Shown one piece after another: positions 1-64,000 of a stretch of DNA of 64,000 bases; within the stretch, counting starts at the first letter, position 1; each line of letters opens with the position of its first letter. Under the pieces are notes generated by a model. The model did no database searches. It saw nothing but the letters and a program-made list of their open reading frames with translations, and was not told the DNA's origin. This DNA is from a bacterium. Lineage in GTDB: Bacteria; Patescibacteriota; Patescibacteriia; 2-12-FULL-60-25. The stretch covers positions 502,625 to 566,624 of the forward strand of contig JAJYXM010000016.1 of the NCBI GenBank assembly GCA_021796435.1, given 5' to 3'. The position numbers were made by a program, and so were the translations under genes.

Positions 1-2
1 CG

Positions 3-590
3 CATGAGGTGGCGAAGGCTAAGAAGTTGGGTATCTACGATGAGTTGATAGTGGGTTACTCGAACGCCATACCTCTGCAGGATGCATCGGTCGATATGGT
101 CTTCTCCAACAGTGTCGTAGAACATATCGCTGATAAGGCCGGGACGATCAAAGAGGCCGCACGTATCCTGAAACCAGGTGGAACGTACTTATTCAGTGCG
201 CCGTCACAGAATTTCACTCCGTGGCTTAAGTTCGGAAAGTGGGGAAGTAAAGAGACCTGGTTGAACAGGATGTGGACGGGTGCGATCAATGGCAAGTTCA
301 TCCATCATTGGTTACAGTCACCTGAGACTTGGGAGAAGGATCTGAAAGAACATGGTCTGGAACTGGTCAAAGCGCGATACACTCTGACGTCGGAGAATCT
401 TGGTGAATGGGAACGCTGGTTGATCCCGTCGTATCTGCAACACCTGCCAGCTAAACGCTTCGGATGGGTGCCGTTTTCCGGTATCTTCAAGCGTCGTTTG
501 CAGAAAAGATTGCCGAAGCTACATGAGCCAGAAGATCTTGCGGCAGGCGGTAACGTAATAATATTGGCCAAGAAAACTATTACGGAATGA
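3..590 (+). CDS. SAM-dependent methyltransferase, 5'-truncated by window edge
   Basis: This is the C-terminal part of a class I SAM-dependent methyltransferase. The frame is open to the left edge, so the glycine-rich SAM motif I lies outside the window. Visible are a VDMVFSNSVVEHI segment (motif II/post-II, typical of Methyltransf_11) and LKPGGTYLFSAPS (motif III region). The first in-frame start inside the window, a GTG at 9, is unlikely to be the true start. The stop overlaps the next gene by 4 bp (ATGA), so the two are translationally coupled. Being next to glycan genes suggests a sugar or lipid-carrier substrate, which is inference. Confidence 0.8.
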   Translation, partial: HEVAKAKKLGIYDELIVGYSNAIPLQDASVDMVFSNSVVEHIADKAGTIKEAARILKPGGTYLFSAPSQNFTPWLKFGKWGSKETWLNRMWTGAINGKFIHHWLQSPETWEKDLKEHGLELVKARYTLTSENLGEWERWLIPSYLQHLPAKRFGWVPFSGIFKRRLQKRLPKLHEPEDLAAGGNVIILAKKTITE

Positions 591-1279
591 AAGTATCCCT
601 CATCATCCCAACCTTGAACGAAAGCGGCTCGATCGAGGCGCTGTTTCGAGGTTTGGATGAGGCGGTCAATACTTTGCCGGAAGGTTGGGGTTTTGAAGTG
701 ATAGTCGTCGACGATGGATCGATTGACGGGACGCCGGATAAAGTGCGGAGTTTGCCGTCAGGTTTCGCGAAGAAAGTCATACAACGAAAAGAGCGCGGCT
801 TAGCGACGGCGGTGTTGCGTGGTTTCGCTGAAGCGGAAGGGGACGTCTTGGGTGTGATAGATGCAGACTTGTCGCATCCGACGCAAAAGATTCCGGAGTT
901 GCTTGCGCAGCTTGAGGGAAAAGATGTGGTAGTGGCGAGCAGGAACATCCCAGGCGGTGAGGTCGAGGAATGGCCATGGTATCGGCGTTTCATGTCGTGG
1001 TTCGCTACGTTGTTGACGCGTCCGCTTGGGGTCAAGTCGAGCGATCCGATGTCTGGCTTTTTCTTTGTACGTCGTGAAGTTCTAGAGGGAAGTGAACTTT
1101 CGCCCTTGGGGTATAAGATATTGCTTGAGATCCTGGTGAAGGCGAAGATCAGGTCGGTTTCAGAGGTGCCTTATGTTTTCCGTAATCGCGAGGTAGGGAA
1201 GAGCAAGATGGATTCGCGGGTCACGGCGAATTATCTTAGGCATCTTTGGCGGCTGTATAAATGGAGGTTTTTCGGTTGA
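587..1279 (+). CDS. GT2 glycosyltransferase, dolichol/polyprenyl-phosphate mannosyltransferase-like
   Basis: A 230-residue GT-A fold transferase. The N-terminus SLIIPTLNESGSI and VVDDGSIDGT are the nucleotide-sugar binding strands. GVIDADLSHP holds the metal-binding DAD motif. The length without C-terminal membrane helices matches catalytic-only polyprenyl-phosphate hexose synthases (DPM1-like), which transfer a sugar from GDP or UDP to a polyprenyl phosphate at the inner membrane face. It overlaps the upstream methyltransferase by 4 bp. The sugar and carrier are not decided by sequence. Confidence 0.85.
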   Translation: MKVSLIIPTLNESGSIEALFRGLDEAVNTLPEGWGFEVIVVDDGSIDGTPDKVRSLPSGFAKKVIQRKERGLATAVLRGFAEAEGDVLGVIDADLSHPTQKIPELLAQLEGKDVVVASRNIPGGEVEEWPWYRRFMSWFATLLTRPLGVKSSDPMSGFFFVRREVLEGSELSPLGYKILLEILVKAKIRSVSEVPYVFRNREVGKSKMDSRVTANYLRHLWRLYKWRFFG

Positions 1280-1314
1280 CGCTTGGCGATTAAGCCGATA
1301 GATTGTAAATCAGT

Positions 1315-2115
1315 ATGGAAACAGCGAAAGGCATAAGCATCAGGGATCTCCGCGCCAGATGTCAGGCGACTGCACCGGCGCCTGAGAGGGAGACTTTTAC
1401 GGGAAAAAAGGCTCGGATTTTTTCGATCTATTTCACCAAGCTATTTCTGTACACATCAATAACCCCAAACTGGATTACTGTCATTTCCGTCCTAGTCTTC
1501 TTTGTAGGAGTGGGTTTGTTCCTTTTCCAGTCGGTGTGGCTTTCCATCCTTGGCGCATGTCTCGTCTTCTTTGCTACCGTGTTAGATGGATGTGATGGCG
1601 AGGTCGCGCGTTTCAGGCATTCAGGCGGTCCGGTCGGTGGGATTTTTGCGGAGCCGGTCAGTCATGATGTGCAGTACGGCCTCATGTTCTTGCCGCTGGG
1701 TTTGGCAGCTTCCCTTTCGATTGGTCAGATCTGGCCTTTGGTCTTAGCTTTCTTGGCTGCGGTCGGGAAACTGTTGACCCGCCTTGCGGAGATGCGTTAT
1801 TGGCAGTTGCTGCATCCACAAGGAATCACTGAGGAAGAGAGGACAGCGTCAAGACAGTCGATGACGAAGCGCTCTGCTTTAAGGAAATCCGTCTCTTGGT
1901 TCAAGCGGAATATTTTTTCATCCAACGGCGTCATCTTGCCTTTATTGTTGGCGGCGATATTCGACAAATTGTACTGGTACGTCGCTTTCTATGGTGCAGG
2001 TTATTTTGCCTTGTGGGTTCTGGTGTTCGGTAAACAGCTGATGAAGTTGAATAACAAAAAAACGACTGAAAGCGCTGCATCCGACCTAAAGACGGAAATC
2101 AATCACGCTTTTTAG
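1315..2115 (+). CDS. CDP-alcohol phosphatidyltransferase family protein with variant active site
   Basis: A 266-residue integral membrane protein of the CDP-alcohol phosphotransferase family, which moves a phospho-alcohol from a CDP-linked donor to an acceptor alcohol. D91, D94, G95, A98 and R99 of the signature are present (DGCDGEVAR). The usual third Asp is E113 and the usual fourth, catalytic, Asp is H117, followed by D118. Hydrophobic segments surround the motif. A long soluble N-terminus (about 45 residues) precedes the first helix. It sits beside two nucleotidyltransferase domains, a cyclase and a kinase, so a CDP-cyclitol or other CDP-polyol donor is plausible. Its 3' end overlaps the convergent dehydrogenase gene by 30 bp. 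Confidence 0.8.
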   Translation: METAKGISIRDLRARCQATAPAPERETFTGKKARIFSIYFTKLFLYTSITPNWITVISVLVFFVGVGLFLFQSVWLSILGACLVFFATVLDGCDGEVARFRHSGGPVGGIFAEPVSHDVQYGLMFLPLGLAASLSIGQIWPLVLAFLAAVGKLLTRLAEMRYWQLLHPQGITEEERTASRQSMTKRSALRKSVSWFKRNIFSSNGVILPLLLAAIFDKLYWYVAFYGAGYFALWVLVFGKQLMKLNNKKTTESAASDLKTEINHAF

Positions 2116-3114
2116 GACTTTACCTGCTTGGTTCGCATCTAGCGCATCGTGAATGCGCGAGAAGGGGTAGATGTGTTCTGGTGATATATAAAGCTCAGCG
2201 GACAAATGTCCTTGCTTGATTAGATCGACGACTTCATCGTGAGTCGTCCCTTCTTCGTATTGGATACCGTTGTAGAAAGTGAAACCCTGTTCTATCGCAA
2301 AAGGTGACAAGGAATATTTTGTCGCTTCATTCAGTCCGTAGACCGCAATCTTACCTTCAGCTTTCAGCGACGGAAGTGCGGAATTCATGCTAGCAGCATG
2401 TCCTACGGCATCAATAATGATGTCGTATGGCCCAGCTGAGTTCACTTGGTCATCGGCATCTGGTGAATCGTATGCGATGAAGTTAGCTGCGCCAGCTTGG
2501 GTAAAAAGGCCTGAACGCCTTGCGCTGCCACGGACAGTGATGTGAGCACCTGCGTTGCGAGCGTGTTCGACAAAGGTTAGTGCGTTGGCGCCACTGCCCA
2601 GAATAAGTATCTTTTGTCCTGGTTGCAGTTGCATGCGACGGAGAAAGGCGAGCGTCTCGCGCCAGGTTATGATCATGGTCGATGCTATTGGGTCAAAATC
2701 AGCAGGTAACTTTTGGTTGATCATGCGTGGACGCCAAACGGCCTCTGCAACGCCGTCGTCGCGCATGGCTTGCCAGTCTGTGACGATTCCGCGTTCAGCG
2801 AAAGAGCCCCAATTGTCTTTGCAGGATATACCGCTTGATTCAGGCATCTTGTTGACGACGCGCGTCACTAGATCGCCTACGGCTAAGTTCTGGACCTTGC
2901 TGCCGACCTGGATGACCTTGCCGATACCTTCGTGGCCCAAAATCGTCGGATACCGGATATTGAAGAATTCATTACCTTGGATGGCGTGGTGGTCGGTACC
3001 GTTACAGACGGAAGCACAAAGTACGCTGCATAAGGCATCGTATTCACCTAATATAGGCTCCGGAATTTCTTGGATTTCCAGTATTCCGGGAGATTGAATC
3101 AGTGCGGCTTTCAT
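2086..3114 (-). CDS. Zinc-type alcohol/polyol dehydrogenase (MDR family)
   Basis: A 342-residue medium-chain dehydrogenase/reductase. The catalytic zinc region shows C37 (VCNGTDH) and H61-E62 (LGHEGIGKV). The four-cysteine structural zinc lobe of classical alcohol dehydrogenases is absent. A Rossmann motif ILILGSGANAL starts near residue 169. It is transcribed against its neighbours, with its start facing the cyclase fusion gene and its end overlapping the CDP-alcohol transferase. MDR enzymes act on sugar alcohols, threonine and cyclitols. Here an oxidised or reduced inosose-type intermediate is a reasonable guess from context only. Confidence 0.85.
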   Translation of the reverse strand: MKAALIQSPGILEIQEIPEPILGEYDALCSVLCASVCNGTDHHAIQGNEFFNIRYPTILGHEGIGKVIQVGSKVQNLAVGDLVTRVVNKMPESSGISCKDNWGSFAERGIVTDWQAMRDDGVAEAVWRPRMINQKLPADFDPIASTMIITWRETLAFLRRMQLQPGQKILILGSGANALTFVEHARNAGAHITVRGSARRSGLFTQAGAANFIAYDSPDADDQVNSAGPYDIIIDAVGHAASMNSALPSLKAEGKIAVYGLNEATKYSLSPFAIEQGFTFYNGIQYEEGTTHDEVVDLIKQGHLSAELYISPEHIYPFSRIHDALDANQAGKVLKSVIDFRL

Positions 3115-3171
3115 GTTAAGGTCTGTTGGATTCTTAAGAAGTGATATTAGTCAAATAAGCTAGGAAAGTCA

Positions 3172-5061
3172 ATGGATATGGCAGAAAAAACAGTCACGGA
3201 AACTGCGGTGATCCTGGCAGGAGGACCAGGTAAGAGATTGGAAGGCTTTGAGACCATCAAACCACTGGTCAGGCTTGGAGGCAAGTCTTTGATCCTTTGG
3301 ACCATCGAATGTCTGCAGGAAGCGGGTATCAATAAGATATTCGTCGTTGTGCCGAGTCGGGATACTCTGGTCCGGCGAGCCCTATTGGGTGATCCGGCCA
3401 TCAAAGCGGAGATCGAATACGTGGAACAGGATCCTCAATCCAACAGCATGTTGGGTTCGATTGGGGCGATGTTTGGTAAGACCGAGGGCCCTCTTTACAT
3501 TACGCCGTGCGATTTGATTTTCGAAAAAAATCCATATGCGTTATTCGAGCAGGGGGATGTTGATGAAAGTCTGATCCATGTATTGGTCGGTACAGATGAT
3601 GAGTCCGGAGAAGCCTCTGGCGCAACCGCCAGGGTCGAGCTGGAGAACGGAAAGATCGTCAAAACCGGAACTAGTCTAGAGAAGCCATCGGCGTACGAGA
3701 TAGGAATACTCCATTTGGGCAAGGATGTGACACAGGATTTTTTCCAAAAAGCTGCTGCGTGTCCTGCGGCGAATTCATTCGAGTCGCTACTTAAGGACTA
3801 TGTCGACAGCGAGAAGGTGAAACCTGTCGACTATGACGGTAGCAGATGGTTCGATATCAATACCCCTGCTGTACTCATCAGAGCAGAGCTGTTTCTGCGT
3901 TCATTGTCTTCGAATCAAGCAACGGAAGCGCGTGAACTGCGTGCTATGAGTTCGCCGATCACCCTGAATTACCAGAAGCCAGTATCGTTCGATGTATTCG
4001 TGGAACGTGGTCTGCTCGACAAGATAAAGGAGTATGAGATCATCCCGCATGAGTCTTATTACTCGAAGCATTGTCTGGTCGTGGATAAGAACATCGACGA
4101 GCTGTATGGCGAAAAAGTGCTGAAGCAATTCCAGGAGCTCGGTTATAACATGACTAAGCTCGTAGTCGATCCGGGTGAGTGGTCGAAGAGCATTGAGGTG
4201 TATCTACGTCTCGCTAACGAGATATTAGGTGAGGGCATAGACAAGAAGTCGGTCATATTGTCTTTGGGCGGCGGAGTGATCAAAGATATCGCCGGCTTCT
4301 TGGCGGCGACTCTTTATCGTGGTGTAGGATCCATCCATATCCCGACCACGGTCCTGGCTCAATGTGATGCGGCTATCGGCTTCAAACAGGGCGTGAACGG
4401 TGAGGGCGGAAAGAATTTGATAGGAAGCTATTATGCTCCGTTGAAGATCCTGGTCGATCCTGACGTGTTGGAGACTTTGGATGACAGATATGTGAGCGAC
4501 GGGTTAAGTGAATGCCTCAAGCAGGCCTTTGCGCAGGATAGGACGTATTTCGATTTCTTCGCAGCACATGAAGGCAAACCAAAAGACATCCCGTTCCTCG
4601 AAGAAGCAATAAAACGCAGCATAAAACTCAAGATCGATTCGTTAGAGAAGGACTTCTACGAGGACAACGTGGCGTTGGTCTATCAATATGGTCACGAGAT
4701 CGGCCATGCCGTCGAATACCTTTCCGGCTATAAGTTGGGCCACGGTGAAGCCGTGGCGGTCGGCATGCGGACTTCGGCAGAACTGGCTTGTCTCATGGGC
4801 GTAAGCGACGAGGAGACATTGCGGCAACAGATCGAACTCATGAAACGTTACATTTTGCCGACGACGATCCCGCGTGACATCAAAGCAGATGACATCATCA
4901 ACTTGTTGCGCTGTAACAAGAAATTCCATGGAGGCGAGGCGAAGTTCGTCTTGGTAAGGAAGATAGGCGAGATTTGGCATGATCGGGGACATTATTTCGT
5001 TTCATGTGGCGATGATGTGATCAAAGAGGCAATCAACCGTAGCTATGAAAAGAGCGTCTGA
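3172..5061 (+). CDS. Nucleotidyltransferase fused to dehydroquinate-synthase-like sugar phosphate cyclase
   Basis: A 629-residue two-domain protein. Residues 1-245 are an NTP-transferase domain: LAGGPGKRL (15-23), KPLV (30-33), metal Asp D114 in TPCD, and WFDINTP (226-232), a motif seen in inositol-phosphate cytidylyltransferases. Residues 260-629 are a DHQ-synthase-fold cyclase: SLGGGVIKDI (364-373), PTTVLAQCDA (391-400), GGKNLIGSYY (412-421), with likely metal ligands E447, H512 and H524. DHQ synthases carry GGKTGVN where this protein has FKQGVN (404-409), which resembles 2-deoxy-scyllo-inosose synthases more closely. AGGAAAG before the start supports 3172; an ATG at 3178 is an alternative. 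The product may be an inosose that is later activated. The fusion is inferred to link cyclisation and activation. Confidence 0.82.
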   Translation: MDMAEKTVTETAVILAGGPGKRLEGFETIKPLVRLGGKSLILWTIECLQEAGINKIFVVVPSRDTLVRRALLGDPAIKAEIEYVEQDPQSNSMLGSIGAMFGKTEGPLYITPCDLIFEKNPYALFEQGDVDESLIHVLVGTDDESGEASGATARVELENGKIVKTGTSLEKPSAYEIGILHLGKDVTQDFFQKAAACPAANSFESLLKDYVDSEKVKPVDYDGSRWFDINTPAVLIRAELFLRSLSSNQATEARELRAMSSPITLNYQKPVSFDVFVERGLLDKIKEYEIIPHESYYSKHCLVVDKNIDELYGEKVLKQFQELGYNMTKLVVDPGEWSKSIEVYLRLANEILGEGIDKKSVILSLGGGVIKDIAGFLAATLYRGVGSIHIPTTVLAQCDAAIGFKQGVNGEGGKNLIGSYYAPLKILVDPDVLETLDDRYVSDGLSECLKQAFAQDRTYFDFFAAHEGKPKDIPFLEEAIKRSIKLKIDSLEKDFYEDNVALVYQYGHEIGHAVEYLSGYKLGHGEAVAVGMRTSAELACLMGVSDEETLRQQIELMKRYILPTTIPRDIKADDIINLLRCNKKFHGGEAKFVLVRKIGEIWHDRGHYFVSCGDDVIKEAINRSYEKSV

Positions 5062-5989
5062 AGATCTGAATCATTTCCTGACTCGCGAGTATGGGATCCA
5101 TCCTGTCGAGATCGTGGGGTTGGATAACGGCATGATCAACATCAACCACCGAGTCATAGCAGAGGAGGGTGATTTCGTATTCAAACAGTACACCTTGAGG
5201 ACCCCGCCTCAGGTGGCTTATGAGGTAGCCGTACTGGACCGCTTGGCAAAATCAGGTTTCAGATCCCCTAGGGTATATAGGACATCGACAGGGAAAGGAC
5301 AGGCGATATTGGATGAGAAACCTGTCGTGCTGTTGGGTTTTATCCCGGGCAGACCGTTGAAAAAGTGGGATGTAAAGATTTTGCACCAAGTAGGCAGGAT
5401 GTTGGGCGAGATGCATATTTCTACCAAGGACATGAAACTCCCAGCCGTCGATCGAGAACGCTGGAGCTTCCCTGAGGTCGGATGGATAATGAAGAACGGC
5501 GTGAGGCGGATCCTGGCGCTACGTAACGGCATAAATACGGATGACGTCGATTTCATGTCAGCGGAATATGCAACCTTGGGTGATCTGGAGAGGTTGCCGA
5601 TTGGCGTGACGCACCAGGACGTAAAACCCGACAACATGATCCTAAGCAATGATGGCGCCATAAGCTTCATAGATTTCGATAATGTCTATAAGGATGTTTT
5701 GTTGGTTGATTTGGCCACGACGATAATCTGGACTTGTTTCCCCGATGGTAAATTGGTGAAGGGCTCTTTAACGGCGTTGACTTCAGGCTATGCTTCGGTG
5801 AAGCCTTTGACGAAAATAGAGAAGCAGCTTTTTTATGATCTGATACGTTTTAGGTTGCTACGTGAAGCTTTGGATTGGCCTATGCGTTTTTCGACTGAGA
5901 AGGCATTGAGCAACCATAGGCACTTTTTGGCTGCATACCGAAGTCTCATCAAGAACAAGAAATACATCGAAAAGATATGGAAGGCCTGA
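5045..5989 (+). CDS. APH/choline-kinase family small-molecule kinase
   Basis: A 314-residue protein kinase-like fold enzyme of the aminoglycoside/choline/homoserine kinase (CotS) group. The catalytic loop is HQDVKPDN (H190, D192, N197) and the Mg-binding motif is IDFD (D210, D212). An N-terminal lobe lysine lies in FVFKQYT. The gene overlaps the cyclase by 17 bp and the following nucleotidyltransferase by 13 bp, which points to one transcript. In this setting it would phosphorylate the alcohol that the next enzyme activates, as choline kinase does before CDP-choline formation. The substrate is not known. Confidence 0.8.
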   Translation: MKRASEDLNHFLTREYGIHPVEIVGLDNGMININHRVIAEEGDFVFKQYTLRTPPQVAYEVAVLDRLAKSGFRSPRVYRTSTGKGQAILDEKPVVLLGFIPGRPLKKWDVKILHQVGRMLGEMHISTKDMKLPAVDRERWSFPEVGWIMKNGVRRILALRNGINTDDVDFMSAEYATLGDLERLPIGVTHQDVKPDNMILSNDGAISFIDFDNVYKDVLLVDLATTIIWTCFPDGKLVKGSLTALTSGYASVKPLTKIEKQLFYDLIRFRLLREALDWPMRFSTEKALSNHRHFLAAYRSLIKNKKYIEKIWKA

Positions 5990-6720
5990 CGGGAATCATC
6001 ATGGCAGCCGGCAGAGGCGTGAGGTTGGGTGAGCTGACGCACGATAAGCCGAAACCTTTAGTGCAGGTCGCAGGTGTAGAGCTGATCCGTTTTGGCTTGG
6101 CCTTTTTGCAAGACTTGGGTGTCGAAAAAAAGATTGTGGTAACGGGTTATGGCGCTGAAGCATTGTCGGATGTCGTCCGTCGTTATGACCCGACTTGCGT
6201 GTTGATACATAATGATGCCTTTCATAAAGGCAGTGCGACGACGCTTGAGCGCGCTTTAGCTGAAGTCAACGGGCCGTTCGTAGTCATGACGGCCGATCAT
6301 ATATTCAGGAAAGATATCGCGGAGAGGGCGAGACTACAGTTCGGCGAGTCACTGACAATATTCACGGATCGGGATCGCACATTGGGTGACGATGACATGA
6401 AGGTGTCGCTAGATCCTGAAGATGGTCGAGTATTGAAATTATCCAAGACTTTGGAAGAATACGATTGCGGTTACGTGGGTTTCTCGTATTGCCCAGAGTC
6501 TATAACGCATCTGGTCAAGGAAACGATCAGTGAAGCTAAAGATGTCTTCGGTCCATCAGCAAACCTGGAACATGTGTGGCAGACATTGGCGGATATTGGT
6601 CATCGCATCGAAACAGCTGATATCAGCGGATCAAAATGGTTAGAGGTTGATTTTCCGGAAGAGCTGATAAAGGCGACTGAAGAGGTCGAGAATAATAAGG
6701 AAAAATATCATCATTTATGA
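5977..6720 (+). CDS. Sugar-/polyol-phosphate nucleotidyltransferase
   Basis: A 247-residue NTP-transferase. The signature AAGRGVRLG occupies 10-18 and KPKPLV follows at 24-29. D107 (MTADHIF) is the probable metal ligand and WLEVDFPEE near the C-terminus is the second acidic site. The short length, with no left-handed beta-helix, fits the choline-phosphate or inositol-phosphate cytidylyltransferase group rather than GlmU or GlgC. It overlaps the kinase upstream and the methyltransferase downstream (ATGA), so it is part of the same operon. CTP as nucleotide is inferred from the nearby CDP-alcohol transferase. Confidence 0.8.
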   Translation: MEGLTGIIMAAGRGVRLGELTHDKPKPLVQVAGVELIRFGLAFLQDLGVEKKIVVTGYGAEALSDVVRRYDPTCVLIHNDAFHKGSATTLERALAEVNGPFVVMTADHIFRKDIAERARLQFGESLTIFTDRDRTLGDDDMKVSLDPEDGRVLKLSKTLEEYDCGYVGFSYCPESITHLVKETISEAKDVFGPSANLEHVWQTLADIGHRIETADISGSKWLEVDFPEELIKATEEVENNKEKYHHL

Positions 6721-7658
6721 GCCGTTGTGAACTTTGTGGTTCAGAGGATAGGCGAGTGGTTTATCATCTAGCTGCGCTCAAAAAAGGTGAGCCGAGGAGC
6801 GTGACTAACGCACTATGCTTGCGTTGTGGCTTGATTTTTAATGATCCTGCGCCGTCAGATGAGGAACTTGTCAGGTATTATCAAGGAGAGTTCTTAAAGG
6901 ACAAGACCGCCACTGGTTACGAAGAGATTGCTCGAGCTGCAGAGAGGAAGATGAAGAACGAGGGGCGAAAAGAACTTCGCGTGATAGACTTTTTAGCGCC
7001 TCTTTTGAAAAAAGATGCAAGCGTTTTGGATATCGGCTGCAGCATGGGAGCTCTGCTTTCAGATTTTAAGGTACGTTACAGCGGCAAGGTTACTGGCGTC
7101 GAGCCGGATGAGATATATGTGCGCATCGCACGTGAATTTTTCAAACTTCCGGACATAAGACATGAGTTTTTGGACGATTTTTGTTCACGTGATCAGGGTA
7201 CTTACGATTTGGTCATACTTCGTCACGTATTAGAACATCTTAAAGCCCCGCATCTGAGGATCGAACAACTGAAGAAGCTTATGGCGAGCGAGGGTGTCTT
7301 GTATCTAGCTTTTCCGAACGGTGCCCGGATGCGAGCATCCCGCGAATTGGCGCATTGTCTTGAGTTCGGGCATTTGTTCACCTATACTCCTTGGTCAATC
7401 CATCATTTACTGAACAGCCATGGCATGAAGATAGTGAAATGGGATTACGATGAAGCGATGCAATTACAGGTAGCTGCCGTGAGGGCCGAGGTGCCTTTTG
7501 AAGCGGTTTCATTCAATGAATTTTTGGAAGGTTCAGATCCGGAGAGATTGTTTCGCTATCTTAAGGGGCATGACCGTAGGCATTTCGTTTATAGAGCGCT
7601 GCGTAAGATGAAAAGAATTTCTTCTTTTATCTCCGGAGGAAGGAAGGATGAAAAATAG
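6717..7658 (+). CDS. Class I SAM methyltransferase with N-terminal zinc ribbon (first of three)
   Basis: A 313-residue protein. The N-terminus carries a four-cysteine ribbon (CELCGS, CLRCGLIF), followed by SAM motif I VLDIGCSMGALL, acidic EPDE after strand 2, and LRHVLEHL. It shares this plan with the next two genes, so the three are tandem paralogues. Similar zinc-ribbon methyltransferases occur in surface polysaccharide clusters and modify nucleotide sugars or glycan ends. The family's larger C-methyltransferases have an extra C-terminal domain that is absent here. Start ATG overlaps the preceding stop. Confidence 0.82.
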   Translation: MSRCELCGSEDRRVVYHLAALKKGEPRSVTNALCLRCGLIFNDPAPSDEELVRYYQGEFLKDKTATGYEEIARAAERKMKNEGRKELRVIDFLAPLLKKDASVLDIGCSMGALLSDFKVRYSGKVTGVEPDEIYVRIAREFFKLPDIRHEFLDDFCSRDQGTYDLVILRHVLEHLKAPHLRIEQLKKLMASEGVLYLAFPNGARMRASRELAHCLEFGHLFTYTPWSIHHLLNSHGMKIVKWDYDEAMQLQVAAVRAEVPFEAVSFNEFLEGSDPERLFRYLKGHDRRHFVYRALRKMKRISSFISGGRKDEK

Positions 7659-7660
7659 AT

Positions 7661-8629
7661 ATGCATAAAGTCAGGTGCCCGTTATGCAATTCCGATGACG
7701 CCCAGGTCATCGCCACCAAGGCCGATTATGTCGTGGATCTGACGAACGTCGTCTGTCGACGTTGTGCTTTGGTATACACCGACCCGATGCCGACCAAGGA
7801 GGATCTGGATAATTATTACCATAAACAGTTCATCCAAGAGCGGCATCACATCTCTTCAGTCGAGGAAGCGCGGGAGCGCGCCAAGAGCAAGAACAGCCTC
7901 GCTAAATATCCGGTCGATACGATAAAGGGATACCTCACCAAAGATTCGCAAGTCTTGGAGATCGGCTGCGGTTATGGTTTTTTCCTCAAACGCATCAAGG
8001 ACGAATGCGGTTCGCAGGTCTTTGGCGTCGAGCCTTCGGAGGTTTCAGGTAAATTCGCAGCCGAGGAATACGGCATAGACGTCTTCCATGGGCTGTTGGA
8101 TGATTATCTTGCCCAGCAAGACGGACGGAAATTCGACATGATAATAATGCATCATGTCCTTGAGCATATCAGCGAACCGATCGTGGCATTGAAGCGCCTT
8201 GCGGAGAAGCTCACGCCCGGAGGTAAGTTCTATATCGTCGTTCCGAACGTCACAGCCCTGCAGGAACCGCCTGAAGCGTTTTTTCAGTATCCGCACGTGA
8301 TCAGCTATTCGCCATGGACATTGAATCTGACGTTGCAGGCCGCCGGTCTGAAGGCCATCGCATTGAACTCTCGTCTGAAGCCGCCGCGTAACGGCATGGA
8401 GGTCGTCGTCACACGTCTTGAAGAATCGGGTGACATGCTGCCGACCAATATGGCGGTAATAGGTTCGGATGTCCATGATGTCGTGTCTGAGATCAGGCAC
8501 GCGAGTTTAGTCTATGGTGCGTTACGTGGTCTGAAACATGCGGCAGAAAAGGTCGTGCCACAGAAGTTGATCTCTCCGCTCAGCCTTAAGCTAAGGAGGT
8601 TGATACGGAAAGTAGGAGATACTAAGTGA
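7661..8629 (+). CDS. Class I SAM methyltransferase with N-terminal zinc ribbon (second of three)
   Basis: A 322-residue paralogue of its neighbours. It has CPLCNS and CRRCALVY ribbon cysteines, VLEIGCGYGFFL as SAM motif I, GVEPSE, MHHVLEHI, and LTPGGKFYIVVPN as motif III. It lies 2 bp after the previous gene. A third basic C-terminal helix (LKLRRLIRKVG) may touch the membrane or a carrier lipid, which is a guess. The methyl acceptor is unknown; divergence among the three copies suggests different positions on one glycan. Confidence 0.82.
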   Translation: MHKVRCPLCNSDDAQVIATKADYVVDLTNVVCRRCALVYTDPMPTKEDLDNYYHKQFIQERHHISSVEEARERAKSKNSLAKYPVDTIKGYLTKDSQVLEIGCGYGFFLKRIKDECGSQVFGVEPSEVSGKFAAEEYGIDVFHGLLDDYLAQQDGRKFDMIIMHHVLEHISEPIVALKRLAEKLTPGGKFYIVVPNVTALQEPPEAFFQYPHVISYSPWTLNLTLQAAGLKAIALNSRLKPPRNGMEVVVTRLEESGDMLPTNMAVIGSDVHDVVSEIRHASLVYGALRGLKHAAEKVVPQKLISPLSLKLRRLIRKVGDTK

Positions 8630-8630
8630 T

Positions 8631-9587
8631 ATGTACGCATCAGACGCCGAAAAATTGGAACAGATATGCTGCCCGGTGTGTAAGAGCGACGACTGTGAAG
8701 TCGTCGATGAGAGGACGGGCGGAGGAAAACATCTGAGAAGCGTGATCTGCAGACGTTGTAGCCACGTATACCTGAATCCGCGCGCAAGCCAAGCCGCTTA
8801 TGACGATTTTTATCGCAGCGGTTTCAGTGAAGGCTTCAACCAAATAGATGATAAGGAAAGTCTGGTGGGTCTGGCAGCCAGCAACGATGCAAAGACTGCG
8901 AGGCTCATCAAATTCATCGCACCGCACTTGCGGCCAGGCATGAAGGTACTCGAGATAGGCGCGGGTTACGGAAACATCCTGGCTGTATTGAGGGATAAGC
9001 ATGGGGCTAGCGAGGTCGTCGGCATCGAGCCGGATCCCATCGGACAGAAAGTAGCCCATGAGGTTTTCGGTCTGGACCTTCTTTCAGGAGTCTTGGCCGA
9101 CCATATAGGCGATTTTTCCGATAAGAAATTCGATCTGATCATCATGCATCATGTGCTTGAGCACTTCCTAGATCCGGATGAGATCGGCGAGGCACTGCAG
9201 AAACTGTGTGCCGAGGAAGGGATGGTCTACGTAGGAGTGCCTAACGTTTGTGCGTTGACCGTGCCGCGTGAGTTTTATTTCCGTTTTCCGCATGTACAAT
9301 ATTTCTCTCCATTCAGCCTGTTCCTGTTTTTGTGGAGATCCGGGTTCAAGGTCGTGGACCGTAAAGGATTCGGTCAGCCTTTGACCCTTTTGGCGTGTCC
9401 TATCGCTTCCGCGCAACCTATGTTAAGTTGGACTGAAGCTCGTGCAGTTTCTATCCCATATCGCAAGGTGATAAGTCGGGTAAGGTGGGGTAATATGCGA
9501 CAGCGGGCCAGGCTTTTCTTCAGGGACAAGGTGAAGCCCGTCGTGCCGAAAGGCATCAAGGAGATGTTGAAGAAGGCACTGCATTGA
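8631..9587 (+). CDS. Class I SAM methyltransferase with N-terminal zinc ribbon (third of three)
   Basis: A 318-residue paralogue. Ribbon cysteines are in CCPVCKS and CRRCSHVY, SAM motif I is VLEIGAGYGNIL, followed by GIEPDP and MHHVLEHF. Start and upstream stop are one base apart (TGATATG). Compared with the second copy the motif I Cys is Ala, a normal variant. The C-terminus is again strongly basic. It immediately precedes a GT-B/TagF-like transferase, which fits decoration of a growing glycan. Confidence 0.82.
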   Translation: MYASDAEKLEQICCPVCKSDDCEVVDERTGGGKHLRSVICRRCSHVYLNPRASQAAYDDFYRSGFSEGFNQIDDKESLVGLAASNDAKTARLIKFIAPHLRPGMKVLEIGAGYGNILAVLRDKHGASEVVGIEPDPIGQKVAHEVFGLDLLSGVLADHIGDFSDKKFDLIIMHHVLEHFLDPDEIGEALQKLCAEEGMVYVGVPNVCALTVPREFYFRFPHVQYFSPFSLFLFLWRSGFKVVDRKGFGQPLTLLACPIASAQPMLSWTEARAVSIPYRKVISRVRWGNMRQRARLFFRDKVKPVVPKGIKEMLKKALH

Positions 9588-9588
9588 T

Positions 9589-10977
9589 ATGTCTGACCAA
9601 AAAATCACTATCGCGTTCGCTGTCAGTCGGGGCTTGGTGTGCCGGAATATTTTGCGTACGGGTGTGCTGGAGGAGCTGCTCAAGGATCAACGTGTCAACG
9701 TCGTGCTTTTTTTCCCGCAGCGTGAGGGAGGGGTGCCGGACTATCTGCGGCAGGAATTCGATCATCCGCGCATCAGAATCGAAGAAGTCGCTGAGATATC
9801 CGAGTCACGTTGGGCCAAGCGACTGTGGAAGCCGGTAGCCGATAATCTTGTCTATACGGAGTCGACTGATCTTCTGGCGCGAGAGGGCAGTGCTAAGGTC
9901 AAACCCGTGCCGGCTTGGTGGTATCCAATCCATAAGCGTCTTTTTGGCTTCTTGTCCAAGTTCGATGCCTTAAAGCGAGCGGCACGTTATCTGGATGTCA
10001 GACTTTTTCCTATCCGGGATTATGATGAGTTGTTCAAGCGTATTAAGCCGGATGTCGTATATGCCGGATCGATAATCTCCAACTACGACATCTGCATCAT
10101 CAAGGCGGCTAAGCGCCATGGTGCAAAGGTCGTCGCCATGCAGAAGGGCTGGGACAACTTGCAGCGCCAGCTGATCAGGATCATGCCGGATGCTCTTCTG
10201 GTCCAGAATAAAGAGATGGCATTGGCCGCGAAAAGCGTGCAGAGATTCACTGACCAGACGGTCAAGCTGACGGGCTTTCCGCAATTCGATATCTATGTAA
10301 ATCAGGTAGGCCTGTCTTCGAGGGATGATTTCATGCGAGGTTTCGGCTTGGATCCTGAAAGCAGACTCATCTTCTTCGGCTCTGAGGGGACATGGACGCC
10401 GCAGGATGACCTGGTCATCGACCAACTTTTGGAGATGCGAGAGCGCGGTGATTTTCCGTTCAAGGTTTCATTCGTTTTACGTCCGCACTTCAGCGACGTG
10501 CAGAAAGAAAGATATAAGCGTTTCAAGGGCAGGCCGGGTGTGTTCGTGGATGACGAATATCGCTGGAGTACTTTCTTTTACGATAATTGGGATCCGGCGA
10601 AAGAGGATATGATAAAGCTGGCCAGTGAACTTAAATATGCTTCAGCGGTCGTCTGTTATGCCTCGACGTTGTCGCTCGATGCCGCCTGTCTGGACAAGCC
10701 TATAATCAACGTGGCATTCGGTTCCTTCATCCGTCCGGATGGGACAGATTCTACATCAAACCTATATAAGATGGAGCATTATCAACCGGTGATGGCGAGC
10801 GATGCGGTAGAGATCGTCAAGAACGCAGAAGAGCTGAAACGTGCGATAATCCATTCAGTGGATAAACCTGATTATCGGACTGAGGGAAGAGAGAGGCTCA
10901 GGGAGACGATGTGCGGGCCTTTGGACGGTAAATCCTATATCCGGATCGCTCAAGCGTGTTCAGAATTAGTAAAATGA
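9589..10977 (+). CDS. GT-B / CDP-glycerol glycerophosphotransferase-like protein
   Basis: A 462-residue protein with a GT-B look: an N-terminal Rossmann half with DVVYAGSIISNYDICIIKAA, and a C-terminal half with RLIFFGSEGTW and ASAVVCYASTLSLDAACLDK. The last motif resembles the TagF/CDP-glycerol glycerophosphotransferase family, where Ser-Ser-Asp segments bind the CDP donor. No membrane helices are evident. With a putative CDP-polyol pathway upstream, a transferase of phospho-polyol units is possible. An ordinary nucleotide-sugar GT-B enzyme is equally possible. Its start follows the preceding stop by one base. Confidence 0.6.
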   Translation: MSDQKITIAFAVSRGLVCRNILRTGVLEELLKDQRVNVVLFFPQREGGVPDYLRQEFDHPRIRIEEVAEISESRWAKRLWKPVADNLVYTESTDLLAREGSAKVKPVPAWWYPIHKRLFGFLSKFDALKRAARYLDVRLFPIRDYDELFKRIKPDVVYAGSIISNYDICIIKAAKRHGAKVVAMQKGWDNLQRQLIRIMPDALLVQNKEMALAAKSVQRFTDQTVKLTGFPQFDIYVNQVGLSSRDDFMRGFGLDPESRLIFFGSEGTWTPQDDLVIDQLLEMRERGDFPFKVSFVLRPHFSDVQKERYKRFKGRPGVFVDDEYRWSTFFYDNWDPAKEDMIKLASELKYASAVVCYASTLSLDAACLDKPIINVAFGSFIRPDGTDSTSNLYKMEHYQPVMASDAVEIVKNAEELKRAIIHSVDKPDYRTEGRERLRETMCGPLDGKSYIRIAQACSELVK

Positions 10978-10984
10978 CAAAACT

Positions 10985-11845
10985 ATGTCTCGAATAGCGA
11001 TAATGGGAACAGGGATGGTCGGAGGTGCTCTTGACCGTTATTTCAAGTCCCAGAACCTACAGGCTGGTCTTTTTGACCCGCCAAAAGGTCTGGATGACGT
11101 CGCCGTGTTGGGCGAGGCTGACGTGATATTCGTCGCTGTGCCGACCCCATATTACCTGCCTGACCGGCAGGCGGGTCTCGACGGTTCAGGTTTTGATGAT
11201 TCGTTCATGCGCGCCGCGATAGATGCCATCCCTCAGGAGGGAAAGACTATCGTGCTCAAATCCACCATAACACCGGGCACTACAGAAAGATTCCAAGCAC
11301 TATATCCTCAGCATCGGATCTTGTTCAATCCGGAATTCTTGACCGAGACGACTGCGGATCATGACATGCAGCATCCTAAGCGGCAGATCGTCGGCTATAC
11401 GCAGGAGAGCAGACGCGATGCGGAATTGGTGATGGGACTTTTACCGCGCGCGCCGTTCGAGAAGATCGTCGCGGCGAAAGAGGCGGAGATGGTCAAATAT
11501 TTCGGGAACGCTTTTTACGCCTTGAAGGTCGCTTATGCCAACCAGATGCATGACCTATGCCAGAAGATGGGAGTCGATTATGACGCGGTCAAGGAGTGCG
11601 CCAAAGCGGAGCCGATGATCGTGGGCGACCAGCACAACACGCATCTCGAGATCTACCACAAAGGTTATCGCGGATATGGCGGTAAGTGCCTGCCGAAAGA
11701 TACGCGCTCAATCATCCAACTGGCGGAACAGATGGGTATAGACCTCACTTTGTTGAAGGAGGCGGAAAAATATAATAACGAGCTCCAGAAATCACAGGGT
11801 ATAGATATCCAGTGGGTTGAGGGATCGCCTAAGAAGGGTAGCTAG
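10985..11845 (+). CDS. UDP-glucose/GDP-mannose dehydrogenase family protein, short form
   Basis: A 286-residue member of the UDP-sugar 6-dehydrogenase family, which oxidises a nucleotide hexose to its uronic acid in two NAD-dependent steps. The N-terminal NAD fold shows IMGTGMVGGAL and VPTPYY. The catalytic cysteine is in GYGGKCLPKDT. The protein stops soon after the central dimer domain, so it lacks the usual C-terminal UDP-binding domain (typical length about 390-450). It may be a naturally short form or use a partner. It begins 7 bp after the preceding gene. Confidence 0.8.
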   Translation: MSRIAIMGTGMVGGALDRYFKSQNLQAGLFDPPKGLDDVAVLGEADVIFVAVPTPYYLPDRQAGLDGSGFDDSFMRAAIDAIPQEGKTIVLKSTITPGTTERFQALYPQHRILFNPEFLTETTADHDMQHPKRQIVGYTQESRRDAELVMGLLPRAPFEKIVAAKEAEMVKYFGNAFYALKVAYANQMHDLCQKMGVDYDAVKECAKAEPMIVGDQHNTHLEIYHKGYRGYGGKCLPKDTRSIIQLAEQMGIDLTLLKEAEKYNNELQKSQGIDIQWVEGSPKKGS

Positions 11846-11868
11846 TATTTGGTAGCTAGTAGTTGGTA
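11830..11868. repeat. Left inverted repeat flanking the four-helix-bundle gene
   Basis: Short tandem units (GGTAGCTAGTATTTGGTA, then AGCTAGTAGTTGGTA) precede the gene. Their complement recurs downstream at about 12241-12277 (ATACCAGCTACAAGCTAC, then TAATACCAGATAC). Match is imperfect. The pair frames the gene and the left unit overlaps the end of the dehydrogenase gene. Confidence 0.65.
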
Positions 11869-12242
11869 TGGGCACTGAAGAAAAGGTAAAAATAAAAAAT
11901 TTCTGCGATTTACTTGCTTGGCAGGAGGCGCATCAGTTGTCTTTGTGCGTATATCGGACAACAAGAGAATTTCCTAGAGATGAGGTTTACGGTCTTGTTT
12001 CACAGATGAGACGTGCATCCGTATCGGTGTCATCAAATATCGCAGAAGGTTTTGGGAGGAGAACGAATCCTGATAAAAGGCATTTTTATGATATGGCGGG
12101 TGGTTCTTTGGCGGAGCTGCAGAGCCAACTTCATTTGGCGCGTGATTTAGTTTATCTTCCCAAAGAAAAAACTGTAGAGTTGCTTGAACGCACAGAGAGG
12201 GTCTATAAATTACTAAATGGCTTGATTGGTTTTATTTCCTAA
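11868..12242 (+). CDS. Four-helix bundle protein (23S rRNA intervening-sequence / S23 family)
   Basis: A 124-residue four-helix bundle protein. Diagnostic segments are AWQEAHQLSLCVYRTT, LVSQMRRASVSVSSNIAEG and the C-terminal helix. Members occur inside 23S rRNA intervening sequences and as Avd in diversity-generating retroelements, where they bind nucleic acid. Most stand-alone copies have no known role. Here it sits between the nucleotide-sugar dehydrogenase and epimerase genes, bordered by imperfect inverted repeats made of AGCTAC/TACCA units. This looks like a mobile insertion in the glycan operon. Confidence 0.88.
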   Translation: MGTEEKVKIKNFCDLLAWQEAHQLSLCVYRTTREFPRDEVYGLVSQMRRASVSVSSNIAEGFGRRTNPDKRHFYDMAGGSLAELQSQLHLARDLVYLPKEKTVELLERTERVYKLLNGLIGFIS

Positions 12243-12277
12243 TACCAGCTACAAGCTACTTAATACCAGATACTTAT
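12241..12277. repeat. Right inverted repeat flanking the four-helix-bundle gene
   Basis: Contains ATACCAGCTACAAGCTAC and TAATACCAGATAC, the approximate reverse complement of the left units at 11830-11868. It fills the whole gap between the small gene and the epimerase start. Confidence 0.65.
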
Positions 12278-13192
12278 ATGCATTATCTCGTCACTGGCGG
12301 GGCGGGGTTCATCGGCTCCAACCTCGTCGATAAACTGATCGAAGCGGGTCATCAGGTACGCGTCCTCGATAACCTTTTCACCGGCAAGCGTTCGAACGTA
12401 AACCCGGCCGCGGAGTTCGTGTTGGCCGATTTCACCAAGCTGGAAGAGATACGGCCTCATTTTGTCGGCATCGATGGGGTGTTCCATGTGGGCGCGATCC
12501 CGCGTATCCCTTTATCGATCGAGAAACCTATCGAGACCATGCAGGCTAATGTGATGGGCACGTTGAATGTACTTGTCGCGGCGCGCGACGCCAAAGTCAA
12601 GCGCGTCGTCTATTCGGCGTCATCATCCGCCTATGGGGATCAGAAGGAAATGCCGCTCCGGCCAGATATGCGTCCGAATCCTTTGAACCCCTATGCCTTG
12701 CACAAATACGTCGGTGAGATGTTGTGCGAAGAGTTCAGCCGTCTGTACGGATTACCGACCGTGTCATTACGTTATTTCAACGTATACGGCCCACGTATGG
12801 CGAACGAAGGGTCCTATGTAACCGTGATAGCGATCTTCATGAGACAGCGGAAGGCGGGAGAGCCATTGACGATCGCCGGAGATGGCGGACAGACGCGCGA
12901 TTTCACGCATGTTTTCGATGTCGTGAGGGCGAATATGTTGGCCATGGAGTCTGACAAGGTGGGCAAAGGTGAAGTGGTCAATATCGGTGCAGGAGAACAA
13001 CACAGCGTAAATGAAATCGCAGCCGCCATCGGCGGAGAAACAAAACACATAGACGCACGATCAGCAGAGGCGCGTGATACATTAGCCGACATCTCTCTGA
13101 CGACAGAGCTTATCGGTTGGCAGCCGCAGATCAAATTCGCGGATGGTTTGAGGGAATTGCTTAAATCAGAAGGGCTCGAACCGGTGAACTGA
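12278..13192 (+). CDS. NAD-dependent nucleotide-sugar epimerase/dehydratase
   Basis: A 304-residue extended SDR enzyme. TGGAGFIGSNL is the NAD-binding glycine motif, YSASSSAYG the catalytic Ser region and YALHK the YxxxK pair. YFNVYGPR is typical of UDP-glucose or UDP-GlcNAc 4-epimerases and related C4 enzymes. It follows the dehydrogenase and four-helix gene in the same direction. The product is probably a C4-epimerised UDP sugar or uronate, but family members overlap so much that the exact substrate cannot be read. Confidence 0.82.
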   Translation: MHYLVTGGAGFIGSNLVDKLIEAGHQVRVLDNLFTGKRSNVNPAAEFVLADFTKLEEIRPHFVGIDGVFHVGAIPRIPLSIEKPIETMQANVMGTLNVLVAARDAKVKRVVYSASSSAYGDQKEMPLRPDMRPNPLNPYALHKYVGEMLCEEFSRLYGLPTVSLRYFNVYGPRMANEGSYVTVIAIFMRQRKAGEPLTIAGDGGQTRDFTHVFDVVRANMLAMESDKVGKGEVVNIGAGEQHSVNEIAAAIGGETKHIDARSAEARDTLADISLTTELIGWQPQIKFADGLRELLKSEGLEPVN

Positions 13193-13207
13193 ATAATGGC
13201 AAAGCAC

Positions 13208-13272
13208 GTCATCCCGGACTTGATCCGGGATCCAGTGGTTCAGGCCTGGATTCCCGCCTGCGCGGGAATGAC
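13208..13272. repeat. Palindromic intergenic repeat (GTCATCCCGG ... GGGAATGAC type)
   Basis: Composite palindromic repeat between convergent genes. Its first arm is GTCATCCCGGACTTGATCC and its last is TTCCCGCCTGCGCGGGAATG. The same unit recurs at 22057, 23274, 23944, 33812, 61209, 61711 and 62351. It could act as a transcript-end hairpin for both neighbours. Confidence 0.85.
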
Positions 13273-13295
13273 AAAAGGTGAAGGAGGAGCGTATA

Positions 13296-14669
13296 TTACG
13301 TTCCTTGTCTGCGCACGATTATCCCGATCGTCTTAAGCAGAATCGCCACATCAAGCAGAGGTGAACGGTTTTTGATGTAGTACAGGTCGAACTGGACTTT
13401 CTTCAGGTTGTCTTCGATGGTCGAGGCGTACGGAAAATTGACTTGCGCCCAACCGGTGAGGCCAGGGCGCGTCAGATGGCGCAGATTGTAGTACGGCATC
13501 TGGCGTGTCAGCTCCGCGACGAATTCAGGGCGTTCAGGGCGTGGTCCGATGAAAGAGAGATCTCCACGCATGACGTTCCAGATCTGCGGGAATTCATCCA
13601 AGCGCGTCTTGCGCAGGAAGGAGCCGACCTTGGTGACGCGGGGGTCGTTGGCGACGGCGAACTGCGGTTTGCCCTCGGCTTCGGCATCTTGACGCATCGT
13701 ACGGAATTTCCACATGCGGAATTCCTTGCCGTGTTTGCCGACGCGCATCTGTGAATACAGGACCGGACCTTGCGAAGTGAGTTTGATCGCTAGCGCCACG
13801 AAGGGATAGATGAGCAAGGTGAATATGCCGAAGGGGATCGCGAGCAGCACGTCAGCGACGCGCTTGAAGGCGTCGTACCATATCTTGTCGTGTTCGCGCA
13901 GGTTCTCGAGGAACCAGGTCTGCGAGACGTATTCCAGAGGCACGCGGCCTGTGACGGTCTCTTCCAGCGATGCCCGGTCGAGCAAAGCGACGGGCGTGAA
14001 AAGCGTACGATAGAGCGAGTCGCGTAACCCGGGTACTTCTTCGGGACGGTGACCTAGGACTACTGTATGGATATTCTGTTCTTTCAAGATAGAGTCGATC
14101 AGTTCGATGCTCACATACCAGGTGATTGTACCGTCGTCGAAGCGCGAGCCAGGGGAGGTCTCGGCCACAGCTACAAGCTCGAAGCCCATGGCGCTGGTCT
14201 TGAGCAGTTTGTGCAGCCTTTCGGCGTCATGCGCATGGCCGACGAAGAGTATGCGGTTGCGGAAAAGCGATGGTGCGATATATCGGTTGAAGGCCAGGCG
14301 CCAGGCGTATCCGAGGAGCAGGATCAGCACGAAGTCCAGGATCAGGTTGGTGCGCGGAGCGATGCCGAACACGGGGAAGAGGTAGAAGAAAGCCAAAGCT
14401 ATGATGAGATTGGCCAGCATGCCTTCGAGGAAAGTGCGGAAAAAAGCGATGTTGTCTTTCACCAATTTGAGGTTATAGAGCCCGACGACATAAAACACGA
14501 CCAACCAGACTAGTCCCAGGGCGGTGAACGGCAGTTCATGCGCATCCCAAGTCTGTGGTTCTATGCTGCGATAGCGGATAAGCAGCGTCAGGATCAGGGC
14601 CAGCTGGAAGATGGCGAAATCACCAGCCACCAGGATGAGCCTTTTTATCTTAAGTCCGAAGTTGAACAT
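13296..14669 (-). CDS. Undecaprenyl-phosphate hexose-1-phosphate transferase (polyprenyl glycosylphosphotransferase)
   Basis: A 457-residue initiating transferase that loads a sugar-1-phosphate onto undecaprenyl phosphate and so starts repeat-unit assembly. The N-terminal half has about four to five membrane helices and a CoA-binding-like domain (WbaP/Wzx-type PHPT layout). The C-terminal catalytic domain shows KRVADVLLA, MWKFRTM, KTRLDEFPQIWNV, SFIGPRPERPEF and RPGLTGWAQV. The length matches the long WbaP/PssY form. It is on the opposite strand to the rest of the island and divergent from the subtilase gene. Confidence 0.92.
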   Translation of the reverse strand: MFNFGLKIKRLILVAGDFAIFQLALILTLLIRYRSIEPQTWDAHELPFTALGLVWLVVFYVVGLYNLKLVKDNIAFFRTFLEGMLANLIIALAFFYLFPVFGIAPRTNLILDFVLILLLGYAWRLAFNRYIAPSLFRNRILFVGHAHDAERLHKLLKTSAMGFELVAVAETSPGSRFDDGTITWYVSIELIDSILKEQNIHTVVLGHRPEEVPGLRDSLYRTLFTPVALLDRASLEETVTGRVPLEYVSQTWFLENLREHDKIWYDAFKRVADVLLAIPFGIFTLLIYPFVALAIKLTSQGPVLYSQMRVGKHGKEFRMWKFRTMRQDAEAEGKPQFAVANDPRVTKVGSFLRKTRLDEFPQIWNVMRGDLSFIGPRPERPEFVAELTRQMPYYNLRHLTRPGLTGWAQVNFPYASTIEDNLKKVQFDLYYIKNRSPLLDVAILLKTIGIIVRRQGT

Positions 14670-14742
14670 GGCACTAGAGTGTCAAATTTTAGCCATTTCG
14701 TCCAGTATTGCCCGTTGACGGTTCCGGAATTACCATGGGGCC

Positions 14743-16602
14743 ATGGTCAGGGCTTCATCCCCTAAAGTTTGGTATTTCGCGCTGGGTGTCGCTTTTTTGA
14801 TTTTCGTCAAAATACAGCCTGTGCAGGCGGCGGTAATAGACGATACTTTTGCGGGAAAACAATGGTATCTGGGCGCCATAAAGGCGCCGCAGGCTTGGGA
14901 TATAACGACGGGCACACAGGATGTCGTCGTAGCGGTCATCGACAGCGGAGTCGACATCGATCATCCTGACTTGAAGGACAATATCTGGGTCAATCCCCAC
15001 GAGGTCGCTGATAACGGCAAAGACGATGATGAGGATGGTCTAACCGATGACGTGCACGGTTGGAATTTCGTGAAAAATGATGGTGACGTGCGTCCCAGCA
15101 TGTCCAGCGACGGAAGCAAGGAAGCGTATTTCCATGGTACTGCCGTCGCTTCGCTCATCGCCGCCAAAGGGAATGATGGCATCGGTATCGCGGGCGTGGC
15201 ATGGAACGTGAAGATCATGCCCTTGGTTGTCTTGGGACAGGATGGTTATGGACAGGACGGCGACATCATCAATGCGATCAGATTTGCCGTTGCACATGGC
15301 GCAGACATAATAAATTTGAGTTTCGTAGGGAATGATTTTAACCAAGGTTTGGATAGCGCGATACGTGAAGCGGCGGCGCAGGGAGTCTTGGTCGTGAGCG
15401 CGGCAGGGAACGGTACGGCACGAGCCGGAGACGACCTCGATTTGCTGCCCGGCTATCCGGCTTGCGATAAAGGCGTGGCAGGACGCGGCGTCTTGACCGT
15501 GTCGTCAGTGAACCAGGCGCATCAACGCTCACCATATGCGAACCATGGTTCGTGCGTGGATTTGAGCGCTCCGGGTTACGACATTTTCGCGGCCCGGCCG
15601 GTGAAGGACCAGAAGACCGGCATCGCGGGTTCTGGTTACGTGGACAAGCTGAACGGGACATCCTTGTCCGCTCCTTTGGTCAGCGGCGTCGCGGCATTAT
15701 TGAAAGCGCATCATCCTGAATGGGGAGCTATCGAGCTGGCCGAACGTCTGAAAGATACCACGAGCAGTCTGCCGCCAGGCGTTACAGGACTCGGCAGCGG
15801 AATCGTCGATGCGGCAAAAGCTTTGTCGGATGATGCACAGACCGAAATGTTGGGCCCTTTGCATCTGCAGGCGGCTGACCAAGGACAATCACCGGAAATC
15901 CGGGTACTTTCGGCGACAGGAAAAGAGTTGTCGCATTTTTTTGTCGGCGGCGGCGGCGATAGGCGTGGATTGCGTGCAGCCTTCGTGCGTTGGACCGGAA
16001 ACGAACTGCCGGAAATAGCGGTCGTGTACCAGGATGATCCGAGCGGTTTATGGCGCATCTTCAGTTTTGACGGTTTGCTGTTGGCGGCGGGTAACTTAGG
16101 ACCCATAAAAGACGGCCTGTATCTGGCGGCGCAGGATCTGGATTCGCAGGGCGCTGATTCATTGTTCATGGGTGAGACTTCGGGCAATAGGGCTTGGCTG
16201 GTCTCGCGCAAGAACCCTGTCCCGACGCAGATAACGACCTTGGCGCAATCCATGCACGGCGTAGTCGCTTTGTCCGTCTCCATCCCTGTGCCGTCATTCC
16301 TCGTGGTGCCGGCAGTGGGCAGCGGTAGGCTGACTATCCTCGGAGATTCAGGCAAGAATCTTTCGAATGGTTCGATCAAAGCCCCGACTGCGGGCAGCCG
16401 CTGGGTCGTACATCGGACGAGGGATACGGCAAGCGATGCGATCTTCGATCTATCCACTGATGGCGCACGCTTGGTTTTCAGCGAGGATGCATCCGGATTG
16501 GAGCTCACTAAGGGAGACGTGGAAGTCACATCTTGGCTCCAATCGCCATCCGGCGAACCTGCGGGTGAAGGTTGGCGGGAATTCGAGGTATGGCCAAGAT
16601 GA
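14743..16602 (+). CDS. Secreted S8 subtilisin-like serine protease
   Basis: A 619-residue exported protease. Residues 1-29 form a signal peptide ending VQA. The catalytic triad is D67 (AVIDSGVDIDHPDL), H131 (FHGTAVASL) and S307 (LNGTSLSAPLVSG), with N223 as oxyanion residue. After about residue 365 a C-terminal domain of some 250 residues rich in beta-type, FG-GAP-like repeats (for example SFDGLLLAAGNLGP) follows. There is no obvious propeptide, unusual for a subtilisin. The stop overlaps the GtrA start (ATGA). It may process surface proteins or serve in nutrient uptake. Confidence 0.93.
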   Translation: MVRASSPKVWYFALGVAFLIFVKIQPVQAAVIDDTFAGKQWYLGAIKAPQAWDITTGTQDVVVAVIDSGVDIDHPDLKDNIWVNPHEVADNGKDDDEDGLTDDVHGWNFVKNDGDVRPSMSSDGSKEAYFHGTAVASLIAAKGNDGIGIAGVAWNVKIMPLVVLGQDGYGQDGDIINAIRFAVAHGADIINLSFVGNDFNQGLDSAIREAAAQGVLVVSAAGNGTARAGDDLDLLPGYPACDKGVAGRGVLTVSSVNQAHQRSPYANHGSCVDLSAPGYDIFAARPVKDQKTGIAGSGYVDKLNGTSLSAPLVSGVAALLKAHHPEWGAIELAERLKDTTSSLPPGVTGLGSGIVDAAKALSDDAQTEMLGPLHLQAADQGQSPEIRVLSATGKELSHFFVGGGGDRRGLRAAFVRWTGNELPEIAVVYQDDPSGLWRIFSFDGLLLAAGNLGPIKDGLYLAAQDLDSQGADSLFMGETSGNRAWLVSRKNPVPTQITTLAQSMHGVVALSVSIPVPSFLVVPAVGSGRLTILGDSGKNLSNGSIKAPTAGSRWVVHRTRDTASDAIFDLSTDGARLVFSEDASGLELTKGDVEVTSWLQSPSGEPAGEGWREFEVWPR

Positions 16603-17078
16603 TGGATGGCGTCAAAAAAATCGTCGTGGCGATAAAGAACGAACGCAGACGTTTGATGATTTTTTTCGTCGTCGGGATAACGGCTAACGCATTGGTCATC
16701 GGGATGTACGCCTTGTTTTCGAGGATTTTGTGGAGCCGCGGACCGAAGACCTTGGAGTACGCCATCTGCGTGATCCTGGGTACGCTGGCGAATTTCGAAG
16801 CTAACCGATACTTCACCTTTTCAGCAGCGAGGTCATACAGTTCTGCGTTACGTTTCGGTCTGGTGGCGGTGGTGGCGATAGGTTTGAGCAGCACCTTGTT
16901 TTGGTTGGGCCATGACGTCCTGCACATCAACGATATCCTGGTGGCGGTCGCGAACGTTTTCATTATCGCGGTATTCACGTTTTCCGCTCACCGGTTGTTC
17001 ACCTTCCATCCCGATCCTTGGCGCCATTTCGGGAAATCGCGCCTTAATAGTAGCACCGAGCAGACGAGTGAGTTATAA
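16599..17078 (+). CDS. GtrA family membrane protein
   Basis: Four membrane helices with the GtrA layout (FFVVGITANALVIGMYALF, NFEANRYFTF, FSAHRLFTF). GtrA proteins are thought to help move or position polyprenyl-phosphate sugars. ATG 16599 overlaps the protease stop and has GAGGT upstream; in-frame starts at 16572 (TTG) and 16590 are less likely. The ending after the final helix is rich in Ser and Thr and is not conserved in the family. Confidence 0.88.
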   Translation: MMDGVKKIVVAIKNERRRLMIFFVVGITANALVIGMYALFSRILWSRGPKTLEYAICVILGTLANFEANRYFTFSAARSYSSALRFGLVAVVAIGLSSTLFWLGHDVLHINDILVAVANVFIIAVFTFSAHRLFTFHPDPWRHFGKSRLNSSTEQTSEL

Positions 17079-17089
17079 TTGGGCAAAAC

Positions 17090-18103
17090 ATGGAAAACAA
17101 ACCAATCTTCGACCGTAAGAACGTGCTCGTGACAGGCGGTGCGGGTTTCATCGGTTCGCATCTTTGCGAACGGCTGCTCAAGGATTCGCGCGTCATCTGC
17201 GTTGATAACTTCATCACCAGCTCGCTGTCGAACATCGAGCATCTCCTGCAGGAGCCGAACTTCGAGTTCATCAACCACGACATCATCCAGCCCTTGGACC
17301 TGGAGAACCTGCCTGAACTGGAGCGTTTCAAGGTAAGGTTCCAGGGTGTGCAGGAGATTTATCATCTGGCTTGCCCGATTTCCAAACGGCATTTCGATGA
17401 TTTCAAGATCGCAACCGTCTTGACGAATTCCGTAGGCATCAAGAACGTGCTGGATCTGGCGGTGAAGTATCGTTCCAAGATGCTGTACGCTTCTTCGAGC
17501 GTCCTTTACGGTCCGCGTCAGCCGGATAAGCAGTATTATTCCGAGACCGACGAGTGTCATATCAACCATCTGACTTCACGCGGTGCATACGACGAGGGTA
17601 AGCGTTTTTCCGAGGCCATCATGCAGACGTATGCCGACGTCTATGGGCTGGACGTGAAGATAGCCCGCATTTTCCGTACGTACGGACCGCGCATGAAGAT
17701 ATTCGACGGGAACCTGATCCCGGACATGATCCTCAACGCGTTGGATAACCGTGATATCGTCATAACCGGTTCCGAGGAGACACGCACATCGCTTGCGTTC
17801 GTGACGGATATCGTTGACGGCATGGTGAGGCTCATGTCGACGCCGGTGGACATAACATTGTTGAACCTCGGATCGGATCAGGAGTTGAGACTGGTGTCCG
17901 TCGCACAGAAGATATTGGAGATGACGGGTTCGCGTTCGCAGATCAGGTTCGATCTTCCGTTCACGCATTATGTGGAAGCCGGCATGCCGGACGTGACGCG
18001 CGCCAGGGACATCTTGGGCTGGATCCCGCTCGTCAGGCTGGATGACGGTCTGCAGAAGATGATCGATTTCTCCAAGTCGCATCGTAATCTCGTCTCATTC
18101 TGA
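17090..18103 (+). CDS. UDP-glucuronate decarboxylase-like SDR, copy 1
   Basis: A 337-residue extended SDR resembling UDP-xylose synthases: VTGGAGFIGSHLCE, IYHLACPISKRHF, and the YxxxK pair in AYDEGKRFSE. The usual Ser/Thr-Ser-Glu-Val-Tyr-Gly motif reads ASSSVLYG here, so the conserved Glu linked to decarboxylation is Val. The enzyme may therefore do C4 oxidation, epimerisation or another reaction on a nucleotide sugar. It is a close paralogue of the next gene, 32 bp away. Confidence 0.78.
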   Translation: MENKPIFDRKNVLVTGGAGFIGSHLCERLLKDSRVICVDNFITSSLSNIEHLLQEPNFEFINHDIIQPLDLENLPELERFKVRFQGVQEIYHLACPISKRHFDDFKIATVLTNSVGIKNVLDLAVKYRSKMLYASSSVLYGPRQPDKQYYSETDECHINHLTSRGAYDEGKRFSEAIMQTYADVYGLDVKIARIFRTYGPRMKIFDGNLIPDMILNALDNRDIVITGSEETRTSLAFVTDIVDGMVRLMSTPVDITLLNLGSDQELRLVSVAQKILEMTGSRSQIRFDLPFTHYVEAGMPDVTRARDILGWIPLVRLDDGLQKMIDFSKSHRNLVSF

Positions 18104-18135
18104 CGTCTCAGCATTTAGTCATTTAGGAAAAAAAT

Positions 18136-19161
18136 ATGGCGGAAAACATGGATCTCGAAAAGAAGAATATCCTGGTCACAGGAGGAGCCGGGTTCATCGG
18201 TTCATATCTCTGCGAAAAGCTGCTCGAAGGCGGGGCGCGCATCATCTGCGTAGACAATTTCGTGACGTCGCAGGAATCCAACATCGATCATCTGCTGAAG
18301 AATCCGGATTTCGAATTCATCCGGTTCGACTTCACGCAGCCGTTCGATCCGGAGATTTTCCCGGAGCTCGGCAGGTTCAAGATAAAGTTCCAGGGCATCC
18401 AGGAGATCTACCATCTGGCGTGCCCGACAAGCCCGAAGAAATTCGACCAGTACAAGCTGCAGACGCTCTTGGCGAATTCGTTGGCCGTGAAGAACGCATT
18501 GGATCTGGCGGTCCGGTATCATGCCAAGATAATGCAGGCGTCGGCTTCTGTAGTCTATGGGCCTCGTCTGCAGGACAACGCTTCGTATAAAGAGGAGATG
18601 TTCGGCTCGGTAGATATGTTGAGCCCACGTGCCTGTTATGACGAAGGCAAGCGTTATGCCGAGACGATGTTCGAGACTTATCGGCAGGTGCATGGCATCG
18701 AGACGAGGATAGCGCGCATCTTCCGCACTTATGGCCCGCGCATGCCGTTGTTCGACGGGCAGATGATTCCGGATTTCATCACCAACGCATTAGACAACAA
18801 GGATCTGGTCATCTATGGCGATGAGACTTTCCGTACGTCGATAGTCTATGTCTCGGATGCCGTGGATGGGATGATAAAACTCATGTCAGCCGCGAACGAC
18901 ATCGGACCGGTAAATATCGGGAGCGATTTGGACATGCCGCTCGTGGACGTCGCGCAGCGCATCATCGAGATGACGGGTTCGACTTCACGCATCACCTTCG
19001 AACCGCCGCTCCTCTTCATGTCGCAGCTGGGTTTGCCGGATATCGCAAAGGCCAAGGAAAAATTAGGTTGGTTGCCGCTCGTCAGGTTGGATGAAGGGTT
19101 GAAGCGAGCGATCGATTATACAATCGCGCACAAGAGCTTGGTGGGGTTCAAGCTGGGATGA
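18136..19161 (+). CDS. UDP-glucuronate decarboxylase-like SDR, copy 2
   Basis: A 341-residue paralogue of the preceding gene: VTGGAGFIGSYLCE, IYHLACPTSPKKF, ASASVVYGPR and CYDEGKRYAE. As in copy 1 the usual Glu before VYG is missing. The cysteine-tyrosine start of CYDEGKR is the form seen in true UDP-xylose synthases. A tandem duplication followed by divergence is the simplest history. The two may form a heterodimer or act on successive intermediates. Confidence 0.78.
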   Translation: MAENMDLEKKNILVTGGAGFIGSYLCEKLLEGGARIICVDNFVTSQESNIDHLLKNPDFEFIRFDFTQPFDPEIFPELGRFKIKFQGIQEIYHLACPTSPKKFDQYKLQTLLANSLAVKNALDLAVRYHAKIMQASASVVYGPRLQDNASYKEEMFGSVDMLSPRACYDEGKRYAETMFETYRQVHGIETRIARIFRTYGPRMPLFDGQMIPDFITNALDNKDLVIYGDETFRTSIVYVSDAVDGMIKLMSAANDIGPVNIGSDLDMPLVDVAQRIIEMTGSTSRITFEPPLLFMSQLGLPDIAKAKEKLGWLPLVRLDEGLKRAIDYTIAHKSLVGFKLG

Positions 19162-19163
19162 AT

Positions 19164-19285
19164 GTTACTTTCATAACTGAAAGTAACCAAAGGTTACGGG
19201 GCTACACGATGCACTCTTGATGTATGTTTTTGGGTCTATTCTACGGGCCACGTTTAGCGTGTACCCCCGGACCCCCTTGCCGCTT
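19164..19285. repeat. Structured intergenic element family B, copy 1
   Basis: Begins with the perfect palindrome GTTACTTTCATAAC/TGAAAGTAAC and continues into a long hairpin whose arms are GGTTACGGGGCTACACG and CGTGTACCCCCGGACC. The loop begins ATGCACTCTTGATGTA. A second copy at 62869-62993 has the same palindrome and loop start but different, still pairing, arms. Confidence 0.75.
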
Positions 19286-19332
19286 ACGAATCAAGCTTGG
19301 TCAGAAAATTTATTAAAGTTGATAACGCGAAA

Positions 19333-19371
19333 CCCCCGACACGAGGCCCGTCGAGTGACGGATGTCGGGGG
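19333..19371 (-). terminator. Rho-independent terminator of the 19399-19701 gene
   Basis: Read on the minus strand, CCCCCGACA pairs with TGTCGGGGG and is followed by TTTCG. It lies just after the stop of the minus-strand orphan gene. Confidence 0.7.
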
Positions 19372-19398
19372 TGCTTGGGGGAGGCGCGTAGGCGGTCG

Positions 19399-19701
19399 TT
19401 AGACGGACTCGACGAAGCCGTTGCCGTCCTTGAGATTGATGAATCCCTTGACCGGTCGGTGGCCCTCCTCGAGGTAACCGGTGAAGAGCCAGCAGTTGCC
19501 GGAACCGTCTTCGGCGCCGAGGCTGTGGACCTTCAGACCGATCGAGATTGACTCGGGCAGGTGACCGCCTTGCGGGTGCTCGACGCGGCCGGTCAACGTG
19601 ACCACGCTGCGACTGTTCGTGCCGATCGAGAGCAGGCTGGCCAGATAGCAGTGGAGGGACTTGGACGCGTTGAAGAAATCCAGACGGAATTTGTCGGCCA
19701 T
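19399..19701 (-). CDS. Orphan 100-residue protein with canonical promoter and SD
   Basis: I do not recognise this protein. It is a small, probably soluble beta-rich protein (for example SVVTLTGRVEHPQGG and SGNCWLFTGYLEEG), with no signal peptide. It has an AGGAGG Shine-Dalgarno site 5-6 nt before ATG, a perfect-spacing promoter (19743-19771) and its own terminator (19333-19371). This single-gene cassette is one of several in the window with this architecture. Confidence 0.75.
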   Translation of the reverse strand: MADKFRLDFFNASKSLHCYLASLLSIGTNSRSVVTLTGRVEHPQGGHLPESISIGLKVHSLGAEDGSGNCWLFTGYLEEGHRPVKGFINLKDGNGFVESV

Positions 19702-19742
19702 GAGGGCCTCCTATCTGAAAGCCGCACGATTGCGGACCGTGT

Positions 19743-19771
19743 TTTATATCAGAATCTGGCGAAAAAGTCAA
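19743..19771 (-). promoter_or_regulatory. Sigma-70-type promoter of orphan gene 19399-19701
   Basis: On the minus strand, TTGACT and TATAAA are separated by exactly 17 bp. A small hairpin (CCGCA-ATCG-TGCGG) lies in the leader before the SD. Confidence 0.82.
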
Positions 19772-19781
19772 GGGAGAGATG

Positions 19782-19892
19782 ACCCGGCAGGATGCTATTT
19801 GTATCGCTGCGGGGCTCGTTTTTGATATGCCTCGAACACATCCTCGCTTATACAAAAAGCATCCTGCCGGGTCTGGGATAGGAAGGGAGGAA
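19782..19892. repeat. Structured intergenic element family A, copy 1 (variable stem, conserved loop)
   Basis: Perfect 15 bp inverted arms (ACCCGGCAGGATGCT / AGCATCCTGCCGGGT), extended by a further TTTGTAT/ATACAAA pair, enclose a loop with GCTGCGGGGCTCGTTT and TCGAACACATCCTCGC. A purine-rich GAGGAAGTGGAAAAAA tail follows. The second copy at 53717-53832 keeps the loop and tail but has unrelated 21 bp arms. Confidence 0.85.
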
Positions 19893-19928
19893 GTGGAAAA
19901 AATATGCCCGATAGCGTAAGCTAGGCGC

Positions 19929-20609
19929 ATGCGGATTATCGCCGTAATTCCTGCCTATAACGAAGAAAAACGGATAGGGGAAACCATAACAAAGATACAG
20001 CCGTTGGTGGACGGCATTGTTGTCGTGGACGACGGTTCGACTGATGCGACATTTGATGCGGCCAAGCGGACCGGCGCCACGGTCTTGCGTCACGCCATGA
20101 ACCGCGGGCAAGGCGCAGGCCTCAAGACCGGTACGGAAGCAGCGCTCCGTCTGGGTGCTGACGTCGTCGTGCATATCGATGCCGACGGACAACATGATCC
20201 GAGCTTCATCCCGATATTGGTCGATCCGATCAAAAAAGGGGAGGCAGACGTCGTGCTCGGTTCGCGTTTCATGGGACTACAGCCGGAAGGGATTCCTTTT
20301 TCGCGACGTGTCTTGCATCGCGCGATAAAGACCTTCAACTCTTTGGTGATGGGTATCCCGCGCAAGCTGACTGATCCGCAGAGCGGTTTGCGTGCCATGA
20401 ACGCCAATGCGGCGCAGCGGCTGGATTTCAGGCAAGACAGGATGGCGCACTGTTCCGAACTGCTCCGGCTCATCACACGGTCCGATTTGTGTTGGGTCGA
20501 GGTGCCGGTGAAGGTCATCTATTCCGAAGACACCTTGGCCAAGGGGAACAAGAACCTTGATGCCGTCAAGATCGCCTGGCAATTGTTCTTAGGGATGTTC
20601 AGTAAATAG
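19929..20609 (+). CDS. GT2 polyprenyl-phosphate glycosyltransferase (DPM1/GtrB-like)
   Basis: A 226-residue GT-A transferase: AVIPAYNEEKRIG, VVVDDGSTDAT, metal-binding HIDADGQHDP, and SGLRAMNA. It lacks C-terminal helices, so the polyprenyl-phosphate hexose synthase type is likely. TAAGCT lies 6 nt before ATG with no SD, suggesting a leaderless mRNA. A DUF2304 gene follows 2 bp later, a pairing found in many glycan clusters, where the small membrane protein may help the transferase at the membrane. Confidence 0.88.
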   Translation: MRIIAVIPAYNEEKRIGETITKIQPLVDGIVVVDDGSTDATFDAAKRTGATVLRHAMNRGQGAGLKTGTEAALRLGADVVVHIDADGQHDPSFIPILVDPIKKGEADVVLGSRFMGLQPEGIPFSRRVLHRAIKTFNSLVMGIPRKLTDPQSGLRAMNANAAQRLDFRQDRMAHCSELLRLITRSDLCWVEVPVKVIYSEDTLAKGNKNLDAVKIAWQLFLGMFSK

Positions 20610-20611
20610 AT

Positions 20612-20953
20612 ATGCTTATACAAATTGTCCTGATTGCCGTCCTGCTCGGTGCCCTATACGTGACCTGGCGCAGAGCGAGGCAGAACGTGATAACCCTAAG
20701 TGAGGCTTTGCTTTGGTCGGTATTGTGGATCGCGGCCGGAGTCGTGATCGCTCTGCCGCAGACCGCGACTCTCGTCGCCAACTTCTTCGGCGTCGGACGC
20801 GGATCCGATTTCGTGATCTATGCGTCGGTCGTGACGTTGTTCGTCCTGGTGTTCAAGATCTTCGTCGCCATGGAAGGGTTGGAACGCAAATTGACCGAGA
20901 TGGTAAGGCGCGACGCGTTGCGCGATTTGCCTAAAAAAGAAGATGCAGGATAA
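20612..20953 (+). CDS. DUF2304 membrane protein
   Basis: A 113-residue protein with three membrane helices (LIQIVLIAVLLGALYV, LLWSVLWIAAGVVIALP, FVIYASVVTLFVLVFKIF) and a charged helical tail, the DUF2304 pattern. Its function is not known. It nearly always follows a GT2 gene, as here, and overlaps the next GT2 gene by 11 bp. Confidence 0.88.
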   Translation: MLIQIVLIAVLLGALYVTWRRARQNVITLSEALLWSVLWIAAGVVIALPQTATLVANFFGVGRGSDFVIYASVVTLFVLVFKIFVAMEGLERKLTEMVRRDALRDLPKKEDAG

Positions 20954-22028
20954 CGCGCCAAAAGTAGATGTCCTCGTCCTGCTCTATAAGAACGCGCAGT
21001 TCATGCGTGCTCTGTTCGAGGGCGCGGTCGTACAAGATTATCCGCGGGAGTCTTGGCGCATCAAATTCGTCGACAACAACCCTGGCGATGGGACGTTGGA
21101 TGAAGTGAAGCGCCTGCAACAGGAATACGCCGGACGTTTGCCCGAAGTGGTGATACGCGAGCCAGGGAAGAACCTCGGTTTCACCGGCGGCAACAACGTG
21201 TTGTTTAAGGAATCGGCGGCGGAAGGCGCGGATTACGTTTATCTATTGAATGGCGACGCGGCTTTTGAAGCTAATGCTTTGTCGGCAGCGATACGCGTCG
21301 CGGAAGCGGACGAAAAGATCGGTGCCGTGCAATCCCTCTTGGTGCTGCAACAGAATCCGGATGAAATAAATTCCTGGGGAAATTCGCTGCATTATCTGGG
21401 CTTCGGTTATGCCTGCGGCTATCATAAAAAAAGGTCAGAAGCTCCGCAGGTAGTGACTGACATAGCGTATACGTCGGGCGCGGCGGTGCTTTTGCGGGTG
21501 TCTGTCGTCAATGAAGTCGGCGGACTGTTCCAGGAGCGTTTCCAGGCTTACCACGAGGATCTTGATCTGGGTTGGCGTATCTGGCTGGGCGGATATCGTT
21601 GCGTAGTGGCTCCGATGAGCGTGGTCAGGCATCATTATGAGTTTTCGCGATCCATCGAAAAATGGTTCTGGATGGAACGTAACCGTTGGCTCGTGATCTT
21701 CATGAACTACAAGGTCGCGACATTGCTTTGGTTGGCGCCGCAACTCATAGCCGCGGAATGTGCTTTGTGGGTCTTCGCCATCGCTAAAGGTTGGTGGCGC
21801 GACAAGCTGAAGGTCTATGCTTATTTCCTGAAGCCTGAAACTTGGAGCTACGTCGCTCAGCAGCGCAAGATAGTAAACGGTTTTCGCCGGTGCAAGGACC
21901 GCAAGATACTGGCCATGACGTCACCCACCATCGCGTATCAGGACGTGGAGAGCTGGCCGGTGAAGGTATTGCTGAATCCGATCGGCAGGATATTGCATTG
22001 GGTGACTAAGATGGTTGTATTGTGGTAG
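20943..22028 (+). CDS. GT2 glycosyltransferase (rhamnosyltransferase-like)
   Basis: A 361-residue GT-A enzyme: VDVLVLLYKNAQ, KFVDNNPGDGT, NLGFTGGNNVLF and LLNGDAAFEANAL, where NGD takes the DxD place. The middle YTSGAAVLLRVSVVNEVGG and EDLDLGWRIWLGGY are the acceptor-site motifs of the WcaA/rhamnosyltransferase group. A hydrophobic stretch near residue 260 may anchor it to the membrane. It would add one sugar to a lipid-linked glycan. Confidence 0.87.
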   Translation: MQDNAPKVDVLVLLYKNAQFMRALFEGAVVQDYPRESWRIKFVDNNPGDGTLDEVKRLQQEYAGRLPEVVIREPGKNLGFTGGNNVLFKESAAEGADYVYLLNGDAAFEANALSAAIRVAEADEKIGAVQSLLVLQQNPDEINSWGNSLHYLGFGYACGYHKKRSEAPQVVTDIAYTSGAAVLLRVSVVNEVGGLFQERFQAYHEDLDLGWRIWLGGYRCVVAPMSVVRHHYEFSRSIEKWFWMERNRWLVIFMNYKVATLLWLAPQLIAAECALWVFAIAKGWWRDKLKVYAYFLKPETWSYVAQQRKIVNGFRRCKDRKILAMTSPTIAYQDVESWPVKVLLNPIGRILHWVTKMVVLW

Positions 22029-22056
22029 TTCGAGATTCGTCGCGTCTGCGTTCTTC

Positions 22057-22117
22057 TGTCATCCTCGCGAAGGCGGGGAACCAGGCCCTTCTGGATTCCC
22101 GTCTGCACGGGAATGAC
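22057..22117. repeat. Palindromic intergenic repeat
   Basis: GTCATCCTCGCGAAGGCGGG through TTCCCGTCTGCACGGGAATG, closely matching the copy at 23274. It lies between two glycosyltransferase genes in the same direction. Confidence 0.85.
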
Positions 22118-22166
22118 GAAGGTTGAAGCGGTATCGCTTGAGAAGAAATAAGAGGGAAGGAGAAGC

Positions 22167-23267
22167 ATGAAAGTACTTCATCTATCATGTGTTGCGCCAC
22201 CGCAGATCGGAGGGATCGGCAAGGTCGCGGCTAAAGAGGTCGAGCTACTGAAGCAACGAGGGATCGAGGCTGATTTGTCATCACCGGCGGATAAGGCTTT
22301 CCCGGCGCTGTGGCGTTACGGGAATACGGCCGTAGCGAATCCTTGGGGACTTAAGAAACTCATCAGCGGTTACGATATCGTGCATCTGCACTTCCCTTTT
22401 TACGGAACAGCGGAGGTTTTGGCGTCACTCAAGATCCTCGGCGCCAAACAGCGCGTCGTCATGACCCTGCACATGGATGCGCAGGTAGAAGCGAAGCGGA
22501 ATTGGATCCTGGGCATCAACCGCGTATTCTTCCAGCCTTGGGTCGTGGGTAGCGCGGATGCCCTGTTGTGCAGCTCCCTGGATTATATCAAGCAGTCTTC
22601 ATACAAGAAGCTGGTGGGTATGCCGAAGCTGCATGAACTGCCTTTCGGTGTCGATGAAGACAGATTCGTACCGCGTACTACGGGCCGCGTACTACGGGAA
22701 AGATTGGGGATTCCTGTCGATGCGAAGGTCATATCGTTCGTCGGCGGGATGGACAGGTCGCATGCGTTCAAAGGAGTCGATATTCTGCTGAAAGCGTTCG
22801 CGGAATTGCCGCAGGATACCTTCTGCTTGCTGTGCGGTGATGGCGAATTGAGGTCGAGCTACGAAAAATCAGCGCACGAGCTCGGCGTCGCCGAGAGAAC
22901 CAGGTTCGTCGGACGCGTGGAGGAGGACGACCTGCCTGATATCTATCGTGCAGGTGATGTCTTCGCCTTCCCTTCCACGTCCGGTGCCGAAGCTTTCGGT
23001 CTGGTGGCGGTGGAAGCGCAAGCTTGTGGCATCCCGGTAGTCGCATCGGATCTGCCCGGAGTCAAAACAGTCGTGGAGGATAAGGTGACAGGGTTCTTGT
23101 CGCCACCGAGTGATGCGCGTGAGTTGGCGGCGCATCTACGTCTGCTTCTGGAGAATCCGGGGATGCGCGAAGAGATGGGTAAAGCGGCTCGACAAAGGGT
23201 GTTGGACAAGTTCACCTGGACGAGGCATGTTGATGGATTAATGGAAGTATATGAAAGGTTGGTGTGA
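22167..23267 (+). CDS. GT4-family glycosyltransferase (GT-B)
   Basis: A 366-residue GT-B transferase: N-terminal QIGGIGKVAAKEVELL, C-terminal EAFGLVAVEAQACGIPVVAS with the E-x7-E signature of family 4, plus VSFVGGMDRSHAFKG in the donor domain. GGAAGGAGAAGC before ATG is an SD site. It would retain the donor's anomeric configuration. It ends 7 bp before another palindromic repeat. Confidence 0.9.
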   Translation: MKVLHLSCVAPPQIGGIGKVAAKEVELLKQRGIEADLSSPADKAFPALWRYGNTAVANPWGLKKLISGYDIVHLHFPFYGTAEVLASLKILGAKQRVVMTLHMDAQVEAKRNWILGINRVFFQPWVVGSADALLCSSLDYIKQSSYKKLVGMPKLHELPFGVDEDRFVPRTTGRVLRERLGIPVDAKVISFVGGMDRSHAFKGVDILLKAFAELPQDTFCLLCGDGELRSSYEKSAHELGVAERTRFVGRVEEDDLPDIYRAGDVFAFPSTSGAEAFGLVAVEAQACGIPVVASDLPGVKTVVEDKVTGFLSPPSDARELAAHLRLLLENPGMREEMGKAARQRVLDKFTWTRHVDGLMEVYERLV

Positions 23268-23273
23268 TTTTAC

Positions 23274-23334
23274 TGTCATCCTCGCGAAGGCGGGGAACCA
23301 GGCCCTTATGGATTCCCGCCTGCGCGGGAATGAC
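23274..23334. repeat. Palindromic intergenic repeat
   Basis: Near-identical to the copy at 22057: GTCATCCTCGCGAAGGCGGG to TTCCCGCCTGCGCGGGAATG. It is open in frame with the downstream gene, giving a longer reading frame that starts at 23264. That upstream part is repeat, not gene. Confidence 0.85.
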
Positions 23335-23356
23335 GAATAGAGGAAAGAAGACATTT

Positions 23357-24586
23357 ATGAAAATTGCAATTCTAACCAATGATTATCCGCCGGAGAGCAA
23401 GGGCGGGGCCGGACGCATCGCGGCGACGTACGCCAAGCTGCTGGAAAAGCGCGGACATGAGATCAGGGTGTGGGGACCGTCCGACAGTTTCCGGTCTTTG
23501 GCGAGAAAGTCGGCGCCATACCGTCTGATTTTTCATCTGAAGGACCTGAAGCCGCAAAAGGGAATCGTGGATGAGATCATCTCTTGGCAACCGGATGTCC
23601 TGATCAGCCATAATCTGACGGGTTGCGGCATCGCGACGCCTCGACGGATCTTGTCCGCGGTACGCGGTACGCGGCACGCGGGTTTGCGTTGGATCCATTT
23701 CCTGCATGACGTGCAACTGTACGAACCATCCGGTCAGATCATACACGGCGAGTCGTCAAAATGGCTGCGCGCGCCTTGGAGGTCGTTGTGGGCAGGGCTT
23801 AGGAGACGTGCCTTGGGGAATCCTGATACGGTCGTTTCTCCGACGAGGTGGCTTTTGGAGCAGCACATCGCACGAGGATTCTTCGGTCAGTCGGGGCAGG
23901 AAGTGATTCCGAATCCAATTAGTTTTTTTTGTCATCCTCTCTTGTCATCCCGGGCACAGACCCGGGATCTGGGGGTAGGTCCCGGCTCGGAGGCCGGGAT
24001 GACGGATAATGCTGGGACAACGATGGATTCCCGTCTGCACGGGAATGACGCAGGAGATACTAGGATGGCAGAAGGGGGGCGTGATCAAAAACAAGTGCTT
24101 TTCGTCGGACGATTGGATGCGGATAAAGGCGTAGGGTTGTTGATCAAGGCCTGGCCGATCATGCGTGATTCGGTCGGTCACTTGGTCTTCGTAGGCGAAG
24201 GTAAGATGCGGAGCGCGATAGGAAAGATAGGTGACAGCAAGATCGAAATAAGGGGAAGCTTGGCGCCGCATGATGTGGCGCAAGAGATGGAAGCAAGCGG
24301 CATCGTGGTCGTGCCCAGCTTGGTCATGGAGAACCAGCCGACCGTCATCCTCGAGGCATTGTCGTGCGGATGCAAGGTCGTAGCGTCAGACGTCGGCGGG
24401 ATCCCGGAGACACTCGGTAAGGCAGGCGTGATATTCAAGGCAGGGAATGTCGAGGCGCTAGCCCAAGCGATCCAAGACGCTCTGGCCTTGGATTTCGATG
24501 CGGCGTTGGCGGAAGACGTGCTCAAGCTTCACGATCCGTCGGTCTGTGTCGATGCCTTGGAAGGTTTGCTCAAATCGAATTTATAG
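23357..24586 (+). CDS. GT4-family glycosyltransferase with in-frame palindromic repeat insert
   Basis: A 409-residue GT-B enzyme. The N-terminus MKIAILTNDYPPESKGGAG and ENQPTVILEALSCGCKVV (E-x7-E) are family 4 features. I chose ATG 23357 because upstream codons fall in a palindromic repeat. Residues of about 192-235 are encoded by two further repeat units (23944-24049) without breaking the frame. They sit in the linker between the two Rossmann domains, just before QVLFVGRLDADKG, so the fold may tolerate them. The last 58 bp overlap the convergent membrane-protein gene. Confidence 0.85.
   Translation: MKIAILTNDYPPESKGGAGRIAATYAKLLEKRGHEIRVWGPSDSFRSLARKSAPYRLIFHLKDLKPQKGIVDEIISWQPDVLISHNLTGCGIATPRRILSAVRGTRHAGLRWIHFLHDVQLYEPSGQIIHGESSKWLRAPWRSLWAGLRRRALGNPDTVVSPTRWLLEQHIARGFFGQSGQEVIPNPISFFCHPLLSSRAQTRDLGVGPGSEAGMTDNAGTTMDSRLHGNDAGDTRMAEGGRDQKQVLFVGRLDADKGVGLLIKAWPIMRDSVGHLVFVGEGKMRSAIGKIGDSKIEIRGSLAPHDVAQEMEASGIVVVPSLVMENQPTVILEALSCGCKVVASDVGGIPETLGKAGVIFKAGNVEALAQAIQDALALDFDAALAEDVLKLHDPSVCVDALEGLLKSNL
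23944..24049. repeat. Two palindromic repeat units inside a glycosyltransferase gene
   Basis: GTCATCCCGGGCACAGACC through GGCCGGGATGAC, then TGGATTCCCGTCTGC through GGGAATGAC. The insert is translated in frame as low-conservation sequence (SSRAQTRDLG, DSRLHGNDAG). Confidence 0.88.
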
Positions 24587-26700
24587 ACTTTGACCGAGTT
24601 GCCGAGACCTTTGCTCGGGTCGCCGAAATCCATCTCTTCGTCGGCGATGGCCGATAACGTCTCGTCAGTTATCTCGGCGCGCCACCAGTAATCGTCGATG
24701 ACGACATAGACCAAGCCGGAGTCGCCCAAGCGTCCGGCTTCTTGGGCTGCGGCGCGCGTGGCGTCCTTGTAGGTGATATCGAGGAAAATCCGGTAGAGCG
24801 GTCCGCCCGTCGGGATCGGATAATAGAAGACGTCTTTGGCGTAGCGCTGGAATCCGAATTGCATGACAGCGGCGGCGGAGACGCTTTGGTTGGCCAGTAC
24901 GGTGTACGGCTTTTTTTCGGCGTCGCTCTGGATGGCGCGTACGGCCTCGATGTCGCTGGCGCTGGTGCTCCAGCCATGGCCTACCACCATGGCGTCATTG
25001 CGCGGCAATGAATCGAAGGCCAGGGCGGCACTGAAACTCAAGAGCAGGACGATCGTCGCCGTGCCGCGTATCAGTCCGGCGTCCCTAGCCTTGTCCAAAA
25101 GCGTCGCCAGGCCGGGCAGGGCCGCGGCGAAGAGCAGCATCACGGCCATGGTGTTCAACCGATCCGCATAGTTGCCGCGTTCGTAGTCGATCAGGAAGGC
25201 GAATTCACCCGTCGATTTGAGCAGTGCGCCGACGATGAGGAAAAGGACGGCTGCGACCAAAGCCAGGGCGTACGGGGTACGACGCAGATCTTTGCGGAAT
25301 AGGGTGATGATCGTCGCCAGGAGCAGGAGAAAAGGCAAAGCTTGTTCGGCCAACGTGGACCATGCCGGCCAAAATACGTAGTGATTGCTGATGTACGGCA
25401 GGAAACGGTTCAAGAAGTCCATCCATGGTTGGAGCGAAAAGATCGCCTGGGGTTGCCAGTTGATCAACGTGTTTCCGCCTTTGCTCAAGACCACGAACAT
25501 GATGGGCACGGAGATAGCGGATGCGATCACGCCGAGAGCCGCCAGGATTCCGAGGATGATTTTCGTGCGCCGTGCCTCGCCTGACCTGGCCAGCAGGATG
25601 GTCATGACCATCAGGATGAACGGCACGCCGGCCAGCGGATGGGCGGCGACGCTCCAAGCGCCCAGGAGGAGCGCAGCGATGGAGCCTACGCGGTTCTCAT
25701 CCTGATCGAGGGCCAGAAGGATGGCGGAAAGCCCAAGGACATAAGCGAAAGATTGGGGAGTCGTGGCCACGAAGGCACCGAGCGGCAAGAGCGCGAGCGC
25801 GGCGAGCGATGTGTCGCGGCCGTGGCGGGCAAAGGCGAAATAGATGCAGGCCGAAAAGAAGATGGCGGCAGCCACCGGGACAAGCCATCTGTCCACCTGC
25901 TCGATCGGCAGGCTGGTGAAGCGCGACAGCCAGGTCGTGAATACGTACTGCCCCATGTAATACAGCGGCTTGGGGGAAAGCGTCGCCGTGTCCATGATTA
26001 TCTTCTCCGATGCGACGTGGAGGAAGCCGTCGAAACCGAATCCGATGCGATAGATGAGCGGTGCGATGGTGGTCGTGGAAAAAACGGCGACTGCAGCTAG
26101 CAAAGCCGAAAAGGCAGGACGCTTCACTATCCACGCCGAGAGCAGGACGCACAACCAGGTGAGTGCCAGCGCCAGCAATGTGCCGGAGGGCAAAAGCGGC
26201 CATGGCGTACGGATGCTGTAAGTGACGCCGGAGACCCAGGCGGCGTGGATGACGAAATAAGATGCGACACCGGTGATGGCAGCCAGGATGATGGCGTAGA
26301 TGATGGTCTTTTTGTCCAGTTCTTTTTGTGTCTTGACCGCGTGTTCCGGGATGGGCAAAACGGCGGTCAGGGCCAAGCAGATGAATATGGCCAAACCCAT
26401 GGTCCACATGTCGTCAGGAACATCCAGTTTGCCGCCAGCATAGAACCAGGCTGTCTGGACCACGGACTGTACGGCCAGATAGAGCAGGGAACCGAATCCG
26501 ACGGCACCGAGCCAGGTCGCGCCCGGTAGAGCGCGTCGGCCTAAAAGATACGAGGGATATAGGATGGAGAAGAAAGTCACGAAATGGCCTACGGTATAGC
26601 CCGCGATCCAGGTCTGGTTTGTGAAGAAAACGCCCAGAATGACTAGGCCGGCGAGCAAATCCTTGTATCTTTCACGCATATGCGTCCATAATGGTAGCAC
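24529..26700 (-). CDS. Large polytopic membrane protein, possible GT-C glycosyltransferase
   Basis: About 723 residues with at least a dozen membrane helices and a C-terminal soluble domain of some 150 residues. FGFDGFLHVASEKI in an early extracytoplasmic loop has an Asp placed like the catalytic Asp of GT-C enzymes. No close family can be named. GTG 26700 is preceded by AGGGGA; an internal ATG at 26679 lacks an SD. It might use polyprenyl-linked sugars from the nearby GT2 enzymes to modify a glycan or protein. Its 3' end overlaps the convergent glycosyltransferase. Confidence 0.6.
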   Translation of the reverse strand: MLPLWTHMRERYKDLLAGLVILGVFFTNQTWIAGYTVGHFVTFFSILYPSYLLGRRALPGATWLGAVGFGSLLYLAVQSVVQTAWFYAGGKLDVPDDMWTMGLAIFICLALTAVLPIPEHAVKTQKELDKKTIIYAIILAAITGVASYFVIHAAWVSGVTYSIRTPWPLLPSGTLLALALTWLCVLLSAWIVKRPAFSALLAAVAVFSTTTIAPLIYRIGFGFDGFLHVASEKIIMDTATLSPKPLYYMGQYVFTTWLSRFTSLPIEQVDRWLVPVAAAIFFSACIYFAFARHGRDTSLAALALLPLGAFVATTPQSFAYVLGLSAILLALDQDENRVGSIAALLLGAWSVAAHPLAGVPFILMVMTILLARSGEARRTKIILGILAALGVIASAISVPIMFVVLSKGGNTLINWQPQAIFSLQPWMDFLNRFLPYISNHYVFWPAWSTLAEQALPFLLLLATIITLFRKDLRRTPYALALVAAVLFLIVGALLKSTGEFAFLIDYERGNYADRLNTMAVMLLFAAALPGLATLLDKARDAGLIRGTATIVLLLSFSAALAFDSLPRNDAMVVGHGWSTSASDIEAVRAIQSDAEKKPYTVLANQSVSAAAVMQFGFQRYAKDVFYYPIPTGGPLYRIFLDITYKDATRAAAQEAGRLGDSGLVYVVIDDYWWRAEITDETLSAIADEEMDFGDPSKGLGNSVKVYKFDLSKPSKASTQTDGS

Positions 26701-26721
26701 GTTATCCCCTAGAGGGGAGAT
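26701..26721. repeat. Short palindrome between divergent genes
   Basis: TATCCCCTAGAGGGGAGATA lies in the 26 bp between two divergent starts, and each arm supplies AGGGG or GGGAGA as a possible ribosome site. It may be an operator or simply a mirrored SD pair. Confidence 0.45.
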
Positions 26722-26726
26722 AGTTT

Positions 26727-27338
26727 ATGCAGTTATACGATGCCGAGTCATGTTGCCTCATGACGAACGACAATGTTAAGCTTTATTTCCACGACCGTCT
26801 GTTGCGCGCCACCCTTTTGAGGTTTATCCCGAAGGACGTCAAACCGAATCACCTGACGATCCTGCGCGTCATCCTGACCCCGTTCGTGCTGTATTACATG
26901 TGGATGGCCGATTGGAGCGTCGTGTTGCCGCTCTTTTTGTTCGCGGCTCTGACGGATCTGCTCGACGGGTCTTTGGCGCGTACGCGGAAACAGATCACCT
27001 TGTGGGGTACGATAGCCGATCCTATCGCGGATAAGCTCCTGATCGGCTCCGTCGTCATCCTCTTCGTGGCGCGTGAGATCAATATCTATTTCGCCGGAGT
27101 TATCGTGTTCGTGGAATTGCTGATCGTCTTGAATGCGGTAGTCAGGCGAGCCAGAGGTAGGTCGTATATCAGCTCGAATTGGTACGGTAAGGTGAAGATG
27201 CTGTTGCAGGTCATCGGCGTGACGGCGTTGCTCATCGCACGTCTTTCGGGTTTGGACCTGATAATACCGTTCTCCGTCGGGACTTTCTCTATTGCGATAG
27301 TTTTCGCACTGATGTCGCTTTATACGTACGGGTTGTAA
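26727..27338 (+). CDS. CDP-alcohol phosphatidyltransferase (PgsA-like)
   Basis: A 203-residue membrane enzyme with the complete family signature D-x2-D-G-x2-A-R-x8-G-x3-D-x3-D (DLLDGSLAR then GTIADPIADK). It probably makes phosphatidylglycerol phosphate from CDP-diacylglycerol and glycerol-3-phosphate, or a related phospholipid. GGGAGATAG precedes ATG 26727; ATG 26760 is an alternative. Compare the variant transferase at 1315-2115, which lacks the last two Asp. Confidence 0.88.
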   Translation: MQLYDAESCCLMTNDNVKLYFHDRLLRATLLRFIPKDVKPNHLTILRVILTPFVLYYMWMADWSVVLPLFLFAALTDLLDGSLARTRKQITLWGTIADPIADKLLIGSVVILFVAREINIYFAGVIVFVELLIVLNAVVRRARGRSYISSNWYGKVKMLLQVIGVTALLIARLSGLDLIIPFSVGTFSIAIVFALMSLYTYGL

Positions 27339-27348
27339 CAAGATTACT

Positions 27349-27696
27349 ATGGCTTCTATAAAAGAATTAACTGATAGGATAATAGCATTTAGAGATGCTA
27401 GGGATTGGAAACAATTTCATAATCCTAAAGATTTAGCGTTATCGCTGGTGCTTGAATCTTGTGAGGTTATGGAACATTTTCAGTGGAAGAATTCTGAAGA
27501 GATGCAGAAACAGTTGGAGGAACATAGGAATGATATCGGCGAAGAGCTGGCTGACGTGCTCTATTGGGTACTGTTAATGGGCCACGATTTTAATATCGAT
27601 GTACTTGATGCTCTTGAAAATAAGTTAGAAAAGAATGAAACGAAATATCCAATTGATAAAGCAAGGGGAGTGCATACGAAATATAACAGGCTGTGA
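27349..27696 (+). CDS. MazG-like nucleotide pyrophosphohydrolase
   Basis: A 115-residue all-alpha NTP pyrophosphatase (RS21-C6/MazG type) that cleaves non-canonical or excess (d)NTPs to NMP and PPi. Metal-binding acids are in SLVLESCEVMEHF and IGEELADVLYW. AT-rich codon use separates it from the PgsA-like gene just 10 bp upstream, and it pairs with the equally AT-rich nuclease-helicase gene 3 bp downstream. The two likely arrived together. Confidence 0.9.
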   Translation: MASIKELTDRIIAFRDARDWKQFHNPKDLALSLVLESCEVMEHFQWKNSEEMQKQLEEHRNDIGEELADVLYWVLLMGHDFNIDVLDALENKLEKNETKYPIDKARGVHTKYNRL

Positions 27697-27699
27697 TTT

Positions 27700-29564
27700 A
27701 TGATTATCTATCAATCCTCTAAGGAAAAGTTTATTGATTCTGTTTTAGGAGGAAGGATTGATGAGATACTTATAGATTTTTATTTTAAGGCCACAAGAAA
27801 ACACGTCAGCCCAGCAGAGCAGGACGCTTGGAAGAAGTCTATGCGCTATATGCGTGATTTGTTGGATGACCCTGAAATACCAAGTGACGCAGGGGTGTCG
27901 ATTGAGTATCAGATACCTTTAACTTCCAAAAGAATTGATTTTGTTTTAACAGGAAAAGATGAAACCCAGGCCGATCATGCGGTGTTAATAGAATTGAAAC
28001 AATGGTCAGAAGTACAGTTATCCGAAAAAGACGGTATCGTAAATACTGATTTTTTTGGTGAGGTTAGCCATCCTTCGTATCAGGTTTGGACATACTGCAT
28101 TTTATTGGAGAATTTTTGTGAAGCGGTTGAAAAAGAAAAAATTGAATTGAATCCGTGTGCATATTTGCATAATTATATTGAAGATAATGTAATAAAGAAT
28201 GCAATTTATTCTGATTATTTATTAAAAGCGCCAGTTTTTCTTGAAGGTGATAGAGAAAAGGAGAAATTACGCACCTTCATTAAACGTTTTGTTAAATACG
28301 GTGATACTACGGAAGTGATGTATCGAATAGACCATGGCAGGTTGAGGCCGTCAAAAAGTTTGACCGATAGTTTAGGTAAAATGCTTGAGGGCAATAAAGA
28401 GTTTTACATGATAGATGATCAAAAAGTTGTTTATGAGACAGCACTGTTTTTGTTGAACAAATCCTCGGCAAAAAAGAAAAATGTTTTTCTTGTTCAGGGT
28501 GGCCCTGGCACAGGTAAGTCGGTAGTCGCAGTAAATTTACTGGTTGAGGCTTTGAACAGGGGATATTTAGCACAGTATGTTACAAAAAATGCGGCACCAC
28601 GTGCTGTTTATGAAAGCTTACTGACTGGTACATTCAAAAAAACAAAAATTGCTAATCTATTTTCAGGTTCCGGTTCATTTACCAATGTAGAAAGAAATTT
28701 ATTTGATGTTTTAATTGTTGATGAGGCGCATCGTTTAAACGAAAAATCTGGTTTGTTTGGTAATTTGGGAGAAAATCAAATTAAGGAGCTGATTGAGGCT
28801 TCAAAATTTACAGTCTTTTTTATTGATGAGAATCAAAGAGTCACCTGGAAAGATATTGGCGAAGAAGGAGAAATAAAGAAATGGGCTAAGCGACTTGGCG
28901 CCGATGTGTGTAGTTTAGAATTGACTTCTCAATTTCGTTGCAATGGCTCTGACGGTTACTTGGCTTGGCTTGACAATGCACTGCAGATAAAAGAAACGGC
29001 TAATGTATTTCTAGAGAAGGATTCATATGATTTTCAGATTTTTGATTCTCCAGTTGAGTTAAGGGATTTGATTATTAAAAAAATAGCGAAACAAATAAGG
29101 CACGGTTAGTAGCTGGATACTGTTGGGACTGGGTGAGTAAGAAAGATAAAATGTTGATGGACATAGTATTTCCTGAATTTGATTTTTCGATGCAATGGAA
29201 TCTTGCGAACGAGGGTAATTTGTGGATTCTCTCTAAAAGTTCAGTTAATGAAATAGGATGCATCCATACCTGTCAGGGTTTAGAATTGGATTACGTGGGG
29301 GTGATTATCGGTCCAGATTTAATAGTTAGAGAGGGCAAAGTTATTACCAGGCCTGAAAAGCGGGCAAAAACAGACGCTTCTTTAAAGGGGTATAAAGCAG
29401 CTGCGGTTATAGATAGAAAAGCTGCATTTAAGAAGGCTGATCAGATAATTAAGAATACATATAGAACATTGATGACCAGAGGAATGAAGGGTTGTTATGT
29501 TTATAGCCAAGATCAAGAGACGGCTGATTACTTTAAGAGTTTGTTAAATCGTAAAGATTCTTGA
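27700..29564 (+). pseudogene. DUF2075 nuclease-helicase, interrupted by a frameshift
   Basis: The first part (27700-29109, 469 residues) has a PD-(D/E)xK-like nuclease segment (RIDFVLTG, VLIELKQW) and a P-loop helicase domain with GGPGTGKS near residue 266, LIVDEAHRLN (Walker B) and ELTSQFRCNG. It ends early at a TAG. The rest of the family continues in another frame, readable as NKARLVAGYCWDW from 29094 and as a 143-residue frame from 29133 to 29564 with IHTCQGLELDYVGVI and RTLMTRGMKG. The shift falls in the A7 run at 29077-29083; one extra A restores the frame. It may be a real break, an assembly error or transcriptional slippage. Confidence 0.82.
29077..29083 (+). other. A7 homopolymer at the frameshift point
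   Basis: Seven A bases where eight would keep the DUF2075 frame open. Homopolymers of this kind are common sites of sequencing error and of polymerase slippage. Confidence 0.75.
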
Positions 29565-29589
29565 CTCCAGCCCATAAAAATGCTTAATT
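29561..29589 (+). promoter_or_regulatory. Promoter of the 29651-31510 gene
   Basis: TTGACT, 17 bp, TTAATT. The -35 overlaps the stop of the disrupted helicase gene. The leader then has a hairpin (CCATCCGGAC / GTGTTCGGGTGG). Confidence 0.6.
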
Positions 29590-29650
29590 GAGCCATCCGG
29601 ACAAAGGTGTTCGGGTGGGTTCTTTGGGCAATTCATGGAGGGTGAGGAAC

Positions 29651-31510
29651 ATGACGTTTCTTCTCGCTATCATTATTGGTGTACTGGGCGCGGCGCCGAT
29701 TCTCCTGAGCAAGCGTTTCGGCACCACGGCGATCGTGGCCGCGGTTTACGCGATCCTCACGGGGCTCATGATCTACCTCTGTCTGCCGTCGCTAGTCTGG
29801 CCTCTGTGGGGCGTGATCGGAGTCTTTACGGTCATCGCGTGGCTCATCTCGGCCATCATCCACTACATCATCCATGAAGTGGAGACGCGCAGCTACGAAA
29901 CGACCGGTAGGGTGTCGCCGATTCCGGTTGTGATTTTCGGCCTTGGTCTGTTCGCGTTGATCGGCCGTTCGTGTACCGGATGCGAGGCGTTCAGGGCACA
30001 GGAATATGCTTCACTCATCGGTCCGATGGAGCAGCGCGAGTGGACGCAAGACATCCAGCCGGCGAATCCCAAGCACATCAGGCTGGTGCCGCCGGAGATG
30101 GCGGGCTGGCTCGCGGACAAGCAGCTGGGCTCGGCTCCCGGAGCTATAGGCAGCCAGTTCGAGATCAAGGACGAGACCATGACCTTGCAGATGGTCAAAG
30201 GCGAGCTGTGGTACGTGGCGCCTCTGGACTTCAAGGACTTCGGTACGTGGCAATCGACCAAGGTCGCGCCTGGATACGTCATGGTGCACGCCGAGGATCC
30301 GCTGCGGCCCGTGGTCGTCAAGACCGACGAACATTATGCCTACATGCCGGGAGCGTACTTCGGCGAGGATCTCGAGCGGTATATGTGGTCGAACGGCTAC
30401 GCTTCGAGCGGTATGACCGATTTTTCGTTCGAGCTGGACGAGGCGGGCAAGGCCTGGTGGGTCATCACGGTGTTCGAGCCGACCATCGCGTACAGCGGCG
30501 AGAAAGTACTGGGTGTGGCGATCGTGGATCCGGTGAACGGGGCTATCGATTTCCATCCGATGGACAAGGTGCCGGATTGGGTCGACCGCGTCGTGCCGCG
30601 GAGCTTCGCCAAGATGTATGCCAGGGATTGGGGCGACTTGCTCGGCGGTTGGGTCAATTCCTGGTGGGGTGAGCAGAACCTGACGAGGCCGGAAGATGTC
30701 GAGATCCTCTACGGGTCTGACGGCCAACCGGACTGGGCCATCGGCATGACCTCGCAGAACAGCAGGGATTCATCGCTCGTCCGTCTGATCTACATGAACT
30801 CGCGGACCGGTAAAGCCGTCTCGTACCACGCGAAAGGCGGCACCGAGTCGGCGGTCCTCGCGGCGGTCAACAACAAGGTCTCGTACCGCAAATGGCATGG
30901 CAGCGGACCGGTGCTGTACAACCTGTACGGCCACATGGTTTCGGTCGTTCCGCTCTTGGGCGAGAATCACACCTATCAGGGTGTGGCCATCGTGAGCGTG
31001 GACAACCTGCAAGTCGCGGTGGGCGAGAACCAGCAACAGGCCCTGCGTGAATTCCAGAAGATCATGAACGAGAGCGGCCAGCAGATCGTGGCGGAAGCCG
31101 CGCATGCGGTGAAGTCGCTCGAACTCAAGATCGATCGCTTCGCGGTAGAGATGCAGAGCGGAGACCCGACGTACTACATCCATCTCGAAGGCATTCCGCA
31201 CATCTTCACTGGGGGCAATACGCTTTCCGAGAAGCTGCGCCTGACGCAAGTCGGTGATCTCGTCAGGGTGACCTACGAGGATTCCGGCGAGAGCGTGATG
31301 CCGCTCACGGCGTTCGATAACTGTTCGCTCGAGATCGAGAAGAGCAAAGCGGAGGGCGACCTCCATACTCGCGTGGAGGAGCGTAAAGAGAAGGTCGAGG
31401 CGGAACGCGCCGGCCCGACCATGCGCGAGAAGCTGAACCAGCTCCCGGATGAAGAGCTGCAGAGGCTCATGCAACTTCGTAGCCAGGACGCAGGTCCGGG
31501 CGACAAATAG
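29651..31510 (+). CDS. Large orphan membrane-anchored protein
   Basis: A 619-residue protein I do not recognise. Three to four N-terminal helices (TFLLAIIIGVLGAAPILLS, VAAVYAILTGLMIYLCL, IPVVIFGLGLFALIG) precede a large soluble region rich in Trp and aromatic residues (SWWGEQNLTRPEDVEILYG), and the C-terminus is a charged helix (EERKEKVEAERAG). ATG 29651 is preceded by GGTGAGGAAC. It has its own promoter and terminator and high-GC third positions, unlike the AT-rich genes just upstream. A sensor, transporter part or surface enzyme are all possible. Confidence 0.75.
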   Translation: MTFLLAIIIGVLGAAPILLSKRFGTTAIVAAVYAILTGLMIYLCLPSLVWPLWGVIGVFTVIAWLISAIIHYIIHEVETRSYETTGRVSPIPVVIFGLGLFALIGRSCTGCEAFRAQEYASLIGPMEQREWTQDIQPANPKHIRLVPPEMAGWLADKQLGSAPGAIGSQFEIKDETMTLQMVKGELWYVAPLDFKDFGTWQSTKVAPGYVMVHAEDPLRPVVVKTDEHYAYMPGAYFGEDLERYMWSNGYASSGMTDFSFELDEAGKAWWVITVFEPTIAYSGEKVLGVAIVDPVNGAIDFHPMDKVPDWVDRVVPRSFAKMYARDWGDLLGGWVNSWWGEQNLTRPEDVEILYGSDGQPDWAIGMTSQNSRDSSLVRLIYMNSRTGKAVSYHAKGGTESAVLAAVNNKVSYRKWHGSGPVLYNLYGHMVSVVPLLGENHTYQGVAIVSVDNLQVAVGENQQQALREFQKIMNESGQQIVAEAAHAVKSLELKIDRFAVEMQSGDPTYYIHLEGIPHIFTGGNTLSEKLRLTQVGDLVRVTYEDSGESVMPLTAFDNCSLEIEKSKAEGDLHTRVEERKEKVEAERAGPTMREKLNQLPDEELQRLMQLRSQDAGPGDK

Positions 31511-31541
31511 CGGTCAGGGCGAACCTAACCGCTACACTACG

Positions 31542-31571
31542 ACGACGGATCCTACATCCGTCGTTTCGATT
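31542..31571 (+). terminator. Terminator after the 29651-31510 gene
   Basis: ACGACGGAT pairs with ATCCGTCGT around a 5-nt loop, followed by TTCGATTTT. Confidence 0.78.
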
Positions 31572-31580
31572 TTCAGAGAG

Positions 31581-31609
31581 TTGTCTTTGGCTGTCGGTTG
31601 AGCTAATAT
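31581..31609 (+). promoter_or_regulatory. Promoter giving a probable leaderless mRNA for the bPH2 gene
   Basis: TTGTCT, 17 bp, TAATAT, then only 6 nt to ATG 31616. No SD is possible, so transcription should start at or next to the A of ATG. Confidence 0.8.
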
Positions 31610-31615
31610 TACGCC

Positions 31616-32374
31616 ATGTTCCACATCGAGGACGTCTTACAGCTCAAAGACGGGGAAAAGGTCAGTTTCATCGTCAGGCGGCATCCGATCACGCTGGCTC
31701 CGGGGCTTATCCTGGCGCTCGTCCTGATCGTACTGCCTTTCTTTTTGATGTTCCCCATGTTCTCCTGGGGCGTCTTCGGGCTGGTGTTGTTCGTCGTATC
31801 CGTGGTCATCGGCATCTCGGTTGCCATCAGGACGCTGCTCGTGTGGGATTCCGATGTCCTGATCCTCACCAATATCCGGCTGATTGACGTGGACCAGAAG
31901 GGGATATTCACGCGGCTGGTGACGGAGGCCCTGTTGGACAAGATACAGGACGTCTCCTGGAGCAAGGTCGGCATAATCGAATCGATCTTCAGGATCGGCA
32001 CGGTGAAGGTGCAGACTGCTGGCACGGCGGCGTTGATCGAGGCGCGGAAGGTGTCCAGGCCGGAGACATTGCATCGGATGATCAATGACCTCAAGCAGGA
32101 TGTGCAGCCGGCTTCGTCCGGCAAAGCACCGGATCAGGGAGAGAAGGTCAAATCCATCTGCAAGATGCTGGAAGGTTATTCGTTCGAGGAACTGCAGCGC
32201 ATCGAGACGATCTTGAAAGCGCGTGAACGCGCGGCGGTGACCGATGCGTTCTTGGCGCAGGGCGCGGAGGAAAGGGAAAAAGAGGAAGTGACGAAGAAGA
32301 AAGTGGACGACCTGCCGGATGAATTCATCGAAAAGGAAGTCAGCGACGAAAAGACGACGGAGGACGAGGTATGA
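31616..32374 (+). CDS. bPH2/YdbS-type PH-domain membrane protein
   Basis: A 252-residue protein with two central helices (LILALVLIVLPFFLMF and GLVLFVVSVVIGISVAI), then a bacterial PH-like beta domain (ILTNIRLIDVDQKGIF, LDKIQDVSWSKVG, GTVKVQTAG), and a long charged C-terminal helix. The family is membrane-bound, with no proven chemical activity. Start overlaps of 4 bp link it to the FtsB-like gene, so it likely works in envelope upkeep or division. Confidence 0.85.
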   Translation: MFHIEDVLQLKDGEKVSFIVRRHPITLAPGLILALVLIVLPFFLMFPMFSWGVFGLVLFVVSVVIGISVAIRTLLVWDSDVLILTNIRLIDVDQKGIFTRLVTEALLDKIQDVSWSKVGIIESIFRIGTVKVQTAGTAALIEARKVSRPETLHRMINDLKQDVQPASSGKAPDQGEKVKSICKMLEGYSFEELQRIETILKARERAAVTDAFLAQGAEEREKEEVTKKKVDDLPDEFIEKEVSDEKTTEDEV

Positions 32375-32787
32375 GAGACGGGAATCAGCAAAAGACGTGG
32401 TGGCAGAAGGCTTTGCGTTGGCCGGTCTTCCTGATCTTCAATCTGGCACTGCTCCTGTTCGTCGGAATCTCCACGGTGCGCGAGACGTATCGCGGATATT
32501 CCTTGGAGAAGGAGATCGCCTCGCTCGAGTCGAAAGCCGATTCGTTGGAAGCCAAGAAAATGAAGCTCGTGCAGCTGACCGAATCGTTGGCCACGCCGGA
32601 GAAGGTGGAATACGAAGCACGGGCGCGTTTGGGCTGGAAAAAACCGGGTGAAACGGTGTATGTGATGCAGGGTTTCGAGGCCGCTGGCCAAAATCCTGCA
32701 GCCGATATAATCTCTGAACCTAAGCCTTTAGAGGAGTCTAATCCACGTCTGTGGTTCAAATATTTCTTCGAGCCAGATAAAATGTAA
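32371..32787 (+). CDS. FtsB/DivIC-like septum formation initiator
   Basis: A 138-residue bitopic protein: one membrane helix (PVFLIFNLALLLFVGIS), a coiled coil (LEKEIASLESKADSLEAKK) and the family's short globular piece (EARARLGWKKPGETVYVM). In the divisome this class bridges FtsL and FtsQ. ATG 32371 overlaps the bPH2 stop. The proline-rich tail is not part of the family core. Confidence 0.88.
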   Translation: MRDGNQQKTWWQKALRWPVFLIFNLALLLFVGISTVRETYRGYSLEKEIASLESKADSLEAKKMKLVQLTESLATPEKVEYEARARLGWKKPGETVYVMQGFEAAGQNPAADIISEPKPLEESNPRLWFKYFFEPDKM

Positions 32788-32790
32788 AAT

Positions 32791-33408
32791 ATGCAGAATA
32801 TCAAAAGTAAGTACGATCCGAGGATCGTGATGGCTGTCTTGGGCGGGATAATCGCCTTGTCGCTCCTGTTCTCTTGGTTGATCTTGGCGGTTTACGTGCA
32901 GCGTGATCATAGCGTCATGGTGCGCCGTTTGGCTGGGTTCTTCCCGGTGGCCAAGGTAGGCAACGAGACGATAACATACAGCAACTATCTGACGGCGCGC
33001 GATGCCATCGAGACATTCTTGAAATCGGAAGCCGTGCAGCAAGCCGGCAGCGGTCAGAAGATGGACGCCACGATGGAGCAGAATGCGTATGAGCGTCTGA
33101 TCCATGAAGCTGCGGTCCGTATCTTGGCTAAGCATAAGGGAGTGTCCATGACGGATGACGAGGTGCTCACTACGTACAACGGTTATATCGAGATGGCGAG
33201 CAGCACGGTGCCGGATGTGCCGAAGTACTTGAAAGACACATTCAACTGGACGGAAGAACAATATCGCAATGCCGTGGTAAGGCCGCAGTTGCTGGAAGAG
33301 AAGCTCGCCAACTCATACGGTTCGACGACCGATGAATACGCGAAATACGATGCTGACATCCAAAAGTTAGAGAGCGGTCCGGAGGTGCAGAAGTACTTCA
33401 GATTCTAA
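32791..33408 (+). CDS. SurA-N-like membrane-anchored chaperone domain
   Basis: A 205-residue protein with an N-terminal membrane helix (VMAVLGGIIALSLLFSWLILAVYV) and a helical SurA/PrsA-type chaperone region beginning FPVAKVGNETITYSNYL. The parvulin PPIase domain usually found after it is absent, so it is a short form. It follows the FtsB-like gene by 3 bp and probably assists folding outside the membrane. Confidence 0.75.
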   Translation: MQNIKSKYDPRIVMAVLGGIIALSLLFSWLILAVYVQRDHSVMVRRLAGFFPVAKVGNETITYSNYLTARDAIETFLKSEAVQQAGSGQKMDATMEQNAYERLIHEAAVRILAKHKGVSMTDDEVLTTYNGYIEMASSTVPDVPKYLKDTFNWTEEQYRNAVVRPQLLEEKLANSYGSTTDEYAKYDADIQKLESGPEVQKYFRF

Positions 33409-33423
33409 AGATCTTCAGAAAGT

Positions 33424-33471
33424 TCGGCCATCAGCTTGCGTTGCTTGAAAACGCAGGGTTTGGATGGCCGA
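33424..33471. other. Two-tier hairpin just upstream of tRNA-Gly
   Basis: TCGGCCATC/GATGGCCGA enclose a second stem TGCGTT/AACGCA. It ends 4 nt before the tRNA and may terminate the upstream transcript or fold in the pre-tRNA leader; there is no T-run. Confidence 0.55.
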
Positions 33472-33475
33472 TCTG

Positions 33476-33550
33476 GCGGGTATCGTATAGTGGCTATTAT
33501 GGGTGCTTCCCAAGCACCAGAGGCGGGTTCAATTCCCGCTACCCGCTCCA
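33476..33550 (+). tRNA. tRNA-Gly (anticodon CCC)
   Basis: A 75-nt cloverleaf with encoded CCA. Acceptor GCGGGTA pairs with TACCCGC, the T arm is GCGGG/CCCGC around TTCAATT, and the anticodon loop TTCCCAA gives CCC. Confidence 0.95.
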
Positions 33551-33552
33551 AA

Positions 33553-33586
33553 CAAAACGCGCCTAAGAAATGGCGTGTTTTGTTTT
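33553..33586 (+). terminator. Terminator directly after tRNA-Gly
   Basis: CAAAACGCGCC pairs with GGCGTGTTTTG, followed by TTTT. Confidence 0.82.
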
Positions 33587-33766
33587 GATCGATCGGCCCG
33601 GGAATTGAACCTGGGAAGGATCGGGAACCGAGAGGTTCCCGTAGCGGAGGGAGCGACTCCGCCTCTCGCGAGAGGCGGGGGAGCTGGGAACCGCAGGGTT
33701 CCCAGGAGTACGCTTCGGGCGGGCGAGTGAAATTCCCGCTACCCGCTCCATCGCGTTGAACGCGAT
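33587..33766 (+). other. Hairpin-rich element downstream of tRNA-Gly
   Basis: About 180 nt without a convincing gene. Hairpins include GGGAACC-GAGA-GGTTCCC (33623-33640, a GNRA tetraloop), CGCCTC-TCGCGA-GAGGCG (33660-33677) and CTGGGAACC-GCAG-GGTTCCCAG (33684-33705). It ends with an exact 20-nt copy of the tRNA-Gly 3' end (33731-33750) and a further palindrome TCGCGTTGAACGCGA. A similar arrangement follows tRNA-Gln. Confidence 0.7.
33731..33750 (+). repeat. Exact copy of tRNA-Gly 3' end
   Basis: AATTCCCGCTACCCGCTCCA equals 33531-33550, exactly 200 bp downstream. It contains half of the T arm, the 3' acceptor strand and CCA. Confidence 0.92.
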
Positions 33767-33775
33767 TACCAGAAA

Positions 33776-33806
33776 CAGAAGCCGACGTCAGAGGTCGGTT
33801 TTTGTT
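33776..33806 (+). terminator. Terminator after the tRNA-Gly element
   Basis: CCGAC/GTCGG stem, then TTTTTGTTT. Confidence 0.6.
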
Positions 33807-33811
33807 TATTT

Positions 33812-33873
33812 GTCATCCCGGGCATGGACCCGGGAACTCGGGGTTTAGATCCCGGCTCTGTGGCCGGGATGAC
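33812..33873. repeat. Palindromic intergenic repeat
   Basis: GTCATCCCGGGCATGGACC through GGCCGGGATGAC, close to the unit inside the glycosyltransferase gene at 23944. Confidence 0.85.
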
Positions 33874-33880
33874 AGCTGGT

Positions 33881-34294
33881 CTACCAATCCTCGTTGCTTA
33901 CGACCGAGGGGTCGTGTTTGGGATTCATCTGGCGGATGATATAGGCACAGCGTTCAGCATCATATTTGGTTTCGAATGATTCTACCCAGCCGCCTCCGAT
34001 AACACGGTCATTTTCATTCACCATATTCGCCTCGACTGCAAAATGTCCCTTTTGCGGATGCCCTAGGCCATTGGGATAACGGATCCTGAAGATTTCTTCT
34101 CCGATATCCTTATCTGCGGGTTTCTCGAACATCTTGGTTTTGGGGTTGAAGAGACGGGCGAAACGTCGGTGGCGGAATGAATCGATGATACTCGCGACGT
34201 CCTTCTTTAAAGGATCCTCGGCGGGATCATACAGATTCCGCATATCCTCTCGGTTAGTCTCTTGGACGGGGGACATTTCATGAGTTTCAGGCAT
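33881..34294 (-). CDS. Uncharacterised 137-residue protein
   Basis: I do not recognise this acidic, soluble protein. It has an N-terminal disordered stretch and a compact part with HFAVEANMVNENDRVIGGGW and YDAERCAYIIRQMNP. Expression is supported by a consensus TATAAT (34302-34307, minus strand) 7 nt before the ATG and no SD, the leaderless pattern used by other genes here. Confidence 0.7.
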   Translation of the reverse strand: MPETHEMSPVQETNREDMRNLYDPAEDPLKKDVASIIDSFRHRRFARLFNPKTKMFEKPADKDIGEEIFRIRYPNGLGHPQKGHFAVEANMVNENDRVIGGGWVESFETKYDAERCAYIIRQMNPKHDPSVVSNEDW

Positions 34295-34301
34295 ATGTTC
34301 G

Positions 34302-34307
34302 ATTATA
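34302..34307 (-). promoter_or_regulatory. -10 box giving a leaderless start for 33881-34294
   Basis: TATAAT on the minus strand, 7 nt before ATG. No clear -35 was found at 17 bp. Confidence 0.65.
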
Positions 34308-34402
34308 CTTCAACGTTTTTGGTTGAGCTATCGCAGCTTCAGTCAAGCTCTTGCGTCACGCCTGTTTTTTTGATAGCCTAGCGCCGCTAAGGAAGCTATC
34401 CG

Positions 34403-34429
34403 GGCAGCAGCAGTCCAGCCAGCTTAGCT
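34403..34429 (+). repeat. Upstream partial copy of tRNA-Thr 5' region
   Basis: This 27-nt segment matches 34457-34483 with three differences; the shared core is AGCCAGCTTAGCT, the first nucleotides of tRNA-Thr plus leader. The copies are 54 bp apart and a TCCCAC/GTGGGA hairpin lies between. Confidence 0.8.
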
Positions 34430-34471
34430 TCCCACTGCGCATAACTCCGTGGGACAGGCAGCGGTAGTCTA

Positions 34472-34546
34472 GCCAGCTTAGCTCAGCGGTAGAGCAATGC
34501 TTTCGTAAAGCAGAGGTCCCGGGTTCAAATCCCGGAGCTGGCTCCA
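34472..34546 (+). tRNA. tRNA-Thr (anticodon CGT)
   Basis: A 75-nt cloverleaf with CCA. Acceptor GCCAGCT/AGCTGGC, D arm GCTC/GAGC, anticodon loop TTCGTAA, T arm CCGGG/CCCGG around TTCAAAT. The outermost anticodon-stem pair is an A-G mismatch. Confidence 0.94.
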
Positions 34547-34591
34547 GCAAGAATGACCGTCATCAGGCGGTTATTTTTGTTATGGACAGGA

Positions 34592-34621
34592 TTGATTTTT
34601 TTCCACATGCATACCTGTAAT
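34592..34621 (+). promoter_or_regulatory. Promoter upstream of the RlpA-like gene
   Basis: TTGATT, 18 bp, TGTAAT, then a GGAGGT ribosome site. Confidence 0.6.
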
Positions 34622-34642
34622 TCTGGAGGTAAAGCTGCTAAT

Positions 34643-35401
34643 ATGAGCTGGATGTTGAAGTGGAGGAAAATCGGAATATTCCTGGGGGTTTTGGCTCTCG
34701 GAATCTTGATGGTCGGATCGCCGGCGAAAGCCGAGGTGATGCATGTTCTGCATCTTGATCCAGGGTTCATCGGGCACCCAGTTAACCTCGATATCCTGGA
34801 AGGACAAGCCTTCATCAAATGGGATACCGGAGATTTGTCATACCCGAGCGATCTTTATGTTTCGGTCAGCTCTACGGAGATCGAAGTGGTGTGGGATACC
34901 TCATACGCGTTGACCGAAAAAGGCGTGGAGATAGGGGTGAAGAAAGATTATCTGGGTTTCAAGAACGATGATCCGTTCAGCGATATCGTGTTGGAGACGA
35001 AAGTCCCGTTCGGCGAATGGAAGGTGGCGGATTCGGTCGAGAAGGACGGATTCATCATGACCCGCATCGGTCCTGAAGCGCGCGTCAGACTGGCTTTGGC
35101 GCCGCGCGGGATGCGCAGCGGTGAGGCGACTTGGTACAAGTATAAGGGTGGCATGTTCGCGGCGTCGCCGGACTTCCCCAAGGGTACTAAACTGCAGGTC
35201 AGCTTGGCGGATGATCCGACCAAGTCCTGTGTCGTGACGGTGAATGATTATGGTCCTGACCGCGATCTCTTCCCGAGCCGTGTGATCGACCTCGATTCGG
35301 TGGCTTTCAAGAAACTTTCTCCTTTATCGGCAGGTAAGCTCAATGTGACCGTCACTCCCGTACCTCCTCCCGAAACGGATAAAGACGATAAGTCCGGTTG
35401 A
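34643..35401 (+). CDS. RlpA-like double-psi beta-barrel secreted protein
   Basis: A 252-residue exported protein. A signal peptide (IGIFLGVLALGILMVGSPAKA) is followed by a beta-rich domain, then a DPBB module from about residue 160: SGEATWYKYKGGMFAAS and VTVNDYGPDRDLFPSRVIDL. RlpA proteins cut or bind peptidoglycan at the septum. Being directly upstream of ftsE and ftsX supports a role in daughter-cell separation. ATG 34643 has GGAGGT 12 nt upstream; a longer frame reaches back to 34553 but would spoil the signal peptide. Confidence 0.82.
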   Translation: MSWMLKWRKIGIFLGVLALGILMVGSPAKAEVMHVLHLDPGFIGHPVNLDILEGQAFIKWDTGDLSYPSDLYVSVSSTEIEVVWDTSYALTEKGVEIGVKKDYLGFKNDDPFSDIVLETKVPFGEWKVADSVEKDGFIMTRIGPEARVRLALAPRGMRSGEATWYKYKGGMFAASPDFPKGTKLQVSLADDPTKSCVVTVNDYGPDRDLFPSRVIDLDSVAFKKLSPLSAGKLNVTVTPVPPPETDKDDKSG

Positions 35402-35406
35402 ACCGT

Positions 35407-36093
35407 ATGATAACGCTGGAAAAAATCTCGAAAATCTATCCGCCGAATGTTCAGGGATTGCGCGACATCAACCTCAAGATCGACCATGGGGAATTCGTCT
35501 CGATCGTCGGTCAGAGCGGAGCAGGCAAGACGACTCTGGCGAAACTGCTGATAGCCGAAGAAAGGCCGACGCGCGGTCGAATCGATATAGGCGGATGGGA
35601 TATCACGCGGATCCCAGGCCGGGATGTGCCGTTTTTGCGGCGTCAGATCGGTGTGGTCTTCCAGGACTTCAAGCTGTTGCCCAAGAAGACGGTCTACGAG
35701 AACGTCGCGTTCGCTTTGGAGGTCGCCAGCATGTCAGGACGGCGTATCCGCGACATAGTACCGCAAGTGCTGAAGATCGTAGGTCTCGAGGAAAAAGCGC
35801 GCAGGTTCCCGCATCAGCTCTCGGGTGGAGAACAACAACGTGTCGTCATCGCGCGGGCTCTGGTCCATCGCCCCAAAGTCCTTTTGGCCGATGAGCCTAC
35901 GGGTAATTTGGATACGCTGAATGCGCGTGAGATAATCGATCTGCTCCTTAAGATAAATTCCTTCGGTACGACCATCGTGCTCGTGACGCATAATCGCGAA
36001 GTGGTCAATGCATTGCGTCGCAGGGTCATCACGCTGGACGGCGGCATGGTCGTGTCTGACCAGGCCGAAGGGAAATATCTCTTGCCCGTGTAA
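35407..36093 (+). CDS. ftsE: Cell division ATP-binding protein FtsE
   Basis: A 228-residue ABC ATPase: Walker [10 protein letters not shown], signature LSGGEQQRV, Walker [13 protein letters not shown] and H-loop VTHNREV. With FtsX it forms a membrane complex that regulates peptidoglycan hydrolases at the septum. ATG 35407 is chosen; an in-frame TTG at 35398 overlaps the RlpA-like stop as TTGA and could also be used. It is followed 5 bp later by ftsX. Confidence 0.95.
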
Positions 36094-36098
36094 TCTTC

Positions 36099-37019
36099 AT
36101 GTCTTTTTTCATCAATATCTGGAGGATAATCGTCAGCGCGTGGAAACACTTCGTGCGCAATTTATGGCTGGCTTTGAGTACGGTGTTCGTCTTGGTGCTG
36201 GCCATGCTTTCGGTCAATGTCCTGTTGGGCGTGAACGTCTTGTTGAACCGCGCTGCACAGGAACTTGAGAGCAAGATAGACGTGTCGGTCTATTTTTTGG
36301 CCAATACGCCTCCGGCAGTACTGGAGCAGGCTAAGTTCCTGATGACTTCGCTGTCGCAAGTCCAATCGGCCGAACTGATCATGCCAGACACGGTGCTGGA
36401 GAACTTCAAAAAGCAGCATGCCGCGGAGCCGGAAGTGTTGGGTAGCCTGGCGGAACTTGGGGAGAACCCTTTCGGGGCGACGATGATCCTGAAGGCCAAG
36501 AACACCGCCGACTATCCTTTCTTGCTGCAGGCTTTGGATAATCCACAATTCAATTTCGCCATCGAATCCAAGAATTACGATGACCATGCCGAAACCATCA
36601 AGCGGGTAAGGGAAATCAGCAATTCAGTGCAGGTTTTCGGCCTGATACTCATCTCGATCTTCGCGTTGTTCTCGATCCTCATCGTCTATAACACGGTACG
36701 TGTGGCGATATATACGCAGCGTGAGGAGATCGGCATCATGCGACTGGTGGGGGCCTCGAATTCATTCGTCAGGATGCCGTTCGTGCTGGAAGGGATCTTT
36801 TTGGCGCTTTTCGCCATAGTCATCGCTGGTGGGATCGTCTATTCCGCCACGGTCTATCTTGAGCCCTATCTTTCTACGTTCCTGGATGGCGCAGATCCTG
36901 GTCTTCTGACTTATTTCTCGGCCAACTGGCCGCAGTTGGTGGGGGCTGAATGTGGCGTCCTGGCCGGGCTTGTGGCGCTGTCTTCGTGGGCGGCAGTCGG
37001 TAAATATCTCAAGAAGTGA
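36099..37019 (+). CDS. ftsX: Cell division protein FtsX
   Basis: A 306-residue permease-like protein with four helices: one near the N-terminus ([17 protein letters not shown]), a large extracellular domain ([12 protein letters not shown]), and three C-terminal ones with the [13 protein letters not shown] coupling segment that contacts FtsE. It passes the FtsE ATP cycle to periplasmic or surface hydrolases. Confidence 0.94.
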
Positions 37020-37020
37020 T

Positions 37021-37653
37021 ATGGCACAGAAGAAGCTTTCCCGAGCCAAAACAGGGAAGACAAGAAAAACCGCCATCAAGAAGGAGCCAAGAGTCCAAAT
37101 CAACGACGGAGCTAAGTCATCTGATATAGGGCCTTGTTTGCGCGCTTATGAGTCTGTCGTGAAAAGGCTTAGTTCTACCGACAGATCCGCGATAGCTGAT
37201 GATCTGGAATTGTTGCACGACGCCGTCGTGGATTGCCCGAGGCATTGCGGATGCAGCGATCGGGAAAAGACGAGCATCATCTTTTCCGCGGATGGGGTGT
37301 TCTTGGGTGAGTTGACGACGCGTTCGGGCGGTCTTACGGGTTTGATGCTGTCTCGCGACGGAGATGAGCTGTTAGGTGCCGAAGTCGAGTCGTGGCAAGT
37401 CATCGGCCTGCACCAGAATGAGACGTTGACCCCGGTGAAACTCAATGATGGCCGGTTTTTGGAGGCTTTCGGCATCTGGTGCGGGAATAACGGCTGCAAG
37501 ATAGTGACTTTATTGGCTCCGCAATTGGAGCTTTGGAACGCGATACAGGCCTCTGCGTTGCCGGAAGAAGAGAGGTGTTACGCGATCCAGAGAGTCGCTC
37601 AAGAGCCGCTGGATAATGCATTAAGAGCCTTAGCCGAAATCCTCGGTGGTTGA
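37021..37653 (+). CDS. Uncharacterised protein in the ftsEX operon
   Basis: A 210-residue soluble protein of unknown family. A basic Lys/Arg-rich start (KKLSRAKTGKTRKTAIKK) is followed by a cysteine cluster (CPRHCGCSD, later WCGNNGC) that could bind metal. No membrane segment. The start is one base after the ftsX stop, so co-translation is likely. Only its place suggests a division link. Confidence 0.65.
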   Translation: MAQKKLSRAKTGKTRKTAIKKEPRVQINDGAKSSDIGPCLRAYESVVKRLSSTDRSAIADDLELLHDAVVDCPRHCGCSDREKTSIIFSADGVFLGELTTRSGGLTGLMLSRDGDELLGAEVESWQVIGLHQNETLTPVKLNDGRFLEAFGIWCGNNGCKIVTLLAPQLELWNAIQASALPEEERCYAIQRVAQEPLDNALRALAEILGG

Positions 37654-37675
37654 ATCCAAGATAAGACATAATACG

Positions 37676-38434
37676 ATGCTTAAAAAACATTTCTCCATCT
37701 TCATCCTCATCCTAGCCCTAGGCATGCCCTTCTCGGTCGCGGCAGAAACTGCAGTCGTGCCTACGGTCATCGATTCGAGCCTGCACTTCCGTCCGATTCT
37801 GCATGAACATGGGGTGGAATTCCGTTGGTTCCGGTGGAGCAAGCCAAGGGAATTCGTGTCTTACGACATCAGGCGCGCAGACAGCAAGGACGACTCCAAG
37901 TCGGTCGAAGATACGCATTCGGTGGCTGAGACCACGAACCGTTATTCCACCAATTTCGAGGAGAGGTTGGATAAGGGTACGTATTATTATCGTCTGTGCA
38001 TCGTGACCAAGACCAAGCGCATCTGTTCGGCGAACCAGGCGGTCACGATAAAAGCAGAGTTGCCGGAGAGCGAAAAAAAGAAGCTGGCTTTAGCGGAAGA
38101 GGTCGCGGAGGAACCGCAGGTCACGATGCATGATGCGCCGGCCGGAGAATTGATGTTGCGCGCGGATCTGGACGCGGACGGAAATGCTGTGCTTTCATGG
38201 ACGCCGATGGACGATTCATTCGAGGTAAAAGCCTATAAGCCGGTCAGGTCACAGGATAACCCTAACCTCTATTATCCGCACGACGGTTATCTCGCGCACA
38301 TACTGGATGCTTCAAGGACTATGTTGGTGGACGATCGGACTCCGGCGGGCACCGTGTATTATCGGGTTTGTGCCGTGACCTTGCAGGATGAATTGTATTG
38401 CGGGAATGTGGCTGCGATAAACAACGCCAAATGA
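37676..38434 (+). CDS. Secreted fibronectin-III-like protein
   Basis: A 252-residue exported protein. A signal peptide (FSIFILILALGMPFSVAA) precedes two related beta modules, each ending in a tyrosine-rich strand with a Cys pair (YYYRLCIVTKTKRICS; VYYRVCAVTLQDELYCG). This looks like two FN3-type domains each closed by a disulfide, joined by an acidic linker. It is likely a surface or adhesion factor. It ends 68 bp before the HD gene. Confidence 0.7.
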   Translation: MLKKHFSIFILILALGMPFSVAAETAVVPTVIDSSLHFRPILHEHGVEFRWFRWSKPREFVSYDIRRADSKDDSKSVEDTHSVAETTNRYSTNFEERLDKGTYYYRLCIVTKTKRICSANQAVTIKAELPESEKKKLALAEEVAEEPQVTMHDAPAGELMLRADLDADGNAVLSWTPMDDSFEVKAYKPVRSQDNPNLYYPHDGYLAHILDASRTMLVDDRTPAGTVYYRVCAVTLQDELYCGNVAAINNAK

Positions 38435-38489
38435 CGAATTACGAATTACGAAGGAGGAATCGGTAGGGGCGAATGATTATTCGCCCGTA
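38433..38489. repeat. GAATTACGAATTACGA repeat and GGGGCGAAT palindrome
   Basis: GACGAATTACGAATTACGAA is followed by GGGGCGAATGATTATTCGCCC. The first part recurs at 54175-54196. Such repeats are common spacer debris in environmental genomes. Confidence 0.7.
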
Positions 38490-38501
38490 CGAATTGTCTG
38501 C

Positions 38502-39074
38502 ATGAATATGGGTACAAAAGACGTATTGAAGTATCTCTTTGAGCTTGGGCAGATGCGCCGGGTCAAACACGGCGGCTGGACGCTCGTAGGCATCGAACAG
38601 CCAGATAGTATAGCCGAGCATTCGTTACGCGCCGCGCAGATCGGTTATGTCTTGGCGGTCATGGAAAAATACGAAAAGCCGGAAGAGGTCTGTTCGATGT
38701 TGGTTTTCCATGACGCGCACGAGACGCGCATCGGCGATCTGCATAAGGTCGCACGGCGCTATGTGACGGCTGAGGACGAGAAAGCGGCGGAAGAGCAGGT
38801 TGCAGAGTTGGGTGAGATCGGAGAAAGGATCATGGCTCTTTGGAGCACTATCGAACACAAGGATCCGCCGGCCGGTATAATCGCCAAAGATGCCGATTAT
38901 CTGGAGACTGCAGTGACGGCTAAGGAATATCTTGATAACGGGTATCCGCTGGTCCAGGACTGGATAGATAACGTGGGGAGTGCCTTGAAGACGGAATCGG
39001 CCAAGAAGCTTTGGGCGGAACTGAAGGATGCGACGGCACATGATTGGTGGAAAGGACTGAAGAAATTGGCTTGA
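38502..39074 (+). CDS. HD-domain phosphohydrolase (YfbR/HD_3-like)
   Basis: A 190-residue all-alpha HD hydrolase. Metal ligands are in IAEHSLRAAQ (H), FHDAHETRIGD (HD) and a later DADYLE Asp. YfbR-type members remove phosphate from deoxynucleoside monophosphates. Seen in sequence: the HD motif and length. Substrate: inferred. A strong terminator follows. Confidence 0.85.
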   Translation: MNMGTKDVLKYLFELGQMRRVKHGGWTLVGIEQPDSIAEHSLRAAQIGYVLAVMEKYEKPEEVCSMLVFHDAHETRIGDLHKVARRYVTAEDEKAAEEQVAELGEIGERIMALWSTIEHKDPPAGIIAKDADYLETAVTAKEYLDNGYPLVQDWIDNVGSALKTESAKKLWAELKDATAHDWWKGLKKLA

Positions 39075-39085
39075 AATCAGATCAA

Positions 39086-39116
39086 AAAACCGGTAGGCAA
39101 CATGTCTACCGGTTTT
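39086..39116. terminator. Bidirectional terminator
   Basis: AAAACCGGTAG pairs with CTACCGGTTTT between convergent genes. Confidence 0.88.
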
Positions 39117-39128
39117 CGATTCGTGGTC

Positions 39129-39635
39129 TTATTTAGTCACGCCGAATTTCGTCATGACGATATTGCCGTCGGCGTCCTTAATCGGGGCATCTTTGGCTAA
39201 GATGAATTTCTTATCGCCGTCATCGGTGTGCAGCATGGCGAAGTATTCATTGTCGCTCGTGATATCCACTTTGATGTAGACTTCTTTGGTCTCGCCGGCA
39301 TTCAGCAGGTCGCTTACACCCACCACATTGCCGGGCTTGCCGTCGGTAGAGACGTGTATAACCACATATCCTGGTTTGGCGAGATTGACGTTTTTGGCTA
39401 CGACTTCGTTGCCGGCCTTTTGCGTCTCAACCATGAGGCTATTGGTCGGAGTCTGGACTACGGGTTGGGCGGTCCCGCCAGTTTCGGCAGTCGCCGGATT
39501 CTCCTGCGGCGTGACTTCGGACGAAGCGGGGGTAGGTTCGCTGGTGTACGGACCTTCGTTATCCGGGGCTGTCGAGCCTAGGCATCCGGCGCCGAGAAGG
39601 GGGAGTAAAGCGAGCGTAATGAGTGCTTTTTTCAT
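39129..39635 (-). CDS. Lipoprotein with DUF7282-like beta domain
   Basis: A 168-residue lipoprotein: signal peptide with lipobox LLGAGC (Cys 18), a Ser/Thr/Pro/Glu-rich spacer, then one beta-sandwich domain (KPGYVVIHVSTDGKPGNVVG, DNEYFAMLHTDDGDKKF) of the type found in surface proteins of archaea and CPR. It faces a divergent secreted protein gene 38 bp away. Confidence 0.75.
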   Translation of the reverse strand: MKKALITLALLPLLGAGCLGSTAPDNEGPYTSEPTPASSEVTPQENPATAETGGTAQPVVQTPTNSLMVETQKAGNEVVAKNVNLAKPGYVVIHVSTDGKPGNVVGVSDLLNAGETKEVYIKVDITSDNEYFAMLHTDDGDKKFILAKDAPIKDADGNIVMTKFGVTK

Positions 39636-39656
39636 ACGTTTGTGAATGAATAATGC

Positions 39657-39662
39657 TATAAT
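39657..39662 (+). promoter_or_regulatory. -10 box of the 39674-41095 gene
   Basis: TATAAT, 11 nt before ATG 39674, so the leader would be only about 5 nt; no SD. Confidence 0.65.
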
Positions 39663-39673
39663 GATATCTAATT

Positions 39674-41095
39674 ATGAAGAATATTGTAACAGTTTGTCTA
39701 ATCCTGCTCCTCTTTCCGCTTTGCTTTGTCAAGGCCGACGATGGTCCCTTCATCACCGAGCTTGGGGCATTGCAGCCGATGCAGGAAAGCCATGTTCGCA
39801 TGGAAAGCGAGGATGTGGTTTTTACCTATGCTGCTGACGGAAGCATCAACGGTAACGCGACGTTTAATTTCGTGAACACGACAAACGAGAAAATCACATT
39901 GGACACGATTTTCCCTTTGGAGGGCAATGCAGGAAATGATGAAGCGGTGGCCTATGCCAAGGACGTCACCGTCAAAGTCGGAGGACGTATCATGAAGACG
40001 GAGACGAAAAAGGGTTTTTATCCGGAACGCGACGAGAAGGGGAATTTGACCACAAGCCCGGAAGTAATGGGGATGGTTTTTCCGTTGTCGTTCGCGCCGC
40101 AGGGAAAGCTTCAGGTCGAAGTATCGTTCGTGCCGGAGACCAATCTTTGGCTATTCCCAACCTTTTCATATCTAATCGGATCCGGCGCTGGTTGGTCCGG
40201 TCCGATAGGTCAGGCGAATTTTTCGGTCATATATCCCATGGAACTGCAATCCGGTTGGGTCACGATGGAATTTTTTGATGGTTCCGGTATGAAACCTTTT
40301 CCGACAGAGGCAAAGATTAATGGCAAAAAAGTGACATTCAGCATGGAAAATCTGGAGCCGGGCGAGGGTAGCCGCATGATAAGCGTGGAGATCCTCCCTC
40401 TCTCGATGGCGAAGGATATCATAGCAGCGCAAAACGTAGTAAAGGCGGCAGCAGACGACCCGGATGCTTATTGGCACTTAGCAGATGTATATAAAAATAT
40501 CGTAGATCACGGTTACGGCCCGGCTGCTTCATCATATCGACGTCCTGATTTTACGCGTGTTGCGTATTGGGAATTCGTCGAGAAGGCTTTGGCGTTGGAT
40601 GACGTCGGATTCGGCTCCAAATATTCGAATTTTTCCGTCACTGGGATGTATAACCGGCTCAGACTTTACTCGAATGATTGGGATGTCGTCTGCAAGCCAT
40701 ATGACTGTACGGGCCTGGTCAATGCCGAAAAGTATCAGGATACTTTGAATAAAATGCAAAACCTCGACGGAACGAGCTACATTGGACAGAACGGTGATGA
40801 TCTCCTGATCGCACACGCAAAAGATCTGGACAGTTCGTGGAGAATATTGCGTCGCGATTTGTTTCCGGTTGCCAGTTCGACGTATGAGGCAGCATATGGT
40901 GGTTCGGCCGAAAAGACGTCTGCTGCAGATTTTTCGGCACCGACAAATCCTTCGCAGCAGTCGGCAGCGGCCGCTAAAGAAACTTCGCAGCCTGAAAGGT
41001 TTCCGGATTATGTCCTCTATCTGCTCGGCGGATTGGCGGGCGCGATCACGGGTTCAGTGGTCACCGTGTTGGCGCGTAGGGTATTGAAAAGCTGA
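39674..41095 (+). CDS. Surface-anchored protein with C-terminal membrane helix
   Basis: A 473-residue protein of unknown family. An N-terminal signal peptide (TVCLILLLFPLCFVKA), a beta-rich DUF4424-like region (FVNTTNEKITLDTIFPLEG) and a helical TPR-like part (AYWHLADVYKNIVDHGYG) come before a Ser/Ala-rich stalk and a C-terminal helix (VLYLLGGLAGAITGSVVTVLA). It should be displayed outside the membrane. Confidence 0.72.
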   Translation: MKNIVTVCLILLLFPLCFVKADDGPFITELGALQPMQESHVRMESEDVVFTYAADGSINGNATFNFVNTTNEKITLDTIFPLEGNAGNDEAVAYAKDVTVKVGGRIMKTETKKGFYPERDEKGNLTTSPEVMGMVFPLSFAPQGKLQVEVSFVPETNLWLFPTFSYLIGSGAGWSGPIGQANFSVIYPMELQSGWVTMEFFDGSGMKPFPTEAKINGKKVTFSMENLEPGEGSRMISVEILPLSMAKDIIAAQNVVKAAADDPDAYWHLADVYKNIVDHGYGPAASSYRRPDFTRVAYWEFVEKALALDDVGFGSKYSNFSVTGMYNRLRLYSNDWDVVCKPYDCTGLVNAEKYQDTLNKMQNLDGTSYIGQNGDDLLIAHAKDLDSSWRILRRDLFPVASSTYEAAYGGSAEKTSAADFSAPTNPSQQSAAAAKETSQPERFPDYVLYLLGGLAGAITGSVVTVLARRVLKS

Positions 41096-41105
41096 AGAGC
41101 GTATT

Positions 41106-42227
41106 TTATCGGTTGTCCACTCCGATGGCTTCGGAGATGTCCCTGTAGCCATCTTTCTCGAGGAGTCGGACCAAACCTTGGTTGATGGCACTTATCTGTT
41201 GCGGGCCTTCGTAGATCATGCCGGTCACGAGTTGGACAAGAGATGAGCCAAGGCGGATTTTGCGGTAGGCATCCTCAGCCGTGAAGACTCCGCCGCAACC
41301 GATCACGATGTGCGTATCTTTGGTTTTGCCGTAGACGTATCTGATGAGTTCATCGGAAAGTTCCTGCACCACTTTTCCGCTCAAGCCTCCGACTTCCGGT
41401 ACGGTCTTGTCCAAGATCTTCGGGTTGTCGCGTTTCTTGGTCAGGTTGGTGCAGACGAAACCGTGGACGCGATGGCGCCGCACGACTTCGATGATGGCGT
41501 CCGTATCTTGATGCGACAGATCAGCGGCAAGTTTGAGGAAAATGGGTTTGTCCGTCTGTATCGTGTCCAAACGGGTCAGTAGCCGTTCCAGCCGTTCAGG
41601 ATCCGTGAATGGCTCGCCGCCGAATGCGTTGGGGCAGCTGATGTTCACGGTGATGTATTGTCCGACGCCTTTCATCGTCTCGAAAGCCTTGGCGTAGTCG
41701 TCGATGCCGGTTTCGACGTCGGCGCAGGCTTGGTTGTTGGTCTTGGCCACGCTGATGCCGACAGGCAGACGGAAGCTTTTGCCTTTGAGCCTTTTGGCGA
41801 TGGCTTCGCAGCCGTCATTCTTGAGGCCGTAGTAGACTACGAGGGATTGCGATTTCGGTAAACGCCAGAGACGTTTTTTCGGGTTGCCGGGGCACGGTTC
41901 GCCTGTGATCGAGCCGACTTCGGCGAATCCGAAGCCGACGCTAGGCAAGATGTCCGTGATCTCGATGTTCTTGTCGAAGCCGGCAGCGAGACCGATCGGA
42001 TTATCGAATCTCATGCCCAGGATTGTCGTCTCGAGTCTGGGATTGTGATAGCCGAAAGCGGCACGCGTCAAAGCGCGGGTAAATCCGAAACGGCCCAGTA
42101 TGGCGCCTACCTTTATCATGCGGTCATGAATGAATTCCGGGTCCAGCAGGAAATAAAAAGGCTTCAGGATCTTGGTGTAGCTGAAGTGGAAAAACGCATT
42201 TCTGGCGGAAATCCAGGTTTCGTACAT
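41106..42227 (-). CDS. pyrD: Dihydroorotate dehydrogenase (class-2-like)
   Basis: A 373-residue TIM-barrel flavoenzyme of pyrimidine synthesis. The N-terminal helical extension before GLAAGFDKN is the class 2 (quinone-linked, membrane-associated) layout. NISCPN (195-200) carries Cys198 where class 2 enzymes have Ser and class 1 enzymes Cys as base. Other FMN contacts are IGCGGVFTAEDA and the GSSLVQLVTG phosphate loop. A TACAAT box is 9 nt before ATG. Confidence 0.9.
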   Translation of the reverse strand: MYETWISARNAFFHFSYTKILKPFYFLLDPEFIHDRMIKVGAILGRFGFTRALTRAAFGYHNPRLETTILGMRFDNPIGLAAGFDKNIEITDILPSVGFGFAEVGSITGEPCPGNPKKRLWRLPKSQSLVVYYGLKNDGCEAIAKRLKGKSFRLPVGISVAKTNNQACADVETGIDDYAKAFETMKGVGQYITVNISCPNAFGGEPFTDPERLERLLTRLDTIQTDKPIFLKLAADLSHQDTDAIIEVVRRHRVHGFVCTNLTKKRDNPKILDKTVPEVGGLSGKVVQELSDELIRYVYGKTKDTHIVIGCGGVFTAEDAYRKIRLGSSLVQLVTGMIYEGPQQISAINQGLVRLLEKDGYRDISEAIGVDNR

Positions 42228-42352
42228 AGCCTAAGGATTGTAGGGGAGAACCCTTGACCTTTCAAGGTCGAGGACTTTCCTTTCTTGGGGAAAGCTGCAT
42301 CCTTTTTTGTTATACTGACGGCATCTTATTCCAAGAAAGGAGGTGCGTTTTC

Positions 42353-42499
42353 ATGGAATGTAAATGCGAAAAGTGCGGTGGTGAGTGCACGGGATGCAAA
42401 TGTGCGGCATGCGGAGCCCCGGTGGATCCGAAGGCTGAAGCCTGCCAGTGCGGCAGTACCGAAATGGAATGCGTGTGTGAAGGCTGTAAGGAAGGTTGA
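42353..42499 (+). CDS. 48-residue cysteine-rich protein
   Basis: Eleven cysteines in 48 residues in CxC, CxxC and CxCxxC patterns (MECKCEKCGGECTGCKC; CVCEGCKEG). It resembles bacterial metallothioneins or a knuckle-type zinc carrier, but no close family is clear. AGGAGGTG lies 9 nt before the ATG and TATACT is upstream. A terminator follows, so it is a single-gene unit, and the strong ribosome site suggests high expression. Confidence 0.78.
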   Translation: MECKCEKCGGECTGCKCAACGAPVDPKAEACQCGSTEMECVCEGCKEG

Positions 42500-42501
42500 A
42501 A

Positions 42502-42541
42502 TAAGAAAACGGCTGTGTCGATCGGACAGCCGTTTTCTTAT
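42502..42541. terminator. Bidirectional terminator
   Basis: AAGAAAACGGCTG/CAGCCGTTTTCTT between convergent genes. Confidence 0.88.
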
Positions 42542-43866
42542 AGCGAAAATTTTTCGAAATGGATCTGCGCTTTAGTGAGCCCAAGTCCTTCTGCGGCTTT
42601 CAGGACCATCTTCATCATCGGTGCAGGACCGCAGAGGTAGATGTCGCGTTCCGCGAAGTCCGGTACGAGCCGCGAGATCTTTTCTTGGTCGATATAGCCT
42701 TTTTCTCCGCCCCAATCGTCTTGGTCGCTCAAGACGTAGTGGACGCGCAGATGCTCTGATGCGGCCAATCCGTCGATCTCATCCTTCAGCGCAAGCGTGG
42801 CGACGTCGCGACCACCATAGAGCATGACCGTGTCTATTCTTTTGTTGACTGAATCTTCCGCCAAGGCGCGGATTGGCGTGATGCCGACTCCGCCGGCGAT
42901 GAGCAGGATCTTGTCTTTCCTTTTTCGGGAGAGCGTGAAAATGCCGAGCGGCCCGTCGATGATCACCCTGGTCCCGGGTTTGATGTTTTTGAGGCGCGAA
43001 GTGAAGTCCCCAAGGTCCTTCACGGTGACGCGCAAGGATTTCCCGTCCGGAGCCGACGAAAAGGAGAAGGGGTGCGCTTCATACCAAAAGCCTTTGCCGA
43101 GGAAGCGGAAGATCGCGTATTGGCCAGCCGTGAACCTGAAGCGATCAAGCTTACGGCCTGTCATGCGGATCGAGATGCAGCCCTTGGACTCCAGTTCGAC
43201 CTTCTCTACCTTGAAGGAATGGCGCAGTTGGTTACGTATGGGCCGGTAGAAACGGTAGTAGAGCAGGTTGATGAAGACGAAGGCGTACAGTGCGATCCAG
43301 TAGGTGGCGAAGGTCTGGTTTTGCAGCGAACGCCCGACGCTGAGTTGATGCCCGAATGCCATGAGTATCGCTGCGTAGACGAGAAGATGGACGTAATACC
43401 AAGCCTCATACTTCATCTTCTTGAGGACAATAACGAGGGATATGGCGATGACCAAGATGAAGAGGACGGTCGCAATAAGTGCTCCGTCCACCTCTTCCCA
43501 TGAAAGGAGGTCCAGGAACTGCTGATAAGGGGTGGTCAGGTTGCGCATGGCATAACCCAAAGACAAAAAGGTCGGGTGCGCGATGAGCAGCGAGATCAGA
43601 CCGAAGCCGATCCAGTGATGCCAGTGCGCCATCCTGTCGAAACCTATGGATTTTTCGAGCCAGCCTGTACGGCCGATGAGGAGCACCTCCGCCAAGACGA
43701 AAAGCACGAGAAGCAGACCAGAGATGCGGCCAAGTGCGATGAGCTGTTGGCCTAAAGTGCCGAGCATGAATTTGCCCGAACCGAGCCACCAGTAATAGCT
43801 GATGACGGAGATGTTCGCGGCACCGACAAGCAGGATCAACGGAACGCCGAAGCGGGATCGTTTCAT
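42538..43866 (-). CDS. Ferric-reductase-like transmembrane flavocytochrome
   Basis: A 442-residue protein. The N-terminal half has six helices with paired histidines for b haems (MAHWHHWIGFG, YVHLLVYAAIL), the FRD/YedZ-NOX fold. The C-terminal half is an FNR-type FAD/NAD(P) module: FTAGQYAIFRF, HPFSFSSAP, LLIAGGVGITPIRA and YLCGPAPMM. It moves electrons from NAD(P)H across the membrane, perhaps to metal or oxygen. Confidence 0.9.
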   Translation of the reverse strand: MKRSRFGVPLILLVGAANISVISYYWWLGSGKFMLGTLGQQLIALGRISGLLLVLFVLAEVLLIGRTGWLEKSIGFDRMAHWHHWIGFGLISLLIAHPTFLSLGYAMRNLTTPYQQFLDLLSWEEVDGALIATVLFILVIAISLVIVLKKMKYEAWYYVHLLVYAAILMAFGHQLSVGRSLQNQTFATYWIALYAFVFINLLYYRFYRPIRNQLRHSFKVEKVELESKGCISIRMTGRKLDRFRFTAGQYAIFRFLGKGFWYEAHPFSFSSAPDGKSLRVTVKDLGDFTSRLKNIKPGTRVIIDGPLGIFTLSRKRKDKILLIAGGVGITPIRALAEDSVNKRIDTVMLYGGRDVATLALKDEIDGLAASEHLRVHYVLSDQDDWGGEKGYIDQEKISRLVPDFAERDIYLCGPAPMMKMVLKAAEGLGLTKAQIHFEKFSL

Positions 43867-43909
43867 AATCAGTTGATTTTAGACCAGTTACATCGGTTCG
43901 GGCAAATCT

Positions 43910-43932
43910 AAAACAGCCGCTAGGGCTGTCTT
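43910..43932 (-). terminator. Terminator after the 43946-44839 gene
   Basis: On the minus strand ACAGCC pairs with GGCTGT, followed by TTTTAGATTT. Confidence 0.65.
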
Positions 43933-43945
43933 AGGATGCTTGAGT

Positions 43946-44839
43946 CTATTCTTTTTCCGCGACTGCTTTTGCCACAAGACTTACCGCCAAACCCTCATTG
44001 GCGTAGGTCAACAAAAATCCGGGGGCTATGCGTTTGACGGCGGGCTCCATCTCTTCGAGCGGTTTCCCGGCTTGTGACTGCTCGACCCAGACGACGCGTG
44101 CGCCGGCCGGACGCCCTTCGTAGGAGACGCGTTCGAAGCCTTGTTTTTCAGGGCTGAAGACTTCGGCGAATCCGGGGGTCAGACCTGCTCCCTCGAGAAG
44201 GGAGTCTGGGATGTTAGCTGTCTGCGCAAAACGCATCTCACCCTGCCGAACGACGCAACCTTTGTAACCCTGGGTGGATAGGGGAAGCGCTGCGTCCGTG
44301 GAGACTATGGGTACTTTAATTTCTTTTCCGTTAACGTTCTGAGGGATTAGTTCCATTTCTCCGATCCTCTCCTGAAGATGCTTGCGGCGCTCTTCGAATT
44401 TATCTGCAGTGAAGGATCCGAGCTCGTCGATTACCCTAGTGCGATCCTCGAGATATTTTGCAGGGGTATAACCGGGCCAGCCGGATTCATGACAAGCATC
44501 AGCCATGACCAGATAGGCTTTTATTTCAGGTTCAGCCGCGGCAGTCAGACGGTCGGCGAGTTCCCACGGACCTTTCTCATGCAACTCTTTGATCAGAGGC
44601 CAGACTTTTTCCGGAGTAGTGCCCAGGGCTTCGGCCAGCTTGGCGGTAAGCGGAGCCGATTCGCGCATGACCATCATGCCAGCCGGATCGAGACCGAACT
44701 TTACACGGCCGGCGAGTTTGCCTTTCATGCCGTATTTCTCTTCGGCTTCCGTGAGGTCTTTCACGTCAGCATCGAATATCGCTTGTTCTTCTGGAGTTAA
44801 CGGCTGTTCTACAGCCCCCTCCATCTTTGGTTCGCTCAT
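43946..44839 (-). CDS. Uncharacterised 297-residue soluble protein
   Basis: I do not recognise it. The first two thirds are mostly helical and charged, with no signal peptide. The last third is beta-rich (AGARVVWVEQSQAGKPLEEM, PGFLLTYANEGLAVSLVA). A minus-strand TATACT extended by TG lies about 30 nt upstream. It is a single-gene unit with its own terminator. Confidence 0.65.
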   Translation of the reverse strand: MSEPKMEGAVEQPLTPEEQAIFDADVKDLTEAEEKYGMKGKLAGRVKFGLDPAGMMVMRESAPLTAKLAEALGTTPEKVWPLIKELHEKGPWELADRLTAAAEPEIKAYLVMADACHESGWPGYTPAKYLEDRTRVIDELGSFTADKFEERRKHLQERIGEMELIPQNVNGKEIKVPIVSTDAALPLSTQGYKGCVVRQGEMRFAQTANIPDSLLEGAGLTPGFAEVFSPEKQGFERVSYEGRPAGARVVWVEQSQAGKPLEEMEPAVKRIAPGFLLTYANEGLAVSLVAKAVAEKE

Positions 44840-44870
44840 AAATCAGTTAGTTAAAGAATAAGTCGCGTAA

Positions 44871-44876
44871 AGTATA
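44871..44876 (-). promoter_or_regulatory. Extended -10 of the 43946-44839 gene
   Basis: TGC-TATACT on the minus strand, about 32 nt before ATG. Confidence 0.55.
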
Positions 44877-44949
44877 GCATAGGCTTTTTAGGCTGTAAGT
44901 TAACGGCTTGATTTGTCAAATATTACGCTAAGCCGTACCCTATTGAGGT

Positions 44950-45258
44950 ATGTATTACGCACTGTTTATATTTTTGGCCGCAACCGCCGCTTTTTTGGTC
45001 TATTGGTTCTACTTCCGACGCCCGTTGGCGCCGAAAGAGTCAACAGATCCTTTGACTCATATGAAGGATTTGATCAAACAGGGGGTAGTTTATGAAGAGG
45101 ATTTCATCACCACATATTTCAAGGTCGTGCATGACGAGGGTTTCATGAAATTCTTCGGGGAACACCAACAAGAAGCTGAGGGACTGTTGAACACCATGAT
45201 CGACGAAAGCACGGGACATAAGAGTGTGCTAAACAACATAATCCAGAACGCAAAATGA
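44950..45258 (+). CDS. Small membrane-anchored helical protein, possible ferritin-like half
   Basis: A 102-residue protein: one N-terminal helix (YALFIFLAATAAFLVYWFYF), then two long amphipathic helices. The soluble part has an ExxH-like ESTGH and several Glu one turn apart (EEDFITTYFKVVHDEG). GAGGT precedes the ATG. It is 1 bp from the next small gene, which has a similar two-helix, ExxH plan. Confidence 0.65.
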   Translation: MYYALFIFLAATAAFLVYWFYFRRPLAPKESTDPLTHMKDLIKQGVVYEEDFITTYFKVVHDEGFMKFFGEHQQEAEGLLNTMIDESTGHKSVLNNIIQNAK

Positions 45259-45259
45259 T

Positions 45260-45448
45260 ATGGCATCCAAAGAAGGCTTGAAGTTGATATTGGAAGAAGC
45301 ATTGAAGATGGAGGTCACGGCAGAGGACAACTGCGAAAAGATTCTGCACGAGGCCAAGATAAACGGTTTCGCCAACGCCGTAAGGCACATCGAGAATGAC
45401 GAAAGGAACCATCAGGAGATGGTGAAGAAACTGTTGGGTTTTCTGTGA
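45260..45448 (+). CDS. 62-residue helical protein with ExxH motif
   Basis: A tiny soluble protein of two predicted helices: LKLILEEALKMEV ... CEKILHEAK and RHIENDERNHQEMV. ERNH is an ExxH motif as in rubrerythrin-like ferritins, in which two helix pairs make one di-iron site. Together with the membrane-anchored partner encoded just before, it could complete a split four-helix bundle. This is inference. Confidence 0.62.
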   Translation: MASKEGLKLILEEALKMEVTAEDNCEKILHEAKINGFANAVRHIENDERNHQEMVKKLLGFL

Positions 45449-45457
45449 CTGAAGTCA

Positions 45458-45491
45458 CAAAAAGCAGCTCTTTATGCGGAGCTGCTTTTTG
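45458..45491. terminator. Bidirectional terminator
   Basis: AAAAAGCAGCTC/GAGCTGCTTTTT between convergent genes. Confidence 0.9.
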
Positions 45492-45524
45492 ATTGAGGCA
45501 AAGCGGGATCGCTGGTGAGGTGCG

Positions 45525-46295
45525 TTATTGTCCCTTGACTGACGTCGCCTCCACAGTCGTCGTTCCGTCCGGGCTGACGGTCACGCTCTTGATCATGCCA
45601 ATGCCCTTTGCCCACCATTCGGTGGTCTTTTCGGTAGATGGCGGGATTTTGCCGAATTTGGCGACGGAGGTCGAGGTACGTTTGATTTCTACTTTCATCG
45701 CCTTGAAGGTACCGGCAGGGATCGCGATAGATTCTTCGCCGATGGCCCGGCTTTCTTCCGTAGTGGTGAGGGTAATCGTGCCAAGACTGGCGGAAGGACC
45801 TCCGCTCATATCCATCTTGATGGTTTCGGAGTTGTTCCAGACAGTACCCGCTTTCACGTCAGCGGGCATATATGTGCCGCTTGAAGTAGCGACGGTCGTC
45901 TTGAACGTGACTCCCTCCACGGCAGCGCCGAGGCCGGACGAGCCTTTTAGCGACACTGAGCCGCTAGAACAGTCGGCTGTCATATCGGCGGTTGCGCCAT
46001 CCGCGAATTCCGCGCGGATAGTGGCCTCAGTTCCGACGACATCGACGGTCCGGATCGTGTAATCGGAATTTCCGCTGCCGCCAGCTGTCGAGGATGTATG
46101 GTATGTGATCGCGAGCCCAGGTTTAAAAGGATAATACGGGTTGCCGCAAGCATCAGATGTAGTCGCGCTCGGCTTTTCGACGGTCGGGTTTGTCGATATC
46201 GGGTTTGATGCGGGCGTTTGCGCGCCGCAGCCCGCACCGGTCAGTATGAGCGATGCGAACATGAGCGGAGCGAGAACAGTAGCTTTCAGGCGCAT
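45525..46295 (-). CDS. Lipoprotein of unknown function
   Basis: A 256-residue lipoprotein with lipobox LTGAGC, a Ser/Thr-rich linker and a beta-rich domain (DACGNPYYPFKPGLAITYH ... WWAKGIGMIKSVTVS) that resembles DUF3108-like outer-envelope proteins. ATG 46295 gives a proper signal peptide; the frame also runs up to 46340. Confidence 0.75.
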   Translation of the reverse strand: MRLKATVLAPLMFASLILTGAGCGAQTPASNPISTNPTVEKPSATTSDACGNPYYPFKPGLAITYHTSSTAGGSGNSDYTIRTVDVVGTEATIRAEFADGATADMTADCSSGSVSLKGSSGLGAAVEGVTFKTTVATSSGTYMPADVKAGTVWNNSETIKMDMSGGPSASLGTITLTTTEESRAIGEESIAIPAGTFKAMKVEIKRTSTSVAKFGKIPPSTEKTTEWWAKGIGMIKSVTVSPDGTTTVEATSVKGQ

Positions 46296-46440
46296 AACAA
46301 AGTGATTGTGAAATTGATGCAATAAATTAGATGTTACCACTAGTCACGTTTGTGTGTTATATGGTGAATCGTGTTTGAAATGTTAGGATTTATTGATCAA
46401 GAATACCACGCCTCCCATTAATCCTTCAATTTACGTATAG

Positions 46441-46469
46441 AAAAAACCATCCGCATCGATGGTGTTTTC
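46441..46469 (-). terminator. Terminator at the far end of the tRNA-Gln element
   Basis: On the minus strand ACCATC/GGATGGT, followed by TTTTTT. Confidence 0.75.
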
Positions 46470-46488
46470 TTGGCTCGGGGACTAGGGC
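46470..46488 (-). repeat. Exact copy of tRNA-Gln 3' end
   Basis: TTGGCTCGGGGACTAGGGC (plus strand) is repeated at 46647-46665, the 3' end of the tRNA. The spacing is 177 bp. Confidence 0.92.
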
Positions 46489-46613
46489 ATCTCACGTCGT
46501 CGCTTTGCTTCTCCCACGAAAGGGCTTCCGCCCTCTCGTGAGCTCACCTCGGAAGCAGCGGGAAACTCCCGTTTCCCGAACCCTTCCCGTCCGAGCCTAC
46601 GCCCCTCGCGATA
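46489..46613 (-). other. Hairpin-rich element downstream of tRNA-Gln
   Basis: A gene-free segment. Read on the minus strand it has GGGAAAC-GGGA-GTTTCCC (46560-46577, a GNRA loop) and CACGA-A-AGGGC around a GGAA loop (46515-46540). The first hairpin matches the tRNA-Gly element's GGGAACC-GAGA-GGTTCCC with compensatory changes. Stop codons interrupt every frame of useful length apart from one overlapping the tRNA. Confidence 0.7.
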
Positions 46614-46646
46614 TGCAAAACGCACCGCTTGCGCGATGCGTTTCGT
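46614..46646 (-). terminator. Terminator directly after tRNA-Gln
   Basis: On the minus strand AAACGCATC/GGTGCGTTTT. Confidence 0.75.
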
Positions 46647-46647
46647 T

Positions 46648-46721
46648 TGGCTCGGGGACTAGGGCTCGAACCTAGATTCACGGCTTCAAAGGCCGCTGTC
46701 CTACCATTAGACGATCCCCGA
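46648..46721 (-). tRNA. tRNA-Gln (anticodon TTG)
   Basis: A 74-nt cloverleaf with encoded CCA: acceptor TCGGGGA/TCCCCGA (U1-A72, usual for Gln), D arm, anticodon loop CTTTGAA, and T arm CTAGG/CCTAG around TTCGAGC. Confidence 0.94.
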
Positions 46722-46757
46722 AAAATATATTCGTCAAGTCGTCCGCCCGTGGAGGAA

Positions 46758-46770
46758 GACGATCCCCGAA
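46758..46770 (-). repeat. Upstream copy of tRNA-Gln 5' end
   Basis: GACGATCCCCGAA equals 46710-46722, 48 bp apart. It is the first 12 nt of tRNA-Gln plus one leader base. Confidence 0.85.
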
Positions 46771-46815
46771 TGTGGGCCAAGGATAAGGTTTTGTGAGGTT
46801 TTAGTCAACAGGAGA

Positions 46816-46844
46816 TTGACCGTTCTTTGGCTTTTTGATAAGCC
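46816..46844 (+). promoter_or_regulatory. Promoter of orphan gene 46877-47335
   Basis: TTGACC, 17 bp, TAAGCC. Confidence 0.65.
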
Positions 46845-46876
46845 TTCCGCATAGCGTTCATTCTGGAGGTGTCGTG

Positions 46877-47335
46877 ATGACTGAGGTGTGGCGAAAAGCG
46901 ATCGAGGGCTATGAGAAGTCGTGTGGACGGACGCATGAGGAATATCGTATCCCGCGGATGGAGAGGGTGATCCGCGAGTTTCTGGTCACTGATGACGGGA
47001 AAACGGCGCTACGTCTGCTCAGTACCTGCAATGTGCGCGCGTTGTTCTTCACCATCGCGAAGCCGCATCAGCAGGTGGGCTACGATTGGGTCTACATGAT
47101 CCAGCCTTACCATGCAGAGGCTCTTTTCAGGACGCGAAACTATTCGCAAGAGCCTGCTTGGGAAGTCGTACAGCTTGAAGGCGGGTACCACTCCATGCAC
47201 AAGGATGAGAATCGAGCCCTCGGCCGTAATTGGAAATACGAGCCAGAGAAGAAGATGATCCAGCCCGAAGACGCATTGGACGAGATCATCTCTCTGCTCA
47301 ATGAGATCGCGGCGCGTGCGCCAAAACTCGAGTAG
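46877..47335 (+). CDS. Orphan 152-residue protein
   Basis: I do not recognise it. It is soluble, mixed alpha/beta, rich in aromatic residues (YDWVYMIQPYHAEALF, EGGYHSMHKDENRALG), with two short helices at the end. GGAGGT stands 6 nt before the ATG, which sets the start; the frame extends to 46835. It has its own promoter (46816) and a downstream hairpin, the orphan-cassette pattern seen elsewhere in the window. Confidence 0.72.
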   Translation: MTEVWRKAIEGYEKSCGRTHEEYRIPRMERVIREFLVTDDGKTALRLLSTCNVRALFFTIAKPHQQVGYDWVYMIQPYHAEALFRTRNYSQEPAWEVVQLEGGYHSMHKDENRALGRNWKYEPEKKMIQPEDALDEIISLLNEIAARAPKLE

Positions 47336-47370
47336 TCTGCGGCGTGTGCAGACAGTCTCATCAAACTTGA

Positions 47371-47400
47371 AGCCGGGGAAAGGTAACATCCCCGGCTTAT
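47371..47400 (+). terminator. Hairpin after 46877-47335
   Basis: AGCCGGGGA/TCCCCGGCT with a weak TTATG tail. Confidence 0.6.
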
Positions 47401-47468
47401 GCGTATATGGTATTTGGTCGAGACGCCATTTTTCGTCAGCTCGCGTTAGATATATACTTGTTGCCGGT

Positions 47469-48116
47469 ATGGTCTTCGAGGATCGCGTAGATGCCGGCAA
47501 ACAGCTGGCGGAGAGATTGCTCCCATATAAAGGCAGGACAGATGCGTTACTTTTCGCTTTGCCGCGCGGCGGGGTTGTTTTAGGCGCGGAGATCTCGAAA
47601 GCACTTGGCTTGCCTTTCGATGTCCTGGTCACGCGCAAGATCGGTGCGCCGTACAACCCGGAGTACGCTATCGGCGCTTTGGCCGAGACGGGGGAGACGG
47701 TGTGGAACGAAAGCGAACGTGCTGCGACGGATAAGAAGGCTTTGGATAAGATCGTGGCGCAGCAGGTTAAAGAGGCAGAACGACGCGTCAAGAAATATCG
47801 CCAAGGAGTTGCTCTACCCGATATGCAGGGCAAGATAGTGATTTTGATAGATGACGGCATCGCGACAGGACTGACGATGCGCGCAGCGATAGTTGCGGCT
47901 AAGGGGAAAGACGCGGAAAAAATCATCGTCGCCGTACCGCACGGCGCGGCTGAAACGCTGGCTGCATTGCGCGGCGAGGCGGATGAAGTCATCGCATTAG
48001 ATGAACCGGAATGGTATGGTGCAGTCGGGCAGTTCTATAAGGATTTTCCGCAGGTCGAGGATGAAGAGGTGCTGGAGCTGTTGCGGGCACAAGGAACGAA
48101 ACAAAATTCTCTATGA
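47469..48116 (+). CDS. Phosphoribosyltransferase family protein
   Basis: A 215-residue type I PRTase. The PRPP-binding motif is IVILIDDGIATGLTM; ALPRGGVVLG is the N-terminal loop. Members of this subgroup are often fused to or beside other nucleotide genes. The substrate base is unknown. ATG 47469 is chosen because the upstream frame crosses a terminator. It overlaps the PRPP synthetase by 4 bp, so an enzyme that uses PRPP is translated with the one that makes it. Confidence 0.85.
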   Translation: MVFEDRVDAGKQLAERLLPYKGRTDALLFALPRGGVVLGAEISKALGLPFDVLVTRKIGAPYNPEYAIGALAETGETVWNESERAATDKKALDKIVAQQVKEAERRVKKYRQGVALPDMQGKIVILIDDGIATGLTMRAAIVAAKGKDAEKIIVAVPHGAAETLAALRGEADEVIALDEPEWYGAVGQFYKDFPQVEDEEVLELLRAQGTKQNSL

Positions 48117-48970
48117 AAAATCTTTCCATCGTCGGGTTCAAAGATGAGGCTGATCTGGTCCGCGCTTTCGCCAAGCAATCTAAGTTGAAACCGCAGTTCG
48201 TCGAAACCGGGAGATATCGTGCAGGGGAGCTGAATCTGGTCGGACCGAACAAGCCGGCACGCAAAGTTTTTGTCGTAGCGAATGTATGGGAAAAGCCGGA
48301 GTCGTTATTCCGTATCTTGTCTTTGGCGCACGAACTGCGTCATGCCGGCGCGAAGCTGGTCTATCTTGTGGCGCCTTGGATCGCTTATGGTCGGCAGGAT
48401 AGGCCGGCTAAACCAGGGGATGAACCGACTGGTCTGATGTTGGGTAAGCTTTTCTCCGCAATGTTCGACAAGATCGTCACTTTGGACGCGCACAGCGAAT
48501 ATTTCATCAAGTCGTTCAAGGGCAGATTGGTGAACGTATCGCCTTGGGGAGAAATCGACATGCAGGAAAAAACAGACTTGGTCGTGGCGCCGGATCAGGG
48601 CGCGACTTCACGAGCATCGCTTGCGGCGGATGCCCTGGGCGTTCCGTTCATCGTCATGGAAAAAAAGCGAGCTGGCAAGAAAGTGTCGTCCAGGCTACCT
48701 CCCGGCATTAAGGTGAAAGGCGCACATGTCCTTATGGTGGATGACATGGCGGATAGCGGAGGGACGTTGAAAGCCGCTGCGGTCGTACTGAAGAAGGCGG
48801 GCGTCAAGCGTATCGCGGCGACGGTCAGCCACGCGTTCGATCTTTTGGCGCTGCATGCATATTTGACCCCGGAGGTCGATGCCGTAGATTGTTATTTCGA
48901 CCATAAGAGCGGCTTACTGGCTGAAGCCGCGCTTGAAGAATTGATTTCCACTATAAGGCGAGAGATGTAA
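48113..48970 (+). CDS. prs: Ribose-phosphate pyrophosphokinase, archaeal-type
   Basis: A 285-residue enzyme making PRPP from ribose-5-phosphate and ATP. MVDDMADSGGT is the PRPP loop. YGRQDRPAKPGDEPTG replaces the usual bacterial catalytic flexible loop, and TLDAHSEYFIKSF the DLHAxQ segment. The length (285 against about 315) fits the archaeal/class III-like form. Confidence 0.85.
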   Translation: MKNLSIVGFKDEADLVRAFAKQSKLKPQFVETGRYRAGELNLVGPNKPARKVFVVANVWEKPESLFRILSLAHELRHAGAKLVYLVAPWIAYGRQDRPAKPGDEPTGLMLGKLFSAMFDKIVTLDAHSEYFIKSFKGRLVNVSPWGEIDMQEKTDLVVAPDQGATSRASLAADALGVPFIVMEKKRAGKKVSSRLPPGIKVKGAHVLMVDDMADSGGTLKAAAVVLKKAGVKRIAATVSHAFDLLALHAYLTPEVDAVDCYFDHKSGLLAEAALEELISTIRREM

Positions 48971-48978
48971 GGTCATCT

Positions 48979-49332
48979 CTATTTAAGCCTGTGTAACGCG
49001 GCGAACGTCACGGCGTTCATCTGCTTCGGGTCTTGGGAATCGCGGAACAGCGCGACCAAATCCGCTTGTTTTTGTCTTTCCAGCCATTCGTGGACTTTGC
49101 GATGCAGTATCTGTTCTCCACGGCCGTGGATTATCTTGATGACATCGGCACCCTGCATGAGCTCGTGATGTAGAAAACGATCCAACCCATCCAGCGCCAG
49201 ATTCACGTCGAGTCCGTGCAGATCGATGCTGGGACATTCGCCTAGTTCGGCGGAGAAGATTGCCGTTTCGAAAGGGTCATTCGAGGGTTCCGGGTTTTCG
49301 GCTGAAATATTTTTGAGGCGTTCTCTTCCCAT
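48979..49332 (-). CDS. Smr-domain protein
   Basis: A 117-residue protein that is nearly all Smr domain: SIDLHGLDVNLALDGL and IIHGRGEQILHRKVHEWL, the DLHG and HGRG motifs. Stand-alone Smr proteins can nick DNA or cut RNA at stalled ribosomes. It is convergent with the PRPP synthetase. Confidence 0.9.
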   Translation of the reverse strand: MGRERLKNISAENPEPSNDPFETAIFSAELGECPSIDLHGLDVNLALDGLDRFLHHELMQGADVIKIIHGRGEQILHRKVHEWLERQKQADLVALFRDSQDPKQMNAVTFAALHRLK

Positions 49333-49398
49333 GGCTGGATATTACCCCAAACAGACAATCAAGAACACCGCATGCTACCAAATAATCCGCCGGACGGT

Positions 49399-49404
49399 TA
49401 TCAT
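49399..49404 (+). promoter_or_regulatory. -10 box giving leaderless start of the nuclease gene
   Basis: TATCAT, 7 nt before ATG 49412; no SD. Confidence 0.62.
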
Positions 49405-49411
49405 ACGCCGT

Positions 49412-50044
49412 ATGCAGAAGAGATTATTCTATTTTTTGGGTGTGTTGTTGATGATGGCCTTCGGTGATCTGGTGTATGGCTATTCGAGCGGCCAATTCAA
49501 GATAAGCCCATCGGTCGGCACACCTGTGACGATCGTGGCCCAGACGGCTTCATCGACGGACGTCTCGGGCGCGGAGCGATCGGTCGCCGTAACTCCGACA
49601 TCGACGGTCGAGACGAATGCGCAGGTGGTCAAGGTGGTGGATGGGGACACGATAACCATCAAGATGGATGCGGACGGCAAAGAACATAAGATCAGGTTCC
49701 TCGGCATCAACACGCCGGAGACCGTTGATCCGCGGAAGCCGGTCGAATGTTTCGGCAAAGAGGCGTCGGCCAAGATGCATGAGTTGGCGGACGGCAAACG
49801 CGTCAGACTGGAACCTGATCCGCAAGCCGACGACCAGGATAAGTATGGTCGTTTGTTGCGCAACGTCTTTTTGGAGGACGGGACAGACCTGAACGCGTAT
49901 ATGGTCCGTGAAGGTTTCGCTTATGCCTATCTGTCTTTCCCGTTGGATCCGTTGAGGAAGAAGGAGTTGAAGAATCTGGAGAATGATGCCAAGATGGCTA
50001 AGCGCGGCTTATGGAATCCGGATGCCTGCAATGGCGGTCAGTGA
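49412..50044 (+). CDS. Secreted staphylococcal-nuclease-like thermonuclease
   Basis: A 210-residue nuclease with an N-terminal helix (LFYFLGVLLMMAFGDLVYGY) as signal or anchor, a Thr/Ser-rich linker, and an SNase domain: VVDGDTITI, IRFLGINTPE (Arg and Glu of the active site) and DKYGRLLRNVFL. It cuts DNA and RNA, likely to recover nucleotides outside the cell. The start at 49412 follows the -10 box; the frame extends to 49226 without sense. Confidence 0.92.
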   Translation: MQKRLFYFLGVLLMMAFGDLVYGYSSGQFKISPSVGTPVTIVAQTASSTDVSGAERSVAVTPTSTVETNAQVVKVVDGDTITIKMDADGKEHKIRFLGINTPETVDPRKPVECFGKEASAKMHELADGKRVRLEPDPQADDQDKYGRLLRNVFLEDGTDLNAYMVREGFAYAYLSFPLDPLRKKELKNLENDAKMAKRGLWNPDACNGGQ

Positions 50045-50072
50045 CGGCCGTATAAGACTACTAAACTCGATT

Positions 50073-51197
50073 ATGAAATATTTCAAGAAAATCAGTGTAG
50101 CGAAAATGGTCTGGGTGCATCGATTGATGTTGTGGACCACCCTGGTCGGCTTGTTCGCCTCTACTTACTTGGCGATCACTTACCTGACAGGTGCGCCGAT
50201 AGTCTGCGGGATAGTCTCCGGTTGCGAGATCGTCAGGGCTTCGGCATGGGCGACGACATTCGGCATACCGCGCCCCATCTTAGGTCTGGTTTTTTACGGC
50301 GCGATATTGGTTTCGTTGATTATCCGTACCTATAAACCGCGGCATAAACCTGATTTCTGGAAAAGCGTGACCTTGCTGGCCACCTTTTTCGGCTTCATCG
50401 AGTCAGGTTTCTTGACTTTAGTCCAGACATTCGAGATACGAGCTTACTGCGTGTGGTGCTTGCTTTCGGCGTTATGCGCGACCATCCTTTTCATCCTTTC
50501 GTTCTTCGAGGGGGAGGACCATTTGCCGGAGAATCTGGTTTTGCGTGAATTGAAGGTCGTGTTCATCTCGCTCGCGACCGCTTTCGTCGTCGGCGGTTTG
50601 GCCTTGTGGCTCATGTTGACGAGTCATGTGGGTGGGGCTTTGCCGTCATTCTTGCCGGGCGGGTCTACGGCACCGACACAGAACGACATCTTGCCGGCTG
50701 ACTTGCCGTATGAGGGTCCGGCGACTTCGACGGTGACGATCGTGGAATATCTGGATCTGCAATGTCCCGGATGCAAGGCGTTCTATCCCATCATGAAACA
50801 GATCAGGAGAGACTATGCCGGGCGTATCAAATTCGCGGCGCGCGTCTTCATCCTTCCGGAGATACACGCTAATTCGAAAGGCGCGGGGATAGCGGCCGAA
50901 TGCGCCAGACGACAGGGCAAATATTACGATTTCATAGATGCAGCCCTATTGAATCAGGAGAATCTGACACGGAGCGATCTGATAGGATACGCGGAATCAT
51001 TGCATCTCGATAAGCAGCAGTTCGATGCTTGTCTGGACGATCCGACGGCGGCGGATAGGGTAGTCAATGACCGCAAAGCCGGAGAAGCCTTGGGCGTCAG
51101 CGGTACGCCGACGATCTTCTTCAATGACGAGGTGTTGGGCGGCATTCCTACGTATGCCCAATTCAAGAAACTGATCGATGACGAGCTGAATAAGTAG
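50073..51197 (+). CDS. VKOR-DsbA fusion, disulfide bond formation protein
   Basis: A 374-residue fusion. The N-terminal VKOR domain has four to five helices with loop cysteines (IVCGIVSGCEIV) and the quinone-side CVWC. After a linker comes a thioredoxin-fold DsbA module with CPGC (YLDLQCPGCKAF), cis-Pro loop GVSGTPTIFF. It oxidises exported cysteines and passes electrons to quinone in one chain. The FN3-like and Cys-bearing exported proteins here are plausible clients. Confidence 0.95.
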   Translation: MKYFKKISVAKMVWVHRLMLWTTLVGLFASTYLAITYLTGAPIVCGIVSGCEIVRASAWATTFGIPRPILGLVFYGAILVSLIIRTYKPRHKPDFWKSVTLLATFFGFIESGFLTLVQTFEIRAYCVWCLLSALCATILFILSFFEGEDHLPENLVLRELKVVFISLATAFVVGGLALWLMLTSHVGGALPSFLPGGSTAPTQNDILPADLPYEGPATSTVTIVEYLDLQCPGCKAFYPIMKQIRRDYAGRIKFAARVFILPEIHANSKGAGIAAECARRQGKYYDFIDAALLNQENLTRSDLIGYAESLHLDKQQFDACLDDPTAADRVVNDRKAGEALGVSGTPTIFFNDEVLGGIPTYAQFKKLIDDELNK

Positions 51198-51216
51198 GGA
51201 AAAAATGTATAATTAG

Positions 51217-51252
51217 GAGCGGGCTCTCTTGACCGAGAGCCCGTTTTTTGGT
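51217..51252 (+). terminator. Terminator of the VKOR-DsbA gene; loop doubles as -35
   Basis: GGGCTCTC/GAGAGCCC plus TTTTTT. The loop TTGACC is the -35 of the next promoter. Confidence 0.88.
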
Positions 51253-51257
51253 TAAGT
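51229..51257 (+). promoter_or_regulatory. Promoter of the HAD gene, embedded in the terminator
   Basis: TTGACC, 17 bp, TTAAGT. The -35 falls in the loop of the upstream terminator hairpin. Confidence 0.65.
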
Positions 51258-51286
51258 CCGTGGGTACATTTTTTTCGAGGTGTGTC

Positions 51287-52105
51287 ATGGCTCAAGGGAA
51301 ACGTAAGCTTTTCGCTGACCTGGATGGTACCGAGTTGCGTTGGCAGATGTATGACGCCTGGATCGGCCAGGCAGTCTATCACGGCATCTTGCCGAAGATC
51401 GTGCAGTCCAAAGCCCGTCGGCAGCGTGTCGACTACCGGAGCCGGCGCGGTCCATTCAGCGATTGGGTTCACGCGCAGGTGGAGGCATATCAGGGCGAGG
51501 AGCGGCTTCGCGGCATGCGTGTGTCTGACGCGGTATTCGTGGCCGAGTGTGCGGTGGACCGTAACGCCAACATGGTCCATCTGTTCACCGACCTGCTGAT
51601 ACAGGCGGCGCTGGAGGTAGGCATCGAACCCGTTTTCCTTTCCGGTTCTCCGGAGGAGGCGGTCGCCGCCTTCGCCAGGACCAAGGGCGTCAAGTACTGG
51701 CGCGGAACGCGGCATCCTAAGAAGAACGGATACTTCACCGGTGGCATGCCTGATGTGATTGCCCATCGTAAGGGCGAAGTCATCCTGGAGATGGCGGAGG
51801 AAGAGGATGTCGACTTGGAAGCATCCGTCGCCATCGGCGATTCCGAGCTCGACGGCAAGATGGGCTACGTCGTCGGTCACTTCATCGCGTTCAATCCCGA
51901 TGCCGGACTGACGGATTTGGCTGAGCAAAAAGGGTGGCCTGTCGCGGTGGAGAAGAAGGATGTCGTCCACATGACCTGTACATCTCCAGGAGGGGGGATA
52001 CATCGTCCGCAGCTGCGGGACATCATGCCGTTCGACTTGGCGGACGCCTTCCGTAGGCGTATCGATGCCTTCCGCGAGGAATTCGGCATCAACCTAAGGG
52101 TCTAG
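51287..52105 (+). CDS. HAD-superfamily phosphatase (SerB-like)
   Basis: A 272-residue HAD enzyme. Motif I is DLDGTE (D11, D13), motif II PVFLSGSPEEAV, motif IV IGDSELDG. A large helical cap follows motif I. The layout recalls phosphoserine phosphatase or HAD-IB enzymes, but the substrate cannot be assigned. GAGGTG precedes ATG 51287. It is a single-gene unit with its own promoter and the repeat-like terminator at 52146. Confidence 0.82.
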   Translation: MAQGKRKLFADLDGTELRWQMYDAWIGQAVYHGILPKIVQSKARRQRVDYRSRRGPFSDWVHAQVEAYQGEERLRGMRVSDAVFVAECAVDRNANMVHLFTDLLIQAALEVGIEPVFLSGSPEEAVAAFARTKGVKYWRGTRHPKKNGYFTGGMPDVIAHRKGEVILEMAEEEDVDLEASVAIGDSELDGKMGYVVGHFIAFNPDAGLTDLAEQKGWPVAVEKKDVVHMTCTSPGGGIHRPQLRDIMPFDLADAFRRRIDAFREEFGINLRV

Positions 52106-52145
52106 TCTGATTACGACGACGACACATGGTACATGATCTTCTTGA

Positions 52146-52184
52146 CATCCCGGGCACAACGGTTGCGCCCGGGATGCTTCTTTA
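52146..52184 (+). terminator. Terminator after the HAD gene
   Basis: CATCCCGGGC/GCCCGGGATG, then CTTCTTTATT. Its stem resembles one arm of the palindromic repeats. Confidence 0.8.
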
Positions 52185-52199
52185 TTAAAGTAATCCGAT

Positions 52200-53705
52200 A
52201 TGAAGATAGAAATATTTCAGAAGGACATCCTGGATCAACCTTGCGATCTGCTAGTCGTGAATCTTTTCCAAGGCGTGACTAAGCCGGGTGGCGCGACGGG
52301 TGCTGTCGACAAAGCCTTGGACGGCGCAATCTCACAGCTCATCGAACAGGATCATTTCGAGGGCAAGCTGGGGCAGGTCATGATTTTTCCGACTTTCGGG
52401 AAGGCTAAAGCCAAGAGGATCGCGGTGATCGGTCTGGGGGACAAGAAGAATTTCGATACGGACGCGGTCCGGAAGGTAGGCGGTCACATCGTGAAATTGG
52501 CGATGCAGGCGAAGGCCGAGACAGTCACCACTATCCTGCACGGAGCGGGGATAGGGAAGCTTGAAATTAAAGCAGCGGCGCAAGCGTTGGCCGAAGGCTT
52601 GGCTCTCTCGGCATACAGATTCCATGCTTATCACGGGGCATTGAAGAAGAAGGACAAGCCACCGCATGAGGTGAAAAAGGTCTTGGCGTGCGAGACAGAT
52701 ATAAAGACGATCAAGCAAGCCCAAGATGGCCTGAAAAAAGGGCAGGTCTTGGCTGACGCTACGAATTACGCACGTGACTTGGTCAATACGCCGTCGGCGC
52801 ACATGACGCCGCAGGACTTGGCGCAAGCCGCAAAAAAGATCGCCGGCAAAGGCGTGAGCATCAAGTTGTTGGATGCCTCCGCGATGGAAAAACTCGGCAT
52901 GTCGGCTGCCCTGGCTGTAGGCCAAGGGTCGGCACACGAACCGATCGGGGTGCATATGGTCTATAAGCCGAAGAACGCCAAAAAGAAGATCGCCGTAGTG
53001 GGTAAGGCGGTGACTTTCGATTCGGGCGGCCTCAACATCAAGCCTGGTGATTCCATGACCACGATGAAGATCGATATGGCTGGAGCCGCTTCGGTCATAG
53101 GATTATTCAAAGCGTTGCCTGAATTGGATCCGCACGTGGAAGTGCATGGGATCTTTCTTGCCGTAGAGAACATGCCAGGCACCGGGGCGTATCGTCCCGG
53201 GGATGTGCTGAAGGCGATGGATGGCACGACGATCGAAGTCTTGAACACGGATGCCGAAGGACGCATCACGCTCGCGGATGCGTTGGCGTACGCCAAGACC
53301 CTGCAGCCTGACGTGATAGTCGACTTGGCGACCTTGACCGGAGCTTGCGTCGTGGCCCTGGGAGAAGAAATCGCAGGTCTCATGTCTAACGACGGGAAGC
53401 AGGCGGATAAGCTGATCCGAGCGGCGAGAGAGACAGGGGAGCCGCTCTGGGAGTTGCCTTTATTTGAACCATATAACGAACACATCAGATCGAAAATCGC
53501 CGACATCAAGAACATAGGAGCGCGCGGTCAGGCTGGGACGATCAGCGCAGCTTTTTTCCTGAAAGTCTTCGTCGGTGATACTCCTTGGGCGCATATCGAT
53601 ATCGCCGGCCCGTCATACACGGAAAAAGAATCGCGGCCGGATCAACCGTATGGCGCGTCGGGATATGGGGTAAGGTTGTTGGCGAAGTGGTTGGAGGGGG
53701 TTTAG
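52200..53705 (+). CDS. pepA: Leucyl aminopeptidase (M17, PepA)
   Basis: A 501-residue cytosolic metallo-aminopeptidase. The M17 signature NTDAEGRITLADALAYA carries the metal-binding Asp and Glu and the bicarbonate-binding Arg, and VTFDSGGLNIK the catalytic Lys region. KIDMAGAASV is also conserved. Two zinc or manganese ions are expected. The length matches the hexameric family. Confidence 0.96.
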   Translation: MKIEIFQKDILDQPCDLLVVNLFQGVTKPGGATGAVDKALDGAISQLIEQDHFEGKLGQVMIFPTFGKAKAKRIAVIGLGDKKNFDTDAVRKVGGHIVKLAMQAKAETVTTILHGAGIGKLEIKAAAQALAEGLALSAYRFHAYHGALKKKDKPPHEVKKVLACETDIKTIKQAQDGLKKGQVLADATNYARDLVNTPSAHMTPQDLAQAAKKIAGKGVSIKLLDASAMEKLGMSAALAVGQGSAHEPIGVHMVYKPKNAKKKIAVVGKAVTFDSGGLNIKPGDSMTTMKIDMAGAASVIGLFKALPELDPHVEVHGIFLAVENMPGTGAYRPGDVLKAMDGTTIEVLNTDAEGRITLADALAYAKTLQPDVIVDLATLTGACVVALGEEIAGLMSNDGKQADKLIRAARETGEPLWELPLFEPYNEHIRSKIADIKNIGARGQAGTISAAFFLKVFVGDTPWAHIDIAGPSYTEKESRPDQPYGASGYGVRLLAKWLEGV

Positions 53706-53716
53706 AAGGGGGTAGT

Positions 53717-53832
53717 AGGGTTTGCTGAGAATATTTTTATTGCTGCGGGGCTCGTTTCAGTCTATCTCGAACACATCCTTGCCATGAAAATATTCTCAGC
53801 AAACCCTGGAGAGAGGTGGAAAAAAAGATTGG
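53717..53832. repeat. Structured intergenic element family A, copy 2
   Basis: Perfect 21-bp arms (AGGGTTTGCTGAGAATATTT plus one T, pairing with 53787-53807) enclose the loop GCTGCGGGGCTCGTTT ... TCGAACACATCCTTGC, nearly the same as at 19782. The tail GAGAGAGGTGGAAAAAA is also shared. The arms have no similarity to those of copy 1. Confidence 0.85.
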
Positions 53833-53888
53833 ATACTTATGTGGTTGTGTGTTTTTTTGCCTGTGGATAAATATCCGTAGGTGCAGTG

Positions 53889-53897
53889 TGGTATAAT
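53889..53897 (+). promoter_or_regulatory. Extended -10 promoter of the glutaredoxin gene
   Basis: TGG-TATAAT, 26 nt before ATG 53924; no clear -35 and no SD. Confidence 0.65.
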
Positions 53898-53923
53898 ATG
53901 CGGCATAGAGCACTTCGCAAAAT

Positions 53924-54166
53924 ATGAAAGTCAAAGTATATTCAACCCCCACATGTCCGTATTGCAAGCTGGTGAAGGATTTCCTCAAGGAAAAGAGCAT
54001 CGCTTTTACGGATGTGGACGTAGCAGCTGATCCTTCGGCGGCCAATGAGATGGTCAAGAAGTCGGGTCAGATGGGCGTGCCGGTCATCGAGATCGACAGT
54101 GCCATCATCGTCGGATGGAACAAGGCTGCTTTGGAAGAAGCGTTGGGTTTGAAGGTGAAGGGATGA
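53924..54166 (+). CDS. Glutaredoxin / NrdH-like thioredoxin-fold protein
   Basis: An 80-residue protein with active site CPYC (STPTCPYCKLVKDFL), cis-Pro GVPVIEID and a final GWNKAALEEAL helix typical of the NrdH/YruB group. It reduces disulfides in the cytosol, perhaps in ribonucleotide reductase or peroxide defence. Confidence 0.9.
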   Translation: MKVKVYSTPTCPYCKLVKDFLKEKSIAFTDVDVAADPSAANEMVKKSGQMGVPVIEIDSAIIVGWNKAALEEALGLKVKG

Positions 54167-54174
54167 AGGACGAG

Positions 54175-54196
54175 TAGGAATTACGAATTACGAATT
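54175..54196. repeat. GAATTACGAATTACGAATTA repeat
   Basis: Tandem AATTACG units, also present at 38433. No role seen. Confidence 0.6.
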
Positions 54197-54208
54197 AAAG
54201 GACGGGGA

Positions 54209-54237
54209 TTGACGAAATCCTCGTTTTTTGATATATT
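54209..54237 (+). promoter_or_regulatory. Promoter of orphan gene 54332-55120
   Basis: TTGACG, 17 bp, TATATT, leaving a leader of about 90 nt with inverted CCGTG/CACGG. Confidence 0.82.
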
Positions 54238-54331
54238 CCCCGATTGTTCCTTTCAGGACAACTGGCCGTGCGGAACACGGAAACCTCCTCCTTCAAACCC
54301 AGTTTGAACGGATTACAGGAGTCGAACCATC

Positions 54332-55120
54332 ATGGCAAGAACAGAGAGAGCCTCGAAAGGTCAGCGGAAGCGTATCGAGAATATGCTTAAGTCAGGGCTC
54401 ATCGACCGTATCGAGGCGCAGGGGATCATTGAGAAGCATCGTGAGGCGGCGGAATCTGTAAAGCGACGACAACCAAGTTCGAAACCGGTAGTCGCGGAGC
54501 GTCTCGCTTTTTGGGAGGAACGCTTTCCCGGTAAGGGCGAAGCTCTCATGGCGATTCTCCAGCCATTTTACTGCTGGCAGCCTAAGCTCAAGCCTGCGCT
54601 TCCAGATCTCGAAGAACGAGTCAAACTTGCGATTTTCTGGAGGGAAATTGCGGGGGTGCGAGTCTTTCATGTCAGCGACGCAGACTCGCTTCGTGCCGTG
54701 CTCTTGTTCAGGGACACGCTCGGAGACTCACTCAGGGCCTCGTTCCTACCTTGGCGAGTGAATCCGCTTCTAACTGCGCTCGCGGGTTCGCTTCGGGAGT
54801 CCGTCTGGTCCTCGATCGAGGAGGGCGCGCTTTGGACCTCGATCGAAGAAGAGCTTTGGACCTCGATCGAAGACTCGCTTCTGGACTCGCTCGGAAACTC
54901 GCTTCGGGCCTTGCTCCGGGTATTGCCTTGGCGTGCGCTCTGGGCTGCACTCTTCATCTCGTGTGGGTTCGTTGTCGTAGGCAGGCACGAAGAAGTAACG
55001 AAGATCAAGCCGCTGCTCAAGCTTTGGCTTGAGGGCAACTACCCAATCAGGTTCGATGAAGAGGGGAATCTGTTGGTGCTGGTGGCAAAACCCAGCTCCC
55101 CCGGTCAAGCCGTGGGATGA
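54332..55120 (+). CDS. Orphan protein with degenerate Ser-Leu repeats
   Basis: A 262-residue protein I do not recognise. The first 110 residues are basic and helical. Residues of about 118-205 are built from short degenerate units with an SL/SI core (RDTLGDSLRASF, SLRESVWSSIEEG, ALWTSIEEELWTSIEDS, LLDSLGNSLRALL). The DNA repeats GACTCGCTT/GGACCTCGATCGA. These may form an amphipathic or solenoid array. A promoter, an AGGAG site and two terminators mark it as a single-gene unit. Confidence 0.75.
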   Translation: MARTERASKGQRKRIENMLKSGLIDRIEAQGIIEKHREAAESVKRRQPSSKPVVAERLAFWEERFPGKGEALMAILQPFYCWQPKLKPALPDLEERVKLAIFWREIAGVRVFHVSDADSLRAVLLFRDTLGDSLRASFLPWRVNPLLTALAGSLRESVWSSIEEGALWTSIEEELWTSIEDSLLDSLGNSLRALLRVLPWRALWAALFISCGFVVVGRHEEVTKIKPLLKLWLEGNYPIRFDEEGNLLVLVAKPSSPGQAVG

Positions 55121-55158
55121 CAAAGAGGCGACCAAGTGGGCCGCCTCTACAGCAAATG

Positions 55159-55187
55159 ACGCCGCGTGGGTTCTCCGCGCGGCGTTT
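55159..55187 (+). terminator. Terminator of the 54332-55120 gene
   Basis: ACGCCGCG/CGCGCGGCGT with TTT. Confidence 0.7.
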
Positions 55188-55195
55188 CCACATCA

Positions 55196-55226
55196 AAAGA
55201 GCGGACACAAAGGTCCGCTCTTTCAA
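55196..55226. terminator. Bidirectional terminator
   Basis: AAAGAGCGGAC/GTCCGCTCTTT between convergent genes. Confidence 0.85.
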
Positions 55227-55238
55227 GTAAAATTGAGT

Positions 55239-55763
55239 TTACGCCTTTCCCAAAGTTTGCTGGCCGGGTTCCCAGTCCATCGGGCAGAGGTCGCCGGATT
55301 GCAGTGCGCCGAGGACGCGCAGGACTTCCTTGACCGAGCGACCGACTGAACCGGAGCTGATCAGAGAATATTTGACGATGCCTTCAGGATCGATGATGAA
55401 GAGTCCGCGTTCTGCGGAGCCGTCGGCGTCGTTCAACACCTGGTATTCGCGCGCGACTTTGAGCGTGGTATCGGCCAGGATCGGATAAGTGATTTCCGGC
55501 AGGTCGCGTTCGAACCAGGCTTTGTGGCACCAGGCGGAATCCGTCGATGCGGCGAGGACTTCGCAGTTCATCTTGGCGAATTCGTCATGCATCTTGGAGA
55601 AGCCTTTGAGTTCCGTCGGACAGACGAAAGTGAAATCGCGCGGATAGAAGAAGAAGACCAGCCATTTGCCTTTGTAATCGGCCAGGCTTTTTTTGATGAA
55701 TTCTCCTTTTTGGTAAGCTTCGACTCCTTCGAATTGGGGAGCTAGTGTTCCGACTTGTATCAT
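55239..55763 (-). CDS. Peroxiredoxin, typical 2-Cys (AhpC/Prx1 type)
   Basis: A 174-residue thiol peroxidase. Peroxidatic Cys is in FTFVCPTEL, the supporting Arg after it in the DLPEITYPIL/RSVKEVLRVL region, and the resolving Cys in GDLCPMDWEPG. It removes H2O2 and organic peroxides. Electron donor could be the glutaredoxin at 53924. It is first of three oxidative-stress genes on this strand. Confidence 0.93.
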   Translation of the reverse strand: MIQVGTLAPQFEGVEAYQKGEFIKKSLADYKGKWLVFFFYPRDFTFVCPTELKGFSKMHDEFAKMNCEVLAASTDSAWCHKAWFERDLPEITYPILADTTLKVAREYQVLNDADGSAERGLFIIDPEGIVKYSLISSGSVGRSVKEVLRVLGALQSGDLCPMDWEPGQQTLGKA

Positions 55764-55781
55764 ATGTTTTGTGCGGGCTTG

Positions 55782-55932
55782 CAGATTTGGCGCATAGCTT
55801 TGTCAGAACTTCCGCTACTCGCTCTGCGTACGTTGGAGTACGCGCCGCGCCCGCAATGCCTCGCTTGCTCGGCAAGCGTGGCGGGCGGGTCGCTCCGCTG
55901 CTCAGTTCTTTCGCGCTCTGCATCCAAATCTA
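55782..55932. repeat. MITE-like element with terminal inverted repeats
   Basis: Ends CAGATTTGGCGCATAGC and (reverse complement) GTAGATTTGGATGCAGAGC are inverted repeats of about 30 nt that also share AGAACT. The inside has palindromes such as GCGTACGTTGGAGTACGCGC and GCTTGCTCGGCAAGC. No gene. Confidence 0.7.
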
Positions 55933-55986
55933 CAACCCCTTAGGTTTAGTGGTTAAGCTTGTTAAGCTTCTAAGTTATTCGACGTT

Positions 55987-56592
55987 TTAGTTTTTCCCGA
56001 TGGCTTTCTTATACAGCGCGTCGGCTTTTGCCCAATCCAGGTTCTTCCAGAAAGCTGCGATATAGGCCTTGCGGTCAGAGCCATGGTCGATGAAGTAGGC
56101 GTGTTCATACACATCGAGGACGATGAGCGGCAGACAACCCCAGACGCCGCCTTGGTTGTGGGCATCGCCGGTATATACCTTGAGCATCGCATCATGCGTG
56201 TCCCAAGCGAGCACGACCCAGCCGCGTGCCGCCATGCCGCAAGCCGTGAAGTAAGCCAGGAAATTTTCGAGCGAACCGTATTTGTTCTTCAGCGCCTCGA
56301 CGATCTCGCCTTGCGGATTACCGTCTCCGCCCAGTACTTCGAAGTACCATTCATGCAGGTAGACGCCATTCACGGCGAAAGTCTCGCCGTCTTTCAGGGC
56401 GCGGAGTTCGCTGTAGGTCTGGTTGGCGGTGGAGATGTCGCCGCCGTGCGACAGGGCGGAAAGTTTTTCCGCGATCTCGTTCTTTTTGGCGACATAGCCG
56501 GCGTATAGCTTATCGTGGTGTATCGCGATGGTGTTTTTTGATATGCCCTCCAGATCCTTATCGAAAGGCAGGGCTTTTGTCTCTGTCTTCAT
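55987..56592 (-). CDS. sod: Fe/Mn superoxide dismutase
   Basis: A 201-residue enzyme. Metal ligands are His in IAIHHDKLYAGYV (near 25-26), His in GVYLHEWYF, and Asp and His in VLDVYEHAYFID. WGCLPLIVLD carries family Trp. The second HH pair of classical enzymes is LY here. No signal peptide, so cytosolic. Metal preference cannot be read safely. Confidence 0.93.
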   Translation of the reverse strand: MKTETKALPFDKDLEGISKNTIAIHHDKLYAGYVAKKNEIAEKLSALSHGGDISTANQTYSELRALKDGETFAVNGVYLHEWYFEVLGGDGNPQGEIVEALKNKYGSLENFLAYFTACGMAARGWVVLAWDTHDAMLKVYTGDAHNQGGVWGCLPLIVLDVYEHAYFIDHGSDRKAYIAAFWKNLDWAKADALYKKAIGKN

Positions 56593-56613
56593 ATAGTTTT
56601 GAATGTTAGTGGA

Positions 56614-57075
56614 TTATTTTATCGTTTTCAGTATATCGGAATGCTTGGGCATGCCTGATTTGAGGAAGACGATCTTGCCCTCTTTGTCGATGGCTACGAC
56701 GGTCCGTTTGATGACCGGTCGGCCGAAGAGGGTCTTTATGGCGCCGAATTTTTCGCTTGCCTTCTTGCTCGGATCTACGAGCAGAGGGAAAGGAAAGTCG
56801 TAGGCCTGTTTGAACCGTTGATGGCTCTCGGCATCTCCGTGATTGATGCCGAAGACCACGGCGTCGGCAGCCTGGAATTTGGACCAATCGTCGCGGATCG
56901 CGCAGAGCTGCACGGTGCATCCAGGTGTCATGTCGCCGGGATAGAAGACCAATACGACGTTCTTCTTGCCGCGGAACTTGGAGATATCGACCGTCTTGCC
57001 GGTCTCATCCTTCAGATCCAGGCTAGGCGCCATCGCGCCTACGCTAAGTTTGGTAGGTTTTTTGTCCTTTACCAT
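56614..57075 (-). CDS. bcp: Peroxiredoxin, BCP/PrxQ type
   Basis: A 153-residue thiol peroxidase with the BCP motif MTPGCTVQLCAIRDD: peroxidatic and resolving Cys five residues apart. It is 21 bp from the SOD gene, so superoxide dismutation and peroxide removal may be co-expressed. Confidence 0.93.
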   Translation of the reverse strand: MVKDKKPTKLSVGAMAPSLDLKDETGKTVDISKFRGKKNVVLVFYPGDMTPGCTVQLCAIRDDWSKFQAADAVVFGINHGDAESHQRFKQAYDFPFPLLVDPSKKASEKFGAIKTLFGRPVIKRTVVAIDKEGKIVFLKSGMPKHSDILKTIK

Positions 57076-57178
57076 ATGTAAGGTGATTTAGATTTTTTCA
57101 GATCCTCCATGAAATGGAGGCTTGTTTGGAAGCTTGACTATCGACTAATGCACGTCTTTCGGCTAATCTTTGCTATAT

Positions 57179-57820
57179 ATGGGTGATCATCTGCAGGAAC
57201 AGGTCGATAGGATCGCTGAAGGCAACTCCTGGTGGCGGACGTGCCTCATCATGGCAAGCGTGGTGGTGGTCTCGGTTGCGGTACTGTCATTCATCGCCGC
57301 CAGACTTTATCTGGGAGGCTTGGTCAAGACCATCGATGCTTTGCCTAAGGATTTCCCTCCTGATATCCAATTGTATAGGATTGACCAGGCGGCATCAACA
57401 ATCTTAATACGCGGTCAAGATAAGGCCAAGCTGGCGCGTTTCTTGACGGGTCCTTTGAGGCTTTTGAGCATCGCTGCGCCGATCGGCCTCGACGGCTGGT
57501 CGGAGAGTGTGATAGGCTCGCGCGAAGCCGTGGAATGGCAGAAATCCAAACTTGATGCCCTGGAGTCCGACGCCTCGCGTTTCAATACGCTGGTCATCAC
57601 CTGGAACGGTCGGTTACCGCATGACGAGACGATAAGATACTACATGGATCTGTTCATCCGGAATAAACTTGAAGAATCGTCCATGCGCGACAGCGAGACG
57701 GGGGCAGAATCCATCTCCGCGATAGGAGACGGCATCAACATCAAGATGGAATTGGCCGTCTCATCGGACAGGACGGAAATAACGAACATGGTGATGATAA
57801 TCGATTATGCGAACAGATAA
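57179..57820 (+). CDS. Membrane-anchored protein of unknown function
   Basis: A 213-residue protein with one helix near residue 25 (TCLIMASVVVVSVAVLSFIAARLYL) and a soluble region (PPDIQLYRIDQAASTILIRG ... IKMELAVSSDRTEI). It is orientated with most of it outside. TAATCT lies 9 nt before ATG 57179, a leaderless-like start. The lipoprotein gene follows 7 bp later, so they may act together. Confidence 0.68.
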   Translation: MGDHLQEQVDRIAEGNSWWRTCLIMASVVVVSVAVLSFIAARLYLGGLVKTIDALPKDFPPDIQLYRIDQAASTILIRGQDKAKLARFLTGPLRLLSIAAPIGLDGWSESVIGSREAVEWQKSKLDALESDASRFNTLVITWNGRLPHDETIRYYMDLFIRNKLEESSMRDSETGAESISAIGDGINIKMELAVSSDRTEITNMVMIIDYANR

Positions 57821-57827
57821 AAAAGAT

Positions 57828-58688
57828 ATGAATGGCAAATTTACTTTTTCCGCGGCATTGCTCGTACTGGCTTGCAGTGTCGCATTCGGTGCCGGTTGTT
57901 CGAAGCAGTCGATGACTGTGCCGGACCAGACGCCTTCGGGCCCGAAAAAGCTCGATGTCGCGGATCTATCGGCACATGATGCGGCACAAAAGATAATGTT
58001 CACTCCGGGCAACGTCATCAAGATGCGGCAATTCATGTCGGGAAACCGCAGCGGGGCAAAGGAATTGGGTTATGATACCGAAGAGATCGACCGCAACGTG
58101 GTCATCAAACATTTCGCTCCGGCTAATCTGGCGGATGTGGAGTGGAAGGCTGATTTCACCAATCCGGACAGACAGAAGATGCAACGGAGCGGCGCTCTGC
58201 CTGGAGGCAACCTGAAGAATTCCTACGAGCTGGATCTGCCCGCATTCTGGAAAGAAGGGGATGACAACGCATTAGGCAAAGGCATCTTATGGCTTTCCCC
58301 GGATGTCTACGAGAACCTGTCGGTCTCCAAACAGAGCAGCCTTGACTTGGGGCTTACGGACGCGAACCTGATAGCGAAGCTCCCGGAAGGGAAGACTAAA
58401 GCGGGCCTGTTAGCTTTGGGTAATGAGGTAAAGAAGGTCATCGATCGCCAGGATGTGTTCTTCGCCAAAGCGGATAACGGTTTGGGCGAGTATCAGCTAG
58501 TAGTCAACGGAAAACCGACTAAAGTCGAGGTCATCAAGGCGCATAATTGGTTCGGTGAGGTGACGGTCCTCAACAATAAACAGAATCCATTGGTGCTCAA
58601 GCTGCAATTAGCGAAGAATTCGCAAGAAGGGAATTTCGGCGGATTGTTCGATTACGAGATAGTCGAGCTGCAGGACTTGCAGGAATAA
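57828..58688 (+). CDS. Lipoprotein of unknown function
   Basis: A 286-residue lipoprotein: signal sequence FSAALLVLACSVAFGAGC with lipobox AFGAGC, then a linker and a mixed domain (LSPDVYENLSVSKQSSLDLG ... VTVLNNKQNPLVLKLQLAK). No family recognised. An in-frame ATG at 57807 overlaps the preceding gene and would add a basic MRTDKKD start, also compatible with export. Confidence 0.72.
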   Translation: MNGKFTFSAALLVLACSVAFGAGCSKQSMTVPDQTPSGPKKLDVADLSAHDAAQKIMFTPGNVIKMRQFMSGNRSGAKELGYDTEEIDRNVVIKHFAPANLADVEWKADFTNPDRQKMQRSGALPGGNLKNSYELDLPAFWKEGDDNALGKGILWLSPDVYENLSVSKQSSLDLGLTDANLIAKLPEGKTKAGLLALGNEVKKVIDRQDVFFAKADNGLGEYQLVVNGKPTKVEVIKAHNWFGEVTVLNNKQNPLVLKLQLAKNSQEGNFGGLFDYEIVELQDLQE

Positions 58689-58721
58689 GTCGGTACAAGT
58701 TCAGTAGGCTATATAAATCAT

Positions 58722-58761
58722 CCAAAAACGATTCAAGCCTTGATCGAGCGATCAAGGCTTG
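58722..58761 (-). terminator. Terminator of orphan gene 58797-59015
   Basis: Minus strand CAAGCCTTGATCG/CGATCAAGGCTTG followed by AATCGTTTTT. Confidence 0.82.
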
Positions 58762-58796
58762 TGGTTTCTCGCGAAGTACGCGAGGCAGTCGTGGGG

Positions 58797-59015
58797 TCAG
58801 GTGCGGCGCATCTTGTCACCGAGGCTGAACGTGAGCGACGGCGGTCGCGACGGATGTTCGTCGACGGTGAAGTAGAGAGATGTCTTGACGAGAGGTGGTG
58901 GCGCCACCTCTACGGCAACGGGCTGTCCTGCCGCGTGCATGTGACGACTGAAATCGTCTGCCAGGGGTCGTGCGTTCGGGGCGAGGACTGCATCTTCGGG
59001 GTTCCGGTGCGCCAT
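58797..59015 (-). CDS. Orphan 72-residue protein
   Basis: A tiny protein, unknown, that contains a His/Ala start (MAHRNPEDAVLA) and a Pro-rich middle. It is supported by GGAGGATAGG just before the ATG, a TTGACA-17-TAGCTT promoter and a strong terminator. An overlapping plus-strand frame (58740-59159) has none of these. Confidence 0.6.
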   Translation of the reverse strand: MAHRNPEDAVLAPNARPLADDFSRHMHAAGQPVAVEVAPPPLVKTSLYFTVDEHPSRPPSLTFSLGDKMRRT

Positions 59016-59058
59016 TCTTCCTATCCTCCATGTAGGTTGCGGGAAGGAGCGTTTTTAA

Positions 59059-59087
59059 AAGCTACACGAAACAGGCCAGATTGTCAA
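59059..59087 (-). promoter_or_regulatory. Promoter of orphan gene 58797-59015
   Basis: Minus strand TTGACA, 17 bp, TAGCTT. Confidence 0.75.
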
Positions 59088-59112
59088 TGCTGGCCGGAGG
59101 ACAGGTGGATGA

Positions 59113-59868
59113 TCATTGACCTTTCGCCCAAGTCGGGTAAAGGAGACGGTAATAGATGAAATCGCGCAGGGCACGCAGTTTTTCGATTTCTTCGATGTGT
59201 GTAGCCGTCAGGTGGTCGGTTTGGGCGCTGCGCCAGTCGAGTCCTTTGGTCGCCATGAGTTGCTTGACGGTATACCACTCGTGGCCGAGCAAGTCTTCTA
59301 TCGTACGCGCGGCGGGGTCCAGGGCATCGCCGGTGGTTTTCTGTGTGATGGCTCGATCCACTTCGGCTAATTCCGCGAGCAGTTCGTTGCGGTTCTCGGC
59401 CAATTCTTTTGCCGTGTCAGGATCGGCGTGGCGGATCCTTTCGTGCCACTCCTGGGTCTCTGCGCGGTGGATGGCTGATAGGTCGTCGAGCGCCATCTTT
59501 TCGGTGGTGCGCGGGTAACTCATCCATGAACCGGCACGGATCAAGCCGCGCAGCTGTTTTATTTTTTCCGCGTCGGCGGCTCCACGTCGTTCGGTAAAAA
59601 GTTCATCGAGCAGGACAGGTTCGTATTTCCAGGGATCGCAACCGAAGACGTTGTCGCAGGCTTCGCGGATATCATCCGCTGCGGCGCCTTGCAGACGTCG
59701 CGAGGCGAGCAGCGAAGCGAAATGCTTCTGGAGTTCGTCGATGGTGATGATGTGCTCGAAGCGCGGCCTCTGCGGAAGCTCCTTTGTTTCTTTCTTGACG
59801 ACCTTCAAGTCGGGCGTTCGCGAGACCGCTCCGGGCAAGAATGGAGGTATGTCGTATTTGAGGACCAT
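59113..59868 (-). CDS. Uncharacterised helical protein downstream of era
   Basis: A 251-residue soluble, mostly helical protein. No family recognised. Segments such as AENRNELLAELAEVDRAITQK suggest coiled coil, and IEDLLGHEWYTVKQLMATKG may be a small globular domain. ATG 59868 sits one base after the era stop, so it is co-translated with it; the longer frame to 59943 would overlap era by 74 bp. Confidence 0.68.
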   Translation of the reverse strand: MVLKYDIPPFLPGAVSRTPDLKVVKKETKELPQRPRFEHIITIDELQKHFASLLASRRLQGAAADDIREACDNVFGCDPWKYEPVLLDELFTERRGAADAEKIKQLRGLIRAGSWMSYPRTTEKMALDDLSAIHRAETQEWHERIRHADPDTAKELAENRNELLAELAEVDRAITQKTTGDALDPAARTIEDLLGHEWYTVKQLMATKGLDWRSAQTDHLTATHIEEIEKLRALRDFIYYRLLYPTWAKGQ

Positions 59869-59869
59869 G

Positions 59870-60724
59870 TCAGACGAATCGGGTCTGCCACTTGGGGTCG
59901 ACCTTGACGTTAAGCTCGAGGAAGACTTTGCAGCCCACGACATCTTCTATCTCATGGCGTGCCGCGCTGCCTATGCGTTTCAGCATCTCGGCGCCTTTGC
60001 CGATGATCATCTTCTTGTAACGTTCCTCTGTCGTCCAGATGTTCATCGCAAGGAAACGCGAACCGTCGTCACGGACCTCGAGCTCCTCGAGCTGGACCTT
60101 GATGCTGTAGGGGATCTCTTCTTCCAGGTTGAGGAAGATCTTTTCGCGCACCAATTCCTCAAGCCACTGGTTGTGCGAGATGTCGGTAAGCTGCAGGTCC
60201 GGATAGTGAGGCTCGTTCTCCTCCAGCACGCCGAAGATGGCATCGACGAGGAGATTCAGGTTCTTATGGCTTTTCGCGCTCACGCTGAAAGTCTCGGTTT
60301 GGTTTACGTCACTCGCTTCGTACGTTTTCTGGAAGGGCCTCTTGGCCAACTCCAGATCCGCCTTATTGATGACGGCGATGACGGGTAAACGCGTCGCGCG
60401 CAAGAGTTTCTGGATATGTTCTTCTTCGGGGCCCATGTCGCGGGTGGGATCCATCACATACACGACGGCATCCACACCGGAAAGGGTATCATCGACGAAT
60501 TCGTTCAAGACTTTGGAGACGCGATCCTTGCGCCCCAGGAACACGCCGGGAGTATCTACGAACACGATTTGCCCTCGTTTGTCATGCAGGATGCCGCGGA
60601 CAGGGTGGCGCGTCGTCTGCGGCTTTGGCGTGACGATGGCGACCTTGGTGCCGATTAGGGCATTCAAAAGAGTAGACTTTCCTACATTGGAACGCCCCGC
60701 AAGCATGACAAAACCTGATTTCAT
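59870..60724 (-). CDS. era: GTPase Era
   Basis: A 284-residue ribosome-assembly GTPase. G1 GRSNVGKST, G3 DTPG, G4 NKAD, then a C-terminal KH domain with IIGKGAEMLKRIG that binds the 3' end of 16S rRNA. Complete and canonical. Leaderless start: TATACT is 6 nt before ATG. Confidence 0.96.
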   Translation of the reverse strand: MKSGFVMLAGRSNVGKSTLLNALIGTKVAIVTPKPQTTRHPVRGILHDKRGQIVFVDTPGVFLGRKDRVSKVLNEFVDDTLSGVDAVVYVMDPTRDMGPEEEHIQKLLRATRLPVIAVINKADLELAKRPFQKTYEASDVNQTETFSVSAKSHKNLNLLVDAIFGVLEENEPHYPDLQLTDISHNQWLEELVREKIFLNLEEEIPYSIKVQLEELEVRDDGSRFLAMNIWTTEERYKKMIIGKGAEMLKRIGSAARHEIEDVVGCKVFLELNVKVDPKWQTRFV

Positions 60725-60730
60725 GCGGCA

Positions 60731-60736
60731 AGTATA
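60731..60736 (-). promoter_or_regulatory. -10 box giving leaderless era mRNA
   Basis: TATACT on the minus strand with 6 nt to ATG; divergent from the orphan promoter at 60753. Confidence 0.72.
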
Positions 60737-60752
60737 GCAGACAAGCGCAGGG

Positions 60753-60781
60753 TTGACAGGTCGTCAAAAATCGAATAAGTT
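60753..60781 (+). promoter_or_regulatory. Promoter of orphan gene 60807-61154
   Basis: TTGACA, 17 bp, TAAGTT. Confidence 0.75.
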
Positions 60782-60806
60782 CGTGTATCGCACATTGGAG
60801 GTTCAG

Positions 60807-61154
60807 ATGGCAATCGCAAGTGGACGACAGATCCTGGCGCTTACGGCTTATGGCGTCATACCGGCGGCGACCAGTGCCGCGTGTCGCGAAATGCTGCGGT
60901 ACATCAGGGAGTATCCTGTGACCGTACCGCGGCTGCGTCAGCAGAGTGCGGCGAAGCTGCGCGAAATACAGGAGCAGTACCTCGGCAAACGTGTAGTTTC
61001 CGAGGGGTTGAAGCTATCAGGTGTCGTCAAGGTCGTGTATCCAAAGAAGCTAGGTCTTGGCGCTTGGGAATTCATGGCTGAGGTCATGTGGGACGACAGG
61101 CGTCCTGTCTCGGTTGTCGGATTGAGGCATCTTGTCGTGCTGCAGACGAAATAA
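60807..61154 (+). CDS. Orphan 115-residue protein
   Basis: Not recognised. A basic, mainly helical N-terminal half (SAACREMLRYIREYPVTVPR) and a beta-rich end (GVVKVVYPKKLGLGAWEFMAE, VVGLRHLVVLQT) are seen. GGAGG is 7 nt before ATG 60807, with a TTGACA promoter upstream. An in-frame TTG at 60753 is the -35 box and not a start. Confidence 0.75.
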   Translation: MAIASGRQILALTAYGVIPAATSAACREMLRYIREYPVTVPRLRQQSAAKLREIQEQYLGKRVVSEGLKLSGVVKVVYPKKLGLGAWEFMAEVMWDDRRPVSVVGLRHLVVLQTK

Positions 61155-61208
61155 GCCTCACTGAATGCGTGTTAAAACTACTAAGCGCGGGAGTTCCTCC
61201 TGCGCTTC

Positions 61209-61243
61209 GTCATATCTGGATCCCGGATCAAGTCCGGGATGAC
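61209..61243. repeat. Palindromic intergenic repeat (partial unit)
   Basis: GTCATATCTGGATCCCGGATC to GGGATGAC. It serves as a possible hairpin end for both neighbours. Confidence 0.8.
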
Positions 61244-61262
61244 GTAGAAGAGAGGCTCTGGA

Positions 61263-62825
61263 TCAAGCTAGGGACGACACTGTAAGTTTCGTCACGACTT
61301 CGACATGCGGTGTGTGCGGGAACAAATCGAAGGCTTTGATATCTTCAATGCGATAAATCGTCTTGAGTTGTTTGAGCTCTTCAACCAGTCGGTGGTAGTT
61401 GCAGGAGACGTAGATCAGCGTCTTAGGTTTCATCTCGAGTATGGTTTTGAGGACTTTGGGATGAAGCCCGGAACGGGGTGGGTCGAGGATCACGGTATCG
61501 GCAGGTATATCTTTCCATGAGAGGTCCTCGGCTTTGCCGGCGAAAAATTCACATCTATCGGCAACTCCATTCTTTTCTGCGTTAAGTTTGGCGAGCTCGA
61601 TGGCCGGCTCGTCTATCTCGAAGCCGCGGACTTCGAGATCCGGAATATTTTTCGCCAGATGGATGCCGAAGAAACCCAGGCCGCAATAGAGATCAAGGAT
61701 CGTTTGTTTTTTGTCATCCCCGAGGAGGCTTGGTGCCGACGTCGGGGATCCATTTGCTTCAGTGGCCTGGATTCCCGCCTGCGCGGGAATGATAGAGGGT
61801 TCTTCGGGAGCAATAAAATCTTTTACGCATTTCTGCAGTTCCTCCGCCATGCGCGTATTGGTCTGGAAGAAGGAGTTCGGATGGATGCGGTAGGTGATTC
61901 CGTTCGCGACCTCTTCGAGCCAGGGGTCTCCGATCAACGGCTCGAATTTTTGCGCCAACGAAATATCAGTCGTCAAACCCTGTTCGCCGACGAGGAGCGA
62001 TGTGCAGAAAGGGGAAAGACGAGTGACGAGCGACGAACGATGCGTAGAGCTTATGCGCGTAGCATCCTTGACTACGATGACGATCAGATGCTGATCCGTA
62101 TTTTTGCCTTCGCGCATCACGACATAACGGATGTCTCCGGTGAAATATTTGGCGTCCCAGGGTTGAAGGTCGCTTTCGACCATCCATTCTCGCACATGTT
62201 GGAGCACTTCGGCGGCACGCGGATTAAGCAGATAACAGGTCTTCACGTCGACGTAGCGATTCCATGACCCGTATTCCTTGAGGCCGATCTCAGAGTTCCA
62301 TCCGACGGCGTAATCCATGCGGTTACGGAAGTAGGCCTTGAATTCTTTTTTGTCATCCTCGAGGAGGCTAGGTGTAGACGTCGTGGATTCGGCAGCTCCT
62401 GAAACCTGGATTCCAGCCTCCGCGGGAACGACAGTCGGGGGCATTGATGTGCACGCCATGACTTCTGCGACGCGTTCTTCGTGCCCGGAGGATTCCAATG
62501 CGCGATTTATCATCTCCTGTTTTATCGCGAGCTGCGCATCGTAACGCAAATGTTGCCAAAGGCAGCCGCCGCAGACTCCGGCATGGGGGCAGGGAGGCGC
62601 AATACGATCCGGTCCTGGCTTGGTGACCTCTTCGACTTTACAGATCTTGTTACCACGATCGCGCGAGAGGAAAGTCGCGCTCAGTTCATCCCCTTGGGCG
62701 GAGAAAGGTATGACGGCACGGCCGGAACCCAGTTGGCTGCCGTCGGTCCCCGTCAAATCAAAATATCCACGACCCTTATCGTCGTAGCCTTGGATGATTC
62801 CCGTGACACGATGTCCGAAACGCAT
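61263..62825 (-). CDS. 23S rRNA (uracil-5-)-methyltransferase RlmD/RumA type, with repeat inserts
   Basis: A 520-residue RNA methyltransferase: TRAM domain at the N-terminus, 4Fe-4S cysteines (PPCPHAGVCGGC), SAM site ILDLYCGLGFFGIHL, VILDPPRSGLH and catalytic YVSCN. Two palindromic repeats are inserted in frame, near residues 131-158 and 343-371, where they are translated as VVPAEAGIQ and IIPAQAGIQ segments ended by SLLEDDKK or SLLGDDKK. Related enzymes are about 430-450 residues; the extra length is accounted for by the inserts. Confidence 0.88.
   Translation of the reverse strand: MRFGHRVTGIIQGYDDKGRGYFDLTGTDGSQLGSGRAVIPFSAQGDELSATFLSRDRGNKICKVEEVTKPGPDRIAPPCPHAGVCGGCLWQHLRYDAQLAIKQEMINRALESSGHEERVAEVMACTSMPPTVVPAEAGIQVSGAAESTTSTPSLLEDDKKEFKAYFRNRMDYAVGWNSEIGLKEYGSWNRYVDVKTCYLLNPRAAEVLQHVREWMVESDLQPWDAKYFTGDIRYVVMREGKNTDQHLIVIVVKDATRISSTHRSSLVTRLSPFCTSLLVGEQGLTTDISLAQKFEPLIGDPWLEEVANGITYRIHPNSFFQTNTRMAEELQKCVKDFIAPEEPSIIPAQAGIQATEANGSPTSAPSLLGDDKKQTILDLYCGLGFFGIHLAKNIPDLEVRGFEIDEPAIELAKLNAEKNGVADRCEFFAGKAEDLSWKDIPADTVILDPPRSGLHPKVLKTILEMKPKTLIYVSCNYHRLVEELKQLKTIYRIEDIKAFDLFPHTPHVEVVTKLTVSSLA
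61711..61795. repeat. Palindromic repeat inside the rRNA methyltransferase gene (distal)
   Basis: GTCATCCCCGAGGAGGCTTG to CCCGCCTGCGCGGGAATGA. Frame is kept. Confidence 0.88.
62351..62433. repeat. Palindromic repeat inside the rRNA methyltransferase gene (proximal)
   Basis: GTCATCCTCGAGGAGGCTAG to TCCAGCCTCCGCGGGAACGA. More diverged from the consensus than the distal copy, so probably older. Confidence 0.86.
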
Positions 62826-62868
62826 GGCGGGAATGTAGCTTAAAGAACCGTAAAATACAAATTAAGGC

Positions 62869-62993
62869 GTTACTTTCATAACTGAAAGTAACCAAAAGGT
62901 TTTGGGGGTTTATGATGCGCTCTTGATGTAAGCGGTTGTTGGTGCTTTTATATCCATGCTTAGCATAAACCCCCAAACCCCCCACGTTACTTT
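62869..62993. repeat. Structured intergenic element family B, copy 2
   Basis: Shares the GTTACTTTCATAAC palindrome and the loop start ATGCGCTCTTGATGTA with 19164. Its arms GGTTTTGGGGGTTTATG and CATAAACCCCCAAACC pair with each other but differ from copy 1. Confidence 0.75.
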
Positions 62994-63028
62994 TGGAACG
63001 AACTGTATTCATAGGGGTGCGGGGTTGT

Positions 63029-63034
63029 TATCAT
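63029..63034 (+). promoter_or_regulatory. -10 box giving leaderless start of the SpoU methyltransferase gene
   Basis: TATCAT, 6 nt before ATG 63041; no SD. Confidence 0.62.
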
Positions 63035-63040
63035 CATGTT

Positions 63041-63493
63041 ATGGAACTGCATATCATCGCGCACGATATACGTTCGGCTCAGAACATCGGATCGTTATTG
63101 CGCACCTGCGATTCGTTAGGCGTGGGGAAACTCTGGATAACCGGATATTCCCCGACGCCGGAGCATCCTCGAGTAGCGAAGACGGCGTTAGGCGCCGAAA
63201 CGAATGTGGCATATGAACAACGGACCGACGTAGAAACTCTCATCTCTGATCTCCGGTCTGAAGGTTTCCGCGTGGTCGGTCTTGAGCTGGACGAACGGGC
63301 CACGGAACTGGCGGCTTATCATGCGGGAGACAAGATCGTCTTATTATTGGGTAATGAAGTAGAGGGAATCCCGCCCTCATTGCGTAGTTTGTGCGATGAC
63401 CTGATCTTCATCCCGCAGAAAGGGAAAAAGGAATCGATGAACGTCGCAGTGGCGGCCGGGATTGCGTGTTACTGGCTTTTGAATGTATCGTAA
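63041..63493 (+). CDS. SpoU/TrmH-family RNA 2'-O-methyltransferase
   Basis: A 150-residue trefoil-knot enzyme: DIRSAQNIGSLLRTCDSLGV (motif 1, with catalytic Arg), LLLGNEVEGIP (motif 2) and IPQKGKKESMNVAVAAGI (motif 3). The length fits TrmL/TrmH-like tRNA enzymes without extra domains. The -10 box lies 6 nt before ATG; the frame opens further upstream at 62993 but inside the repeat. Confidence 0.92.
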   Translation: MELHIIAHDIRSAQNIGSLLRTCDSLGVGKLWITGYSPTPEHPRVAKTALGAETNVAYEQRTDVETLISDLRSEGFRVVGLELDERATELAAYHAGDKIVLLLGNEVEGIPPSLRSLCDDLIFIPQKGKKESMNVAVAAGIACYWLLNVS

Positions 63494-63507
63494 AGTCAGA
63501 AAAAAAT

Positions 63508-64000
63508 ATGCCTCGTGTATCAATCATCATACCGACCAAGAACGAAGAAAACATGTTGCCGAAGCTTTTGGATACGGTCAGGAGCCAAACCTATAAGGAT
63601 TACGAAGTGATAGTGGCGGATGCGCATTCGACGGATAAGACCGCCGAAGTCGCGCAACAGTTCGGGGCGAAAGTCGTAGAGGGAGGGATGCCAGGACCGG
63701 GCCGCAACAAGGGAGCAGTGGCGGCGCAAGGGGAGGTCCTTGTTTTTTTCGATGCGGATGTACAGATGCCGTCGAGCCATTTTTTGGGTGATTGCATCGC
63801 GGAGATGGATAGGAAGGGATTGGACGTCGCCAGCTGCAAGGTCAAGCCGCTTTCGCGCAAGCCGGTGGATAAGGCGATGCATGAGATATACAACGCTTAC
63901 GCCGTGGCGACGGAGAAGATAAAACCGCATGCCCCTGGTTTCTGTATCCTGGTGCGGCGCCATGCGCATGAGGGGATCAAAGGTTTCGACGAAGAGATTG
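63508..64000 (+). CDS. GT2 glycosyltransferase, 3'-truncated by window edge
   Basis: At least 164 residues of a GT-A enzyme: SIIIPTKNEENMLPK, VIVADAHSTDKT, GRNKGAVAAQG and FFDADVQMP with the DAD metal motif. It resembles the rSAM/selenodomain-associated transferase 2 group. It starts 14 bp after the SpoU gene and runs off the right edge. Confidence 0.88.
   Translation, partial: MPRVSIIIPTKNEENMLPKLLDTVRSQTYKDYEVIVADAHSTDKTAEVAQQFGAKVVEGGMPGPGRNKGAVAAQGEVLVFFDADVQMPSSHFLGDCIAEMDRKGLDVASCKVKPLSRKPVDKAMHEIYNAYAVATEKIKPHAPGFCILVRRHAHEGIKGFDEEI

Follow-up and report, generated by a model that had tools for sequence, protein, structure and literature searches.

Which pathway is encoded around a gene that joins a nucleotidyltransferase to a cyclase of the dehydroquinate synthase (DHQS) fold? 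The question is raised by the window, the whole 64,000-nucleotide stretch of a Patescibacteriota contig analyzed here. The first-pass annotation had proposed that five contiguous genes cyclize a hexose-6-phosphate, then reduce, phosphorylate and CDP-activate the product and move it onto lipid or glycan. The open reading frames and their Pfam and NCBIfam profiles bear out all five genes in place and family. The dehydrogenase calls for a correction of strand: unlike the other four genes it is encoded on the minus strand, where it diverges from the fusion, and its reading frame overlaps the 3′ end of the gene for the phosphotransferase. The features are listed by position in the window.

587–1279, plus strand: GT2 glycosyltransferase of the surface-glycan backbone (Glycos_transf_2, 97 bits; 66% identity to a gene in the cyclase-less G012 locus)
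1315–2115, plus strand: CDP-alcohol phosphotransferase variant (CDP-OH_P_transf, PF01066, 26.8 bits; DxxDGxxAR intact, canonical D3/D4 replaced, EPxSHD invariant)
2086–3114, minus strand: Zn-dependent dehydrogenase, proposed cyclic-ketone reductase (ADH_N 45 bits, ADH_zinc_N 41 bits)
3172–5061, plus strand: nucleotidyltransferase–cyclase fusion, 629 aa (Pfam NTP_transf_3, DHQ_synthase, DHQS_C)
4378–4398, plus strand: GFKQGVN motif, residues 403–409 of the fusion
4684–4707, plus strand: QYGHEIGH, residues 505–512 of the fusion, with Q505, H508 and H512
5045–5989, plus strand: APH-family small-molecule kinase, proposed cyclitol kinase (APH 82 bits; HQDVKPDN and DFD motifs intact)
5977–6720, plus strand: second nucleotidyltransferase, NT2 (NF041135 98 bits, below cut-off; PDB 2xme 59 bits)
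6717–7658, plus strand: SAM methyltransferase after NT2 (Methyltransf_23 76 bits; 43% identity to the G426 homologue, which also follows NT2)
9589–14669: downstream surface-glycan backbone with glycosyltransferase-like, UDP-sugar dehydrogenase-like, GalE-like and WbaP-like genes, also present in the G012 locus, where the cyclitol module is missing

These are genuine genes that evolve under purifying selection, and the set is far beyond chance, since dN/dS against the sister species is 0.05–0.13 for the genes where it could be computed and the fusion recurs in related genera and other phyla.

Active site and structure of the cyclase domain

The fusion is a single, uninterrupted reading frame. 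The nucleotidyltransferase domain occupies about residues 11–245, and the C-terminal cyclase domain about residues 271–620, with Pfam scores of 121.3 bits for DHQ_synthase (cut-off 24.2) and 99.9 bits for DHQS_C (cut-off 27.6). The AlphaFold model of the fusion has a pLDDT of 83, and its cyclase domain superposes on 3okf and 2gru with target-normalized TM-scores of 0.85–0.89.

The metal ligands of DHQS (E194, H271 and H287) correspond to E447, H508 and H524, which are invariant in 16 members of the clade described below. E447 and H524 had been correctly named beforehand; the third residue proposed, H512, aligns with DHQS H275, and the zinc ligand H271 is matched by H508. The replacement of GGKTGVN by FKQGVN was seen as described, in the form GFKQGVN, with K405, Q406 and N409 invariant in the same 16 members. 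Relative to DHQS, the carboxylate-binding R264 is an alanine, N268 is a glutamine and GGK[TVN] is GFKQ, whereas the aligned DHQS of related genomes and the reference enzymes have the arginine and the asparagine. The glutamine, Q505, occupies the specificity (fingerprint) position and is again invariant in the 16 members. Solved cyclases carry Asn, Asp, Ala or Glu there (DHQS N268, EEVS D, DDGS A, and E243 in BtrC, a 2-deoxy-scyllo-inosose synthase, DOIS). Q505 thus stands where DOIS has its glutamate, and the DOIS reaction itself is therefore not guaranteed.

Placement of the cyclase among sugar phosphate cyclases

In the tree, the cyclase falls in a 17-member clade (bootstrap 100, SH-aLRT 99), and a split with 100/99 support separates it from DHQS, EEVS, DDGS and EboD. 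Its sister group comprises DOIS and the other KQ cyclases (97/92 for the latter), so that it lies outside the DOIS clade. The earlier view that the enzyme is closer to inosose synthases than to DHQ synthases is thus upheld, with the cyclase beside DOIS and not inside it.

Could the cyclase still be a 3-dehydroquinate synthase of the usual kind that has diverged, or else a glycerol-1-phosphate dehydrogenase, with an unrelated domain attached? A position inside either family had been named in advance as grounds for refuting the proposal, and the cyclase belongs to neither. It scores 292.5 bits with the AroB model TIGR01357, under the cut-off of 305, and its best PDB matches are DHQS. However, no chorismate synthase was found in the genome (14/14 controls positive), and its one PF01761 gene leaves no second family member. 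A 3-dehydroquinate synthase is thus excluded because chorismate synthase is absent, the carboxylate-binding Arg is lost (as is N268) and the 17-member clade is separate; an assignment as AroB was ruled out on the same three grounds. The glycerol-1-phosphate dehydrogenase model gives only 29.5 bits against a cut-off of 413. We regard either identity as barely credible.

A second alternative is that the enzyme acts on sedoheptulose-7-phosphate and yields a C7 cyclitol; acarbose and validamycin are made in this way, with the same enzyme classes, including kinases and a nucleotidyltransferase (PMC9200736). An annotated sedoheptulose-7-phosphate cyclase also adjoins a ROK protein in S. clavuligerus. 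Against this, EEVS and DDGS lie across the 100/99 split and combine KT or KV with D or A, whereas the clade combines KQ with Q; by both clade and fingerprint, the fusion cyclase belongs with neither. We consider a C7 product unlikely. The sequence comparisons instead suggest a new subclass of sugar phosphate cyclase, within a putative new variant of NDP-cyclitol biosynthesis.

Conservation of the fusion with a reductase and a kinase

A search of other genomes for the fusion and its neighbours, as the first-pass annotation had recommended, showed that the neighbours are conserved together. The fusion is kept in G001 (88% identity), G625 (38%), G426 and Myxococcota, with identities of 38–88% in related genera and 31–38% in other phyla. 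The five genes occur together in four small genomes, namely that of the window (G000), G001, G426 and G625, in altered order; in G625 all five are on one strand and mostly overlap. The Zn dehydrogenase and the APH-family kinase accompany the fusion in G001, G426 and G625 and are missing from cyclase-less loci. The kinase had been called choline-kinase-like; the APH family stands, but homoserine kinases (ThrB type 104 bits; PDB 2ppq 61 bits) are nearer to the protein than choline kinases are.

Among Myxococcota, 16/189 genomes have the fusion-type cyclase. There the fusion heads a compact operon, fusion–SDR–PfkB kinase, whose gene order and strand are identical in 13 loci; in three further loci, the SDR alone was detected downstream. 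No further gene is common to these neighbourhoods. The reductase and kinase types (Zn dehydrogenase and APH versus SDR and PfkB) are unrelated and of the same reaction class; they have therefore been replaced by unrelated families. The same fusion beside a reductase and a kinase in distant bacteria points to one pathway: cyclize, reduce, phosphorylate and attach a nucleotide. Single-domain clade members in Sulfurovum and Ralstonia have an SDR and glycosyltransferases, and no kinase or nucleotidyltransferase was seen among their annotated neighbours; not every member, therefore, need activate its cyclitol.

The fused nucleotidyltransferase domain has an intact signature and is nearest to inositol-1-phosphate cytidylyltransferases by NCBIfam and PDB comparison. 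With NF041135, the model for bifunctional CTP:inositol-1-phosphate cytidylyltransferases, it scores 53.5 bits and NT2 97.9 bits, both under the cut-off of 580. NT2 is also nearest to CTP:inositol-1-phosphate cytidylyltransferase and is the better match. Of the two, we take the fused domain to be the likelier activator of the cyclitol phosphate. Long branches connect the fused nucleotidyltransferase domains of Myxococcota to those of the small genomes, so that a single origin of the fusion is only a possibility. The nucleotide cannot be read from the nucleotidyltransferase families; AcbR and ValB, the cyclitol nucleotidyltransferases known so far, produce GDP-valienol (PMC9200736).

We consider it probable that the fusion, dehydrogenase and kinase form a four-step cyclitol-activating pathway embedded in a surface-glycan locus. 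The cyclase domain of the fusion would close a sugar phosphate into a cyclic ketone with expulsion of phosphate; glucose-6-phosphate is the most likely substrate because of the kinship with DOIS. Reduction of the ketone by the Zn dehydrogenase would give a deoxyinositol-type cyclitol, which the APH-type kinase would phosphorylate, and the N-terminal, cytidylyltransferase-like domain of the fusion would convert the phosphorylated product to an NDP-cyclitol, probably a CDP-cyclitol, for a surface glycan or lipid. In Myxococcota, the fusion, SDR and PfkB kinase would carry out the same four steps. Each reaction, its order, the substrates, the nucleotide (CDP) and the acceptor are what we infer; the families, the fusion, the clade, the residues and the co-conservation are observed.

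NT2 and the phosphotransferase as a separable pair

The proposed single chain ended in NT2 and the phosphotransferase: NT2 would activate the kinase product, and the phosphotransferase would move the phosphocyclitol onto glycan or lipid. This fits the co-occurrence of all five genes in four genomes and their layout in G625, the better match of NT2 to inositol-1-phosphate cytidylyltransferase and the weak kinship of the phosphotransferase with CDP-inositol enzymes. However, in G012, G049 and G674 the pair is present where the cyclase, dehydrogenase and kinase are all missing, and this chain would give the fused nucleotidyltransferase domain nothing to do. (No Pfam, NCBIfam or PDB entry matches the 367-aa protein encoded beside NT2 in G012.) The phosphotransferase also departs from the canonical motif. 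D1xxD2GxxAR is intact as LDGCDGEVAR, but in an eight-sequence alignment the D3 position of GxxxD3xxxD4 is occupied by A, V or T and the D4 position by S; EPxSHD, one residue further on, is invariant (8/8). In a PIP synthase, changing D4 to N nearly abolishes activity (PMC4634129). The unbroken chain is therefore not sustained as first drawn, and we hold it to be possible though clearly short of probable.

With a pLDDT of 55, the predicted structure of the phosphotransferase was set aside. The sequence of the enzyme matches PDB 4o6m (46 bits), and among NCBIfam models it scores best with archaetidylinositol phosphate synthase (40 bits, cut-off 180). The latter suits a scheme in which CDP-diacylglycerol reacts with the cyclitol phosphate as acceptor and a phosphatidyl-cyclitol phosphate lipid results, much as archaetidylinositol phosphate is made. 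Both nucleotidyltransferases would then lack a role, D3/D4 are altered and the context is a glycan locus, so that we find this scheme very unlikely. In the four-step pathway that we prefer, NT2 and the variant phosphotransferase would form a separable second module, whose substrate may be this cyclitol or a different alcohol; transfer of the cyclitol by the phosphotransferase is only a possibility.

In Myxococcota, a DIPPS-like CDP-alcohol phosphotransferase, with a canonical motif where read, is present in 15/16 genomes with the fusion versus 56/173 others (Fisher p 1.7e-6, a value that ignores kinship). It is unlinked to the fusion, and as a partner it is only a lead.

Relation to known systems and implications

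BtrC (PDB 2gru/2d2x) shares with the fusion cyclase the fold, the KQ motif, the loss of R264 and its half of the tree. The fusion cyclase differs in its separate clade, Q for E243, NK[KR] for DNKR and the fused nucleotidyltransferase, and identity in the structural alignment is ~25%. In the acarbose and validamycin pathways, a sugar phosphate cyclase (ValA/AcbC), kinases and a cyclitol nucleotidyltransferase (AcbR/ValB) make an NDP-cyclitol (PMC9200736), as proposed here, and the present locus likewise brings cyclase, kinase and nucleotidyltransferase genes together. Those pathways, however, use an EEVS-type cyclase, separate genes, GDP, a glucose-1-phosphate adenylyltransferase-type nucleotidyltransferase and a pseudoglycosyltransferase, whereas here a fusion with a cytidylyltransferase-like domain and without EEVS kinship is found. 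The thermococcal CTP:inositol-1-phosphate cytidylyltransferase/DIPP synthase (PDB 2xme, 4mnd) is akin in its nucleotidyltransferase and CDP-alcohol phosphotransferase, but its alcohol comes from inositol-1-phosphate synthase, its domains are fused to each other and not to a cyclase, and its phosphotransferase motif is canonical. EboD of the ebo operon represents another cyclase clade with an unassigned product (PMC5133447), on the EEVS side of the tree, with fingerprint D and a UbiA-type prenyltransferase partner. A literature search of partial coverage found no paper on the fusion or on TIGR04425.

Genes of this clade are easily taken for dehydroquinate synthases by similarity. The cyclase superfamily underlies aminoglycosides, acarbose and natural sunscreens, and we know of no such activated-cyclitol building block in these phyla. 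More tentatively, the clade may have a new sugar phosphate cyclase activity, marked by the Gln fingerprint, and make a new cyclitol; with the cytidylyltransferase to which it is fused, it would then provide CDP-cyclitols for surface glycans or lipids in small-genome, CPR-like bacteria and in Myxococcota, and in the former the EPxSHD phosphotransferase, its catalytic residues rebuilt, would be the transferring enzyme. With its own fingerprint residue, a nucleotidyltransferase fused on and an operon of three genes, the clade offers a way from a central sugar phosphate to an activated cyclitol that can be tested directly. If true, the proposal would extend the superfamily by one more activity and say something about the surface of some small-genome bacteria. 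The occurrence of the fused gene beside reductase and kinase genes in widely different bacteria points to an unrecognized pathway that would make building blocks for surface glycans or lipids.

The five-gene locus

The segment at 1315–6720 had been proposed in the first-pass annotation, a model's reading of the sequence alone, to encode a pathway for a CDP-activated cyclitol. An ORF check and family profile matches bore out the positions and named families of its five genes:

1315–2115, plus strand, CDP-alcohol phosphotransferase
2086–3114, minus strand, Zn-type dehydrogenase
3172–5061, plus strand, fusion of a nucleotidyltransferase (NTP_transf_3, about residues 11–245) and a DHQS-fold cyclase (about residues 271–620)
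5045–5989, plus strand, APH-family kinase
5977–6720, plus strand, second nucleotidyltransferase

The fusion gene is a single unbroken frame of 629 amino acids, and the dehydrogenase gene is divergent from it. Comparison of the window's species with its sister (G001) gives a dN/dS of 0.05 in the fusion gene and values of 0.08–0.13 in the GT2, dehydrogenase, kinase and second nucleotidyltransferase genes; for the phosphotransferase, dS is saturated. Elsewhere in the window, the UDP-sugar dehydrogenase-like gene is separated from the GalE-like one by a 124-aa ORF (11868–12242) that resembles, by eye, four-helix-bundle proteins of the 23S rRNA intervening-sequence type.

The cyclase

The 1.63 Mb genome (100% complete, 1.4% contamination) has one PF01761 gene, and no chorismate synthase was found in it by a search that was positive in 14/14 control genomes. 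In the numbering of the A. nidulans 3-dehydroquinate synthase (DHQS), R264 is replaced by A in the window cyclase and N268 by Q, while GGK[TVN] reads GFKQ and DKK reads NKK; the DHQSs aligned with it, from many related small genomes, kiwi, M. tuberculosis and V. cholerae, retain R264 and N268. Taken together, the missing chorismate synthase, the single PF01761 gene and the altered residues indicate that the protein is not a 3-dehydroquinate synthase. E447 and H524 are metal ligands as first proposed, but the third is H508; H512 is the equivalent of DHQS H275. The 2-deoxy-scyllo-inosose synthase (DOIS) BtrC, whose sequence matched PDB 2d2x at 368/368 residues, shares the KQ and the loss of R264, and has E243 at the N268 position; the corresponding residue is D in EEVS (4p53) and A in DDGS (5tpr). 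The AlphaFold model (pLDDT 83) superposes equally on DHQS and DOIS (target TM-score 0.85–0.89), so the fold does not distinguish the two.

The pattern D-x5-KQx[VI]N-x4-KNxxGxY[YH] was scanned across 84,980 genomes and gave 110 stretches. Among the 80 listed, 16 bear cyclases 40–62% identical to that of the window, the others being 27–38% identical. In an 85-sequence tree, the placement called for at first pass, the window-type cyclases form one clade (n=17; ultrafast bootstrap 100, SH-aLRT 99) adjoining DOIS and other KQ cyclases, and a 100/99 branch separates it from DHQS, EEVS, DDGS and EboD. All of the 16 members aligned have K405, Q406, Q505 and the three metal ligands.

Other cyclases were noted alongside. 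A large DOIS-like clade with NKQ[AG][VI]N and fingerprint E (L046–L048, L052, L063, L081, L086, L098, L111 and others) has members in cyanobacteria, Clostridia, Planctomycetota, Acidobacteriota and Myxococcota that are not known to produce aminoglycosides. Another small clade, adjoining the DOIS side, consists of Chloroflexota KQ cyclases (L057, L068, L071; GI/GQKQA[VI]N, fingerprint E), and a small genome of the window's phylum (G163 C34, L041/L181) has a KQSVN cyclase with a His fingerprint on a long branch. On a plasmid of Streptomyces sp. NBC_01454 (L185), a cyclase-family gene is flanked by a thiamine-diphosphate enzyme, a BadF-type ATPase and an inositol monophosphatase, possibly a cyclitol cluster.

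Conservation of the neighbours

The fusion is rare in the class (3/381 genomes), and a search for it with its neighbours, as first suggested, found the five genes together in three other genomes. G001 keeps the entire cluster in synteny. The cluster of G426 (PMV_2_maxbin.003) is spread over two contigs, one with the phosphotransferase, a Nudix gene, the dehydrogenase (minus strand) and the fusion, the other with the fusion end, kinase, second nucleotidyltransferase and a methyltransferase. In G625, of a different family within the class, the dehydrogenase, kinase, phosphotransferase, fusion and second nucleotidyltransferase genes lie on one strand, most overlapping by a few bases, and the last also encodes a TylF-type methyltransferase as part of one fusion protein. 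Both G426 and G625 have genes for an ABC transporter and a Capsule_synth protein near the locus. Genome size and relatives suggest that the window's organism is one of the Patescibacteria/CPR.

Fusion-type cyclases also occur in 16/189 Myxococcota genomes sampled, one (G622) matching over the cyclase part alone. At 13 loci an SDR dehydrogenase and a PfkB-family kinase (families assigned by Pfam on examples) follow on the same strand; at three further loci the SDR was detected downstream without the kinase. Beyond these two, no gene was common to the Myxococcota neighbourhoods examined. The top model for the fused nucleotidyltransferase there is inositol-1-phosphate cytidylyltransferase (95.6 bits, below cut-off). 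The reductase and kinase belong to families unrelated to those of the window, and this recurrence of the reaction classes with unrelated proteins is the strongest argument for the proposed reaction sequence. Members with a single domain occur in Sulfurovum, Ralstonia and Trinickia; they are accompanied by an SDR, and in the first two also by glycosyltransferases.

Two separable modules

Window-type phosphotransferases occur without a nearby cyclase, dehydrogenase or kinase in four genomes (G012, G049, G632, G674), followed in three of these loci by the second nucleotidyltransferase. The G012 locus shares the window's backbone (GT2 66%, UDP-sugar dehydrogenase-like 73%, GalE-like 71%, WbaP-like 55%) and carries other genes where the window has the fusion, dehydrogenase and kinase. 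This trio therefore constitutes a cyclitol module, from which the second nucleotidyltransferase and phosphotransferase are separable as a module of their own; it is thus most likely the fused nucleotidyltransferase that activates the cyclitol phosphate. Compared with window 1–14669, G012 C48:1–14000 (L233) presents a cassette exchange at one surface-glycan locus: in place of the trio it has TylF methyltransferases, a HAD phosphatase of the NT5C type and an orphan protein of 367 aa, which shares 43% identity with a 351-aa protein in G674.

The phosphotransferase

The family assigned at first pass stands and D1xxD2GxxAR is kept, but the canonical D3 and D4 positions lack Asp; an invariant EPxSHD lies one residue further on in 8/8 sequences. 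In a PIP synthase, D4 serves as catalytic base and the D4N variant has almost no activity left (PMC4634129). Of the proposed steps, transfer by the window's phosphotransferase is thus the least secure.

The eight members of this variant subfamily (DxxDGE[IV]AR, EPxSHD replacing GxxxDxxxD; window 1315–2115, L165, L221, L232–L235) include at least several within surface-glycan loci of small genomes. The window has another CDP-alcohol phosphotransferase, of the canonical type, at 26727–27338 (PF01066, 100 bits). Those of Myxococcota (L190, L196, L197, L198) are about 400 aa, with the canonical motif and a conserved 136–145-aa ORF alongside; this type is enriched in fusion-bearing genomes.

Proposed pathway

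The acarbose and validamycin pathways likewise lead through a cyclase, kinases and a nucleotidyltransferase to an NDP-cyclitol, GDP-valienol (PMC9200736). Unlike the window locus, they use an EEVS-type cyclase, separate genes and another nucleotidyltransferase type. A further cyclase clade, of unknown product, is that of the ebo operon (PMC5133447). A search of part of the open literature found no paper on the cyclase–nucleotidyltransferase fusion.

The analysis establishes the families, the fusion, the clade, the residues and the co-conservation; from these we infer each reaction, their order, the nucleotide and the acceptor as follows. Most likely, a sugar phosphate (glucose-6-phosphate, by kinship) would be converted to a cyclic ketone, which would be reduced to a deoxyinositol-type cyclitol and then phosphorylated. 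The fused domain would attach a nucleotide to the cyclitol phosphate, and the activated cyclitol would be used in a surface glycan or lipid.
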